A stretch of DNA of 48,925 nucleotides, taken from contig JADGCU010000007.1 in NCBI GenBank assembly GCA_015228785.1, positions 1-48,925 of the forward strand, written 5' to 3'. Under the pieces are notes generated by a model that did not search any database, was not told where the DNA came from, and saw only the letters and a list, made by a program, of their open reading frames with translations. Position 1 is the first letter of the stretch; each line of letters begins with the position of its first letter. Shown piece by piece: positions 1-48,925 of the stretch. Both the position numbers and the translations under genes were made by a program. This DNA comes from Candidatus Omnitrophota bacterium. GTDB taxonomy: Bacteria; Omnitrophota; Gorgyraeia; Zapsychrales; Fredricksoniimonadaceae.

Positions 1-1
1 G

Positions 2-886
2 CAGTCAGGACTTTGGGGAAAACCTACGGTGATCAACAATGTTGAAACATTGGCGACCGTCCCGTTGATCCTTGGGATGGGGGTGGAGAAATTTCGTGAG
101 TTAGGGACGGCGACCTCTCCGGGGACCAAGACCTTTGCGCTGACCGGGCACGTGGCTAATACCGGGCTCATTGAGGTCCCTTTCGGCGCAACTTTGCGGG
201 AGATCGTTATGGAGATCGGTGGCGGTATCACCGATAAGAAGGGGCGTATTGATCCAGACGGGTTTAAGGCTGTTCAGATCGGCGGACCATCGGGAGGGTG
301 TCTTACCAGGGACCATTTGGATCTAAAGATGGATTTTGATTCCTTGCGCTCCATCGGAGCCATGGTCGGTTCCGGGGGGCTTGTGTGTATGAACAAGACC
401 ACCTGCATGGTCGCCGTAGCCAAGTATTTTATGCAGTTCACTCAGAAGGAATCCTGTGGCAAGTGCGTGCTGTGTCGCGAAGGCACTAAACAGATGTTGT
501 ATCTTTTGGAGGATATTGTTGAAGGACGAGCGACACTAGAGACGCTTTCTGTGCTTGAGGAGCTCGCGATCGTTGTTCAGAAAGGGTCGCTTTGTGGTCT
601 GGGGAAGACGGCTCCCAATCCGGTGCTTTCGACGCTCAAGTATTTTAAAGATGAGTATATGGCGCATGTTGTTGATAAGCGCTGTCCAACGGGTGAGTGT
701 CGCAAGCTTGCCAAGCCCGAGATCAGGGCGGATAAGTGCAAGGGGTGCACTCTTTGCGGGAAGAAATGTCCGGTTAATGCGATCACGGGGGAAGTTAAAA
801 AGACGCATGTTATTGATGAGAAAATCTGTATTAAGTGCGGGGCATGTGCCCAGGTGTGTAAATTCGACGCTGTTGTTGGTGTGTAA
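2..886 (+). CDS. NuoF/HydB-like flavoprotein subunit of [FeFe] hydrogenase, 5' truncated
   Basis: The reading frame is open to the window edge and continues upstream: codons before the GTG at 29 encode QSGLWGKPT, which runs into VINNVETLA, a core NuoF motif. The CDS is therefore partial, and 29 is not the start. Visible parts are the end of the FMN/NAD(P)H fold, the NuoF [4Fe-4S] site ([12 protein letters not shown] near 452-487, fourth Cys near 592) and a C-terminal ferredoxin domain with two [4Fe-4S] motifs ([23 protein letters not shown]). NuoF plus a C-terminal 2x[4Fe-4S] domain is the HydB/HndC architecture. Its known role is to oxidise or reduce NAD(P)(H) and pass electrons to HydA. The gap to HydA is only 15 nt, so the two are surely co-transcribed. 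A HydC/NuoE-like subunit is expected upstream, outside the window. The choice between bifurcating and simple NADP-linked enzyme is open. Confidence 0.93.
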
Positions 887-901
887 CCATAGGAGTTTGA
901 T

Positions 902-2920
902 ATGGATCAGGTAAAGTATGTGAATATTGACGGTCGGGAGATCCCCATCGAAGGCGAGAAGAATCTTCTGGCGGTTATCCGCAAGGCGGGGATAGATATC
1001 CCGACTTTTTGTTATGTTTCCGAGCTTAGCGTTTATGGTGCTTGCCGGATGTGCATGGTTGAGATCGAAGGACGGGGGCTACAGACGTCCTGTTCCACGC
1101 CCCCCGAGGCAGGGCTTAAAGTCAAGACCAATACCGAATCCGTGCGCCAGATCCGCCGGGTGGCCCTGGAACTTATTTTGGCTAATCATGAAAGAGAGTG
1201 TACGACTTGTGTAAAGAGCACTAATTGTAAATTGCAGGATCTTTCGAGGAAGCTGGGCGTAGAAAAGGTAAGGTTTCGTTCTATTCAGAAACCCATGCCG
1301 ATTGATGACGGGAATCCCTCCATCGTTCGCAATCCCAATAAGTGTATCCTGTGCGGTGATTGCGTGCGTATGTGTGCGGAGGTTCAGGGGATCGGGGCCA
1401 TTGACTTTGCCTATCGTGGACATGATGTTGTGGTGCAGCCGGCTTTTGGCAAGGGCCTGGAGGATGTGCAGTGTGTGTACTGTGGCCAGTGTACACGCGT
1501 TTGTCCGACGGGTGCCTTAACGCCCAAATCCGAGATCGATGCGGTCTGGAAGTCGTTGCAGGATACAAAGAAAACCGTGGTCGTTCAGATCGCGCCCGCC
1601 GTGCGGGTGGCACTCGGCGAGTCGTTCGGGTATCAGGCAGGAGAGCTCACCACCGGACAGATCGTGGCGGCGCTTAAGATGATGGGTTTTCGTAAGGTTT
1701 TCGATACCTGCTTTTCGGCAGATTTGACCATTTTGGAGGAAGGCAATGAGTTTATTCGTCGTCTCACTAAGGGACTTCCTCTTCCGATGTTTACTTCGTG
1801 CTGCCCGGCCTGGGTTAAATATGTCGAGCAGCATCATCCGGATTTGATCCCGCACCTTTCGACGTGTAAGTCGCCCCAGCAGATGTTCGGTTCTGTTGCT
1901 AAAGGCGTGTTTGCTCCTGAATTGGGAGTTAAAAAGGAAGATATGGTCGTGGTTTCAATCATGCCTTGCACGGCCAAGAAGTTTGAGGCCAAGCGACCTG
2001 AATTTGTCGAGGGCGGGATAGTCGATGTGGATCATGTCATTACGACTCAGGAGCTGGCCCAGATGATTAACGAATATGGGATCCAGTTCCGTAACCTGAA
2101 ACCAGAGTCCCTGGATATGCCGATGGGGTTCAAAACGGGTGCGGGTGTTATTTTTGGGAATACTGGTGGTGTTATGGAAGCAGCTTTGCGTTATGTGTAT
2201 GAGAAGGTTGAGGGCAAGACTCTCGAAAATCCTGATTTTCACGAAGTGCGGGGTGAGGCCGGGATCCGTGAGGCTGAGATCAAGCTTGCGGGGAAAGTTT
2301 ATAAACTGGCGGTCATCCATTCGTTGGCGAATGCTAAGGAGATTATTCGGAAGATCAAGACCGGGGAAAAACAGTATCATTTTATTGAGTTTATGTCCTG
2401 TCCGGCCGGATGTATCAATGGTGCGGGGCAGCCAGTGAATTTTGATCCTGAATATCGCCGGAATCGGACCAAGGGTCTTTATGAGGCGGATAAGATGCTT
2501 CAGCTGCACAAGTCCCAGGAAAATCCTTACTTGAAAGAACTATACGAGACCCGACTTGGCGATGTGGGGGGCGAAAAGGCTCATCATTTGCTGCATACGC
2601 ATTACAATGCGCGTCGTCGAATGAAGGGCAAATCCATGGTCATCTTTGAGGGAAAGATTGGCGACAAGCTTGAGATCCGCGTTTGTGTGGGGACGAGCTG
2701 CTATCTGAAAGGAAGTCAGGATCTTTTACATCATCTCGCTAAGCGCGTGGCAGACCAGGGCCTTCAGGATCAGGTTCAGGTTAAGGCGACCTTTTGTTTT
2801 GAGAAATGTGACAAGGGGCCGACCATCAAGATCGGAGATAAAGTGATTGATCATTGCGATATCGCTAAGGCATCGTTGGCGGTTGATAAGGCTATTGAGG
2901 AAAGATTGAAGAAGAAATAA
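902..2920 (+). CDS. hydA: [FeFe] hydrogenase catalytic subunit HydA
   Basis: This 672-residue protein has the full modular HydA layout. An N-terminal [2Fe-2S] domain (CxxxxxxxxGACRMC, CSTP) is followed by a NuoG-like His-Cys3 site (HERECTTCVKSTNC). Two [4Fe-4S] motifs come next (CILCGDCVRMC, CVYCGQCTRVCP), then the H-cluster domain. All three H-cluster signatures are intact: TSCCPAW (C300, C301), MPCTAKKFE (C356) and MSCPAGCINGAG (C500, C504). The small-subunit helix region (about 535-575) precedes an extra C-terminal thioredoxin-like [2Fe-2S] domain (CVGTSC, CFEKC). This extra domain matches trimeric NAD- and ferredoxin-dependent enzymes such as Thermotoga maritima HydA. The predicted role is cytoplasmic reversible H2 production or oxidation. 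An AGGAG site precedes the ATG. Confidence 0.97.
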   Translation: MDQVKYVNIDGREIPIEGEKNLLAVIRKAGIDIPTFCYVSELSVYGACRMCMVEIEGRGLQTSCSTPPEAGLKVKTNTESVRQIRRVALELILANHERECTTCVKSTNCKLQDLSRKLGVEKVRFRSIQKPMPIDDGNPSIVRNPNKCILCGDCVRMCAEVQGIGAIDFAYRGHDVVVQPAFGKGLEDVQCVYCGQCTRVCPTGALTPKSEIDAVWKSLQDTKKTVVVQIAPAVRVALGESFGYQAGELTTGQIVAALKMMGFRKVFDTCFSADLTILEEGNEFIRRLTKGLPLPMFTSCCPAWVKYVEQHHPDLIPHLSTCKSPQQMFGSVAKGVFAPELGVKKEDMVVVSIMPCTAKKFEAKRPEFVEGGIVDVDHVITTQELAQMINEYGIQFRNLKPESLDMPMGFKTGAGVIFGNTGGVMEAALRYVYEKVEGKTLENPDFHEVRGEAGIREAEIKLAGKVYKLAVIHSLANAKEIIRKIKTGEKQYHFIEFMSCPAGCINGAGQPVNFDPEYRRNRTKGLYEADKMLQLHKSQENPYLKELYETRLGDVGGEKAHHLLHTHYNARRRMKGKSMVIFEGKIGDKLEIRVCVGTSCYLKGSQDLLHHLAKRVADQGLQDQVQVKATFCFEKCDKGPTIKIGDKVIDHCDIAKASLAVDKAIEERLKKK

Positions 2921-2967
2921 GGCCTTGATGGTTTTGGGAGTATCAAGGAAAGAATTAAGGGGGTGGC

Positions 2968-4689
2968 ATGGAACAGAACACCCGACAGGTCATTTTTACT
3001 AATGAGGCACGTTGCCGGGATTGTTACCGGTGCGTGCGGGTATGCCCTATTAAAGCGATTAAGGTGGAAGGAAACCAGGCTCGCGTTCATGATGAGCGTT
3101 GTATTGCCTGCGGCACTTGCGTTCGGGAATGTCCTCAGGGGGCGAAAACGTATCGTAAGGATGTTGGCGTTGCGGATGAGATCTTAAAAAGCGGGGTTTT
3201 TGTAGCGGCGAGTATTGCGCCTGCTTTTGCTGGTGTTTTTGAAGAATGGGAATATTTTCGTCTTCCAGCGGCTTTGCGCCGGCTTGGATTCCGTTATGTT
3301 GCCGAGACGGCCATAGGAGCGTATATGGTCGCACGTGATACGGCCGTTGCCGTCAAGGATGGTGCTCGCCCTCATATTTGTACGGCATGTCCCGCAGTTG
3401 TTAATTATGTTGAGAAATATGAAAAAGACAAGGTCCCTTATCTGGTCCCGATTGTGTCTCCGATGATGGCGCATGCCAGGCATATCAAGGCAAGGATGGG
3501 CATGACAGCGAAGGTCATTTTCATTGGGCCATGTGCGGCCAAAAAGACGGAGGCCGAGCGTCCTCAGTTGAAGGGGCTCATTGATTGTGTTCTTACTTTT
3601 GAGGAATTGGAGCAGCTTTTTGAGGAGCGAGGTATTGATCTGGGGACTTGCGAGGAAAGTTCGTTTGACGAAGAGCCTTTGGGTCTGGCTCGGCTGTTTC
3701 CTGTTGAAGGGGGTGCAGCTGCGACTTCTCAGATGTGTACGGATGTTTTGGATGATAGACTCATGTTTGTGAGTGGTTTTGAAGAATTTAAGGAATGCTT
3801 GAAGTCTGTCGGAGGGAAGGGAAAAGCTCCGGTCATTGAGCCGCTTTTGTGCCCGCAGGGTTGCGTGAACGGTCCGGGTATCAGGCGTGAGGGTAATCCC
3901 TTTGAGCGTCGAAGTCGGGTCATTCGCTACGCACGCGGTCGCAAGCCTGTTGATGGGCCGGAACCCGCGGTGCTTGATTTGACGACATCTTTTCAGTCCC
4001 GTCCTGTACTCGGGGATGTTGCGATTTCTGAGGAGCAGGTGCGTACTGTTCTTGAGAAGGCTGGAAAAGCGCGTTTGGAACAGCAGCTGAATTGCGGGGC
4101 CTGTGGATACCCGACTTGCCGTGACCAGGCGGTTGCTGTGGTGCGGGGAATGGCCGGTATTGAGATGTGCATTCCTTTCATGCGTCGTCTGGCGGAACAG
4201 CGTTCAGATCGCATCATGGAGACCAGCCCCAATGGCATCGTGGTCTTGGATCAGCATTTGAATATTCTCAATTTTAATCCAGCTTTCAGCACGATGTTCA
4301 AGGTCGGGCCATCGATTGTGGGAGAGCATATTTCACGGCTTCTTGATCCGGATCCTTTTGAAAAGGTGGCCTCGGGACAGCTTGAAATTGCAGATGATCC
4401 TCGAGAGTATCCGCAGTATGGGGTGGTGCTTCGGGAAGTCGTATATGCTTTGCGTGCGGAGCATCAATATGTCGGCATGTTTATCAATATCACGTCCCGT
4501 GAAGAAACTACGGAGCGATTGAGGAAGGTCAAGGATGAGACGGTGACCCAGGCTAAGGAATTACATGCTCATCAGATAGAGATGGCGAAGAATTTTGCCA
4601 ATTTTCTCGGAGAATATACGGCCAAGGGGGAACAGTTGGTTAACAAACTGCTGGAAGCCGTTAATGACAAGGATAAGGAAAAAGGCTGA
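2968..4689 (+). CDS. Sensory [FeFe] hydrogenase with PAS domain (group C type)
   Basis: The protein has 573 residues. Two N-terminal [4Fe-4S] motifs (CRDCYRCVRVCP, CIACGTCVRECP) lead into a hydrogenase-like H domain (about 70-340). A 4Fe-4S domain follows (LNCGACGYPTCRDQA, about 370-405), then a PAS domain (about 410-510) and a helical tail. H-cluster motifs are altered. The first reads CTACPAV, so the proton-relay Cys of TSCCP is Ala140 while the ligand C141 stays; the second is GPCAAKK and the third LLCPQGCVNGPG. That Cys-to-Ala change with a PAS domain is characteristic of HydS/HfsB-type sensory hydrogenases, thought to signal H2 or redox state rather than turn over H2 quickly. The neighbours fit: HydA lies upstream, and a SpoIIE phosphatase overlaps downstream as TGATG, the arrangement called group C3. 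RBS is AAGGGGG. Confidence 0.93.
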   Translation: MEQNTRQVIFTNEARCRDCYRCVRVCPIKAIKVEGNQARVHDERCIACGTCVRECPQGAKTYRKDVGVADEILKSGVFVAASIAPAFAGVFEEWEYFRLPAALRRLGFRYVAETAIGAYMVARDTAVAVKDGARPHICTACPAVVNYVEKYEKDKVPYLVPIVSPMMAHARHIKARMGMTAKVIFIGPCAAKKTEAERPQLKGLIDCVLTFEELEQLFEERGIDLGTCEESSFDEEPLGLARLFPVEGGAAATSQMCTDVLDDRLMFVSGFEEFKECLKSVGGKGKAPVIEPLLCPQGCVNGPGIRREGNPFERRSRVIRYARGRKPVDGPEPAVLDLTTSFQSRPVLGDVAISEEQVRTVLEKAGKARLEQQLNCGACGYPTCRDQAVAVVRGMAGIEMCIPFMRRLAEQRSDRIMETSPNGIVVLDQHLNILNFNPAFSTMFKVGPSIVGEHISRLLDPDPFEKVASGQLEIADDPREYPQYGVVLREVVYALRAEHQYVGMFINITSREETTERLRKVKDETVTQAKELHAHQIEMAKNFANFLGEYTAKGEQLVNKLLEAVNDKDKEKG

Positions 4690-5837
4690 TGCCTTATTTC
4701 CATATTGACACAGAAGCATATCAAGAATCCAAACGCATAGGCGCCCCGTGCGGCGATACCTTTCTGGTTCGGCGCAGCGTTTACCATACGACCATCATTC
4801 TTGCCGATGGCATCGGATCCGGGATCAAGGCCCATATCGCTTCTCAAATGAGCGTTTCTCGCCTGGCGCAGTTGCTCGAGGGAGGGGCCTCATTACGGGA
4901 CGCATTCTTTAATGTCGTCGGTACGATGAGTAAATGGCGTGATCACACCATGCCTTTTTCGGCATTCTTACTCATGCGGGTCTTAAATGATGGGACAACG
5001 ACCATTCTTAGTTACGAGATGCCCGCATCTCTCCTTATCAGTCGTCGGGAAGTGAATGTGATCGGGGCAGATCCTCTGGTTGTTCCTGCGGGGATAGCGA
5101 GCGAGTCACATTTTCATCTTCTCCCGTCGGAAGGAGTGTTGCTGATCAGTGATGGAATTGTTCAGGCCGGGATGGGGAAGAATTTTCATCTTGGCTGGGG
5201 GGTGGAAGGCGTGGAGACTTTCCTGTCGTCATGTGTTGGGAAAGACATTGATTTTCATCGGGTTGCTCAGGGCGTGATCGAGCAGGCTAATTATCATGAC
5301 GGGGCTCATAGCGGAGATGACAAAACGGTTCTACTGGTCCATGGCCGGGCAGGTCTTGTGGTGGATGTCTTGACCGGGCCGCCCGCGGACAGCGGTCGTG
5401 ATGGTGTGGTGGCGGATGGATTTTGGGCAGCGAAAGGGTTTAAGGTTATCTGCGGCGCTACGACAGCGGATATTATGGCCCGGTACGCGGGGAGGAAAGT
5501 CGAGGTTGAGCAGAAGCCGGTCTCTTTTTCAACACCGCCGCGGTATTTTATCCAAGGGGTTGACATGGTCACGGAAGGCGCGATCACGCTCATGCAGGCT
5601 TATAATATAATTGAGGAAGAGGGCATTATTGCTAAAGATCGCTCTGCTGCCGGGGATTTGGTGTCGTTATTGCAGCATGCAGATTTTGTCCGCTTTACGG
5701 TGGGGCTTGCCCGTAATCCGGCCAATTCAGATATTGTTTATCGAAAACAGGGGATCCTTCCTCGCGATAAGATTGTGCCACTTCTTGCTCAGAAGTTAGA
5801 GCGAATGGGCAAGCTTGTTACGGTAACATTTGTTTAA
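4689..5837 (+). CDS. SpoIIE-family (PP2C-like) serine phosphatase
   Basis: This 382-residue protein starts inside the stop codon of the sensory hydrogenase (TGATG), so translation is coupled. Residues 1-220 resemble the SpoIIE/PP2C fold: GDTFLVRR near the N terminus, LADGIGSGIKA (a metal-binding Asp-Gly-x-Gly-x-Gly region), LISDGIVQAG and SGDDKTVLLV. PP2C-like SpoIIE phosphatases dephosphorylate Ser/Thr on partner proteins such as anti-anti-sigma factors. Residues about 245-382 form an additional region I do not recognise, which may be a dimerisation or input domain. By context it is the output of the PAS hydrogenase. No anti-sigma factor or STAS protein is encoded nearby, so the substrate is unknown. 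Confidence 0.87.
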   Translation: MPYFHIDTEAYQESKRIGAPCGDTFLVRRSVYHTTIILADGIGSGIKAHIASQMSVSRLAQLLEGGASLRDAFFNVVGTMSKWRDHTMPFSAFLLMRVLNDGTTTILSYEMPASLLISRREVNVIGADPLVVPAGIASESHFHLLPSEGVLLISDGIVQAGMGKNFHLGWGVEGVETFLSSCVGKDIDFHRVAQGVIEQANYHDGAHSGDDKTVLLVHGRAGLVVDVLTGPPADSGRDGVVADGFWAAKGFKVICGATTADIMARYAGRKVEVEQKPVSFSTPPRYFIQGVDMVTEGAITLMQAYNIIEEEGIIAKDRSAAGDLVSLLQHADFVRFTVGLARNPANSDIVYRKQGILPRDKIVPLLAQKLERMGKLVTVTFV

Positions 5838-6203
5838 AAGTTATATAAAACAGATATTAATTACTCTATCGATTTACTTTAATTCGGAACAAATTAAGCA
5901 CGCAATTATTTTGTATCTTCTAATTTATTAATAGTATGGCGTTTTTTCCTATAGATTTAGTCTTTATTGCTTAAAGGCGGTTGGTTCATAATGAACCCCG
6001 CAATTATGTGATGCCCTCAGCTTTCGACGAGGATTTCTGGCTTTCTATTTCCCGCCTTGACTTCCCATTTTGATGAATTATGATAATTTATTATTGGTTT
6101 TGACATCAAGTTTTCACTAATCTGCGACAAGCTTTGTGGCGTTAGGTGTCGTACGTGATAGACGACGGTACTCGTAGTTGGTTTGGATGATGGAGGAGCG
6201 ATC
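5838..6203. other. AT-rich intergenic region, no gene seen
   Basis: The first ~120 bases after the phosphatase are very AT-rich. No convincing coding frame, tRNA or intrinsic terminator was found. A short perfect palindrome lies at 5983-5997, and the Shine-Dalgarno sequence of the next gene (GGAGGAG, 6191-6197) lies at the right end. Confidence 0.5.
5983..5997. repeat. 15-bp perfect palindrome, possible operator
   Basis: GGTTCATAATGAACC is two 7-bp arms around one A. It contains the GTTCATAA half-site that also occurs in the DUF134 promoter palindrome at 43343-43362. It could be an operator for the downstream MazG-like gene or chance in AT-rich DNA. Confidence 0.35.
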
Positions 6204-6551
6204 ATGGGAGAAATAGCTGAATTAGTTCAGAAGATTAAGAAGTTTCGCGATGATAGAGATTGGAAGCAGTTTCATAATCACAAAGATATGGCCTTGTCTT
6301 TAGTCTTAGAAGCCGCTGAGCTCTTGGAGCATTTTCAATGGAAGAATCCTGAAGAGGTCAAGAAGCATGCGCGTGAGAATCTCGAGGAGATTGCGGATGA
6401 ACTTGCGGATATCGCGATGTATGTTTTTGAGCTTTCAGATAATTTAGGAATTGATTTGAAAAGGGCGATGATCAAGAAACTAGCTAAGAATGCACAGAAG
6501 TATCCCGTAGAGAAGGCCAAGGGTAAGCATACAAAGTATAATAAACTTTAA
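6204..6551 (+). CDS. MazG-like nucleotide pyrophosphohydrolase
   Basis: The protein has 115 residues, counted from the ATG at 6204, which has GGAGGAG 6 nt upstream; a TTG at 6183 would add seven residues and is less likely. It is all-alpha and carries the metal-binding EAAE...DELADI pattern (ExxE and ExxD) of the MazG/dUTPase-like superfamily. Its size and the FRDDRDWKQFHNHKDMA opening match the short dCTP-pyrophosphatase-like (XTP3TPA/RS21-C6) subfamily. The known role is to hydrolyse non-canonical or excess (d)NTPs to monophosphate and PPi in nucleotide-pool cleaning. The KGKHTKYNKL tail is basic. Confidence 0.88.
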   Translation: MGEIAELVQKIKKFRDDRDWKQFHNHKDMALSLVLEAAELLEHFQWKNPEEVKKHARENLEEIADELADIAMYVFELSDNLGIDLKRAMIKKLAKNAQKYPVEKAKGKHTKYNKL

Positions 6552-6591
6552 ATATTAAGCTCGTTTGTTATCCTCCTGAGCATTTTAATTT

Positions 6592-7662
6592 ATGTCCATG
6601 ATAAATCCTTCCAGCAATCAGGAAGTGCCGCTTCGAAAACGGCGCGTACGCTATCCAGGCAAGAATCCGCGTCGTTTTGAAGAGAAATATAAAGAGCATG
6701 ACCCCGAGCGTTACGCGGATGATGTGGCGAAGATTATTCATAGCGGGAAAACCCCTGCGGGAACACATCGCCCGATCATGGTCCAGGAAATTCTTAAGGT
6801 GCTTGATCCTCACGCGGGGCAGGTGGTGCTTGATGCCACGCTGGGATACGGTGGACATGCTCAGGAGTTACTTCAACGGATTATTCCGGGAGGCTGTTTG
6901 TGGGGGATTGATGTGGATCCGATTGAAATCAAGCGTACTGAGACGCGCCTGCGTGGACGGGGGTTTACGGAACAGGTGTTTAAAGTCAGGCGCATTAATT
7001 TCGCCGGTGTCCCCAAGATCCTCAATGATATTGGTGGTTGTTTTGATCTTGTTCTGGCGGATCTCGGCGTATCGTCTATGCAGCTGGATGATCCGGCACG
7101 CGGCTTCACCTTTAAAAGGGAAGGTCCGTTGGATCTGAGGCTTAATCCCGAGCGAGGTCAGCCGGCGTCTGTGCTTTTGCAGTCTTTGTCGGAAAATGAA
7201 TTTGCCAAGATGCTGAGTGTCAATGCGGATGAGCCTTATGCGCGTGGTATTGCCAAGGGTGTCTTTAAGTCTAGTACACCGATTAAAACGACCACCGCAC
7301 TGGCGGATGCTATACGCAGGGCGTTGCCGCGGGCAACGTCTGAGGCGGATGAAGAGGATCGGACGCGCTCTGTTCGCAGGACATTTCAGGCTCTTCGGAT
7401 CGCTGTCAACGATGAGTTTTTCGTCTTGGAGCAGTTTTTGAAGAATCTTCCTGAGTGTTTGAAGTTTGAGGGGCGGGCAGCTATTTTGACATTTCATCCT
7501 GGAGAAGAGGATCGAGTGGCCCGTTCATTCCGGGAAGGGGTTCAGTCCGGGGTGTATGCCGAGATGAGTCTCGAGCCTATTCGGCCGACGCCTCAGGAGC
7601 AGTATGATAATTCACGTTCCAAGAGTGCCCGGTTGCATTGGGTCAAGAGGAGCGTGTCATGA
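6592..7662 (+). CDS. rsmH: RsmH-like 16S rRNA (cytosine-N4)-methyltransferase
   Basis: The protein has 356 residues. Family motifs are clear: HRPIMVQEIL, LDATLGYGGHA (SAM site), LADLGVSSMQLDDPARGF, GPLDLRLN, RTFQALRIAVNDE, LTFHPGEEDRVA and the C-terminal NSRSKSARL. RsmH methylates N4 of C1402 of 16S rRNA. It is longer than the usual ~310 residues because of a basic N-terminal extension of about 55 residues (RKRRVRYPGKNPRRFEEKY). It does not sit in a division cluster (mraZ/ftsL/ftsI). Instead it overlaps a DEAD-box helicase gene by 4 nt (ATGA). It may be the only RsmH or a second, divergent paralogue. No strong Shine-Dalgarno precedes the ATG at 6592. Confidence 0.88.
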   Translation: MSMINPSSNQEVPLRKRRVRYPGKNPRRFEEKYKEHDPERYADDVAKIIHSGKTPAGTHRPIMVQEILKVLDPHAGQVVLDATLGYGGHAQELLQRIIPGGCLWGIDVDPIEIKRTETRLRGRGFTEQVFKVRRINFAGVPKILNDIGGCFDLVLADLGVSSMQLDDPARGFTFKREGPLDLRLNPERGQPASVLLQSLSENEFAKMLSVNADEPYARGIAKGVFKSSTPIKTTTALADAIRRALPRATSEADEEDRTRSVRRTFQALRIAVNDEFFVLEQFLKNLPECLKFEGRAAILTFHPGEEDRVARSFREGVQSGVYAEMSLEPIRPTPQEQYDNSRSKSARLHWVKRSVS

Positions 7663-8906
7663 CATTTTCTTCCTTGGGTTTGGCTCAGGATTTGATCGAT
7701 GCTATTCGGGTTGCCGGTTATGAGGTGCCGAGTTTTGTTCAGGAGAAGGCGATCCCTATTATTTTGCGGGGGAGGGACCTGATCGTCCAGGCCAAGACAG
7801 GAACGGGAAAGACGGCTAGTTTTGCTTTACCGGTGTTACAGCTTGTGAAAGGTCCTGTCAGCGGCGATAAGAGAGTTATTAAAGGACTTGTTTTGGCGCC
7901 TTCGCGCGAATTGGCAATGCAGGTGGAGCGTGCCCTTAAGGCGTATGGACGACAGCTGGCCAAGCCCTTGCGGACGATCGCACTCATCGGTGGGCTTAAT
8001 GTTGATCTGCAGATCAGGAACCTTCACCACGGGGCAGATCTTGCCGTAGCGACACCGGGACGATTGCTGGATCTGGTTAGCCGCGCTGCCATTGATCTGT
8101 CGTACGTGAAGTTTCTGGTCGTTGATGAAGCTGACAAGATGTTTGATCTTGGTTTTGTCGAAGAATTAGAAGCGGTTTTAAAGGTGTTGCCTGCTAATCG
8201 TCAGAATTTATTATTTTCCGCGACGATTACGGAAAAAGTGATTCGTCTGACACAGAAGTTTATGGTCGATCCTGTGCGTATTACGGAGGAAGAAGGTTCT
8301 GCTTCGGCAGAGCTGGTGAATCAACGGGCTATTACGGTCAATCGAAATAATCGCGGCCCTCTTTTGAGGCACTTGATTCGAACAGAACAGTGGCCTCAGG
8401 TGTTGGTTTTTGTTTCTAGCGTCAGAGATGCGGATATGCTGGTTGTTAAATTGTTGAAGGCTGGCATTGAAGCGGATGCTTTTCATGGGGGACTTACTCA
8501 GGCGCAAAGAGTCCGGGTGCTTCATGATTTTAAGGATAAGAAATTCCGGATTATGGTGTCGACCGATCTTGCGGCACGCGGGATTGATATTCATAAATTG
8601 CCTTATGTGGTGAATTATGATTTGCCCCGTTCTGCCGATGATTATATTCATCGCATGGGAAGGACGGCGAGGGCTGGCGAGAAGGGGACAGTGGTTTCAT
8701 TTATCGGCCATGAAGATCAGTCTCATTTTTCGTTGATCGAGAAAAAGACGCGCATTCGTTTGCCTCGGGAAAGCATTGAAGGTTTTTTATTAACAGGAGC
8801 GCCCATGTTAAAGGAAAAAGGTAACATGCCAGTGAAGGGGCACCGGATGAGTAAGAAAGATAAGGCTAGGGCGCTGGCGTTGAGAGGAGAGAACAAGTTG
8901 TTATAA
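7659..8906 (+). CDS. DEAD-box ATP-dependent RNA helicase
   Basis: The protein has 415 residues from the ATG at 7659, which has AGAGGAG upstream and overlaps the rsmH stop (ATGA). All helicase motifs are visible: a Q motif (FSSLGLAQDLIDAI...PSFVQEKAIP), AKTGTGKT (45-52), PSRELA, TPGRLLD, DEAD (156-159), SAT, STDLAARGID and HRMGRTARAG. After the RecA-like domains there is only a short basic tail (about 375-415), as in RhlE-type proteins. It probably unwinds structured RNA in ribosome assembly or decay. Coupling to the 16S rRNA methyltransferase gene supports a ribosome-maturation role. Confidence 0.95.
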   Translation: MTFSSLGLAQDLIDAIRVAGYEVPSFVQEKAIPIILRGRDLIVQAKTGTGKTASFALPVLQLVKGPVSGDKRVIKGLVLAPSRELAMQVERALKAYGRQLAKPLRTIALIGGLNVDLQIRNLHHGADLAVATPGRLLDLVSRAAIDLSYVKFLVVDEADKMFDLGFVEELEAVLKVLPANRQNLLFSATITEKVIRLTQKFMVDPVRITEEEGSASAELVNQRAITVNRNNRGPLLRHLIRTEQWPQVLVFVSSVRDADMLVVKLLKAGIEADAFHGGLTQAQRVRVLHDFKDKKFRIMVSTDLAARGIDIHKLPYVVNYDLPRSADDYIHRMGRTARAGEKGTVVSFIGHEDQSHFSLIEKKTRIRLPRESIEGFLLTGAPMLKEKGNMPVKGHRMSKKDKARALALRGENKLL

Positions 8907-9048
8907 CGGGGGCCTGTGACGCCGTTACAGTCGATGTGCGCAAAGATTTCCAAGAAGGGACTTCGCGTGGTTTATCGATATCGTTAGCGATATAAAGACA
9001 GAAGTTTATTATCAAGGTGAAGAAGATGATTCGAAAAATGGAGGGTGT

Positions 9049-9525
9049 ATGAAGAAAACCAGAGTATTTGTTATGACGTGTATTGTGATGGGGATTGTAT
9101 CGACGGCAGTTCTTGCCCAGCAGACATCTTGGGGTTCTGCGCTTAAGGCCGCGGGACAGGCGGCGGTTCAGCAGTTGTGCCCTCAAGCCCAGGCAACCGT
9201 TGATCAGGCTAAGAAGCTGGGAGTGGGAGCTTCGCAGGAGAATTTTCTTGTGACCAAGGCAAAAGAATTTCTTGCCGCTGGGAATTATCAACCGGCATTA
9301 GATTTGGCAAGTTACGTTATCACGACGCTTAATTCAAAGTCAGTCGATGCCAAGAAGATCATGGCGGATGCTAAGACGGCATTGATGAAGATGGCACAGG
9401 ATAAGTTGGCTCAGCAACAAGCTGCTAGTAGTGGACAGGCCCAAGTGAAGACTGTTCAACAGATCAAGACCGATGCGAGCCAGACTGTTACCGGGATCAA
9501 GGGCTTATTTGGCTCTCAGAAGTAG
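9049..9525 (+). CDS. Exported protein of unknown function
   Basis: The protein has 158 residues, with a clear Sec signal peptide (KK, hydrophobic core, cleavage near VLAQ). The mature part is helical and rich in Ala, Gln and Lys, with one Cys. It contains a TPR-like stretch (TKAKEFLAAGNYQPALDLAS) and a Gln-rich segment (KLAQQQAASSGQAQ). I do not recognise the family. It is probably periplasmic. RBS is GGAGGG. Only 27 nt separate it from mscL, so the two may share a transcript. Confidence 0.78.
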   Translation: MKKTRVFVMTCIVMGIVSTAVLAQQTSWGSALKAAGQAAVQQLCPQAQATVDQAKKLGVGASQENFLVTKAKEFLAAGNYQPALDLASYVITTLNSKSVDAKKIMADAKTALMKMAQDKLAQQQAASSGQAQVKTVQQIKTDASQTVTGIKGLFGSQK

Positions 9526-9552
9526 GAGTACAATTTTATAAAGGAGGAGTGT

Positions 9553-9963
9553 ATGTCCATCGTCAAAGAGTTTAAAGAATTTGCAGTGAAGGGGAATATG
9601 ATTGATCTTGCCGTTGGTATTATCATTGGCGGAGCGTTTGGCAAGATTGTCGGATCTTTGGTGAACGATGTCATTATGCCACCCTTAGGCGTTCTGATCG
9701 GAGGGATGGATTTTAGCAATTTAGCGGTTACTTTGAAACCCGCGGTTGATGGTAGGCCGGCCTCTCTTCTTAGTTACGGTCTTTTTATCAATGCTGCGGT
9801 TAATTTCTTAATTGTTGCGGCTGCGGTATTTTTATTGGTTAAGGGTATTAATGCGCTTAAGCGGCAGGAAGCGGCAGCTCCGACTTTGCCGTCCGTTCCC
9901 GTTCTGCCGACTAAGGAAGAGCTTCTTTTGGTCGAAATTCGTGATCTGTTAAAGAAGAAATAA
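9553..9963 (+). CDS. mscL: Large-conductance mechanosensitive channel MscL
   Basis: This 136-residue protein has the typical MscL length and order: an amphipathic N-terminal helix, then TM1 with [22 protein letters not shown] periplasmic loop follows, then TM2 ([22 protein letters not shown]) and a cytoplasmic helix ending [15 protein letters not shown]. The homopentameric channel opens under membrane tension and releases solutes on hypo-osmotic shock. RBS AAAGGAGGAG is strong. It sits between an exported protein and a DUF4337-like membrane protein, which suggests an envelope-stress group. Confidence 0.97.
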
Positions 9964-9977
9964 TAAGGAGGTTATTT

Positions 9978-10508
9978 ATGGCAACAGATTTGCTACCGGA
10001 AAAGTGGATGAAAGCCATTGCGGCAACAACGACCGTTTTAGCGGTAGTCGCTGCGATCGCAGGATCAAGATCAGCGTATTTTATTGCCAAGGCACAGCTT
10101 TTAACTGCGCTTGAAGGAAGTCAGTGGTCATATTATCAGGCAAAAAGCATTAAACAGAATTTGGTTGAGATCCAGCAAAAGGAGTTTCAATTCAAGCTTC
10201 TTGCGGATATGAGTGAGGCTCAAAAAGAGTTTGTCACTAAAGACCTGCAGGCAGCTGTAGCGAATATCAAGCGCTACGATCAGGAGAAGGCAGAAATCAA
10301 GAAACAAGCTGAAGGGACGAATAAGGAGAATGCGCTTGTTGTGAGGAGGGGAAGCCAGTTTTCTTTGGCGGTCGTCTTTGCGCAAATTGGGATTATGCTT
10401 TCGTCTGTTGGGGCTCTTCTGAAAAGACCATCAATGTGGATTGTGGGGCTTATTATTGGCGCTATTTCACTGGTTTATCTGGCTAATGGGTTTCTTCTTT
10501 TTCTTTAA
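9978..10508 (+). CDS. DUF4337-like membrane protein
   Basis: The protein has 176 residues. One transmembrane helix lies near the N terminus (about 13-35), followed by a charged, coiled-coil-like stretch (about 40-115) and two C-terminal helices (about 122-142 and 148-175). The SQWSYYQAKSIK segment and overall layout match DUF4337 proteins, whose function is unknown. It starts 15 nt after mscL with an AAGGAGG site, so it is very likely co-transcribed with the channel gene. Confidence 0.75.
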   Translation: MATDLLPEKWMKAIAATTTVLAVVAAIAGSRSAYFIAKAQLLTALEGSQWSYYQAKSIKQNLVEIQQKEFQFKLLADMSEAQKEFVTKDLQAAVANIKRYDQEKAEIKKQAEGTNKENALVVRRGSQFSLAVVFAQIGIMLSSVGALLKRPSMWIVGLIIGAISLVYLANGFLLFL

Positions 10509-10667
10509 TTAAAGAGTGGAGACGGCGAAGAATGGGGAAGATGGTAAAAGTATGAGAGGCCAGGACGGGCACATTTAATCTTGGAAATTATGTGAGAATT
10601 CTTGGTCTTTGATGGAATCTGAGGGCATTTCCTTGCTTTTCTTCGTCCGTTAAGCACTATTTATTTT

Positions 10668-11513
10668 ATGACAGATGATAAGATAAGAAAATTTGTTACT
10701 GTTTTTGTAGCTGTGGCCATGACCGGATGGTTTATCACCATATTGATTCGATCTCAGCCATTGGATAGCGGGTTTCAAGATAGGGTGCCGGAAAAACACG
10801 TGCAGAAAGCTGCTCATGGCTGGACAGTGGCTTCCTGGCTGACAACTGTTTTAGATAGGGATTCCACAGGTGAGGGTCTTTTTGAGGAGAGGCCGGCTGG
10901 TAGGTTACGTAAGACTTCTGCTAGAGCGGGTCAAAATTTGTGGGATGACGGGGCCATTCCCAAGATCAGCGGGACATTGTATTTGGCTGTAGCTACTGAT
11001 GTGGATCCTGTGATCGTAGATCATATGATGCGAGCGCTTCGTGAGGCCTATTCAATTGACGTTAGGTTATGGGAGCGGCCGTATATGGTCCCTTCAGATT
11101 TATTTGCGCAGCAGATCAATGCGGACCTGCTCCTGGACCGGGGTTGGCCAGTTTATCAGGATATTTTGTCCAAGCCTGGAACATTGGGGCTTCTTATTGT
11201 CATCGCGCAGGATATGCGGGTGGAGGGGTTGAATTTCATTTTTGGGACCGCAGATATGGCTAGGCGGGTTGGTGTGGTGAGTATTGCCCGGTTTTCTATG
11301 GATCATCCTCCGCAGGAGCTGCTTCTTGAACGTACGACCAAGCAGGTTTTTTCGACTGTGGGTTTTATAGCAGGAGTTCCGCGTTGTACGACGCCTGGAT
11401 GTGCGCGGGCGTATCCCAATAGTGTGGCTGAGCATGATCTGAAAACAACAAAGATTTGTAATGTCTGTCTTAGGCGTTTTGCCAGGGCTGTTGAAGACCG
11501 CAATGCTCCATGA
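10668..11513 (+). CDS. Archaemetzincin-like protein lacking the catalytic zinc motif
   Basis: The protein has 281 residues, with a membrane anchor or uncleaved signal (about 8-26). Residues 100-210 resemble archaemetzincins (DUF/Peptidase_M54): LRE...SIDVRL, a QINADLLL segment and GLNFIFGTADMARRVGVVS followed by IARF. The family signature is HExxHxxGx3Cx4CxMx17CxxC. Here residues 229-245 read STVGFIAGVPRC-TTPG-C, and 264-267 are CNVC. The four-Cys structural zinc site (C240, C245, C264, C267) and the Gly are kept. Both motif His (to S229 and F233), the catalytic Glu (T230) and the third His (R239) are gone. It is thus likely a non-proteolytic pseudoenzyme. There is no obvious Shine-Dalgarno, so the start is less certain. 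Confidence 0.78.
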   Translation: MTDDKIRKFVTVFVAVAMTGWFITILIRSQPLDSGFQDRVPEKHVQKAAHGWTVASWLTTVLDRDSTGEGLFEERPAGRLRKTSARAGQNLWDDGAIPKISGTLYLAVATDVDPVIVDHMMRALREAYSIDVRLWERPYMVPSDLFAQQINADLLLDRGWPVYQDILSKPGTLGLLIVIAQDMRVEGLNFIFGTADMARRVGVVSIARFSMDHPPQELLLERTTKQVFSTVGFIAGVPRCTTPGCARAYPNSVAEHDLKTTKICNVCLRRFARAVEDRNAP

Positions 11514-11663
11514 GGAGGCGGGTTTATTCCTTCGCATTTCTTCAATAAGATTCTCGTAGCCATTCCTAAAATACTTCAATTTCTTTGTTAGGCATTTGCT
11601 TGTAGGGAAATTGTCTTACTTTACGGCGCAGGGAAGTGAATTCTTTGTTTTTTAGGCCGCTTA

Positions 11664-11718
11664 GTTGACATGTCAACAATCGTGTGTTATCTTTTGTTCA
11701 GGAGGTTGACATGTCAAC
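11664..11718 (+). promoter_or_regulatory. Promoter with duplicated 14-bp palindromic operator
   Basis: A consensus -35 TTGACA (11665-11670) and -10 TATCTT (11688-11693) are 17 nt apart. The perfect palindrome GTTGACATGTCAAC covers the -35 (11664-11677) and recurs identically at 11705-11718, overlapping the ATG at 11711 of the M28 peptidase gene. The two copies are centred 41 bp apart, close to four helical turns. A related site lies at the marR promoter (14385-14398), so the MarR protein is the best candidate ligand. Confidence 0.7.
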
Positions 11719-12706
11719 TATGTGGCAAAAAGATATGTGGTTGTTTAGTAAGAAACTGGTTAAGGTCGTCGTTATCAGCTGTACGATTATTATTCTGACC
11801 AGGTACGGTTGGCAAATATCTTTTCCTGTGTTTCAGGCTGACCCCTCATTGCGAGCTATATCTCAACGTTTAGAGCAAACGGTTAAGGATTTAAGCGAAA
11901 CGATCGGTATTCGGAACTTTAATTATGGAACTTTAGATAGTTCGGCGCAGTATATCGGTGAGTCTTTCGAGGATCTTGGTTACATGGTGGAGAAATGGCC
12001 TTATCAAGTGGAAGGGGTTACATTCAGCAACTTGGTTGCTAAGCTCAAGAATAATGATTCAGAAGAATATATTCTGATCGGTGCGCATTACGATTCATGT
12101 TTTAACCCCGGTGCCGATGATAATGCGAGTGGGATTGCGGGTCTTTTGGAGTTAGCAAGAAGTCTCAAGAAGGAAGCTTTAAAGACAAACATCATGTTTG
12201 TGGCTTTTGCGAATGAAGAGCCGCCATTCTTTCAAACGGGTAGAATGGGGAGTCGCGTCTTTGTGAGAGATCTTCAAACCAAAAATATATTAGTTAAAAG
12301 CGCCATCGTTTTTGAGATGATCGGTTTCTATTCAGATAAATTATTTTCGCAGGCGTATCTACCGCTTTTGGGACCTTTTTATCCGAATCAGGGAAACTTC
12401 ATTGCGGTGGTTGGGAGTTTTCAGTCGCAAGCATTAGTTTGTGCTATTGAGAAGAATTTTAAGAAGGTGACATCTTTTCCCATGTCCTCTGTTATCACGC
12501 CCAGCATGATTCCGGGGTTGAATTTCTCTGACCATGCTTCTTTTTGGGATGTTGGTATCCCGGCGGTTATGGTTACGGATACAGCTTATTTGCGTAATCC
12601 CAATTACCATCAGGATTCTGACAGAGTGAATACGCTTAATTTTATAAAAATGGCGGCTGTTGTTGAGGGTTTTAGGAAAGTTATTATAAATATTTCAAAT
12701 CAGTGA
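11711..12706 (+). CDS. M28-family zinc metallopeptidase, membrane-anchored or exported
   Basis: The protein has 331 residues from the ATG at 11711, which has AGGAGG 5 nt upstream. A single hydrophobic segment lies near residues 15-35 as signal or anchor. The M28 co-catalytic zinc motifs are in order: GAHYDS (His), GADDNASG (bridging Asp), ANEEPPF (catalytic Glu and ligand Glu) and SDHASFW (last His). M28 enzymes remove N-terminal amino acids or act on related amides outside the cytoplasm. The promoter overlaps two palindromic operators, so expression is likely repressible. Seven nt separate it from the next gene. Confidence 0.88.
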   Translation: MSTMWQKDMWLFSKKLVKVVVISCTIIILTRYGWQISFPVFQADPSLRAISQRLEQTVKDLSETIGIRNFNYGTLDSSAQYIGESFEDLGYMVEKWPYQVEGVTFSNLVAKLKNNDSEEYILIGAHYDSCFNPGADDNASGIAGLLELARSLKKEALKTNIMFVAFANEEPPFFQTGRMGSRVFVRDLQTKNILVKSAIVFEMIGFYSDKLFSQAYLPLLGPFYPNQGNFIAVVGSFQSQALVCAIEKNFKKVTSFPMSSVITPSMIPGLNFSDHASFWDVGIPAVMVTDTAYLRNPNYHQDSDRVNTLNFIKMAAVVEGFRKVIINISNQ

Positions 12707-12712
12707 GGAATT

Positions 12713-13891
12713 ATGGCTACATCAGAATGGGTGCTTATTTTAATGCCGATTATTTGGCTTTGTGTAGAGACACTTATGGGTCGGCAAAACTTCTTACGGA
12801 AGATTGCTCTCAAGTGGCTTCTGCTACTTGTGGCGTCTCTGATCTTTAGTTATTTTTGGGTTTCAAGGTTAAGCGATATGCTGGGAGGGCGTTGGACATG
12901 GGGAGAAGTTATTTATTATGCCTGGCTCTTGTCGGCGTTCTTTTCTGTTTTGCAGATATTTAAGATAGTTTTGGATGGAGTGTTAAAGAAATTTATTCGT
13001 TGGCCGACCCATGAAGTTTCAAGAAGGATTATTCAGAAGGTTATTTATTATGTGATCCTTTTTGTATCAGCAATTCCCTTCTTTCTCGCTATGACATCCA
13101 TTCACCGGGTCAAGATAGGGGATGGTCATACTCCTAAAACAGCATGGGGTTTTGAGTATGAAGATGTTTCGTTAAAGACGAGCGATGGGCTTCATATAAA
13201 AGGTTGGTTTGTTCCCGCGGCTTCTGACAAGGCGGTCATTATTGCTCACGGCTTGTCGGCTAATAAATCGAACTTTCTTGGAACGGTTGAGATGTGGCAT
13301 GAATTGGGATTAAATGTTTTGATTTTTGATTTTCGTGGTCATGGCATGAGTGAGGGGCATACAGTGACATTTGGCTATGAGGAACGTCGCGATATTATGG
13401 CTGCTGCTGAGTATCTTTTGAAAGAGAAGAAATTTACAAGTGACAAGATCATTGGCTATGGAGTTTCTTTTGGTGGGGCGGCGATGATCCAAGCAGCTAA
13501 AGAAATGCCGATATTTCATAAATTGATCATTGATTCTTCCTTCGCAAATTTGGGCGATATGGCAGACATGATTGTTGACGGGGAGGTCATCATTCCTTCT
13601 TTTTGCCGAAAAGCGTTTAAAGAGATCGGTCTTTTCTTTGTTCGGTTAGATCTCGGATTTGATATTCGTGAGAAGTCTCCGGAAAACGCAATTGGGGGGA
13701 TTGCGGGAACGCCCATTTTGTTAATCCATGGAAAAGGGGATCCTATGATCAATTGGCGTCAGACCGAGCGGCTTTTTGAAAGGGCCAAGGATCCCAAGCA
13801 AGTTGTTTTTCTTGAAACACAGGGTCATTTCGGGACACCCAATGATCCTGCTTATAGAGATATTATTCGGACGTTTATAGAAAATAAATAA
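12713..13891 (+). CDS. Membrane-bound alpha/beta hydrolase
   Basis: The protein has 392 residues. The first ~135 hold four predicted transmembrane helices. The rest is an alpha/beta hydrolase with an oxyanion-region HGLSANKSN, a DFRGHGMSEG strand-turn, the nucleophile elbow GVSFGG (Ser252), an acid near HGKGDPMI and a catalytic His in TQGHFGTP. The fold resembles serine aminopeptidase S33/BEM46-like proteins anchored to membranes; the substrate is unknown. The RBS TGAGGA overlaps the stop of the M28 peptidase gene, so both belong to one operon. Confidence 0.88.
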   Translation: MATSEWVLILMPIIWLCVETLMGRQNFLRKIALKWLLLLVASLIFSYFWVSRLSDMLGGRWTWGEVIYYAWLLSAFFSVLQIFKIVLDGVLKKFIRWPTHEVSRRIIQKVIYYVILFVSAIPFFLAMTSIHRVKIGDGHTPKTAWGFEYEDVSLKTSDGLHIKGWFVPAASDKAVIIAHGLSANKSNFLGTVEMWHELGLNVLIFDFRGHGMSEGHTVTFGYEERRDIMAAAEYLLKEKKFTSDKIIGYGVSFGGAAMIQAAKEMPIFHKLIIDSSFANLGDMADMIVDGEVIIPSFCRKAFKEIGLFFVRLDLGFDIREKSPENAIGGIAGTPILLIHGKGDPMINWRQTERLFERAKDPKQVVFLETQGHFGTPNDPAYRDIIRTFIENK

Positions 13892-13906
13892 AAAGGGGAG
13901 GTTGTT

Positions 13907-14359
13907 ATGTTAGCCAAGAAGATTGCGTTAGGTTTTGGGATTGCGGTAATTCTTCCTTTACTGGTCCATTATGGTGTCAGTACATTTACCCCGCAACCTA
14001 AGTGGCAGGATTATCATCAATATCGGAGTTACACGCTAGACCAGGGAGCGTCTGAACAGGAAAAGGCTAAGTTGGAAGCTGAGCGGGTTGCAAAAGAGAG
14101 GGCTTATCACAGGGCTCAGAAGGTGTTTCAGGAGCGTTTGTTCATTGTTGCCGTGCCTATTGGGTTGGGAGCGATTGTCTTGGGCGGGCTGGGAACGGTT
14201 CAGGCGATCGGGACCGGGCTGATGTTCGGTGGGATATTCACATTAACAGAAGGTTATTGTTTATATTGGTCTGAGTTGCAGGATTGGATGAGATTCCTTT
14301 CTCTTCTGGTGGCTTTTGCGGTCCTTGTGTATGTGGGGTATCGTAAGCTTGAGAAATAG
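13907..14359 (+). CDS. Small membrane protein of unknown function
   Basis: The protein has 150 residues: one N-terminal transmembrane helix (about 5-25), a charged alpha-helical stretch with many Glu, Lys and Arg (about 45-80), and three hydrophobic helices to the C terminus. I do not recognise the family. The RBS GGGGAGG and a 15-nt gap suggest it closes the operon that begins at 11711. Confidence 0.78.
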   Translation: MLAKKIALGFGIAVILPLLVHYGVSTFTPQPKWQDYHQYRSYTLDQGASEQEKAKLEAERVAKERAYHRAQKVFQERLFIVAVPIGLGAIVLGGLGTVQAIGTGLMFGGIFTLTEGYCLYWSELQDWMRFLSLLVAFAVLVYVGYRKLEK

Positions 14360-14384
14360 GGAAACAGGGGAAGTTTAAGATACG

Positions 14385-14414
14385 GGTGACCTATCAACTA
14401 TCCTATGTTATGCT
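14385..14414 (+). promoter_or_regulatory. Promoter of the marR-lipid operon with operator-like site
   Basis: The -35 GTGACC (14386-14391) and -10 TATGCT (14409-14414) are 17 nt apart. GGTGACCTATCAAC at 14385-14398 matches the M28-promoter palindrome GTTGACATGTCAAC at 11 of 14 positions and occupies the same place over the -35. This fits autoregulation by the MarR protein encoded just downstream. Confidence 0.6.
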
Positions 14415-14440
14415 GATTTTTAGAAAGGAAGGCTGGTTTT

Positions 14441-14920
14441 ATGGATGATCTTCAGGCGTTTGGGATAGAAGTTGGGAAGGGTAAATATGAGGAAGAGGCT
14501 TTTTATGGTTTGGTCTTAGTTTATACTTCCTTGTTTAATCAGGTAGCCAAGTATTTGGATGGGCATGGATTGACCCCGGCCAAAATGAATGTCCTCATGG
14601 TGATCAAACATCAGGGGGGAGAAGAGGGGTTGAGCCAGAGAGAGATTGGCAAGAGGCTGATGGTGACCCCGTCGAACATGACGCGCCTTCTGGAAAAATT
14701 GAAGCGCGACAAACTCATTGAGCGGTCTGCGCGTGAAGGCGATAAGCGTGTCAATGTAATCCGTGTTTCCATGAAAGGGTCGCTTCTTCTGGACAAGGCG
14801 TGGCCTGGGTATACACAAGCGATGAAGAATGCTATGGGAGTTCTTTCCTCGTCGGAGCAGAAGTTGGTTGCGGCCCTTATGTTGAAATGGTTTCGCGGTC
14901 TTAAAAATTCAAAAGGATAA
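14441..14920 (+). CDS. MarR-family transcriptional regulator
   Basis: The protein has 159 residues with the MarR winged-helix core: LTPAKMNVLMVI, GLSQREIGKRLMVTPSNMTRLLEKLKRD, and the wing REGDKRVNVIRVS. MarR proteins bind DNA as dimers at palindromes and are usually repressors released by small lipophilic ligands. It lies 3 nt before the lipid-remodelling fusion gene, so it most likely controls that cluster, perhaps in response to fatty acids. Palindromic sites at its own promoter and at 11664-11718 are candidate targets. Confidence 0.93.
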   Translation: MDDLQAFGIEVGKGKYEEEAFYGLVLVYTSLFNQVAKYLDGHGLTPAKMNVLMVIKHQGGEEGLSQREIGKRLMVTPSNMTRLLEKLKRDKLIERSAREGDKRVNVIRVSMKGSLLLDKAWPGYTQAMKNAMGVLSSSEQKLVAALMLKWFRGLKNSKG

Positions 14921-14923
14921 TGT

Positions 14924-17900
14924 ATGGAGAAAAATATTAAGGGATCCTGTAAGACGGGATCGTTTAAGGCGTTATTGATAGCACAGTTTATGGGCGCGAT
15001 CACGGATAGTTTATTAAAGGTCGTTGTTTCACTTTACGCGATCCAAATATTACTATCCTCCGAGGCTGCGACTCGTGCGGTCAGCATTGTCGGGGTCTTA
15101 TATATTCTTCCGTTTGTGATCTTTTCTCCTTTTGCCGGGCATCTTGCGGATCGTTTCTCTAAACGCATGGTCATTATTGTGATGGGACTGGTTAAGGTTG
15201 CCTTTGCTTTATTGGCGAGTGGGGCTTTGTGGACAGGGAATTTATGGTTCTTGTGCGGAACATTGTTTTTGTTCATGGTGGATAGTGCGCTTTTTAGTCC
15301 TGCCAAGTTTGGCATCTTACCAGAGATGCTTCATGAGGAAGAGCTTTCCAAGGGTAATGGGTATATTCAGCTCGTTACATTTGTGGGGATTATTCTAGGA
15401 ACAGCCATGGGAGGCTTGTTGTTTAAGCCCTTTAATGATCATTTGTATTTTATTGGGTTATTGATGACCTTTTTGGCATTGATCGGTTTCGGGGTGAGTT
15501 TTGCGATCCGTTCCGAGCATCAGGTGTCTGTTAAGTCACAGGGGTTTTTATCAGGGACCTGGAAAGCCTTGGTGGGTATTCGTCATGATACGGGATTGTG
15601 GCTTACGATGCTTGCGCTGGCTTTCTTTAATTTTCTCGGCGCAACTTTTCAGATGAATATTTTGATTTATGGTGCCCATGTCCTTTCTGTCGGGCAGATC
15701 CAGATCAGCATTCTTCTGGTGGCTGTTTCTCTGGGGATCGCGGCAGGAAGCGTTTTGGCAGGCGTAGCGTCTGAAGGGAAGGTTGAGCTGGGACTTGTGC
15801 CGTTGGGGGCCATCGGGATTACAATCATGTCTTTTCTGTTGGGCTTTGGTGGTCACTTTTATGCGGCATTGGCGATGCTGTTTATTTTGGGCGTGTGCGC
15901 CGGGTTTTATACGGTTCCGCTAAATGCCTTCTTTCAGCGATGGAGCCCGACAGAAGAGCGTGGTCAGTATCTGTCGGTCTTGAACATGGTTTCCTCATTC
16001 GGGTCTCTTTTGGCAGGCGGATTCCTATGGTTCTTTGGCGGACAATTGGCGATAGGGTCTGACAAGATTTTTTGGATTGTCGCTGTTTTATCTGCAATCG
16101 CAACAGTTTATATTGTTGTGACATTACCCATTGCTTTGGTGAGATTGGTCAATTGGGTCCTTGCTCATTCGGTCTACAAGTTACGGGTGGTCAATAGCGA
16201 TCAGGTCCCAGAAGAGGGCGGGGCGCTACTTATTGCCAATCATATTTCCTATGTTGATGCGGTTTTGATCCTTGCGGCGTTGAAGCGACCTGTCCGTTAT
16301 ATTATGTACCGCGGGATCTATGATCTTCCTATTATCAATCTATTTTGTCGCGTATTAAAGGTCATTCCGATCGATCGCGATGAGGGTCCTAAGGCGATTG
16401 CTCGTGCATTATTGGAGGCGAGAAAGGCGATCGAGAATGGGGAACTAGTTTGTATATTTCCTGAGGGTGTTCTGACGCGTACAGGTAACATGCTTCCTTT
16501 TAATAAGGGCTTTGAGCACATTATGAAAGGACTGAACGCTCCGATCATTCCGTTGTATCTTGATAACATTTGGGGCAGTATTTATACATTTTCTCATGGG
16601 AAATATTTTTGGAAAATTCCACGGTTGACATTGTATCCGGTGTCGATCGTGTTTGGTAAACCCATGCCCGCGACATCAAGAACCCATCACGTGCGTTTGG
16701 CGGTTCAAGAACTTGGCGCAGAGGCTAATATTTTGCGTGGGGCGTGGCGCAAGAAGCTTCATCTGGCTTTTATTGATGAGGTGAAACGGCATCCTTTTAA
16801 ATTCTGTATGGCAGATTCGATGGGAGCGCGGTTTATTTATTCGAAAGTCTTTGCTGCTGCTGTTGCGGCAGCAAAAGTGTTGTTTCCGGCTGATCGTCGT
16901 CCTAAGGAAACGAATGAAATGGTGGGGGTGTTATTGCCATCTTCATGTATGGCGGCTATTTCTAATATCGCTGTTGCATTTGCTGGAAAGGTTCCTGTGA
17001 ACTTGAATTTTACCCTTTCTGCGGAAGCCTTTGATTCATGTATTAAACAGTGCAATATGAGGATGGTCATCACATCCCGGTCCTTTTTGGAGAAGGCAGG
17101 GATTTCAGTCAGGCCCGAGATGGTTTTCTTAGAAGACATGAAGGCAAAGATTAGCGCTGTAAAGACAGGTGTATATTTTTTGGCTGCTGTTCTTTTTCCG
17201 AGGTGGTTGTTGTGTAATTTGTTTGTTCGTGGTGATAAATTGAATGTGGATGATGTGGCGACGGTCATTTTTTCAAGCGGATCGACGGGTGAGCCCAAAG
17301 GCGTTCTGCTGACGCATGCGAATGTGTTTTCGAACATTGAGAGTTTATATCAGGTCTTTAATATTCGCAGGGAAGATACGGTTGTGGCCGCATTGCCGTT
17401 CTTTCATTCTTTTGGATTCACAGCGACGATGTGTTTTCCCGTTGGGACGGCTGTGGGGGTTGTTTATCACACAAATCCGCTGGATGCCAGCACCATTGGC
17501 AAGCTTACCGAAAAATATAAAGGTACGATCCTTATGGGAACGCCGACATTTATGTCAGCGTATGTTAAGAAGTGCTCGCAAGAACAGTTCGCGTCAGTTC
17601 GTATGGCTGTTGTTGGTGCCGAGAAGTTAAAAGAACCATTGGCCAATGCGTTTCAGGAGAAATTTGGTGTGACGCCATTCGAAGGATATGGGGCGACGGA
17701 ATTGTCACCTATCGTTACTGTCGGATTTCCTAGTTATGTGAATGATGAGACCATGGAGCAGCAGGTTGGACACAAGTTTGGGAAAGTGGGTCATCCGATC
17801 CCAGGGGTTGCTGTTAAAGCTGTTGATCCCGACACGTTCGAAATCAAGGGGCCAAATGAGGAGGGGTTGCTTTTAGTTAAGGGTGCGAATGTGATGAAGG

Positions 17901-18358
17901 GGTATTTGAATAATCCGGGTAAGACGGCAGAGGTCTTGAAGGATGGATGGTATATCACAGGGGATATGGCTACGATTGATGAGGATGGATTTATCAAGAT
18001 CACTGATCGCTTGAGTCGCTTCAGCAAGATTGGCGGTGAGATGGTTCCGCATATCAAGGTTGAAGAGAATATTATGGAAGCGTTGGGGGCGACGGACCCC
18101 GTGGTTACTGTTTCTTCGGTAGCTGATGAAAAGAAAGGTGAGAGGTTGGTTGTTCTTCACGCCGTTGACATGGATGTTGATGCGATGTGTGAATCCTTGG
18201 CCAGAAAAGGAATTCCTAATTTGTGGATACCGAAAAAGGATAGTTTTTATCGTGTTGAGGCGATCCCTGTGTTAGGCACCGGGAAGACGGATCTTAAACG
18301 TGTTAAGGCCCTTGCTCAGGAATTATCGGCAGCAGGCAAAGGAGAGCCCCATGCGTAA
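14924..18358 (+). CDS. aas: MFS transporter-acyltransferase-acyl-ACP/CoA ligase fusion (LplT-Aas type)
   Basis: The protein has 1144 residues in three parts. Residues 1-410 form a 12-helix MFS transporter related to LplT. Residues about 415-610 form a PlsC acyltransferase with NHISYVDA (N439-A446, NHxxxxD) and FPEGVLTRTG. Residues about 625-1140 form an adenylate-forming ligase with SSGSTGEPKG (near 784), YGATELSP (near 921), a WYITGDMATIDEDG segment and GTGKTDLKR. In E. coli LplT flips lysophospholipid inward and Aas reacylates it with ACP-bound fatty acid; the fused form is known in several phyla. It starts 4 nt after the marR stop. The predicted role is inner-membrane lysophospholipid salvage. 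Confidence 0.93.
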   Translation: MEKNIKGSCKTGSFKALLIAQFMGAITDSLLKVVVSLYAIQILLSSEAATRAVSIVGVLYILPFVIFSPFAGHLADRFSKRMVIIVMGLVKVAFALLASGALWTGNLWFLCGTLFLFMVDSALFSPAKFGILPEMLHEEELSKGNGYIQLVTFVGIILGTAMGGLLFKPFNDHLYFIGLLMTFLALIGFGVSFAIRSEHQVSVKSQGFLSGTWKALVGIRHDTGLWLTMLALAFFNFLGATFQMNILIYGAHVLSVGQIQISILLVAVSLGIAAGSVLAGVASEGKVELGLVPLGAIGITIMSFLLGFGGHFYAALAMLFILGVCAGFYTVPLNAFFQRWSPTEERGQYLSVLNMVSSFGSLLAGGFLWFFGGQLAIGSDKIFWIVAVLSAIATVYIVVTLPIALVRLVNWVLAHSVYKLRVVNSDQVPEEGGALLIANHISYVDAVLILAALKRPVRYIMYRGIYDLPIINLFCRVLKVIPIDRDEGPKAIARALLEARKAIENGELVCIFPEGVLTRTGNMLPFNKGFEHIMKGLNAPIIPLYLDNIWGSIYTFSHGKYFWKIPRLTLYPVSIVFGKPMPATSRTHHVRLAVQELGAEANILRGAWRKKLHLAFIDEVKRHPFKFCMADSMGARFIYSKVFAAAVAAAKVLFPADRRPKETNEMVGVLLPSSCMAAISNIAVAFAGKVPVNLNFTLSAEAFDSCIKQCNMRMVITSRSFLEKAGISVRPEMVFLEDMKAKISAVKTGVYFLAAVLFPRWLLCNLFVRGDKLNVDDVATVIFSSGSTGEPKGVLLTHANVFSNIESLYQVFNIRREDTVVAALPFFHSFGFTATMCFPVGTAVGVVYHTNPLDASTIGKLTEKYKGTILMGTPTFMSAYVKKCSQEQFASVRMAVVGAEKLKEPLANAFQEKFGVTPFEGYGATELSPIVTVGFPSYVNDETMEQQVGHKFGKVGHPIPGVAVKAVDPDTFEIKGPNEEGLLLVKGANVMKGYLNNPGKTAEVLKDGWYITGDMATIDEDGFIKITDRLSRFSKIGGEMVPHIKVEENIMEALGATDPVVTVSSVADEKKGERLVVLHAVDMDVDAMCESLARKGIPNLWIPKKDSFYRVEAIPVLGTGKTDLKRVKALAQELSAAGKGEPHA

Positions 18359-19082
18359 TTTGACGTTAAAGACAAAGGATCATCACCGTATAGAAGCTGT
18401 ACATCATGAACAGGGTTTTAAGAAGGCCGTTATTCTTGCGCATGGATTTTTTAATGCTAAAGATGCGTATCTCTTTCGTGAAATTGCAAAAGCGCTGGCG
18501 CTTCATTATGATGTTATTGCTTTCGATTTTCGCGGGCATGGGAAGAGCTCAGGACTTTTTACGTGGACATCGAAAGAATGTGCTGACCTGCAGGCAGTTA
18601 TCGCCTATGTTAAAGATCATGGATATGAGTCGATCGGCCTTATGGGATTTTCTTTAGGGGCAGCGATCAGCCTGATAGAAGCTGCGCAGAATCTAGATGT
18701 CAAGACCGTGATTGCCGTGAGCGCTCCTTATGATTTCTGGAAGATTGATTATCATTTTTGGAAACCTGCGATGTTGGATGATCTTAAGTTGAATTTAGGT
18801 TTCAAAGCTAAAGGCAAGGGGGTTCGTCCTAGTCATCCGTGGGAATCAAAAATTGCCCCAATCGACATTGTTGATAGGATTTCTCCTCGGCCAATCTTGT
18901 TTCTTCATGGCGCTGAAGATTGGTTGATAAACGCACGACATAGTCGGAAATTGTATCACAAGGCTAAAGAGCCTAAGAAGCTCATCATTCTTAAGAAGCT
19001 CGGTCATGCGGAAACAATGTTTGATCAGCAGCCTCATCAGTTTATGGAGCCTTGTTTGGAGTGGTTCGCCAACACGTTATAA
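18351..19082 (+). CDS. Alpha/beta hydrolase
   Basis: The protein has 243 residues, starting at the ATG at 18351 with AAAGGAG upstream, overlapping the end of the fusion gene by 8 nt. It has HGFFNAKD, DFRGHGKSSG, the nucleophile GFSLGA (Ser101), an acid in HGAEDWLI and a His in KLGHAETM. It resembles cytoplasmic esterases or lipases of the S33-like group. There is no signal peptide. Translational coupling to the Aas-type gene suggests it cleaves an acyl or ester bond in the same lipid pathway; the substrate is unknown. Confidence 0.88.
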   Translation: MRNLTLKTKDHHRIEAVHHEQGFKKAVILAHGFFNAKDAYLFREIAKALALHYDVIAFDFRGHGKSSGLFTWTSKECADLQAVIAYVKDHGYESIGLMGFSLGAAISLIEAAQNLDVKTVIAVSAPYDFWKIDYHFWKPAMLDDLKLNLGFKAKGKGVRPSHPWESKIAPIDIVDRISPRPILFLHGAEDWLINARHSRKLYHKAKEPKKLIILKKLGHAETMFDQQPHQFMEPCLEWFANTL

Positions 19083-19094
19083 GGGGGAAAGTGT

Positions 19095-19814
19095 ATGAAA
19101 TGGTTTCTTACAGTCTTGGCTCAGTTGTTGTTTGCGATCTTTATGTATTTGATGGGGTCAGTCTTCTTCGGGGCAGCCTTAGTGCCCGGGGTGGCTCTTT
19201 TTCTGAAAGTTTGGCAAGCGACATTGGTAACGGCGCCTATTTTACGTCTTTTTCTCCTCGGGGTATCTCTGTCGGCGGGCTTTTTCATTTTCGGGTTAAC
19301 TCTTATTTTGCTGGTGGGCACGTTTCGGACCGTTTTGGGGTTAAGGCTAAAGGAGGGGACTTATCCGCTCTCTTCCATGCAAGCCATGAAATGGGCGTTT
19401 ATGAGCTCGCTTTTCCTGATGATCCATTACACGTTTATTGATTTCATTCTTCTTACGCCTTTTGCCAATATCCTGTTTCGTCTTTTAGGTGCTAAGTTGG
19501 GAAAGAATGTTCATTTCAATTCCAAATATGTTTTTGATGCGACCCTTTTGGAGATTGGGGACAATACGGTTATCGGTGGTGGCGCGATCATTAACGGTCA
19601 TATTGTTGAGAGAGGTTCATTGAGATTACGGAAGGTGAAGATTGGGAGCAATGTCCTTTTAGGGTCGCACTGTACAATTATGCCGGGATGCGAGATTGGC
19701 GATCGGGCTATCATCGCCGCGGGAACGATTGTACCCAAGGGAACCATTGTGCCGCCGAGAACAGTTTATGCGGGGCGGGAGCATGAGCACAAGAAGGATG
19801 CTCAAGAAGGATAG
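19095..19814 (+). CDS. Membrane protein with left-handed beta-helix (hexapeptide transferase-like) domain
   Basis: The protein has 239 residues. The first ~125 contain three or four transmembrane helices. Residues about 135-230 carry hexapeptide repeats (LGKNVHFN, IGDNTVIGGGAIING, IGSNVLLGSHCTI, IGDRAIIAAGTIVPKG) typical of acyl- or acetyltransferases with a left-handed parallel beta-helix. Such modules transfer acyl groups in envelope lipids or polysaccharides, usually as trimers. The final stretch is charged (REHEHKKDAQEG). RBS is AAGGGGGAAAG. The acceptor is unknown. Confidence 0.84.
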   Translation: MKWFLTVLAQLLFAIFMYLMGSVFFGAALVPGVALFLKVWQATLVTAPILRLFLLGVSLSAGFFIFGLTLILLVGTFRTVLGLRLKEGTYPLSSMQAMKWAFMSSLFLMIHYTFIDFILLTPFANILFRLLGAKLGKNVHFNSKYVFDATLLEIGDNTVIGGGAIINGHIVERGSLRLRKVKIGSNVLLGSHCTIMPGCEIGDRAIIAAGTIVPKGTIVPPRTVYAGREHEHKKDAQEG

Positions 19815-19868
19815 TTTAAGGTGGCTTTGGTTTATTATTTTTTTGAGGCGTAATCATAGAGGCTCGAG

Positions 19869-21404
19869 ATGCGTATTCGATTTACGGATAGAATAGGGCT
19901 TTGGTTCATAAAGATCGTTGATTTGTTTCAGAATGGGATTTTAAAGAATTATCGAATCTTTTCGTTTGTTGTTGGCCACGCGCCACAACATCATGGAGCG
20001 ACGGCATGCTGGTTTAGGGCGGCGAAAGAATTTCTGCTTACCTATAAACGAGTTCCCGCATACAAGAAGTTCCTTGAAGCGAATCATTGGTCCTGCCGTT
20101 CTACAAATATCCAGGAAATTTTTTCTTCATTGCCAGTCATGGATAAAAAGAATTATATCTTGGCTTATACGACAGAGGAGCGGTGTCTGGATGGGAAGTT
20201 TTTTGAGGAAGGCGTTGTGATTGATGAGTCTTCCGGGTCAACGGGGATTCCTTTCAACTGGGTCAGAGGCGTCAAAGAGAGGGACACGGTCAAAGATGTG
20301 ATTGGTGTGTATTTGCGCTATTGTTTCGGAGATCAAAAATATATCGTTCTTAATATGTTCAGTATGGGAGCTTGGGCGACCGGGTTCAATATGGCGCTTG
20401 CGTCACAGTCTTTGGGAGTGGTGAAATCTATTGGTCCTGATATTGATAAAATTTTGAGGACTATGCAATTTTTTGGGAATAAGTATCCGTATATTTTGAA
20501 CGGCTATCCCCCTTTTTTGAAGTATTTGATGGATGAAGGAGAGAAAAGAGGTTTTAAGTGGAAAGATTATAGGATCCATATTTTAGTGGGTGGAGAAGGG
20601 ATGTCCGAGGGCTTGCGTGATTATTTGCTTCAATACGCAAAGACGGTCTTCTCGGGTTACGGAGCGTCAGATCTTGAGATCGGAATGGCCGGGGAAAATC
20701 CACTGAGCGTGATGATTAGAAAATTATGTGTGGAGGATAGAGCGTTAAGGCAAACATTGTTTGGTGAGGATCAGCGTTTGCCGATGTTGTTTCAGTATAA
20801 TCCTTTGGATCATTTTATTGAGATCATTGAAAAAGAGATTGTGGTGACGATTAGTAAGCCCTGGACATTGTCGCCGAGGATTCGCTATAACATCAAGGAT
20901 GAAGGGGGCATGATTACTTTTGATGATATGAAGGGTCGGTTGAAACGTCATCATATCGATCTTTTAGAGTTGGAGAGAAAGTGTCAGTATCCTCGTTGGT
21001 ATTTGCCGTTTCTTTATGTTTACGGCAGGAAAGACAGCACTATTTCCATTATGGGTGCGAATATCTATCCAGAAGATGTGGAAAGCATTGTGTATTCGGA
21101 TGCGATCCTGGCTAGAAATATTAATTCGTTCTCGCTTTCGCTAATTGATGATCTTCAGGGTAATCCACGGCCTTGTTTTGAATTTGAGTTAAGCGATATG
21201 GAACAGAGGTCTCAGGTGGAATCGATACTTGGCCGGATCTTGTCTGTTGGGCTTGCCAGGTTAAGCTTGGATTATAAGAAAGCCAGGGAGGAGTATGCCC
21301 AGGCTGTTGAGCCGGTTATTAAGATCTATGCCATGAATGAAGGGCCGTTTAAGGAGGATTCGGGGCGTATCAAGAAGCGGTATGTAAAGCAAAATAATTC
21401 ATAG
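19869..21404 (+). CDS. PaaK/CapK-like adenylate-forming ligase
   Basis: The protein has 511 residues. It contains the AMP-binding P-loop ESSGSTGIPF (about 119-128), LNGYPPFLKYL, VGGEGMSEG, FSGYGASDLE and a C-terminal domain with MGANIYPEDVE, as in phenylacetate-CoA ligase and CapK relatives. These enzymes adenylate a carboxylate and pass it to CoA or another acceptor. The substrate cannot be told from sequence. The N-terminal part (VDLFQNGILKNYRIFSF) is not typical of PaaK and may bind membrane. By position it ends the marR-aas operon. RBS AGAGG is modest. Confidence 0.82.
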   Translation: MRIRFTDRIGLWFIKIVDLFQNGILKNYRIFSFVVGHAPQHHGATACWFRAAKEFLLTYKRVPAYKKFLEANHWSCRSTNIQEIFSSLPVMDKKNYILAYTTEERCLDGKFFEEGVVIDESSGSTGIPFNWVRGVKERDTVKDVIGVYLRYCFGDQKYIVLNMFSMGAWATGFNMALASQSLGVVKSIGPDIDKILRTMQFFGNKYPYILNGYPPFLKYLMDEGEKRGFKWKDYRIHILVGGEGMSEGLRDYLLQYAKTVFSGYGASDLEIGMAGENPLSVMIRKLCVEDRALRQTLFGEDQRLPMLFQYNPLDHFIEIIEKEIVVTISKPWTLSPRIRYNIKDEGGMITFDDMKGRLKRHHIDLLELERKCQYPRWYLPFLYVYGRKDSTISIMGANIYPEDVESIVYSDAILARNINSFSLSLIDDLQGNPRPCFEFELSDMEQRSQVESILGRILSVGLARLSLDYKKAREEYAQAVEPVIKIYAMNEGPFKEDSGRIKKRYVKQNNS

Positions 21405-21868
21405 CAGTTTTTGAGAAGAAAACAATGGCGATCAGTTTGTAGAATTTAGGAATAGAATTCTCAAGAACTTTCTAAAATATTGATAATCAAATATGTACGT
21501 TCTTAATCTCAGTCTTTATAATTTGAAGGCTATTTGTTCTCGAGCATGTTTAGTTTAGGCAGAAACGGGAAAGCTAAATTTTAAATCAATAACAATACAG
21601 AGCCACTTAATGACTTCGGTCAAAAGGTGGCTTTCGTATTTATATAGAGAAATGACGGCTTTCTGATAAGTTTTCATGATGGTTTGTCAAGTCTATGGGG
21701 TCGGTTTTATTAATTTCTTATTTTGAATGAGACAATAAAACGTAAGAAATATAGAGAGTTATAGAAAATCGGGAAATCGTTTTCTTGTTAAGACCCTTAG
21801 TCTGTATTTATTTTATATCTATAGATTATACTTATTCTGGATGGTGGGTCGTTAATCAAGAGGTAAGG
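21405..21868. other. Intergenic region upstream of modular gene 1
   Basis: No coding frame or tRNA was seen in these 464 bases. They hold a conserved UNCG hairpin (21600-21633) and AT-rich DNA. A TTG-initiated upstream extension of the next gene (21785-21868) is open, but it would place 28 non-signal residues before a good signal peptide, so it is treated as untranslated. Confidence 0.5.
21600..21633 (+). ncRNA. Conserved UNCG-capped hairpin, copy 1
   Basis: The stem AGCCAC (21601-21606) pairs with GTGGCT (21627-21632). An asymmetric internal loop follows, then TGAC-TTCG-GTCA (21611-21622). The second copy at 29132-29167 has the same layout, with one C-G pair replaced by T-A. Both are followed by TTTCGT and lie about 235 nt before the start codon of a modular gene. 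It may be a leader element, an attenuator or a weak terminator. Confidence 0.55.
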
Positions 21869-24800
21869 ATGGGAAGAAAGTTTATTAAGAAATTATTCTG
21901 TATATTTACCCTTGCGGCCTTTTTGGCCACGAGTGGGCCTTTGCCTCAAGTTTTGGCCCAGACCATTTCAGAGTTGCCGGCACCGGGAAGCATGGTTTTG
22001 CCCGGAACGAATTTCGCGCCGGTTATGATCAAGGGTTTAACAGTTGATCCTTTGGATCCCTTTGGTTTTGATTTTCTGCTGGATTCCGGAAATGCCCCAA
22101 CAGATGCCCAGACGTTAAAGACCGAATCTCAGAAACTGATCAGGTTTTTTCTGGCAGCGTTAACCATTCCTGAGAGTGATGTCTGGGTTAATTTGTCTCC
22201 GTATGAACAGGATCGGATCATTAGCGATAATTTGTCTCAGACTGAGATGGGGCGGGATCTCTTGTCGCAGGATTATTTGTTGAAGCAGTTGACGGCTTCC
22301 ATGCTTGATCCTCAGAAAAGCCTGGGAGCTGAGTTTTGGGCGCGCGTGTATCAGAAGGTTCATGAGAAATATGGGGATGTGGAGTTGCCTGTTAACACAT
22401 TCCACAAAGTTTGGATCGTTGCTGATTCTGTGGATATTGACGAGAACGAGGGCGGGATTGTCCTTCTTCGTAGCCATTTAAAGGTCATGACAGATCAGGA
22501 TTATCTGGCCCGGGAGAAGAATACGCGTCAGGAGACCGGTGATGCGCAGGAGATGTCCCGAGTTAATGACATTTCAACAGGGATCGTCCGAGATATTATT
22601 ATTCCTGAGGTTGAAAAAGAGGTGAACGAGGGGGCGACCTTCGCCCGTTTGCGACAGATTTATCATGCGATCATTTTAGCAGCTTGGTATAAAGAGAATC
22701 TAAAACAAACTTTGTTGGCTTCTTCCTATGTGGACCATTCTTTGGTGCGGGGGATTGAGCTGGATGATAAGGCCACTAGTCGGAAGATTTACGACCGATA
22801 TGTGGAGGCGTTTAAGAAAGGTGTTATTGATCTTATTAAGGAGGATGCATCTTCTGGAGCGGGAGAGGCCATGCCTCGCCATTATTTCTCGGGAGGGATC
22901 AATATTCATCCTCGGCCGATCCTTCAACAGGCCCGGGAGCGTCTGAAGCGGGCCCCTGTAGATCGTTCACAAGTTGAGTTCGCCATGAATGGAGCGCCCT
23001 ATCATGTGGAGTGGCGCGCATTGCCTGTTGAGGACAGCCAATTGTCATCCAGAGCCAGTGAGTTGGCCAGGCAGGCATTTAAGTTACCTCAGGCGATTAG
23101 AGATATGGTTGTGAAGGATGTGCGAGTGAAGCCTTTGAATAACTATACAGGAAAAAGCATGACCTGCCTCTGGTTGACCCGGTTCTGTCCGGTTGGGTGT
23201 AAGCATTGTTTTTTTGCTTCTCCTAAACCTCGACGGCCAACAGAAGATGACGCGTTCACCCCGGAGGGGATGACCAAGCTCGTTAAATTCTTGAATGATG
23301 CCAACACAGGGTATCTCCTGGTTTCTGGCGGAGGGGATCCCTTTATCGAGTTTGACGGGGTGCGCCGGATTCTGGAGGAGGTTCATTCTGATACTGTTTG
23401 TTTGGTCACAAGCGCTTATTGGGCGATGGGGCAAAAGCATATGGACCAGACTCTTGATCGTTTGTTGGCGGCGATTGAACATCGTCGATCGACAATGAAG
23501 AACCCGGGGAAGATCATTTTGCGGGTTAGCATCGACAAGGAACATGCGGAACAGATCAATCGCGGGTCTCTGAGTAAGGGGCCGTACATCAATTTGATCA
23601 AGGCGTTTCAGGCACGTGGGATCAGTCCGGATGTTCTTGAGTTGCAGATCCACACTTTATTTGGGGATACTACGGTGGATGATTTATTGTCTAATTTTAA
23701 AGTTGTGAGTCGTGAGGTCTCGGAAACCCGCGACGTTGATCAGGTCATCGCGACTACTGTGCCCGATGAGGATAAGGATAAGCCGATCAAGATTTCTGGT
23801 AAGAAAGTAAAAGTTGAGCTTGAGGGTGGGTTGAAGCTTACAGTAGGTTATGCCAAGCATTTTCACTCTGATACCAAGGTTGACTTGAGTGATCCAGTTG
23901 TCGTTGCGCGTAATAGTGAAGTCTTTGATCTTGATATGCAGAAGAATCATCGTGATAACCCGGGGGTTGTTTATTCGTCTGGTGGCAGTTTGGGGCTTAA
24001 TTTCGGGATTAGTTATGATGGGAAGGTACGTATATGGGCAACGGAATCGCCTGACAGGCTATATAACATTAATCGTCATGAGCATCAGGAAATTGTTGAT
24101 GGGACTTTCGAGGATATTATTTCTTTGGCTGTGATCGAAAAAGGGTTGTCTTATCGGGATAGCATTGTTGCCGAAGTGAATCCGCGGGCGGTCATAAGGA
24201 CTAAGGCGAAGAACATTCGGGATTTCATTGGTGAATATATTAATGAAGAGGCGCGTACTCGGATGTACCTTTCCGTTCGTGTTATGCAGGATTATATGAC
24301 GGAAGGCCGGATCACGGATGAGATGGTCGCTTCATGGCCGGAAGAATTACGGACGCTTGTAGCTATGACAAGAGAACAGCTGATGGAGTTTTACAATACA
24401 TCTGAGCATTCGATCATTGATGATTATTTTTCGAGCCCTGACTGGAACGTGGATTCTCTTGTCAGGTTGTATGAATTGACAATAAAAGGGCATTATGATG
24501 TGAAACCGGAAAGGCTCAAGGAGTTCATTCGCAACACAGACCGCCTATCGCGTCTTCAGAAAGCTGAGTTTCTTTTAAAGACAGTTCGGTTATCGTTGGG
24601 CTTGTTGATCCAGACCAAGGCTTTTGAACTTTCCAGTCTTGGTAAGGCATTGCAGCAAATGGATCGTTCTTTTACAGCGGTCCTGGCTGAGCATTTTGAG
24701 CGGGCGGATCCCATCCTCAGTCAGTACATGGTTGCTTTGAGGACAATGGCATTGGCTTTTGCTCATAACGATCTACCCTCTTTAGGATCCAGGATTTCGT

Positions 24801-26065
24801 TCGCTGCTCAGGGGCAACACGCTTTACCTGGATCGCCTGCGAATTTCTTTGCGATCATGGCAGAAGAGGGCAATCGTGATCGTCCAGTTGTGATAAATGA
24901 GCTTGTGACGCGTGCAGAGATTTCGTCAGGTTCAGTTGAAGCGGATATGCGTGTTTTGCGCGCAGCTGGTTTAGTGGAAAGAGAGCTTGTCGGTGGGGTC
25001 CCGGTTTTTCGGCTTTCTCCTTTCTTAAGGACCAATGAGGGGCTGTTGGGTCGACTGCAGGAGAAATTGAATGAGGTCTTTCAAGAGAACCAGATTGTTC
25101 AGAATGTATTTGGCATCGAGCATAGGGCAAGAATTGTCAATGCCCTGCTTTTAGAGATCGAGAGGGATCCAGCCGCATCCCTGCAGATTGATACGGCCGT
25201 CTTGCGAGAGGCAAATAGGGAGGCGGTGATTAGATCCAGGGCATTTAGAAGTTCAGCAAATCGTGAGCTGGCCGTCCGTAAAGACAGGGAGGAGGCTGTG
25301 GGGGTGTTGATATCCCAGGTTCAGCAGATCGCTGATCAATGCGTTGACAGACAGGAGCTTTTGTTGAGGGTTCTCTCTAGAAATTTGAGGATGGGAGAGG
25401 ATGTGCGGACCATGGCGCGTTCGGCGGTGCACAGTATTGTTGAAGTTCACGGGCATGGGGCGCAGGAACCTATTCGGGTTGCTTTTGTACAGATGCCAGA
25501 AGTTAAGACCGTTTATGCCACACGGCAGCTGCTTAAGCTGTATGGGATCCAGGCAGAGTTTGTCGTTTTTGACCGTGACCAGAAACAACTTTCAAAAATG
25601 AAGCGCCTGGACCCTCATCAACAAGTCGCACTTATTGGATCAGATGGCAGTATCCAGGCACCCCAGGGTTCTTTTGATGTCGTATTGGCATCTGAGCAAG
25701 GGAATGATGTGTATCCGCAGGTAAGTCCTGCCCGGCAAGTAGCGGCAGCGATCAGGAATCCATCGTCCCGGCTTGTTGTGTATGCGCCCGGGGCAGTCGA
25801 GGTGTTGGACACGGTGGCCGGGGTTAATCTTAATACGGGAAAGATGCCCCTCTTGAGCGCTGATCCGGTGAATGGTGGTATTGATCTTGATCTCAAGTAT
25901 CTGCGTCGTAACACGAGAGGTCATTATGAAGTAAGGGTTCCTAGTCATTTGTCTCCCAGGTTTGGTGGTCGATGGATCGGGGTCAGTCCGGTTATTATGA
26001 GCATTGCACCTGTCAGTGAGCCTGGTATCTTCTTAGAGAAGGCTATGGGCTATTCACGAAACTGA
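21869..26065 (+). CDS. Modular exported protein 1: chassis N-domain, radical SAM, winged helix, GGID tail
   Basis: The protein has 1398 residues from the ATG at 21869. A Sec signal peptide (1-30, VLAQ) leads to the shared N-terminal domain (about 32-343, ending RHYFSGG) and a junction box VEFAMN (369-374). A radical SAM domain follows: CPVGCKHC (C440, C444, C447) binds the [4Fe-4S] cluster, and SGGGDPF resembles the SAM-binding GGE motif. A helical region, a winged-helix-like segment (about 1005-1070) and a Rossmann-like segment (about 1210-1320) precede the shared tail (1336-1398, GGIDLD...PVIMSIAP). Radical SAM enzymes are normally cytoplasmic, so a signal peptide here is odd. The target is unknown. 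Genes 2 and 3 of the family follow directly. RBS AGAGGTAAGG. Confidence 0.87.
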   Translation: MGRKFIKKLFCIFTLAAFLATSGPLPQVLAQTISELPAPGSMVLPGTNFAPVMIKGLTVDPLDPFGFDFLLDSGNAPTDAQTLKTESQKLIRFFLAALTIPESDVWVNLSPYEQDRIISDNLSQTEMGRDLLSQDYLLKQLTASMLDPQKSLGAEFWARVYQKVHEKYGDVELPVNTFHKVWIVADSVDIDENEGGIVLLRSHLKVMTDQDYLAREKNTRQETGDAQEMSRVNDISTGIVRDIIIPEVEKEVNEGATFARLRQIYHAIILAAWYKENLKQTLLASSYVDHSLVRGIELDDKATSRKIYDRYVEAFKKGVIDLIKEDASSGAGEAMPRHYFSGGINIHPRPILQQARERLKRAPVDRSQVEFAMNGAPYHVEWRALPVEDSQLSSRASELARQAFKLPQAIRDMVVKDVRVKPLNNYTGKSMTCLWLTRFCPVGCKHCFFASPKPRRPTEDDAFTPEGMTKLVKFLNDANTGYLLVSGGGDPFIEFDGVRRILEEVHSDTVCLVTSAYWAMGQKHMDQTLDRLLAAIEHRRSTMKNPGKIILRVSIDKEHAEQINRGSLSKGPYINLIKAFQARGISPDVLELQIHTLFGDTTVDDLLSNFKVVSREVSETRDVDQVIATTVPDEDKDKPIKISGKKVKVELEGGLKLTVGYAKHFHSDTKVDLSDPVVVARNSEVFDLDMQKNHRDNPGVVYSSGGSLGLNFGISYDGKVRIWATESPDRLYNINRHEHQEIVDGTFEDIISLAVIEKGLSYRDSIVAEVNPRAVIRTKAKNIRDFIGEYINEEARTRMYLSVRVMQDYMTEGRITDEMVASWPEELRTLVAMTREQLMEFYNTSEHSIIDDYFSSPDWNVDSLVRLYELTIKGHYDVKPERLKEFIRNTDRLSRLQKAEFLLKTVRLSLGLLIQTKAFELSSLGKALQQMDRSFTAVLAEHFERADPILSQYMVALRTMALAFAHNDLPSLGSRISFAAQGQHALPGSPANFFAIMAEEGNRDRPVVINELVTRAEISSGSVEADMRVLRAAGLVERELVGGVPVFRLSPFLRTNEGLLGRLQEKLNEVFQENQIVQNVFGIEHRARIVNALLLEIERDPAASLQIDTAVLREANREAVIRSRAFRSSANRELAVRKDREEAVGVLISQVQQIADQCVDRQELLLRVLSRNLRMGEDVRTMARSAVHSIVEVHGHGAQEPIRVAFVQMPEVKTVYATRQLLKLYGIQAEFVVFDRDQKQLSKMKRLDPHQQVALIGSDGSIQAPQGSFDVVLASEQGNDVYPQVSPARQVAAAIRNPSSRLVVYAPGAVEVLDTVAGVNLNTGKMPLLSADPVNGGIDLDLKYLRRNTRGHYEVRVPSHLSPRFGGRWIGVSPVIMSIAPVSEPGIFLEKAMGYSRN

Positions 26066-26159
26066 TGGAATTGTTAAGGGATATATTTGTTAATCAATTT
26101 GTTTATATGTTATGTTTAAATTACGACTGTGACATTAAGATGTATCCAGGAGGGTCCTT

Positions 26160-28988
26160 ATGCGGCTAATAAAGTCATTTAATGTTCTCGTTAATATCAT
26201 GATTGTTGTCTTTGTTATTCAGACAATATTCATGCCAGTGGCACTTGCTCAAGGCGCTTCAACGGTCTTGCCAGGTTCTGTCTCTGTATCGGGAGAAACG
26301 TTTAAGCCGCTGATGCTTCAGGGAGTTAACATTTATCCTAATGACCCGTTTCTTTTGAAATTCATTGTTAATCAGGGTGATTCTCGGGTTTCTGATGAAG
26401 ATCTTAGGAAACAATCAGAGCAGTTAATTAAGTATTTTCTGGCTTCTTTGACTGTTCCTGAGAAAGAGATGTGGGTTAATTTAAGCCCCTACGAGAAAGA
26501 TAGGATCATTCCTGATGGGTTCGGTAAAACTACGATGGGGCACGATTTGTTGGCGCAGGACTATGTTCTTAAGCAAATGGCCTCCGCGCTCATGAATCCG
26601 GAAAAAGAGTTAGGTCAAAAATTCTGGAGTCAGGTTTACAGCAAGGCCAAGGAACAGTTTGGTACGACAGATATTCCGTTGGATACATTTAACAAAGTTT
26701 GGATTGTTCCTGAAGGAGCTGTGATCTACGAACACGAAAAAGGCGCTCTTATTATTAAAAGTCATTTGAAGGTCATGCAGGAAGAAGATTATCTGGCATT
26801 GGAGGCCAATAAAAACAGCACCGAACATGGGTTGGGCAGCGTCACAGTGGAAGACCTTAAAAAAGGATCCACATTCTCCTCAGCGATCATGAGGGAGATT
26901 TTTATACCTGAGATCACACGGGAAGTGAATGAAGGGAAGGCCTTTGCGAACTTACGGCAGATCTATCATTCTTTGCTTCTGGCGAATTGGTATAAAAAGA
27001 GGTTGCAGGAAAGTTTGCTAGCTAAAGTTTACAGTGATAAGTCCAAGACAAATGGGGTGCATATTCCTGATCCAGCGATGAACAAAAGAGTTTATGAGCA
27101 ATACGTTTCTCAATTTAATAAAGGGGCGTTTAATTATATTAAAGAAGATGTGGATCCTGTCACACAGGAGATAACGCCAAGGAAATATTTCTCCGGCGGG
27201 GCAGATTTCACGCATGAAGCAGCGATGATCGTTAAGAAAGTCGATGGGAAATTGCCTGATGGCGAGTTTTCCGCTGTTGATGCCAAGTTGGCTCTGAGCA
27301 GGCGGAGTTTTCTTAAATTCTCGGGAGCAGCAGTCCTTGCGGCTTTCGGATTAGGAGCGCCATTAGCCAAGGCGGGAGAGCCGGTTGCCGCAGCGGCTAA
27401 GGCCGCTGCGCTGAAGCCTACTTATAGTTATCCGCCGGAATTAGCATTATTTGGTGAAGGGCTTGTCCCTAGCGGCCTTACCAAGGGATTGCCTTTAAAT
27501 TATGCGGGAGAAGAGGCGTTCCCTAATCCCTCCTGGACGAAAACAGGAACCAAGATGTCGGCGGTTCTTGAGTTTGGATTGATCCAGCAGCGGGAGCATG
27601 GGGATTTTACCATTATTAATTCTCTTGTAGCCCAGTCTGGTAAGGATGGACTGTTCTTTTTCAGAGGTAACAAATATTTTGCTTTAAATGACAGTGGGCG
27701 CAGAGTTTCTGTGAGAGGGCTCCCTCTGGAGTTGGTGCGGACAACGAATCGAACGGCTAAAGATAAGTGGTGGGAGACCTGGGATTGGGGTGTTAATGTC
27801 GCTGATGCTTCGGATATGATCAATTTGGCAATTGATGCTTATAACAGAACCACAAATGCAACGTATAAGAAACGATATCTTGCGTTTGTTAAGAGGTTGG
27901 CGATTACGTTGACATTGCTTCAGGATAAAACTAATGGCGGGCTGCGATATGGCCCCATGGGAGTATATTATTTTGATCCTCAGACAGGGAAGGTTGATTC
28001 TAATTATTTTTATAATTTAAAGACAACAGAATCAAACTTAAGAGCTTTGTATGCGTATCTTAATTTGTATGATGTGACACAGGATCAAAGGCATTTGGAC
28101 GTAGCGCTTAATATTTGGAAGTGGTTAATAGGGATGTATAACGGCGGCGCTGCTGTCTTTCATGAGGCGGAGAAGTTTTATTCTGCTGAGTGGGAAAAGA
28201 CTCCTCTTGGAACGGACCAGGAACAATTTAACACAATGACAACAGCCTTGGCGCCGATTTCTTTAATGCTATACAGTAACAATCGTAATGCCAGGGCAGC
28301 TTTTGGCGGTACTCTGGAAGAACGGATAGCGGTGGTTGAGGAAATGCTGGCAGCGACCAATAGACGGGTCGCTTTTACTGATCAGTATGGGGTGGCTGGA
28401 TATGCGCGCTCTGGTGAGGAGGCCGGGCACAATATGTTATCACCGGCTGTAAGCAGTGAGATGGCCTTGTTTCTTCTTGAGCTTTCCGCGTATTATCAGG
28501 ATATAGACGCGACGAAGGCTGCGGAATACAGAAGACAGTATGCGCAATTGATGGGGAATATAGGTTCTTTCTTTGATGATTATAGAGGAGGCCGAAGGAT
28601 TGCGCCAGATGCGATAGATGTAACAACTGGAGGAGCCGCCCCTCGGTCAGTAGGATGGACGGCGTCTTTGTCTTCAGGCACAGCATTTTCCAGGGCTCAA
28701 AAGGGGGGAGATTATGCGTTGCCAGGTGGATGGAATGGAGAGGTTCCAGAAGAACAAGCGATGATTTCTTCTCCTTCGGGGAATGTTAATAGTTATGGTG
28801 GTATCGATTTGAATCCGGCCATTGGGAATACAAAAATTGAACGCAATACAAATGGAATAGTTATTCCGGTGGCAGCGATCAATAGTATCGATGCGCATAT
28901 TTTAAGCGGGAATTTCACTGGATTCACGCCGGTCATTCAAAAGACGTTCTCTGTGGCTGATCTATCGACACTTGTGGGGACCAAATAA
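26160..28988 (+). CDS. Modular exported protein 2: chassis N-domain, internal Tat motif, toroid-like enzyme, GGID tail
   Basis: The protein has 942 residues. An N-terminal Sec-type signal or anchor (about 8-30, ALAQ) is followed by the shared N-terminal domain (about 31-347, ending RKYFSGG). The junction KLALS runs straight into a textbook twin-arginine signal: SRRSFLK (380-386), a hydrophobic core and an AKA cleavage-like site near 406. Residues about 430-800 look like an alpha/alpha-toroid, glycosidase-like fold (DMINLAIDAYNRT, TTESNLRALYAYLNLYD, WKWLIGMYNGG); the exact family is not recognised. The shared tail covers 880-942 (GGIDLN, GFTPVI). It lies 94 nt after gene 1, with a CAGGAGGG RBS. 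The internal Tat motif may be a relic of fusion or a working second export signal. Confidence 0.86.
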   Translation: MRLIKSFNVLVNIMIVVFVIQTIFMPVALAQGASTVLPGSVSVSGETFKPLMLQGVNIYPNDPFLLKFIVNQGDSRVSDEDLRKQSEQLIKYFLASLTVPEKEMWVNLSPYEKDRIIPDGFGKTTMGHDLLAQDYVLKQMASALMNPEKELGQKFWSQVYSKAKEQFGTTDIPLDTFNKVWIVPEGAVIYEHEKGALIIKSHLKVMQEEDYLALEANKNSTEHGLGSVTVEDLKKGSTFSSAIMREIFIPEITREVNEGKAFANLRQIYHSLLLANWYKKRLQESLLAKVYSDKSKTNGVHIPDPAMNKRVYEQYVSQFNKGAFNYIKEDVDPVTQEITPRKYFSGGADFTHEAAMIVKKVDGKLPDGEFSAVDAKLALSRRSFLKFSGAAVLAAFGLGAPLAKAGEPVAAAAKAAALKPTYSYPPELALFGEGLVPSGLTKGLPLNYAGEEAFPNPSWTKTGTKMSAVLEFGLIQQREHGDFTIINSLVAQSGKDGLFFFRGNKYFALNDSGRRVSVRGLPLELVRTTNRTAKDKWWETWDWGVNVADASDMINLAIDAYNRTTNATYKKRYLAFVKRLAITLTLLQDKTNGGLRYGPMGVYYFDPQTGKVDSNYFYNLKTTESNLRALYAYLNLYDVTQDQRHLDVALNIWKWLIGMYNGGAAVFHEAEKFYSAEWEKTPLGTDQEQFNTMTTALAPISLMLYSNNRNARAAFGGTLEERIAVVEEMLAATNRRVAFTDQYGVAGYARSGEEAGHNMLSPAVSSEMALFLLELSAYYQDIDATKAAEYRRQYAQLMGNIGSFFDDYRGGRRIAPDAIDVTTGGAAPRSVGWTASLSSGTAFSRAQKGGDYALPGGWNGEVPEEQAMISSPSGNVNSYGGIDLNPAIGNTKIERNTNGIVIPVAAINSIDAHILSGNFTGFTPVIQKTFSVADLSTLVGTK

Positions 28989-29392
28989 TTCCGTATGTGG
29001 GATGCTTAAATGGTTGTTTTGATCGACTCATATGTTGGCGATAGTGGTAGGATCCCCAGTCAGGAGGAGTGAGGTTTTTCTTTACAATCCTATATTTCGT
29101 TGGGGATGGTTTTAGCTAGCTATAATCATATAAAGCTACTCAATGACTCCGGTCAAAGGGTAGCTTTCGTGTTTTATGGGGAGGTTGGTCTTTCTTGAAG
29201 TCTGCTTTGTAGGATTTGATAAGAGGGTGAGCATTCTTGCGTTATGTCGCCGGATTTCTGGGTGTAGAGAACGAGAATATACTTAAAGTTCATTCTTTGT
29301 TAAAAACGGCAAAGAGATAGATTATATGTTACTCTTTTATAGAGTGGATATCTATCAGACTGAAATGGCACAAAATCTTCTTTAAGGAACGA
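28989..29392. other. Intergenic region upstream of modular gene 3
   Basis: No gene was found in these 404 bases. They hold a TATAAT box (29121-29126) and directly after it the second copy of the conserved UNCG hairpin. The remaining ~225 bases before the start are AT-rich, without a clear further structure. Confidence 0.5.
29121..29167 (+). ncRNA. Conserved UNCG-capped hairpin, copy 2, with adjoining -10 box
   Basis: AAAGCTAC (29132-29139) pairs with GTAGCTTT (29160-29167), enclosing TGAC-TCCG-GTCA (29144-29155). TATAAT at 29121-29126 would start transcription at about 29133, so the hairpin would form the very 5' end of the leader. A -35 TTGGGG is only 15 nt upstream of the -10, so the promoter is tentative. 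See copy 1 at 21600. Confidence 0.55.
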
Positions 29393-32300
29393 ATGTTGGG
29401 ATCGAACTTTTATTATTTCTGGAAAAGATCTGTTCATCTTATTCTTATTTTCTCTCTTTTATTCAGTCCGGCCTCTGTTTATGCCCAGAGTGCTTTTGTT
29501 TCTACGCTTCCTGAACCAGGCAAGATGATCGAACAGTCATCTGTGTTTGTGCCTGTCCTTGTGAGAGGTCTGGCCGTCCATCCTGAAAAACCGCTTTATT
29601 TTGAGTTCCTTGTTGATTCTGGCAATGATTCCTCAGACCAGACGGTTATTAAAGAGCAAGGCGAACGCATTGCTAAGTATTTTCTTGCCGCAGTGACAGT
29701 TCCCGAGGAACAGCTTTGGGTGAATTTGTCCCCGTATGAGCAGGATCGGATCATTGATGAAGGCTTGGGGCAGACTGTTCTTGGTCGGGATATGTTGGCT
29801 CAGGATTATGTTCTTAAGCAGTTGACCTCATCGTTGATCTATCCGGAGAAAGGTTTGGGGAAGGATTTCTGGGCAAGGATATATCAGGAAGCTCAGGATA
29901 AATTTGGAACGACGGATATTCCTGTCGATACCTTCAATAAGGTTTGGATCATGCCTGAGAAGGCAGAGGTGTTTGAAAAGGGAAATGCTGTTTACGTGAC
30001 GCAAGCCAAGCTTAAGGTGATGTTGGATAGTGATCGCCTGGCCATGGCGAAGAATGAATCCGATGCTGTGTCTAATGAGAAAGCGGCTTTTACCAAAGCA
30101 CTCATGCGCGAGATCGTTATTCCGGCTATTGAGCGCGAAGTTAATGAGGGAAGAAATTTTTCGGTCATTCGCCAGGTTTATTATGCGGCGATCCTGGCCA
30201 AGTGGTACAGGGAGCGCATTCAAAATACGCTTCTTGCTGATGCGTATGTGGGCAAGAACCGTGTTGCGGGGGTTCTTTCTGATGAGAAGGCGCTTAAGGA
30301 AGAGATCTATCAGCGTTATATTGCGGCGTATAAGAAAGGGGTTTTTAACTATATCAAGGATGACGTTAATGCGCAGACGGGGGAAACCCTTGCGCGTAAA
30401 TACTTTTCCGGTGGCGTGGCTGATTTTGGATTGAGGGATATCCCGTTATCGCGGGCCGGTGAATTGGCGATGGCAGGCCGTAGTGTAGGCGAGACTTTTA
30501 AAGTTGAATTGGCCATGTCAGCGGGAGGCATACAGAACAGCAGCGTACCCGTTTGGTGGCGTGATGTGGGAAAAACGCAGATTGTGATGTCATTGCCGGT
30601 GTCAGCGTTGCGACGGGAAAAGAATGATGCCGGCATTGGTAAGTTTACAGACTTGCCTGTCTTTTACCGTGAAGCGCATAGAAAACAGGGAGTGACGGTC
30701 TTAAATCTTCTTCCGCATTACGCTATTGCGTACGAAAGTCCGTATGCGCCGGTGTCTTTGTATGCCTTGAATGAAGATAATATCGATTGGGGTTCTGCGA
30801 TCAAGATGCTGTCTGTCGATGGTCGGTCGATATCGACTCTGGCAAGCCCGGATAAACAGCGTGAGATTGATTTTCAGGATGTTCGTCGTCGCGAGCATGA
30901 CATTGCCGGGAAAGTTTATGATCTTTTTAAAGAGCGACATATAGATCGAAGAACAGACCTTGCCCTGGAATTCGAGGCATTTATTTCCGGATCAACGCGA
31001 TTAGGTCGGGAGCTTCAATCATATGCGCAGTTTATGGCAACGCATGAAACAGGTAAGAGCGGGAAGAATGTGGAGGTGCATCTTTTTGCCCAGTGGCTTG
31101 CGTATCGGCAGCTGAAGGAGGCTCTTGCTGATATCCATGCTGAGGGTGGGCGTGTTATTTTTGATGTACCCTTTTTTCGTGGCAAGGATGGGGTGGATGT
31201 CCGGGAGCATCCGAAGTATTTTCGTGATGTGAAGGACAAGTCCCCGGGCTTGAACAAGCCCTGGGCCAAGTTTAGCTGGCAGGATTTAGCTTTATGGAAC
31301 TGGAATGCGGTCAAGGAGAACGATTTCGAGTTCATTACGGCGCCGTTTCGTCACTGGTTGGATTTCGGATTTGACGGGGCGAGGCTTGATGCCATTCATT
31401 TCGCTTACGACATTGGCCAGGATAATGCTCTGAATGAACCGGGTGACGCGTTGGTGGGCGTGTTGGGCAAGTTGTTCAAGGATCGAAACGCCTTTGTGGT
31501 GGCGGAAGCTTTTGAGGGAATGAAAGATAAGGTTGAGCGTCATGGCATTTTGGCTATCGATGGAATCTTCAAGCGACTGAGCACTCATGATGATAATGTC
31601 CGGCGTTATCATGAAAATGGAGCTAATTTCAACAAGGATTTCTTGAATGCCCGCAGAGAGGATGCGAACAATGCTGAGACGTCCGGGTTTATAGGGGTTA
31701 CGATCGGGGATCTTGAGGGGGATGATCGTCCGATCAAGATAGAGAAGGACGGAAGTTCTTACTGGCGTTATCGCATCCCGATGCCGCAGGACCCTGATTA
31801 TCAGAAGCGTGCGGGTGTTGATCAGGGGGCTTTTGTGGAGTTTCATACGCAAGCTCATCCCCAATATTATCGCCAGGCTGTTCCGGTCCTCGAAGATCCG
31901 CCGGAGGTCTTGGCGCTTGTTCGGGATATCTTTAATACGACCGCGGATTCTTTTATCAAGCATTTCAACAGGAACGGTGCCGAGGTCGTTGAGATATGGG
32001 CGGCCAGCCGCGACTGGTTTTTCGAGCAGTGGGGGCGTGATACGTTTATCGCTTTGCCCGGAACCTTGCTCGCAACTGGGCGTTTTGAGGAGGCCAAGGC
32101 TGTCATACGAAGTTTTGCGAAGTTTGAGAAAGATGGCCTGATCCCTAACCGGATTCCGGATTCTCAACACCCTGAGTGGAATGAGTACAATACTGTCGAC
32201 GGGCCGATGTGGTTTATTGCTTCAGTTAAGAAATATTTGGAATATACGGATGACCAGGAGTTTGCTGTTGAGATGTTGCCCGTCGTTCGTCGCATTCTGG

Positions 32301-33517
32301 CGGCGTATGAAAAGGGAACAGGATTTGATCAGCATAAGCACATTAACGCGGACCCTAAACAAAATGTCCGGCGCATTGCGATGGATTCCAACGACAAGCT
32401 CATCATCAGTCCTTCTCAGGCAACCTGGATGGACGCAGATCCGCATGGACACGGAGCGGTCACGCCTCGAAATGGAAAGGCGGTTGAGATCAACGCCCTG
32501 TGGTATGCGAATTTGAAGTTTCTGACAACCCTGTTGTCAAAAGCCCGGGATTCTTTGCCGCCTGAGGCCCCTCAGTTTGACGGGATCAAAGACGTCAAGC
32601 GGGAGATCAGGAGACTCGAGAAGTTGGCAGGGGAGGTCAAAGAAAGTTTTAATGCTAAATTTTGGAATGACCGTTTATGGACCGATGGTTCTGGGAAGAT
32701 CGAGAATTGTCTTTTTGATGTCATTGAGGGCGATCCGCATGGCGGCGCTGTTCGCCCCAATATGATTTTTGCTGTTAGTCATGGTGAAGATCTGCTTTCC
32801 TCAGATAGACAGCAAAAAGTCCTTGAAGCGGTTACGAATGACCTGCTAACCCCTAAGGGGCTGCGGACGCTCTCTCCCAGGGACCGTCCGAATTATAAAT
32901 CTTTTTACGATACGGACAGCCAGCCTTTCCCGGGAGAACCGATGTTTTATAAACACAAGGATTATAGTTATCATCAGGGAACGGTTTGGCCGTGGTTGAT
33001 CGGGGCTTATGTGGATGCGACGGTCCGTGTCATGCGTGATCAGGGAAAAAGTACTGAGGAGATCCGCTCCCGGGTCAAGGATATTCTGTCACCGCTTGTT
33101 ACAGATCTTTTGAGCATGGGGTCTTTACATGAAGTTTACGATGCCGAACCTCGTCAGGATGGACAGCGTCGTCCTGGCGGGACTTCATCACAGACCTGGA
33201 GCGTGGCGGAAGTGTTTCGCCCTTTAATGGAATATGGAATTCTTCCTGACTCGAAGAGAGAATATTTAAGTAGCGGTCAGGAAAAAGCGCAGGCAATTGA
33301 TACCTCGACGGGTGGTATTGATATCCAGAATATTAATGTGACGCAAAGTCGGTCTTCAGATGGTGAGAAGATCAAGTTTGACAGCAGTGCCCTGCGTGAA
33401 TTAATACAAGATGGTTTTAATGGTTTTACGCCGGTGATCATTAACATTACGCCGATCCAAAATCCTTCGATCTTTCTTGGTGTTAAGCAAGCGGATTTGA
33501 TAGAGTCGAAAGTATAA
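29393..33517 (+). CDS. Modular exported protein 3: chassis N-domain, GH13/77-like plus GH133 debranching domains, GGID tail
   Basis: The protein has 1374 residues. A Sec signal (1-31, VYAQ) and the shared N-domain (about 32-341, ending RKYFSGG) are followed by the junction VELAMS (371-376). Residues about 385-800 form an alpha-amylase-superfamily barrel: SLYALNEDNIDW, the nucleophile region DGARLDA (D666), VVAEAFEG (E705, likely acid/base) and STHDDN (H732-D733). Residues about 845-1290 match the amylo-alpha-1,6-glucosidase (GH133) domain: GRDTFIALPG, LIPNRIPD, TWMDADP, VTPRNGKAVEINALWY, LRTLSPRD, YHQGTVWPWLIG. A glucanotransferase-like plus a glucosidase domain echoes eukaryotic-type glycogen debranching enzyme, but with an export signal. 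The tail is 1307-1374 (GGIDIQ, GFTPVIINITP). RBS AAGGAAC. Confidence 0.9.
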   Translation: MLGSNFYYFWKRSVHLILIFSLLFSPASVYAQSAFVSTLPEPGKMIEQSSVFVPVLVRGLAVHPEKPLYFEFLVDSGNDSSDQTVIKEQGERIAKYFLAAVTVPEEQLWVNLSPYEQDRIIDEGLGQTVLGRDMLAQDYVLKQLTSSLIYPEKGLGKDFWARIYQEAQDKFGTTDIPVDTFNKVWIMPEKAEVFEKGNAVYVTQAKLKVMLDSDRLAMAKNESDAVSNEKAAFTKALMREIVIPAIEREVNEGRNFSVIRQVYYAAILAKWYRERIQNTLLADAYVGKNRVAGVLSDEKALKEEIYQRYIAAYKKGVFNYIKDDVNAQTGETLARKYFSGGVADFGLRDIPLSRAGELAMAGRSVGETFKVELAMSAGGIQNSSVPVWWRDVGKTQIVMSLPVSALRREKNDAGIGKFTDLPVFYREAHRKQGVTVLNLLPHYAIAYESPYAPVSLYALNEDNIDWGSAIKMLSVDGRSISTLASPDKQREIDFQDVRRREHDIAGKVYDLFKERHIDRRTDLALEFEAFISGSTRLGRELQSYAQFMATHETGKSGKNVEVHLFAQWLAYRQLKEALADIHAEGGRVIFDVPFFRGKDGVDVREHPKYFRDVKDKSPGLNKPWAKFSWQDLALWNWNAVKENDFEFITAPFRHWLDFGFDGARLDAIHFAYDIGQDNALNEPGDALVGVLGKLFKDRNAFVVAEAFEGMKDKVERHGILAIDGIFKRLSTHDDNVRRYHENGANFNKDFLNARREDANNAETSGFIGVTIGDLEGDDRPIKIEKDGSSYWRYRIPMPQDPDYQKRAGVDQGAFVEFHTQAHPQYYRQAVPVLEDPPEVLALVRDIFNTTADSFIKHFNRNGAEVVEIWAASRDWFFEQWGRDTFIALPGTLLATGRFEEAKAVIRSFAKFEKDGLIPNRIPDSQHPEWNEYNTVDGPMWFIASVKKYLEYTDDQEFAVEMLPVVRRILAAYEKGTGFDQHKHINADPKQNVRRIAMDSNDKLIISPSQATWMDADPHGHGAVTPRNGKAVEINALWYANLKFLTTLLSKARDSLPPEAPQFDGIKDVKREIRRLEKLAGEVKESFNAKFWNDRLWTDGSGKIENCLFDVIEGDPHGGAVRPNMIFAVSHGEDLLSSDRQQKVLEAVTNDLLTPKGLRTLSPRDRPNYKSFYDTDSQPFPGEPMFYKHKDYSYHQGTVWPWLIGAYVDATVRVMRDQGKSTEEIRSRVKDILSPLVTDLLSMGSLHEVYDAEPRQDGQRRPGGTSSQTWSVAEVFRPLMEYGILPDSKREYLSSGQEKAQAIDTSTGGIDIQNINVTQSRSSDGEKIKFDSSALRELIQDGFNGFTPVIINITPIQNPSIFLGVKQADLIESKV

Positions 33518-33659
33518 AGAAAGCGGTCTTACGGAATTATTAAGCTGATTGAGTTCGCCCATCTCCTTCCCTTACCTTTTTATGAAAGTTGTCATAAGAA
33601 TATTCTTCATCATTGATGGCTGCTTAAGAAATTAAGGAAGGATGGTGTCCGGAGAAACG

Positions 33660-33730
33660 TTGCAAGAATTCTTTTTTACAGTATAATTTCCCTTCAACGG
33701 TTTGATTGCGGAACAATATGTGCTTGAAGG
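33660..33730 (+). promoter_or_regulatory. Promoter and short leader stem of the aldolase operon
   Basis: TTGCAA (33660-33665) and TATAAT (33682-33687) are 16 nt apart. In the predicted leader, CCTTCAA (33691-33697) pairs with TTGAAGG (33724-33730) close to the likely transcription start. Confidence 0.6.
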
Positions 33731-33772
33731 CGTGGCATAGGATAAATCAGGGCTTTATTAAAAGGAGAGACC

Positions 33773-34723
33773 ATGTTCAGAGATAAGATCAAGGTTCTGG
33801 ATTGTACGATAAGAGATGGCGGACTTATTAATGATCACGATTTTGATGTCCGCTTTGTACGTGAGGTTTACAAGGCTGTTTCTGCGGCCGGTGTTGATTA
33901 TATGGAGATCGGCTATAAGAATTCGAAGAAACTGTTTCCGGCCAAGGATTTCGGGATCTGGAAATTTTGCGATGATGCGGATATTCACAAGGTTATTGAC
34001 GGGATTCCTTCTAAGACCAAGATTTCGGTCATGGTTGATGTGGATCGTGTCGATGTGGATGATGTGCTCCCTAAGAAGGATAGCCCGGTCAGTATGGTCC
34101 GTACGGCGTGTTATGTGAAGGATGTGGATAAGGCGATCCACCTGGCTAATCAGTTTTCTGCCAAGGGATATGAGACAGCAGTGAACCTTATGGCCATTTC
34201 ACGTGCTTTGGACAATGAGCTTACCGAATGCCTGCATCAGCTTGAGGAGGAGTGCAGGGCGAATGTTATTTATATTGTTGATAGTAATGGCGCGCTTTAT
34301 CAGGAGACAACAGAGTTTTTGATCAAGAAGGCCAAGAGCATTCTTAAATCCAAGGAAGTCGGGATCCATGCGCACAACAATCAGCAGTTGGCCTTCGGCA
34401 ATTCGATTGAGGCGATTATCCACAATGCCAATTATGTGGACGCAACGGTTTACGGCATGGGGCGCGCTGCGGGCAATTGTCCGCTGGAACTTATGTTGGG
34501 ATTCTTGAAGAATCCGAAATATGATATCCGGCCGATCCTGGATTTGATCTCCAAGGAATTTATTCCTCTTCGGGAGAAATTGGAGTGGGGGTATATTATC
34601 CCTTACGCGATCGCAGGGATTTTAGATGAGCATCCACGTGCTGCGATCGCATTGCGCGAGAGCAGTGAGAAGGAGAATTACCGCGAATTCTACGAGAGCC
34701 TTGTAGGAGAGGTTGAGGAATAA
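33773..34723 (+). CDS. HMGL-like (DRE-TIM) aldolase/carboxyltransferase-family protein
   Basis: The protein has 316 residues. It shows DRE-TIM metallolyase motifs: DCTIRDGG (D10-G17) at the first strand, VDYMEIGYK, IVDSNGA, the metal-binding HAHNN (199-203) and VDATVYGMGRAAGN. Its closest relatives appear to be aldolase-catalytic-domain proteins akin to 4-hydroxy-2-oxovalerate aldolase, some of which lie in polysaccharide or nucleotide-sugar clusters. It probably makes or splits a 2-oxo acid; the exact substrate is unknown. The KDPG-type aldolase gene follows 1 nt after its stop. RBS AAAGGAGAG. Confidence 0.87.
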   Translation: MFRDKIKVLDCTIRDGGLINDHDFDVRFVREVYKAVSAAGVDYMEIGYKNSKKLFPAKDFGIWKFCDDADIHKVIDGIPSKTKISVMVDVDRVDVDDVLPKKDSPVSMVRTACYVKDVDKAIHLANQFSAKGYETAVNLMAISRALDNELTECLHQLEEECRANVIYIVDSNGALYQETTEFLIKKAKSILKSKEVGIHAHNNQQLAFGNSIEAIIHNANYVDATVYGMGRAAGNCPLELMLGFLKNPKYDIRPILDLISKEFIPLREKLEWGYIIPYAIAGILDEHPRAAIALRESSEKENYREFYESLVGEVEE

Positions 34724-34724
34724 G

Positions 34725-35375
34725 GTGGACGTTGCACTGTTTAAGAAATTACCGATCCTGGGGATCATACGAGGTATCGGGACAAAAGATCTTGAGCCTT
34801 TGCTTGAGACTGTTGAGATGTCCGGTTTAAAGACAATCGAGATTACCATGAATACCGAGGGTGCGGCCCGACTGATCAGTCGGGCCGTTTCCTTATCTGG
34901 TAAGCGTTTGATGATTGGCGCGGGAACGGTCTTGAATATGTCGAGTCTAAAGAGTGCGCTTGATGCGGGGGCCTCTTTCATCGTGATGCCCGTTCTGGTC
35001 AAGGACGTCATGGCTTATTGTGTCAAGCACCGGATCCCTGCTTTTCCTGGCGCTTTGACACCCCAGGAGATCCATGCGGCCTGGCGTGCTGGCGCGACCA
35101 TGGTCAAGGTTTTCCCCTCGAGTGTTTGGGGGCCGAAATATTTCAGTGAGATAAAAGGGCCTTTTAATGATGTGGAGCTCTTGGCGTGTGGTGGGGTAAC
35201 AGCTCAAAATATGGGAACATATTTCTCCAGTGGCGCAGATGCTGTCAGTTTCGGGTCGAGCGTATTTAAGAAAGAGTGGCTCGAGCAGGGAGATTTTCGA
35301 AAGATCGGTCGGTCGATAAAAGGATATATTCATGGATTTAAATCGCGGAATCCAGCGTTTCCTGTTTCTTTCTAA
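34725..35375 (+). CDS. eda: KDPG/KHG-type 2-keto-3-deoxy aldolase
   Basis: The protein has 216 residues, read from the GTG at 34725 with GAGG 7 nt upstream; a TTG at 34713 would overlap the previous gene. Class I KDPG aldolase motifs are present: LPILGIIRG, the catalytic EIT (Glu39), GAGTVL, the FPGALTPQE loop, the Schiff-base lysine in MVKVFPS (Lys128) and CGGVT. The family splits 2-keto-3-deoxy sugar acids to pyruvate and an aldehyde. No dehydratase or sugar kinase gene is adjacent, so an Entner-Doudoroff role is not shown here. Confidence 0.88.
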   Translation: MDVALFKKLPILGIIRGIGTKDLEPLLETVEMSGLKTIEITMNTEGAARLISRAVSLSGKRLMIGAGTVLNMSSLKSALDAGASFIVMPVLVKDVMAYCVKHRIPAFPGALTPQEIHAAWRAGATMVKVFPSSVWGPKYFSEIKGPFNDVELLACGGVTAQNMGTYFSSGADAVSFGSSVFKKEWLEQGDFRKIGRSIKGYIHGFKSRNPAFPVSF

Positions 35376-35392
35376 TATAGGAGGTTGATCTC

Positions 35393-35674
35393 ATGTCTAC
35401 TTCATTGAGTATTCTTATTGAAAAACCCTCACTTCAGAAACTTGAGGCATTAGGCGTTAAGAGTTGGCCTATATGGACCAAGGAGGTATCTGTTTTTGAC
35501 TGGCAATATGATGAGAAGGAAGTCTGCTATTTTCTCGAGGGGGAGGTCATGGTGAAGACTCCTTTTGAGGCGGTTTCTTTTGGCAAGGGGGATCTTGTTA
35601 CCTTTCCGCAGGGGTTAGGGTGTACCTGGCATGTCAAGAAGTCTGTACGCAAGCATTATAAGTTTGGGGAGTAA
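35393..35674 (+). CDS. Cupin-domain protein (DUF861/cupin_3 type)
   Basis: The protein has 93 residues. It is a single small cupin barrel with WPIWTKEVSVFDW, EKEVCYFLEGEVMV, GKGDLVTFPQG and CTWHVKKSVRKHYKF, the pattern of (S)-ureidoglycine aminohydrolase-like cupins of unknown role. The metal-site residues typical of larger cupins are only partly present. RBS ATAGGAGG; the gap to the aldolase gene is 17 nt, so it is in the same operon. Confidence 0.85.
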   Translation: MSTSLSILIEKPSLQKLEALGVKSWPIWTKEVSVFDWQYDEKEVCYFLEGEVMVKTPFEAVSFGKGDLVTFPQGLGCTWHVKKSVRKHYKFGE

Positions 35675-35680
35675 GAGACA

Positions 35681-36679
35681 TTAGAAATCTATTGTTGCCC
35701 CGACTTGATAATCCTGTGCATAGCTGCCTTCGGTCAACCCCACAGCTCCCTTGGCGTTGAGTCGACAAGTATCCTTGATATTAAAATCCAAAGATAAAGC
35801 GATCGATTTTGATTCCGCCTCTCCTTTTGTCGCGGCGCTGTTATATTCGTATGATACGGCGATCCGTTGTAAAGTATCAGCCTGCCATTCTTTTAGAATT
35901 TTTTCCTGGGAAGGCGTTCTTTCATTGAAATAATATGCGATGCCGCTACTGGAATTGACTTGGTTTTGGGTTTCTTGATCGGGAGCTTTTCCCAGGAAAT
36001 AGTAGGAGATATCAGAGAAGGCCTGGAGGTTAGGAATTAGTTTCTTGGCAAATCCTATGCCCGGCCCCCAATCCCATTCTCCTGAGCCCAATCCTTTCGA
36101 AGATGAGGCAGTTGGGGTTTTAACATAACTTGTGAGGGTGACATTCATGGGGGAGTTTTCATCTTCTGTGAGAAGGTAATAATTGCCGTTGAAGCTGATG
36201 TCTCCCAGCCCTTGCGTAGAGGTTTCTGTGACAGTTGTTGTTGTGCTCACGACGCGTCTTCTGCCAACTCTGCTGCGGCTGGTATTGGTCGATACCATGC
36301 TGCCTTTTTGCCATAAATAGGGAAGAGTAACGCTGATATCGGATTCATCAAAGGTTCGCCCCAGAATGAGATAGTGGGCTATGGTTATGCTTTTTTGTTC
36401 TGTTCCAAATTTCCCGCTAGCGTATTGAAACTGCGGAGAAATGAACCAGTCTTTAGGAGTGTTTTTTTTGGTTTCGGCCAAGGTTTCTTCTTCGTTCTTT
36501 CTGACTCTGGGTTTTCTTTCGGGTTCGCTTGATTCATCGTATTGGTTTAAAGCTCGTGTGATAGCTGATTCTTTGGTTATTGAGGACGTGGGGAACTCAG
36601 CGTAAGCTGCTGAAAGAAAGAGAACTTGGAAAGACAAGCAGATGATGAGGGGGAGCCACTTCTTTATTACGATCTCCAT
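35681..36679 (-). CDS. Outer-membrane beta-barrel-like protein (MetA-pathway/transporter type)
   Basis: The protein has 332 residues on the minus strand, read from the ATG at 36679; a TTG at 36700 is possible but would lengthen the signal region. A Sec signal peptide ends near AAYAEF. The mature part starts with a charged segment (EPERKPRVRKNEEETLAET), then alternating beta strands (SITIAHYLILGRTFDESDIS, GLGDISFNGNYYLL, GEWDWGPGIGFAKKL). It ends GATIDF with a terminal Phe, as BAM-assembled barrels do. It resembles the Phenol_MetA_deg-like transporter family. It converges with the cupin gene, with only 6 nt between the stops. Confidence 0.8.
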   Translation of the reverse strand: MEIVIKKWLPLIICLSFQVLFLSAAYAEFPTSSITKESAITRALNQYDESSEPERKPRVRKNEEETLAETKKNTPKDWFISPQFQYASGKFGTEQKSITIAHYLILGRTFDESDISVTLPYLWQKGSMVSTNTSRSRVGRRRVVSTTTTVTETSTQGLGDISFNGNYYLLTEDENSPMNVTLTSYVKTPTASSSKGLGSGEWDWGPGIGFAKKLIPNLQAFSDISYYFLGKAPDQETQNQVNSSSGIAYYFNERTPSQEKILKEWQADTLQRIAVSYEYNSAATKGEAESKSIALSLDFNIKDTCRLNAKGAVGLTEGSYAQDYQVGATIDF

Positions 36680-36794
36680 ACATTTTTTATATAGGAACAA
36701 TTCGACATTATCAATGAGAGATTGAATATTTTTTGAAAAGATTTGAAGTCCGATTTAAGAGTTTAAACAGGTAATTTATCGATTTTAATCAGTT

Positions 36795-36821
36795 TTGACT
36801 TTTTGAGACAAGTGATATACT
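36795..36821 (+). promoter_or_regulatory. Likely promoter of the Lys/Ala repeat protein gene
   Basis: TTGACT (36795-36800) and TATACT (36816-36821) are separated by 15 nt, shorter than ideal. The predicted leader of about 105 nt shows no clear structure. Confidence 0.45.
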
Positions 36822-36933
36822 TCTTTAAAGATATTTTGATTTTCACTGGTGGGATTTTGGTTGTGAGCTGTCAATCAAGTGGCTAGGAACATCGAGGTGA
36901 GACAGGTATTTTCTAAACAATAAGGAGGGGGAT

Positions 36934-37527
36934 ATGGGGAAGTTGTGGAAGATTTTAGCGGTTGTCATGGTTTATGTTTTAGCAGGACTTCTCGTTGTGC
37001 CGGCCATGGCTGCTGATAGGCGCGGTGCTAAGGCGGGTGCTAAAGCGGGGGCCAAGGCCGGTGCCAAGGCGGGGGCTAAAGCGGGTGCTAAGACTGCCAA
37101 GAAAGGCACGCAAATGACTCCAGAACAGCGTGCTAATATTCAGAAACTCAAGGCTGATGTGGCGGACATCAAATCTGGGTCTCAGGTGACACAAGCTCAG
37201 AAAGATGCGTTAGCAGCGGATTTGAAAGATATGGCTAAGGGGGCAACGAAACCTAGTGAGGCTTCGGTTAAGCAGTTATCGCAGGATCTTAGTGCAGCTA
37301 TAGCAAGCGGGAATATTAGTCCTGAGGATAAGGCGAAATTGATCAAGGATGTGAGCGCGGTTATGACGAGCGCCAATATCTCAGAAGAAAAGTTAAATAA
37401 AACTGTTGAAGATGCTAAGGCGATTCTCATAGCTTCTGGTGTTACCAAAGAGAGCGCACAGCTGGTTGCTCAGGATTTAAAGGCGATTGCGGCTGAGGCT
37501 AAGAAGAATTTTCCGTCTAGACCGTAA
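36934..37527 (+). CDS. Exported Lys/Ala-rich repeat protein
   Basis: The protein has 197 residues. A Sec signal peptide (cleavage near AMAAD) is followed by a basic block of six GAKA-type tetrapeptides (about 31-54), like a histone-H1 or lysine-rich tail. The remainder has three diverged ~42-residue helical repeats (LKADVADIKSG..., LSQDLSAAIASGNIS..., VEDAKAILIASGVT...). The family is not recognised. After export the cationic block could bind peptidoglycan, anionic polysaccharide or DNA; this is inference. RBS AAGGAGGGGG is very strong, and an intrinsic terminator follows, which suggests an abundant monocistronic product. Confidence 0.82.
   Translation: MGKLWKILAVVMVYVLAGLLVVPAMAADRRGAKAGAKAGAKAGAKAGAKAGAKTAKKGTQMTPEQRANIQKLKADVADIKSGSQVTQAQKDALAADLKDMAKGATKPSEASVKQLSQDLSAAIASGNISPEDKAKLIKDVSAVMTSANISEEKLNKTVEDAKAILIASGVTKESAQLVAQDLKAIAAEAKKNFPSRP
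37024..37095 (+). repeat. Six tandem 12-bp units encoding GAK(A/T)
   Basis: The unit GGTGCTAAGGCG is repeated six times with mostly third-position changes. Synonymous drift shows that the peptide repeat, not the DNA, is conserved. Confidence 0.9.
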
Positions 37528-37543
37528 GGCGGTCTATTTTCTG
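37518..37543 (+). terminator. Intrinsic terminator overlapping the stop codon
   Basis: TAGACCG (37518-37524), loop TAAGG containing the stop codon, CGGTCTA (37530-37536), then TTTTCT. The last codons of the repeat protein gene form the 5' arm. Confidence 0.75.
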
Positions 37544-37558
37544 TTTGATTGCAGTAGG

Positions 37559-37605
37559 CCCGTGGATTTCCTTTTTTATCCAAAGGGGGAATTCACGGGT
37601 TTCTT
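37559..37605 (+). terminator. Second intrinsic terminator in tandem
   Basis: CCCGTG (37559-37564) pairs with CACGGG (37594-37599); the stem extends inward with G-U and A-U pairs to about 13 bp and is followed by TTTCTTCTTT. With the hairpin at 37518 it gives a double stop. Confidence 0.75.
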
Positions 37606-37653
37606 CTTTGATAAGTAATTTTGGTATAGAGTTAGGATTGTGGTGGCGTATGA

Positions 37654-37662
37654 TGTTATAAT
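37654..37662 (+). promoter_or_regulatory. Extended -10 promoter of the ferritin-like gene
   Basis: TGTTATAAT is a consensus extended -10 (TGnTATAAT). No good -35 is seen at 17 nt, as is usual for this class. The start codon is 67 nt downstream. Confidence 0.55.
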
Positions 37663-37728
37663 TAATGTGTTTTACATGTGAATTTCGATGTTCTTTAGTT
37701 TAGGATCAGTATTTTATGAGGAGATGTT

Positions 37729-38208
37729 ATGCCGCATTCACAATCTGCTGACGCGATTTTAAGGCTTGCTATCCAGGTCGAGGAAGAGGGGGCTCTCTTT
37801 TATCGTAAATTGGCAGGTTTGGCTCGTAATCCTGCGGTGAAGGAGACGCTGCTGTCTCTTGCTGAGGATGAGCTTAGACATCAGAAAGATCTGGCGCAAA
37901 TCGCGAATTCTTTTTCTTCCGATGGGCAAGCGGTTAGTTTTCCGGTCAATGTTATCGGCATGATGAAGAACAGCACGGAGACCTTAAAGAGAATGATGAA
38001 AGGGGCGCAGCCTATGGATGCGGATGTATTAACCCTTGGTCAGGCCTTCAACATTGCTATCAATAACGAGAAGAGTGCTATTCGGGTTTATACAGACCTG
38101 GCGAATATTTTTACTCCGGACTTGGCGGTTGTTTTAAAGAAGATCATTGAAGAAGAAAAAGGCCATCTTGATAAACTTGTGAGAATTAAGAATTTTCGTC
38201 TTTCCTAG
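37729..38208 (+). CDS. Ferritin-like/rubrerythrin-type diiron protein
   Basis: The protein has 159 residues, a four-helix bundle. Carboxylate and His ligands are in place: EEEGALFYRKL (first Glu), AEDELRHQKDL (ExxH), NNEKSAIRVY (Glu) and IEEEKGHLDKL (ExxH). It lacks the rubredoxin domain of full rubrerythrin. The expected role is peroxide or oxygen detoxification or iron handling in an anaerobe. It is monocistronic with an extended -10 promoter and a GAGGAG site. Confidence 0.88.
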   Translation: MPHSQSADAILRLAIQVEEEGALFYRKLAGLARNPAVKETLLSLAEDELRHQKDLAQIANSFSSDGQAVSFPVNVIGMMKNSTETLKRMMKGAQPMDADVLTLGQAFNIAINNEKSAIRVYTDLANIFTPDLAVVLKKIIEEEKGHLDKLVRIKNFRLS

Positions 38209-38210
38209 AG

Positions 38211-38260
38211 AAGGGCGGAGAATACATTAGGGTCTTCTGGTCTAAAGTGCCCTTGTTTTA
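38211..38260. terminator. Weak hairpin between convergent genes
   Basis: AAGGGC (38211-38216) pairs with GCCCTT (38249-38254), followed by TGTTTTA. The 32-nt loop makes it doubtful, but its place between the two converging genes fits a terminator. Confidence 0.3.
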
Positions 38261-38276
38261 TATTTCCATGGCTGAT

Positions 38277-39092
38277 CTATAATTTATGTTTTCCTCCTGT
38301 TTCGTGAATTCTTCTGACAAATGCTGTGGCAATAGAACGGGGTAGGAATTTGGACCCTATGACGAGTATTTTATTAGATAGTCCGGCAATGACGACCGTT
38401 TTTCTTTTCATGAGCCCCCGATAACCAATCATGGCGACGTCTTTTGCGCTCATGCGCTGTCTTTTGGGGAGTTTTAATCCGTATGTGCCAGCGACCTTGC
38501 TAAATTCTGTTTCAGTGGGTCCAGGGCAAAGACAGGTCACGGATACGCCTGTTCCCTGCAGTTCATTGGTCAGTGCTTCTGAGAAAGAAAGCACATAGGC
38601 TTTGCTCGCAAAATAAGTGGCCATGAGGGGGCCGGGTTGAAAGGCTGCCGTGGAAGCGACGTTCAGGATCTTACCTTGTTTTCGTTCGACCATGCCCTTG
38701 GCAAAGAGCGAGGTGAGGTGCGTGAGGGCGCTTACATTAAGGCTGAGCATTTCTAATTCGCGCTTGATGTTATTGGAGATAAAAAACCCATAGTTACCAA
38801 AGGCTGCGTTGTTAACCAGGATATCGATGGTGACCCCCACTTGGTTTAATTCTTGATAGAGTTCATGAGGGGCATCAGGACGGGAAAGGTCTTTAGCGAT
38901 GACACGCACCTCAACACTATATTGTTTCTGGATTTTCGCAGCGATTTCTTTAAGTTCTTTTTCACGGCGGGCGATCAGGACAAGATTGTAACCATCTTGA
39001 GCAAAACAGTGGGCCAGTTCCGCGCCTATTCCGCTAGAAGCGCCCGTGATCAAGGTTGTATTTTGTGATGGTTTTTTCTTTTTGGTTGTCAT
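38277..39092 (-). CDS. Short-chain dehydrogenase/reductase (SDR)
   Basis: The protein has 271 residues on the minus strand. It has the classical SDR cofactor motif TGASSGIG (TGxxxGxG), NNAAFG (NNAG-like), a catalytic Ser in VASTAAF and YFASK (YxxxK). The Arg-rich stretch after the second strand (ARREKEL) suggests NADP(H). The substrate is unknown. It resembles the DltE/YqjQ-like SDR branch. RBS GGGAGA; its start faces the PNPOx-like gene across 84 bp. Confidence 0.93.
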   Translation of the reverse strand: MTTKKKKPSQNTTLITGASSGIGAELAHCFAQDGYNLVLIARREKELKEIAAKIQKQYSVEVRVIAKDLSRPDAPHELYQELNQVGVTIDILVNNAAFGNYGFFISNNIKRELEMLSLNVSALTHLTSLFAKGMVERKQGKILNVASTAAFQPGPLMATYFASKAYVLSFSEALTNELQGTGVSVTCLCPGPTETEFSKVAGTYGLKLPKRQRMSAKDVAMIGYRGLMKRKTVVIAGLSNKILVIGSKFLPRSIATAFVRRIHETGGKHKL

Positions 39093-39176
39093 AGTAATCT
39101 CCCGAAGTTACTGTAAGGTTACATATTTGTCGCGACTAATAAATAGAAGATACACTTAAAAACAAAGGAGAGCAAT

Positions 39177-39575
39177 ATGGATTTGAAAGAATACTTCGAA
39201 AAGACAAAAGGGGTCAGCGTCCTTTCTACTGCCGACAGAGCCGGCCTTGTCAATGCCGCCATTTATGCCAGGCCTCATGTGGGCGATGATGGGAAAATAG
39301 CTTTTATCATGGCTGACAGGTTATCGCATAAGAATCTTCAGGAAAATCCGAGTGCTTGTTATCTTTTCAATGAAGAAGGTTCAGTTCATCAGGGCAAGCG
39401 TCTTTATCTTAAGAAAGTTGGTGAGACAGATGATCAGGAAAAGATCAAGCAGCTCAGGCGTAGTTGTCATGGCGTCTGTCAGAAGGAAGCTGAGGAGAAA
39501 CGGTATCTTGTTTATTTTGATGTCGTGAAGGAACTTCCTTTGGTTGGTTCTGAGGATTCACCTAAGGGATGTTGA
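39177..39575 (+). CDS. Pyridoxamine 5'-phosphate oxidase-like flavin-binding protein
   Basis: The protein has 132 residues with the split-barrel FMN-binding pattern: VSVLSTADRAGLVNAAIYARPHV, KIAFIMADRLSHKNLQENPSA, GKRLYLKKVGE. The C-terminal half has several Cys (SCHGVCQKE, final GC), unusual for the family and possibly redox-active or metal-binding. It is not a canonical PdxH. RBS AAAGGAGAG. It is divergent from the SDR gene, so the two may share regulation. Confidence 0.85.
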   Translation: MDLKEYFEKTKGVSVLSTADRAGLVNAAIYARPHVGDDGKIAFIMADRLSHKNLQENPSACYLFNEEGSVHQGKRLYLKKVGETDDQEKIKQLRRSCHGVCQKEAEEKRYLVYFDVVKELPLVGSEDSPKGC

Positions 39576-39603
39576 TTTGGCATCAGAAACTCAGGGGGCA
39601 TGT

Positions 39604-39699
39604 ATGGATAATCTTTTAAAGAGTGATGAAAAGGTTTTTCCAACCAGGCGTCAGCCAGAAACAACAGAGCCTGATGATTGCGGTTGGGTTTGTGCGTGA
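39604..39699 (+). CDS. Possible 31-residue microprotein ending CGWVCA
   Basis: A short frame has a good Shine-Dalgarno (AGGGGG, 5 nt before the ATG). It encodes a charged peptide with KVFPTRRQPETTEPDD and a CGWVCA end (CxxxC). It lies 28 nt after the PNPOx-like gene. The family is not recognised and it could be chance. A Cys pair at the C terminus suggests a redox or modified peptide, but no maturase gene is next to it. Confidence 0.4.
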   Translation: MDNLLKSDEKVFPTRRQPETTEPDDCGWVCA

Positions 39700-39743
39700 T
39701 ATTTTTTCTTCCTTAAACCTGCGGGTTGTTTTGTTCGCATAAT

Positions 39744-39772
39744 TTTGTCCCTGATGGATATTAAGATATAAT
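39744..39772 (+). promoter_or_regulatory. Promoter of the metallophosphatase leader
   Basis: TATAAT (39767-39772) lies within the palindrome AAGATATAATATCTT (39763-39777). A -35-like TTGTCC (39745-39750) is 16 nt upstream. The predicted start at about 39779 coincides with the first paired base of the structured leader. Confidence 0.5.
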
Positions 39773-39777
39773 ATCTT

Positions 39778-39942
39778 TGATCCCGGATTTTGCGATAGGC
39801 AAAATCCGCCCGAAGGGTCTTTATCCGCAGCAGGTTGCGGATAAAGAGGATCACCCCGCGCCTATGGCGCGGCCGGAGGCAAATTTTTCATTTCTGATTT
39901 TTTCGAATGACCGACAAGTAAGGATATGGAATGAAAAATTTG
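39778..39942 (+). ncRNA. Highly paired leader RNA or palindromic repeat element
   Basis: Perfect stems occur in order. P1 is TGATCC (39778-39783) with GGATCA (39848-39853). P2 is CGGATTTTGC (39784-39793) with GCAAAATCCG (39799-39808). CCC-GAA-GGG spans 39809-39817. P3 is TCTTTATCCGCA (39818-39829) with TGCGGATAAAGA (39836-39847). P1 to P3 use every base, forming a four-way junction. P4 is CCGCGCC (39856-39862) with GGCGCGG (39866-39872). A 13-bp stem joins 39880-39892 with 39930-39942. It could be a riboswitch-like leader of the phosphatase gene, a small RNA, or a dispersed REP/MITE-like repeat. Confidence 0.65.
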
Positions 39943-39959
39943 GGTTGAGGGGATAAGTT

Positions 39960-40616
39960 ATGCGAACTTTTGTTATTGGCGATATTCATGGTCAGCGTCA
40001 GGCACTTGTTGAATGCCTGCGGATGTGTCAGTTTGATTATGAACATGACCGCTTGATTTCGCTCGGTGATGTCTGCGACCGCGGTCCTGATGCGAAGGGA
40101 GCGATTGATGAGCTTTTGAAGATCCGGCATCTGGTGTATCTTTTAGGTAATCATGATGCGTGGACGTTGGACTGGGCACGCGATGGCAATGCATCCTGGG
40201 AGTGGCTTGATCAAGGAGGGAAAGCCACTATCGAATCATATGAGAATGCGCCCATGCCGTTTGATCACATCTTCTTTTTTGGAAAGGCGCTCTTTTATTT
40301 TGAGGAAGATCGGCGTCTTTTTGTCCACGCTGGATTTGATACGAAGCTCGGCATTGCCCAAACCCCTCAAGAGATGTTTATTTGGGATAGATGCCTTGCA
40401 ATGGAGGCGATCAGACTTCATGAGATCTCACCGGAATTCCGATTTGGAGGGTATGATGAGATCTTTATCGGTCACACACCGACCACAATTTTTCATGAAT
40501 CACATCCTCGTCAATATTGTAATGTCTGGATGATGGATACTGGCGCGGGATATGGTCGGATGCTGACGGTTATGAATGTGGATACTAAAGAGTTTTGGCA
40601 GTCAGTATGTCGATAG
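39960..40616 (+). CDS. Calcineurin-like metallophosphatase (PrpE/ApaH-like)
   Basis: The protein has 218 residues. The five metallophosphoesterase blocks are present: GDIHG, GDVCDRG, GNHD, HAGFD and FIGHTPT. This is the serine/threonine phosphatase or bis(5'-nucleosyl)-tetraphosphatase group, with two metal ions at the active site. Likely substrates are dinucleoside polyphosphates or phosphoproteins; the sequence does not decide. The GAGGGG RBS lies just beyond the structured leader, so leader folding could influence translation. Confidence 0.92.
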   Translation: MRTFVIGDIHGQRQALVECLRMCQFDYEHDRLISLGDVCDRGPDAKGAIDELLKIRHLVYLLGNHDAWTLDWARDGNASWEWLDQGGKATIESYENAPMPFDHIFFFGKALFYFEEDRRLFVHAGFDTKLGIAQTPQEMFIWDRCLAMEAIRLHEISPEFRFGGYDEIFIGHTPTTIFHESHPRQYCNVWMMDTGAGYGRMLTVMNVDTKEFWQSVCR

Positions 40617-40642
40617 CCTTTTTATGCGCGAGAGGGCTTCGG

Positions 40643-40671
40643 TTTACAGAGTTGATCCTTTTTGGTAGTAT
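40643..40671 (+). promoter_or_regulatory. Promoter of the metal ABC importer operon
   Basis: TTTACA (40643-40648) and TAGTAT (40666-40671) are 17 nt apart, giving a leader of about 28 nt. No Zur- or Fur-like inverted repeat was recognised over it. Confidence 0.55.
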
Positions 40672-40705
40672 TCTTTGCGCATCGAAGGGTGTTAAATAAA
40701 TATAT

Positions 40706-41605
40706 ATGAGGCGGATCAGTTTCATGAGAGCAAAGATACTACTGTCTGTTGTGATCGGTTTGGTCTTTTCTTGGGCGTTTTCTGTGAATTATGCTTGTGC
40801 TTCTGATGGTCCTGTCAAAATTATTACTTCTTTTTACCCTGTTTATATCATGGCGATCAATGTTGCCAAAGATGTTCCCGGTGTCTCAGTTACAAACCTT
40901 ACGCCTTCTGTGACGGGGTGTCTGCATGATTATGCCGTAACAACGAGAGACATGAAGAAACTGGCAGATGCTCATGTTTTTGTTGCCAATGGGGCTGGCA
41001 TGGAATCGTTTTTGGATCGTATTGTTGCCCAGTATCCTGCGATCAAGGTTGTGACATTGGCAGCGCGTATCCCGCTTTTGAAGGGGACCTCAGGAGATAA
41101 CCCCCATGTGTGGGTAAGTGTGACGCATGCGATCACAGAAGTCGAGCGATTAGGGGATGCTCTAGCGGGGATTGATCCTGTTCATGCGCCTTTATATCAA
41201 AAGAACGCGGCTGAGTATGTTGGTAAACTTCAGGCTCTTCGTGAAAAGATGAGGGCTGCTTTGGTTAGTTATAGAGGACGAGATATCGTCACGTTTCATG
41301 AGGCATTTTCATATTTTGCTGAGGAGTTTGGTTTTCATATCGCGGCGGTTGTTGAGAGAGAACCGGGAAGCCAGCCGAGTGCGAGAGAGCTTTCTCAAAC
41401 AATTGATATTATCAAGAAAAGCAGGATTAAGGCTTTGTTCAGTGAGCCGCAATATCCGGCTTTAGCGGCTAAAACGATTGCTCGCGAGACGGGTATTGAA
41501 GTTTATATTCTTGATCCTGCTGTGAGCGGCCCGGATGATCTGGATGCGTATATTCAGATTATGGAAAAGAATTGTGAGGTCTTGGAATATGCCTTTTCGA
41601 AATAA
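40706..41605 (+). CDS. znuA: Zinc/manganese ABC transporter substrate-binding protein (ZnuA-like)
   Basis: The protein has 299 residues (the second ATG at 40724 is an alternative start; neither has a strong Shine-Dalgarno). A Sec signal peptide ends near ACASD. Cluster A-I binding-protein features are present: TSFYPVYIMA, a ligand region CLHDYAVTTRD, NPHVWVS (His), TFHEAFSYFAEEFG (His) and ILDPAVSG (Asp). These correspond to the three His plus Asp metal site of ZnuA-type proteins; the acidic loop of ZnuA is absent. It binds Zn or Mn in the periplasm for the ATPase and permease that follow. The gene overlaps the ATPase gene by 17 nt. Confidence 0.9.
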   Translation: MRRISFMRAKILLSVVIGLVFSWAFSVNYACASDGPVKIITSFYPVYIMAINVAKDVPGVSVTNLTPSVTGCLHDYAVTTRDMKKLADAHVFVANGAGMESFLDRIVAQYPAIKVVTLAARIPLLKGTSGDNPHVWVSVTHAITEVERLGDALAGIDPVHAPLYQKNAAEYVGKLQALREKMRAALVSYRGRDIVTFHEAFSYFAEEFGFHIAAVVEREPGSQPSARELSQTIDIIKKSRIKALFSEPQYPALAAKTIARETGIEVYILDPAVSGPDDLDAYIQIMEKNCEVLEYAFSK

Positions 41606-42398
41606 TGAAGACAGCAAATTAGATGTTGGTGAGTCCTGTCGGCATTGTTGCATCAAGATCGAAGGACTTACGGTTCGCATGGGGAAGAATATTATTCTTG
41701 AGGGGTTGGATCTTCATGTCCATTGTGGGGATGTGCTGGCGATTATCGGGCCTAACGGGGCAGGAAAGACAACGCTTTTGCGTGCGATTCTAGGAGAGGT
41801 GCCTTATCAGGGGCGCATGGTTTCTTTGATTGGCGGGGTGGAGCGCCGCAGGCCGCGTATCGGGTATGTCCCGCAGAAGCTTCAGTTTGATGAAGATTCT
41901 CCGATCAGTGTTTTGGATCTTGTTGTTGCGGCGATAAGTCATCGTCCGGTTTGGATGGGGATCAGCCGTAAACTTTGTCTTAAGGCGGAGGAAGTCTTGC
42001 GGGTCTTCTCTGCGGATCATTTGATTCACAGGCGTGTGGGGGAGTTGTCGGGTGGCGAGATTCAGAGGGTCTTGCTTGCCATTGCCATGACGGATCACCC
42101 CGAGCTTTTACTTCTGGATGAACCGAGTGCGGGTGTTGATGTGAAGGGGTTGGCCCTTTTTTATCAACTTGTTCGTGATCTTAAGAAACAACATGATATT
42201 TCTGTTATTCTCGTGACTCATGATCTTTCGGGAATTTCCCCGTATGTCGATCGACTTGTTTTATTGAATCGTTCTATTGTGGTGACAGGAACTCCGGATG
42301 AAGTCCTTTCTGATGAAAAGTTGTTACATGCCTTTGGGCCAAGTTTATGGAATGTAACGTCCATGCCGTTCTTGCCTTCAAAGAAGGAGGGAGCATGA
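41589..42398 (+). CDS. znuC: Metal ABC transporter ATP-binding protein (ZnuC-like)
   Basis: The protein has 269 residues from the ATG at 41589, with GAGG 8 nt upstream. It carries Walker A GPNGAGKTT, a Q-loop (YVPQK), signature LSGGE, Walker B LLLLDEPSAGVD and an H-loop THD. The N terminus has extra Cys (ESCRHCC), possibly metal-binding. It powers uptake of the ligand brought by the upstream binding protein. It overlaps the permease gene by 4 nt. Confidence 0.95.
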   Translation: MPFRNNEDSKLDVGESCRHCCIKIEGLTVRMGKNIILEGLDLHVHCGDVLAIIGPNGAGKTTLLRAILGEVPYQGRMVSLIGGVERRRPRIGYVPQKLQFDEDSPISVLDLVVAAISHRPVWMGISRKLCLKAEEVLRVFSADHLIHRRVGELSGGEIQRVLLAIAMTDHPELLLLDEPSAGVDVKGLALFYQLVRDLKKQHDISVILVTHDLSGISPYVDRLVLLNRSIVVTGTPDEVLSDEKLLHAFGPSLWNVTSMPFLPSKKEGA

Positions 42399-43252
42399 TC
42401 GAAGTCTGGTATAACACACTTGATCTTATTGTCCCTTTTGAGTGGGGGCATTATCTTTTTATGAAGAATGCGCTTCTTGCGATTCTTGTGATCACGCCTG
42501 TCTTTGCTTTGTTGGGGACAATGGTGGTCAGTAATCGCATGGCATTTTTTACAGATGTTTTAGGGCATTCGGCCTTGGCGGGGATCGCGATCGGGATTGT
42601 ATGCGGGATTCAGGATCCGACATGGCCGATGATCATCATGGCCATCGTTTTGGCACTTTTGGTGAATATTTTTAAAGGCTGGACACAGGCCTCGATGGAT
42701 ACGGTTCTGGGCGTCTTTTTGGCCTTTATGGTGGCGTTGGGGATTACGATCCTGAGTCGAGAGGGCGGTTTTGTTAAATATACTGTCTATCTGATCGGGG
42801 ATATTCTTGCGGTTACGCCTATGCAGATTGCGTGGCTATCTGGAATTTCTGTTTTGGTTCTTGTTTATTGGTATGTAGCGGGTAATGCTTTGATTTTGAC
42901 TAGCGTTAATAGTTCTCTGGCGCGTAGTCGCCGGATAAAGACATTGCTTATTGAGATGAGTTTTACGATTTTTCTTGCTGTTGTTGTGATGCTATCGATC
43001 CGTCTTGTCGGGATTCTGATAATTAATTCGCTTTTGGTGCTTCCGGCCGCGGCAAGTCGTAATTTTGCTCGCAGTACGCGTTCTTATACTTTATGGGCAA
43101 TCATTTTCAGCATGGTGTCAGGCGTGACGGGACTTATCACATCGTATTATTGGGGGACAGCCTCAGGCGCGACGATCGTGCTGTTTTCCGTGGGTTGCTA
43201 TATGCTCTCGGCCCTGCTAGGACGAGTGACGTCTAAAGCGATGCGGACGTGA
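42395..43252 (+). CDS. znuB: Metal ABC transporter permease (ZnuB-like)
   Basis: The protein has 285 residues with about eight transmembrane helices and the ABC-3 family motifs VSNRMAFFTDVLGHSALAGI and SIRLVGILIINSLLVLPAAA. The ATG at 42395 has AAGGAGGG and overlaps the znuC stop (ATGA). It forms the inner-membrane channel of the importer. A strong terminator follows at 43282. Confidence 0.94.
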   Translation: MIEVWYNTLDLIVPFEWGHYLFMKNALLAILVITPVFALLGTMVVSNRMAFFTDVLGHSALAGIAIGIVCGIQDPTWPMIIMAIVLALLVNIFKGWTQASMDTVLGVFLAFMVALGITILSREGGFVKYTVYLIGDILAVTPMQIAWLSGISVLVLVYWYVAGNALILTSVNSSLARSRRIKTLLIEMSFTIFLAVVVMLSIRLVGILIINSLLVLPAAASRNFARSTRSYTLWAIIFSMVSGVTGLITSYYWGTASGATIVLFSVGCYMLSALLGRVTSKAMRT

Positions 43253-43281
43253 GGGCATCCGTAGTGTGCTTAATGTGGGAG

Positions 43282-43314
43282 AGTCCCGGGAAGGAAATAA
43301 CCCGGGACTTTTTT
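43282..43314 (+). terminator. Strong intrinsic terminator after the metal importer
   Basis: AGTCCCGGG (43282-43290), 10-nt loop, CCCGGGACT (43301-43309), then a T-run. It is a perfect 9-bp stem with five G-C-rich pairs or more and separates the importer from the arsenic operon. Confidence 0.93.
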
Positions 43315-43315
43315 A

Positions 43316-43362
43316 TTGACATGTCCAGGTGCCACTGCTAGATTATGAACCATAGTTCATAA
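43316..43362 (+). promoter_or_regulatory. Promoter and palindromic operator of the arsenic operon
   Basis: Consensus -35 TTGACA (43316-43321) and -10 TAGATT (43339-43344) are 17 nt apart. The inverted repeat TTATGAAC-CATA-GTTCATAA (43343-43362) overlaps the -10 and covers the transcription start. This is the classic place for a repressor, with the DUF134 protein encoded 14 nt downstream as the candidate. Confidence 0.78.
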
Positions 43363-43376
43363 CTCCGGAGAGGCGT

Positions 43377-43700
43377 ATGCGGCCCAAGAAGACACGATGG
43401 ATTAAATGTTTGCCAGGGGAGAGATGTTTCCGGCCGCAAGGCAGGTTGAAAGAAAAGGCAGAGGGGATATTCTTGACTGTTGATGAGTTTGAAGCAATCC
43501 GACTGGCAGATCTTGAGGGGCTGACGCATGCTAAGTCGGCCAAACTCATGAAGATTTCCCGTCCTACCTTTACCCGGATTCTGGCCTCAGCTCATGGGAA
43601 TGTGGCTGATGGGCTTGTGAACATCAAAGCAATCAGGATTGAAGGCGGTTGTTGCCGCATTAAGAAAGAGGGGAAGAAAGATGCAGGGATTAAACGTTAA
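43377..43700 (+). CDS. DUF134 (UPF0251) helix-turn-helix protein, probable regulator
   Basis: The protein has 107 residues. DUF134 hallmarks are an N-terminal basic, Cys-containing segment ([19 protein letters not shown]), [17 protein letters not shown] and an HTH-like [18 protein letters not shown]. Cys are at the N terminus and near the C terminus (GGCCRI), which could bind metalloid. The ars operon lacks an ArsR, and the promoter has a palindrome at the start site, so this protein is the likely arsenite-responsive repressor. Its 3' end overlaps acr3 by 20 nt. Confidence 0.85.
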
Positions 43701-44742
43701 GAAGCTTTCATTTCTGGATCAGTATTTAACTTTGTGGATATTCCTGGCCATGGCGATTGGTGTGGGTGCGGGATTTTTCTGCCCAGGGGTTGCTGGCTTC
43801 TGGGATCAATTCAAGTCAGGGACAACGAATGTGCCGATCGCGATTGGGCTTATTCTTATGATGTATCCTCCGTTGGCGAAGGTTAAATATGAAGAGCTGG
43901 GGGATGTTTTTAAGGATTATAAGATTCTCGGGCTTTCTCTTGTTCAGAATTGGATCATTGGGCCGATCTTGATGTTTGCCCTTGCGATCATTTTCTTGCG
44001 GGGATATCCAGAATATATGGTTGGGCTTATTATGATCGGGTTGGCGCGCTGTATTGCGATGGTTATTGTGTGGAATGATCTTGCCGATGGTGACGCAGAG
44101 TATTGCGCGGGACTTGTGGCGTTTAACGCGATCTTTCAGGTTTTGTTTTTCTCGGTCTATGCCTGGATATTTATTACGATATTACCGGGTTGGTTTGGTC
44201 TCAACGGTGTTGTTGTGAGCGTGACGATTATGCAGATCGCTAAGAGTGTTTTTATTTATCTTGGTATCCCGTTTCTGGCAGGGATGATCTCAAGGATTAT
44301 TCTGATTCGACTGAAGGGTAAGGAGTGGTATGAGACTGCGTTTATTCCGCGTATCAGTCCTATGACGCTTATGGCGCTTCTGTTTACGATTTTCGTGATG
44401 TTTTCACTTAAAGGGGAATATATTGTGAGGATCCCCATTGATGTTGTTCGTATTGCGATTCCTCTGTTGGTGTATTTTATTGTGATGTTCTTTGTTTCTT
44501 TCTGGATGAGTAAAAAAGCAGGTGCTGATCATAAAAAGACGGTCACGTTATCTTTTACAGCGGCCAGCAATAATTTTGAGTTGGCGATCGCGGTGGCGAT
44601 CGCGGTTTTCGGCATTAATTCAGGAGTCGCCTTTGCTGCCGTCATCGGACCTCTGGTTGAGGTGCCGGTTATGATCGGATTGGTGAATGTGGCAAGGTCT
44701 TTTGACAAAAGAGATAGGATTGTTGAACCAAGTTGCCCATAA
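43681..44742 (+). CDS. acr3: ACR3-family arsenite efflux permease
   Basis: The protein has 353 residues with about ten transmembrane helices, read from the ATG at 43681 with AGGGG upstream. The family signature [19 protein letters not shown] contains the conserved essential Cys (C124). [21 protein letters not shown] is also typical. ACR3 exports As(III) using the proton motive force. The start lies inside the DUF134 gene and arsC follows after 9 nt, which makes a compact resistance operon. Confidence 0.95.
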
Positions 44743-44751
44743 GGAGGGCGT

Positions 44752-45177
44752 GTGGGGAAAGAAAGAGTTTTATTCGTTTGTATCCATAATTCAGCCCGCA
44801 GTCAGATGGCCGAGGAGCTTTTGCGTCTGTTGGCGGGAGAGCGTTTTGATATCGAGAGCGCCGGTATTGAGCCGGGGCAGTTGAACCCGGTTGTTGTCGA
44901 GGTTCTTAAAGAATCGGGGATTGATATTTCCGGTAAAAAGACGCAAGCAGCGTCTGATCTGCTCAAGAGTGGTAAGATCTTTCATTATGTTATTACAGTT
45001 TGCGATGAAACGAGCGCTGAGCGCTGTCCGGTATTTCTTGGAGCGGTTAAAAGGCTTCATTGGGGATTTACAGATCCTTCCAGATTTGAAGGATCCTGGG
45101 AGGAGAAGTTGGTGAAGACAAGGGCAGTGCGTGAGGAGATCAAGCGAAAGATTGAAGCTTGGCTCCATAGTCTTTAA
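44752..45177 (+). CDS. arsC: Thioredoxin-type arsenate reductase ArsC
   Basis: The protein has 141 residues from the GTG at 44752, preceded by AAGGAGGG. The low-molecular-weight phosphatase P-loop CIHNSARS (C10, R16) is followed by CDETSAERC (C84, C92), the Cys pair that relays the disulfide to thioredoxin in the S. aureus/B. subtilis class. It reduces As(V) to As(III) for export by ACR3. The C terminus is basic and helical. Confidence 0.93.
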   Translation: MGKERVLFVCIHNSARSQMAEELLRLLAGERFDIESAGIEPGQLNPVVVEVLKESGIDISGKKTQAASDLLKSGKIFHYVITVCDETSAERCPVFLGAVKRLHWGFTDPSRFEGSWEEKLVKTRAVREEIKRKIEAWLHSL

Positions 45178-45199
45178 TGGATGAAGTAAGAGGGAGCAT

Positions 45200-46447
45200 A
45201 TGAAGAGTTGGTTCTGTGCGTTCGTGATTATTTTTCTATTTTTAGCGCGGCCTGTTTTTGCTCAAGAGCTAGATTCTGGCATTTATCAATTTCTCGTAAA
45301 TCAGAGAAATGTGCATACAGGTATCCCGGCGAGTTTCATTAATACGGATGATACGATGCTCGACGGGCAGGCTGCGACCTATGACCTGGCTATCGCAGGG
45401 CTTGGGTTTTTGCAGTTAAAAGACCGCGATTCAGCCCGGAAGATCCTGGAGTTCTTTGAAGGAAAATGGAATCAGGGAGGACTATGTAATTTCTATAATA
45501 TTCAGACAGGCGCTTGCGGGATCGAGACGACTGTTCATCTGGGGCCGAATATGTGGGTAGCGACTTTGGCGCTTCAGTATACGTTTCTGACTAAAGATAG
45601 GCGGTTTTATCCTCTGGCCAAGAAGATCGCGTTGTGGGGTATCGCACTTAATCATAAAGGTGGTGGAATTAGCATGGGACCTTATTTGGACTGGGGCGCG
45701 GATTGGCCGAACGTGTTTGGCGCGGAGAGCAATATCGTTGCGTATAGTGTCTTTCGGGCTATAGCGAAAGGGGAGGGAGATGCCGCGTCTAAGGTTTCTA
45801 TGGAGCTTGAGATGCAAGGGATCAGGAATTTTCTAAATGAGGGCGTCCTGTTAAAAGGAAGTGACGGGCGTCTTCAGAATATATTGGTGGGGCACAGCGC
45901 TTTAGAGGGAACTTTGATGATCACGGCGTGTGATGTGGTCTCTATGATGCTTCTTGTTTTTGATCCGAAAGAGCTTGTGACCTTCTTTGCGCTTCAGGAG
46001 GAAGATTTGCTCAACTTCGCGCGGGAACGGTTTATTGTTGAGGAAGACGGGATACGGGGATTTGATTTTTCGGATCAGGAAGCGTCTCAGGCGACTCTTC
46101 GGCCCAGGATGATCTCCCTTGAGTGGACCATGCAGATGGCATGTGCGCTGCGGCATATTTCTGATGTCTACGGGGCATCAGCTGATTATTCGGGGGATCA
46201 GGAGAAGATCAACCGTTACAGGAAAGAGGCGTCTTTTTATGCAAAGGAGATCGACAAGAAATCGATCGGTCTGGGTGAGATGTTGTTTTATCCGTATGCG
46301 ACAAAAGATACGCTTCAGGTGTTTCCTTTTGCGCCTTGGTGGAAGACACCCCGGGGTGATGTTGCGCTTTGCGGGGCCATGGCGTCGACCATGTGGAGAT
46401 TGTTCTATGACAAGGGGTTCAATCCTTTACGCATAGAAACTTTTTGA
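45200..46447 (+). CDS. Exported protein with alpha/alpha-toroid (glycosidase-like) fold
   Basis: The protein has 415 residues with a Sec signal peptide (cleavage near VFAQ). The rest is a set of helical hairpins with aromatic and Gly-rich loops: YDLAIAGLGFLQLKDRDSA, LGPNMWVATLALQYTFLTKD, GGGISMGPYLDWGADWPN, EWTMQMACALRHISD. This suggests a six- or seven-hairpin toroid as in several glycoside hydrolases and lyases. Acidic residues lie at loop ends, but no catalytic pair is certain. Its fold pattern recalls residues 430-800 of the modular protein at 26160. RBS AGAGGGAG. Confidence 0.78.
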   Translation: MKSWFCAFVIIFLFLARPVFAQELDSGIYQFLVNQRNVHTGIPASFINTDDTMLDGQAATYDLAIAGLGFLQLKDRDSARKILEFFEGKWNQGGLCNFYNIQTGACGIETTVHLGPNMWVATLALQYTFLTKDRRFYPLAKKIALWGIALNHKGGGISMGPYLDWGADWPNVFGAESNIVAYSVFRAIAKGEGDAASKVSMELEMQGIRNFLNEGVLLKGSDGRLQNILVGHSALEGTLMITACDVVSMMLLVFDPKELVTFFALQEEDLLNFARERFIVEEDGIRGFDFSDQEASQATLRPRMISLEWTMQMACALRHISDVYGASADYSGDQEKINRYRKEASFYAKEIDKKSIGLGEMLFYPYATKDTLQVFPFAPWWKTPRGDVALCGAMASTMWRLFYDKGFNPLRIETF

Positions 46448-46487
46448 TCAATGAGATGATGGAATATTGTTATTGAGGTGCCTAGAA

Positions 46488-46865
46488 ATGGATCGTGTGA
46501 AGTTTTGTACATTATGGCTTCCTGTGATTGCGTGGGCAGGACTTATTTTCTTTTGTTCCGCGCTTCCCCATCTTAAGACGAATTTATCGACTGATTTCAT
46601 TCTTCGGAAGGCCGCGCATATTACGGAATATTTCGTTTTGGCGCTTCTTTTGCGTCGGGCATTTTTGGGGACTTTTTCGATGGATGTTGGGAGGCTTTCT
46701 TTTTATTCGGCGGGGTTCGCTGTTCTTTATGCTATTTCAGATGAGATCCATCAGTTTTTTGTTCCAGGGAGAAGTTGCGCGATAACGGATGTTGGGATCG
46801 ATATAGTCGGTATTATTCTTTTTTATGTTTTTCTTAAGATCCGAAAACTGCAAACGGCTTCTTGA
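46488..46865 (+). CDS. VanZ-like membrane protein
   Basis: The protein has 125 residues from the ATG at 46488 with a GAGGTG site. It has four transmembrane helices and the VanZ-family motifs RKAAHITEYFVLALLL and SDEIHQFFVPGRSCAITDVGID. VanZ domains occur in many envelopes; in enterococci VanZ gives low-level teicoplanin resistance by an unknown mechanism. A resistance role here is not implied. Confidence 0.9.
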   Translation: MDRVKFCTLWLPVIAWAGLIFFCSALPHLKTNLSTDFILRKAAHITEYFVLALLLRRAFLGTFSMDVGRLSFYSAGFAVLYAISDEIHQFFVPGRSCAITDVGIDIVGIILFYVFLKIRKLQTAS

Positions 46866-46969
46866 GATACTTGATGATGGCTGCCCGTACCATTGCCATC
46901 TTCTTTAAGTTGGGGTAGGATATAAATAAATGAAAGCAAAAGATTCGCTAAAGGGGGCAATAAGAATTT

Positions 46970-47548
46970 ATGGCTAAAGAATTTGATAAAGAGCTTCTTA
47001 ATAAAACCGTTATTAGTATCGTAGGCGACACGTTTCAGAAGCTTTGCCGTGCAAAGTTTTCTGCGGATCCGGTTGTGCTGGAGAGGGACATCATTGAGTT
47101 TGATGGCCGGCTTTCTGTGTCTCCCATGGAGAAGTTTGACGCTCCTGCCTACGCCGGGGTCGTTAATTTCTTTTTGTCTCAAAAGGACCTTACTGAAGAA
47201 GTGGCTGTGGGCATGTTTGTTCTTATTATTAAAGAGGAGATTATGGAGAAGTTTTCCAAGGCTATGGGGCGCTCCTCGAGAGACAGTGAAGATGATGAGA
47301 TCATGTTGGATGTCTGTGGCGAAATGACCAACATTTTGGCCGGAAATCTTAAGAATGAGCTTGTTTCCCTTGGATATGCTGAGTTGGTCTTGTCTACCCC
47401 GAGCAAGTATAGAAATACCATTCGTGGCGGGGTTTTGTTTGATTATAGTCTTTATCAGAAACAGGAAATTATTTTTTCTTTCTGGAATCAAAAAAGTGTT
47501 GCGATCGAGGTATGTATGGGGGCTGTTCCGTTGAAGGGGAGATCATAA
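46970..47548 (+). CDS. CheX/CheC-like protein
   Basis: The protein has 192 residues. The segment DVCGEMTNILAGNLKNEL carries the ExxN active-site pair of CheC/CheX/FliY CheY-P phosphatases, flanked by beta strands of the expected type (EEVAVGMFVLIIKEEI). It is somewhat long for CheX. No chemotaxis kinase, CheY or receptor gene is in the window, so it may be an orphan response-regulator phosphatase. RBS AAAGGGGG. Confidence 0.75.
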   Translation: MAKEFDKELLNKTVISIVGDTFQKLCRAKFSADPVVLERDIIEFDGRLSVSPMEKFDAPAYAGVVNFFLSQKDLTEEVAVGMFVLIIKEEIMEKFSKAMGRSSRDSEDDEIMLDVCGEMTNILAGNLKNELVSLGYAELVLSTPSKYRNTIRGGVLFDYSLYQKQEIIFSFWNQKSVAIEVCMGAVPLKGRS

Positions 47549-47576
47549 TATCCAAATGTTTTAGAGAGGCGTGGCG

Positions 47577-48383
47577 ATGAAAGATAAAGATAAGAGCAAG
47601 GGAAGAAAGAAGCTGAAGAAGAAATTTTACGAGAAAGAATTGATCAGGCTTCAGGTTGAGCTTGTTAAGCTTCAGGAATGGGTCAAGGCGAAGGGTCTTA
47701 AGGTCGTTGTTCTTTTTGAAGGACGGGATGCTGCCGGGAAGGGGGGCGTGATCAAGCGCATTACCGAGGAATTGAACCCGCGTGTTTGTCGGGTGGTGGC
47801 CCTGGGGACTCCGACTGAGAAGGAAAAGAACCAATGGTATTTTCAGCGGTACGTGGCTCAGCTTCCGGCAGCAGGGGAGATGGTCCTTTTTGACCGCAGC
47901 TGGTACAACCGGGCAGGGGTTGAGCATGTTATGGGTTTTTGTACGCAAGCCGAGTATGAGCAGTTTTTGTATGATTGCCCTGAGTTTGAGCGCATGTTAA
48001 TGCGTAATGGGATCATTTTGATCAAATACTGGTTCTCGATCAGTGATGATGCTCAGGAGGAGCGTTTTCAGAGGCGCAATACAGACCCTGTCAGGCGATG
48101 GAAATTGTCTCCCATGGATGTCGTATCGCGCACCAAGTGGGTGGATTATTCGCGTGCCAAGGATGCGATGTTCAAGCACACCGATACCAAGGACTCTCCT
48201 TGGCATGTGGTGGATGCGGATGACAAAAAACGTGCGCGCTTGAATTGTATCCATCATTTGCTGTCTCTGATTTCCTACAAGGATCTGACGCCTTCGCCAG
48301 TTAAGCTGCCCCCGGTTCAGAAAGACAAGAAATACAGACGGCCACCTATGAGCAGTCAGCATTTTGTTCCGAGTGTTTATTGA
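47577..48383 (+). CDS. ppk2: Polyphosphate kinase 2 (PPK2 family)
   Basis: The protein has 268 residues from the ATG at 47577; a GTG at 47571 is too near the GAGAGG site. Walker A GRDAAGKGG, the lid module and Walker B FDRSWYNRAGVE are typical, and YWFSISDDAQEERF and SPMDVVSRTKWVDYSRAKD also match. The single-domain size fits class I PPK2, which moves phosphate between polyphosphate and ADP or GDP. The C terminus is basic and may hold polyphosphate. A terminator follows. Confidence 0.96.
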   Translation: MKDKDKSKGRKKLKKKFYEKELIRLQVELVKLQEWVKAKGLKVVVLFEGRDAAGKGGVIKRITEELNPRVCRVVALGTPTEKEKNQWYFQRYVAQLPAAGEMVLFDRSWYNRAGVEHVMGFCTQAEYEQFLYDCPEFERMLMRNGIILIKYWFSISDDAQEERFQRRNTDPVRRWKLSPMDVVSRTKWVDYSRAKDAMFKHTDTKDSPWHVVDADDKKRARLNCIHHLLSLISYKDLTPSPVKLPPVQKDKKYRRPPMSSQHFVPSVY

Positions 48384-48417
48384 TGCATCATAGTTGTTGC
48401 TAGTAGATTTTAGGGAT

Positions 48418-48453
48418 AACCTTCTGCGACTTTTATTGCAGGAGGTTTTTTTT
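48418..48453 (+). terminator. Intrinsic terminator after ppk2
   Basis: AACCTTCTGC (48418-48427), 10-nt loop, GCAGGAGGTT (48438-48447) with one G-U pair, followed by a run of eight or more T, part of which pairs. Confidence 0.9.
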
Positions 48454-48469
48454 CGGTTAGAATAAGTCT

Positions 48470-48925
48470 ATGTTTTCTTTAAGATTAATATTACTTATTA
48501 TGATAACCCTGTTCCCGTCTTTTGTTCACGCAAAAGGCATGAGCATTCCTGCGGCCTTCCTATATGAGGGTATTTCATACAAGTATGATGCGTTCTTAAA
48601 AGATCTTGTGATTAGCTTTGATGCGGACATTGATGGGGACGGTCGTGAGGAATCGATCGTGATGTTCCCGGCCAGTGATGATATGAATTTGCCTCGTGCG
48701 TTCACTTTTGTTTATGGCAATGGCTATGAGTTTCATATCCCAACCTATGAGTATCCCAAGAAAGTAGAAGCAATCGATATAGATCATGATGGCCGTAAGG
48801 AAATATTTCTTTATGCCTATGGGGGGACCCGTTATACGAAGCTCTTTGTTTTTAAGTATGAAGGGGCAAAAGGGCTTCACAAGCTTTTTGAGAATGGCAG
48901 CACGCTGGGAGTTGAGTTTTCATCT
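48470..48925 (+). CDS. Exported protein with Asp-rich VCBS/FG-GAP-like repeats, 3' truncated
   Basis: An open frame of 152 codons runs off the window. It begins with a Sec signal peptide (MFSLRLILLIMITL, cleavage near VHAK). Two calcium-binding-like motifs are visible: DADIDGDGREESIV and DIDHDGRKEIFLYAYGG, as in FG-GAP/VCBS beta-propeller repeats. Such proteins are usually periplasmic or surface-exposed. No good Shine-Dalgarno precedes the ATG; 48500 is an alternative start. Confidence 0.75.
   Translation, partial: MFSLRLILLIMITLFPSFVHAKGMSIPAAFLYEGISYKYDAFLKDLVISFDADIDGDGREESIVMFPASDDMNLPRAFTFVYGNGYEFHIPTYEYPKKVEAIDIDHDGRKEIFLYAYGGTRYTKLFVFKYEGAKGLHKLFENGSTLGVEFSS

Follow-up and report, generated by a model that had tools for sequence, protein, structure and literature searches.

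Mosaic proteins of Omnitrophota with shared end modules and a lineage-specific linker motif: candidate exported polyproteins

Three consecutive genes in a 48,925-nucleotide stretch of DNA from a Candidatus Omnitrophota bacterium (the window, taken as a whole) encode proteins that carry the same modules at both ends and different middles between them. What do these shared ends and exchanged middles serve? The original prediction described them as an interchangeable cargo system for export, display or assembly. The arrangement looks like an undescribed route in which enzymes would be exported as one chain and then cut apart. If this is true, a bacterial order routinely exports tens of unrelated enzymes as polyproteins, which is otherwise mainly a viral habit, and some of the so far unexplained large proteins that Omnitrophota export fall into a common frame.

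Three neighbouring genes and their family

The three ORFs lie on the + strand at 21869-26065, 26160-28988 and 29393-33517 and code for products of 1398, 942 and 1374 aa. The length of the first product takes the ATG at 21869 as its start; in its longest form this ORF opens with a TTG at 21785. Protein 1 is comprised of a signal peptide, an N-terminal domain (N-domain), a radical SAM cargo, a long unassigned region and a tail that starts with GGID (ORF list, Pfam). Protein 2 has the same ends around an internal Tat-type signal and a toroid-like cargo (ORF list, Pfam, NCBIfam), and protein 3 has them around a GH77 and GDE_C glycogen-debranching cargo (ORF list, Pfam). The signal peptide of protein 1 was delimited by eye (21869..21958, cleavage after ...QVLA). 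It is followed by the N-domain at 21959..22897 (residues 31-343), and its counterparts lie at 26250..27200 and 29486..30415. In alignments the three N-domains are 44% identical pairwise over 327, 338 and 340 columns (E values of 8e-96, 7e-93 and 3e-93). Signal peptides and a homologous front domain in all three proteins are borne out, and the sequence blocks originally quoted are invariant or nearly so.

The N-domain regions of the three proteins have no Pfam or NCBIfam match, and comparison with PDB sequences gave 0 matches up to E 1. The structure predicted for the N-domain of gene 3 alone reached a pLDDT of 86 and a pTM of 0.86, and the best Foldseek E values were 0.39 (PDB) and 0.039 (BFVD), with neither top match exceeding a probability of 0.13. 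The N-domain is a new domain, outside the known families and folds searched (Pfam, NCBIfam, PDB), and is not part of one known enzyme family. The statement that no characterised system has such a layout agrees with these searches, which returned no matching family, and no account of an Omnitrophota polyprotein or a like system was found in the open-access literature searched.

The C-termini of all three proteins consist of GGID and 59-64 further residues (25874..26062, 28797..28985 and 33311..33514). Pairwise similarity of the tails is weak (28.9 bits, E 0.004, and 27.3 bits, E 0.006), and for proteins 1 and 2 it is not significant (19.2 bits). A 51-row tail profile, built with these three tails among its rows, matches them with E values of 8.9e-8, 1.8e-13 and 1.3e-18. 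More telling than the profile match, the same kind of tail ends 83 of 88 complete relatives, and the homology of the tails holds.

The middles fare unequally. The debranching assignment of protein 3 is secure, with an amylo-alpha-1,6-glucosidase domain (GDE_C) at 31982..33220 (residues 864-1276, Pfam E 1.6e-95) and a GH77 region at 30593..31051 (residues 401-553, E 1.3e-21). The radical SAM assignment of protein 1 also stands, with a Pfam score of 25.8 bits that lies under the cut-off of 29.5; the region (23237..23551, residues 457-561) holds a CxxxCxxC motif seen by eye and a Fer4_12 match of 23.5 bits, above its cut-off. The toroid of protein 2 is only hinted at by a GH76-like segment at 27822..28127 (Pfam E 0.0019, below cut-off), and the full-length predicted structure of this protein is poor (pLDDT 51). 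Directly C-terminal to its N-domain, protein 2 contains a predicted twin-arginine signal at 27294..27356 (residues 379-399), which scores 20.6 bits against an NCBIfam cut-off of 16.7 (TIGR01409).

Restriction to these three genes had been set beforehand as the outcome that would speak against a wider system; the source genome has 22 ORFs of the family, the three window genes included. The N-domain is present in 136 of 384 sampled Omnitrophota genomes. One of these genomes has 56 match rows; in the list of N-domain frames, counts per genome stop at about five and are lower bounds. A family centred on Omnitrophota is supported, as was originally supposed, and the contig-wide profile search covers the 80 top-scoring of 498 confirmed stretches, a scope that does not show absence elsewhere. 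One of 78 N-domain loci (L115) carries a Patescibacteria name. The 134 N-domain proteins, some of them truncated, fall into 95 cargo clusters. The 88 complete relatives measure 681-2819 aa and proteins of the source genome reach 3332 aa.

A hydrophobic signal-peptide core was found in 126 of the 127 proteins tested (106 of the 107 tested among 112 relatives, and all 20 tested among the 22 own proteins), with a small-x-small site after the core in 125; this was a crude in-house hydrophobicity test with thresholds picked after the data had been seen. A Sec-type N-terminal signal peptide is predicted to be common to the family. Modularity and export are well supported, and the interchangeable cargo system survives as a family of exported proteins whose middles can be swapped. 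The signal peptide explains the first export step, and no result points to display or assembly; a role of the modules themselves in export, display or assembly is not established.

A linker motif with lineage-specific spelling

Short motifs of the form ExAM recur between the modules. Gene 1 has EFAM (residue 370, 22976..22987) at the junction of N-domain and radical SAM cargo and EKAM (residue 1390) at the extreme end of its tail. Gene 2 has EAAM (residue 353, 27216..27227) between N-domain and cargo and EQAM (residue 865, 28752..28763) between cargo and tail, and gene 3 has ELAM twice (residue 357, 30461..30472, and residue 372, 30506..30517). The original prediction did not include this repeated motif.

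In the proteins of the source genome with tails removed, ExAM occurs 75 times against 4.2 expected, and DxAM once against 3.9. Whole proteins contain 78 ExAM, compared with 5.2 in composition-keeping shuffles (maximum of 200 runs, 11). The 32 other genes of the window have 1 against 1.6 expected. The motif lies within 100 aa after the N-domain in 16 of 21 own proteins (shuffle mean 0.4) and within 60 aa before the tail in 8 of 17 (0.24), while permutations of it occupy the same place after the N-domain in 0-1 of the 21. Relatives resemble this with the form D.[AS][MQ], which is found after the N-domain in 65 of 104 (shuffle 8.1) and before the tail in 41 of 88 (4.2). None of 56 counted sites falls inside a Pfam domain in 17 proteins, where 10.2 were expected; the form used for relatives and the Pfam domain list of this placement test were chosen after the data had been seen. 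One motif site begins at the last residue of a Pfam domain. A recurrent motif in linkers, absent from folded modules, is found in the source genome and in roughly half of the genome groups among the relatives.

The linker motif is selected at the protein level. Of the ExAM occurrences, 78 are in frame, 2 in another frame and 3 on the opposite strand, and the 78 own sites comprise 60 distinct 12-mers. A DNA-level element is rejected or weakened by the nearly constant frame and the varied codons, despite a lean of the alanine codons at own sites to GCG (60% vs 34%).

The spelling changes between lineages. In pooled relatives with tails removed, DxAM occurs 145 times against 12.3 expected and ExAM 11 times against 13.4; tail DPAM was left out of motif counts. 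A genome of the same genus has 5 DxAM and 0 ExAM in five loci. For six own sites with an orthologue alignment, a D stands in the same column in three and a D motif one column off in one, and two have no counterpart. Among 39 relative genome groups with tails removed, 20 have at least 3 DxAM and 8 have none, and one, JADFWS, combines DxAM with at least 3 ExAM. Of the 21 relatives that offer enough sequence, 10 have DxAM as their top [DE]x[AGS]x motif, and 13 do when DxAQ and DxSM are counted. In 19 distant ORFs, mostly of four genomes, SSP occurs 52 times against 4.8 expected. The dialects are not strictly exclusive, since the pooled relatives also show a mild excess of SSP (39 vs 14.2), among them DxAM genomes such as JAKFXC (5 vs 1.1). 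Own-genome tails with DPAM retain their D; two of three own DxAM after the N-domain sit in tails and one in the cargo of L036.

A motif spelled according to lineage implies one trans-acting reader, and we consider a single reader of this kind fairly probable. This lineage-specific motif is the strongest functional clue and points to separation of the cargo over display.

Cleavage, docking and the fate of the cargo

The reader is most likely a protease that would cut Sec-exported polyproteins into separate enzymes. A chain with a Sec-type signal peptide would cross the inner membrane, and one dedicated protease of the cell would then recognise the motif and cut the linkers, releasing N-domain, tail and the individual cargo enzymes as separate proteins. 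As the chains of a cell would share one reader, the motif would drift in concert, giving E in the source species, D in most relatives with a clear motif and SSP in some others. N-domain and tail may act as carrier parts for folding, retention or delivery, and the cargo would be a payload that works beyond the cytoplasm, either in the envelope of the producing cell or in a cell that serves as prey or host. We give about even chances to the whole account, in which exported mosaic polyproteins are cut at the linker motif by one dedicated protease and their cargo is freed outside the cytoplasm; its inferred parts are the cleavage, the enzyme that cuts and whether the cargo ends up in the own envelope or in prey. 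A genome-wide concerted linker code would document how a protease (or receptor) has evolved together with its substrates. Pfam scans of the three window proteins (E limit 0.1), the parts after the N-domain of the 19 other own proteins (0.001) and those of 30 of the 112 relatives, taken at about even steps of length (0.0001), contained no protease family. An extra signal peptidase I was considered as the cutter and set aside: its copy number does not track the system (one match in 8 of 10 N-domain genomes and two in 2 of 10; one in 10 of 10 genomes without the N-domain).

The motif could instead be a docking signal for a receptor, scaffold, secretion channel or chaperone, with the enzyme string staying whole, displayed or tethered. 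Several linker motifs per chain with three fixed positions suit multivalent binding, and lineage-specific spelling requires one reader that is not necessarily a protease. A docking motif, however, need not flank modules on both sides or sit just before the tail. The data tell docking and cleavage apart only weakly, and we regard docking as possible but somewhat doubtful.

The cargo itself bears on where it acts. The cargo types with names (radical SAM, phosphoglycerate kinase (PGK), LpxC, glycogen synthase, GDE_C) are mostly metabolic or regulatory enzymes. Cysteine makes up 0.105% of the residues after the N-domain and 1.10% in 492 control ORFs, an about ten-fold depletion that suggests work outside the cytoplasm. 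Embedded PGKs have zero Cys in 8 of 9 alignment rows, against a mean of 2.1 in 27 stand-alone PGKs. Ten genomes have a PGK within a frame of more than 1,000 aa, and the eight distinct embedded PGKs examined from this set retain most active-site residues, the exceptions being D352, which is N in 2 of 9 rows, and K203, kept in 6 of 9. These residues suggest that the payload is probably active and weaken the idea of dead cargo. The idea that the cargo is the sole copy of the cell is likewise weakened, as the genomes of all eight also encode a separate PGK, which is partial in one case; a separate LpxC copy is present in one genome. In genome G110 the PGK matches found are all fragments within or next to a long frame, and the embedded GDE_C is the only one found in the source genome, which is 82% complete. 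Radical SAM and B12 enzymes normally require a reducing cytoplasm, and such cargo counts against an exported payload.

Cytosolic-type cargo of this sort, including PGK, LpxC and glycogen synthase, would also fit a different order of events, in which the cargo is severed ahead of export and either remains cytoplasmic or exits by its own signal, and the signal peptide exports the N-domain only. The Tat signal of protein 2 and the detection of TatC in 22 of 24 family genomes agree with this. A second signal-like stretch soon after the N-domain is present in 12 of 125 proteins, at a rate of 0.096 per 150 aa compared with 0.031 elsewhere, and fits simple one-step export poorly. A more stringent hydrophobicity test gave only 5 of 129; the thresholds of both tests were picked with the data in view. 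Such stretches lie directly after a motif in several proteins (e.g. L053 and the own L039 and L040), and L052 has a lipobox-like core after DPSM. Against cutting before export, the cargo itself is Cys-depleted, embedded PGKs included, and the separate PGK and LpxC copies are already present; we consider it unlikely.

A bolder form of cleavage after export is only slightly easier to accept and still improbable. Here a predatory or parasitic lineage would supply another cell with exported polyproteins that contain second-copy metabolic enzymes (PGK, LpxC, the synthase and debranching enzyme of glycogen, and modules of radical SAM and methyltransferase type). A dedicated protease, with a cut-site code (ExAM, DxA[M/Q], SSP) that has diverged across whole genomes from species to species, would free the enzymes, and the machinery of the recipient would sort those payloads that bring a signal, Tat or lipoprotein sequence of their own. 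Finally, ordinary secreted multidomain paralogues with compositionally biased or copied linkers and a functionless motif could have brought the linker along and could show the GCG lean, but the shuffles, the rarity of permuted motifs, the differing 12-mers and the D kept in own DPAM tails make this disfavoured reading the least probable.

Comparison with known systems

Viral polyproteins are processed by 3C-like proteases at short fixed motifs between modules. The Omnitrophota chains are similar in having a short fixed inter-module motif with a long unbranched M or Q at one position, and differ in being cellular genes at many loci with a putative cutter. The CTDs of type IX secretion are C-terminal sorting tails, and proteins that carry them resemble the present family by layout, with a signal peptide in front and a conserved C-terminal module of about 65 residues.

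MARTX (multifunctional autoprocessing RTX) toxins form one long exported chain in which several effector domains are separated by proteolysis (PMC3153235). The Omnitrophota proteins share the multi-domain exported chain, and separation by proteolysis would be a further likeness. MARTX toxins are further marked by an internal cysteine protease domain that processes the chain, by RTX repeats and by type I secretion. The Pfam scans of the Omnitrophota chains described above listed no protease and no RTX family; these chains have Sec-type signal peptides instead, their N-domain is new, each genome can encode many of them, and their cargo is mostly metabolic or regulatory. Their linker motif varies by lineage, which suggests a separate reader.

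Giant ORFs of Omnitrophota exceed 20 kb, or some 6,670 aa (PMC10066038). Like the present family they are very long, Cys-poor proteins of the same phylum, and some have GDE_C cargo. Their low Cys content (0.10-0.38% in the frames analysed here) counts against reading Cys depletion as a mark of the present system. The longest N-domain frame among the matches listed, 6160 aa, falls short of that length. N-domain and tail were not found in three giant frames (6,784, 8,679 and 22,400 aa); two are cut by the 5' edge of their contig and the third by the 3' edge, which limits the absence of the N-domain to the longest frame and that of the tail to the remaining two. With module absence partly shown and DxAM not enriched in three giant ORFs (4 vs 4.0, 0 vs 1.1 and 1 vs 0.7 expected), their membership in the same system is rejected or weakened. 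DxAQ occurs 4 times in each of two giant ORFs, against 1.7 and 1.3 expected.

Three exported proteins and their family

The three consecutive open reading frames on the forward strand (gene 1, 21869-26065; gene 2, 26160-28988; gene 3, 29393-33517) lie exactly where the original prediction placed them. As had also been proposed, their products share a homologous front module, here called the N-domain (about 310 residues; pairwise identity 44%, E 3e-93 to 8e-96), and all three end in a common C-terminal module of 63-68 residues, the GGID tail. The regions between had been described as unrelated: radical SAM, toroid-like and debranching-like. The first and the last stand (the latter as GH77 plus GDE_C), while the toroid comes down to a weak GH76-like Pfam match only. 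Pfam and NCBIfam scans found no family covering the N-domain of the three proteins, which agrees with the view that it is not part of a known enzyme family. Structure prediction gave a confident N-domain model, for which Foldseek returned no convincing match (best in PDB, E 0.39; best in BFVD, E 0.039, probability 0.08). Protein 2, the product of gene 2, was also modelled at full length; the model is poor, and in it the tail forms three short strands and a helix.

The N-domain extends beyond these genes, as the prediction implied. A profile that includes the three window genes themselves gave 25 match rows in their own genome (GCA_015228785.1; 123 contigs, 82% complete), corresponding to 22 ORFs, with four rows falling in one ORF, and it also matched other Omnitrophota genomes. 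Of the own ORFs, 18 reach a stop codon within the available sequence, and 16 of these have the GGID tail; the exceptions are L026 and L044. Seven further tail matches fall in own-genome ORFs without an N-domain, of which five are cut by a contig end, one comes after a stretch missing from the available sequence and one is a 123-aa fragment. The N-domains of own proteins L038, L044 and L039 are interrupted in frame by low-complexity insertions that resemble one another (TLDVGR..TSD..RLTSD in L044; L038 and L039 carry different repeated stretches) and have the appearance of a repeat dispersed through coding sequence.

At a threshold of 1e-10, 136 of 384 genomes of the phylum have an N-domain match; among the genomes listed from the same order or closer, 59 have one and 2 do not. 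Six family genomes that were scored in full each hold between 7 and 56 match rows, a count that takes in fragments. In the genome with 56 rows (G087, L253-L258) the N-domain genes are clustered, several within 20 kb. A genome-contig scan gave 78 loci, taken from the best 80 of 498 confirmed stretches, with 112 N-domain ORFs and a tail in 83 of the 88 complete ones. Omnitrophota titles are attached to 77 of these loci, one of them as Zapsychrus, a name placed in that phylum. The remaining locus, L115, is filed under Candidatus Elulimicrobium, a Patescibacteria genus in the NCBI taxonomy, and may reflect a misnamed bin or a transfer. Three IMG/VR contigs (L333, L334, L335) encode an N-domain with 48-53% identity and are possibly bacterial contigs filed as viral.

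The cargo, that is the exchangeable middle, is diverse: clustering the cargo of 134 proteins gave 95 groups. Cargo named by Pfam includes radical SAM with or without a B12 domain, methyltransferases, PP2C, GNAT, HATPase, starch or glycogen synthase, LpxC, UDPGP and PGK. Beyond the N-domain, Pfam matched nothing in 10 of the other 19 own proteins at E up to 0.001, and nothing in 23 of 30 scanned relatives at E up to 0.0001. A hydrophobic signal core was detected in 126 of 127 proteins by a crude signal test. We regard this as very probably a modular, Sec-exported family centred on Omnitrophota.

A linker motif and its dialects

A short motif recurs shortly after the N-domain, ahead of the tail and between cargo modules. 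Counted outside the tails, ExAM appears 75 times in own proteins (4.2 expected; 29,175 residues) and DxAM once (3.9 expected), whereas relatives (96,582 residues) have 145 DxAM (12.3 expected) and 11 ExAM (13.4 expected), along with DxAQ (50 vs. 22.2) and DxSM (26 vs. 9.4). Whole own proteins contain 78 ExAM, compared to 5.2 in shuffles. In 17 proteins with listed domains, none of 56 sites lies inside a Pfam domain (10.2 expected), as counted by a rule of our own; one site begins on a domain's last residue, and some of the domains are weak matches. The reading frame and the codons show that the motif is selected as protein, although alanine codon use at its sites is skewed.

The spelling follows lineage. 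Only three DxAM lie C-terminal of the N-domain in own proteins, two in tails and one in the cargo of L036. Five loci of a genus mate have five DxAM and no ExAM, and its six whole ORFs have five DxAM, four DxAQ and one ExAM. When six own sites were compared with aligned orthologues, D stood in the same column in three (ELAM/DWAA, EMAM/DLAQ, EKAM/DLAS); the others gave DAAQ one column off, no such residue, and an alignment gap. At least three DxAM are present in 20 of the 39 relative genome groups; eight groups have none, and one has D and E forms together. In 19 distant ORFs SSP is raised (52 vs. 4.8 expected; DxAM 0, ExAM 2), although 44 of the 52 come from six ORFs of four genomes and seven of the ORFs lack it. 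JAGLQN (SSP 8 vs. 0.3 expected) and DPIG (4 vs. 0.2), two of the relative groups, look like SSP genomes too, but some DxAM genomes likewise show a mild excess of SSP. The distant proteins L317, L328, L330 and L331 terminate directly in a GGIDL-type tail that is much shorter.

One reader per genome, a factor recognizing the motif, is the simplest cause of such dialects, although only some of the genomes show a clear spelling. The linkers are probably a code read by a single trans-acting factor, and we lean towards a protease as that factor.

Export, second copies and other window genes

The region C-terminal of the N-domain is poor in cysteine (0.105%). The figure is 1.10% for 492 mechanical control ORFs, 0.75% for the subset of 36 in which a crude signal peptide is seen, and 1.53% for 32 further genes of the window. 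Among the cysteines that are left are those of the radical SAM clusters in L110 and L115. Giant ORFs, very long Omnitrophota open frames used as comparison, are likewise cysteine-poor. Three giant frames of 8,679, 22,400 and 6,784 aa contain GDE_C domains (L336-L343; G071 C26, G155 C8, G270 C36); these are low in cysteine and show no DxAM enrichment.

NCBIfam places a Tat-type signal downstream of the N-domain in protein 2, and TatC is present. A signal-like stretch occurs within 150 residues past the N-domain in 12 of 125 proteins, three times the rate elsewhere, although at least one of them, in L046, resembles a P-loop rather than a signal; a stricter hydrophobicity test gave 5 of 129. These second signals could be remnants of exported proteins that were captured, or could act in sorting after release; either would account for them. 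Delivery of cargo to another cell is considered unlikely, and is entertained mainly because two papers propose a predatory lifestyle for the phylum Omnitrophota (PMC10066038, PMC13153191).

Some cargo has a second copy. Eight distinct embedded PGKs all lie within N-domain ORFs, and each of the same genomes has a separate PGK, partial in G115. Across nine aligned rows, two of which are one gene, R37, H61, R120, R153 and K199 are present in all nine and D21, N23 and R64 in eight; these are presumably active-site residues. An embedded LpxC accompanied by a separate LpxC was found in 1 of 64 genomes; L045 carries LpxC as well. In the own genome (82% complete), GDE_C was found only in gene 3.

Immediately downstream of the three N-domain genes are HMGL-like and KDPG/KHG aldolase genes (33773-35375). 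Elsewhere in the window, an MFS transporter, an acyltransferase and an AMP-binding enzyme are joined in a single ORF (14924-18358), and a [FeFe]-hydrogenase (902-2920) combines iron-sulphur domains like those of NuoG with a thioredoxin-like [2Fe-2S] end.
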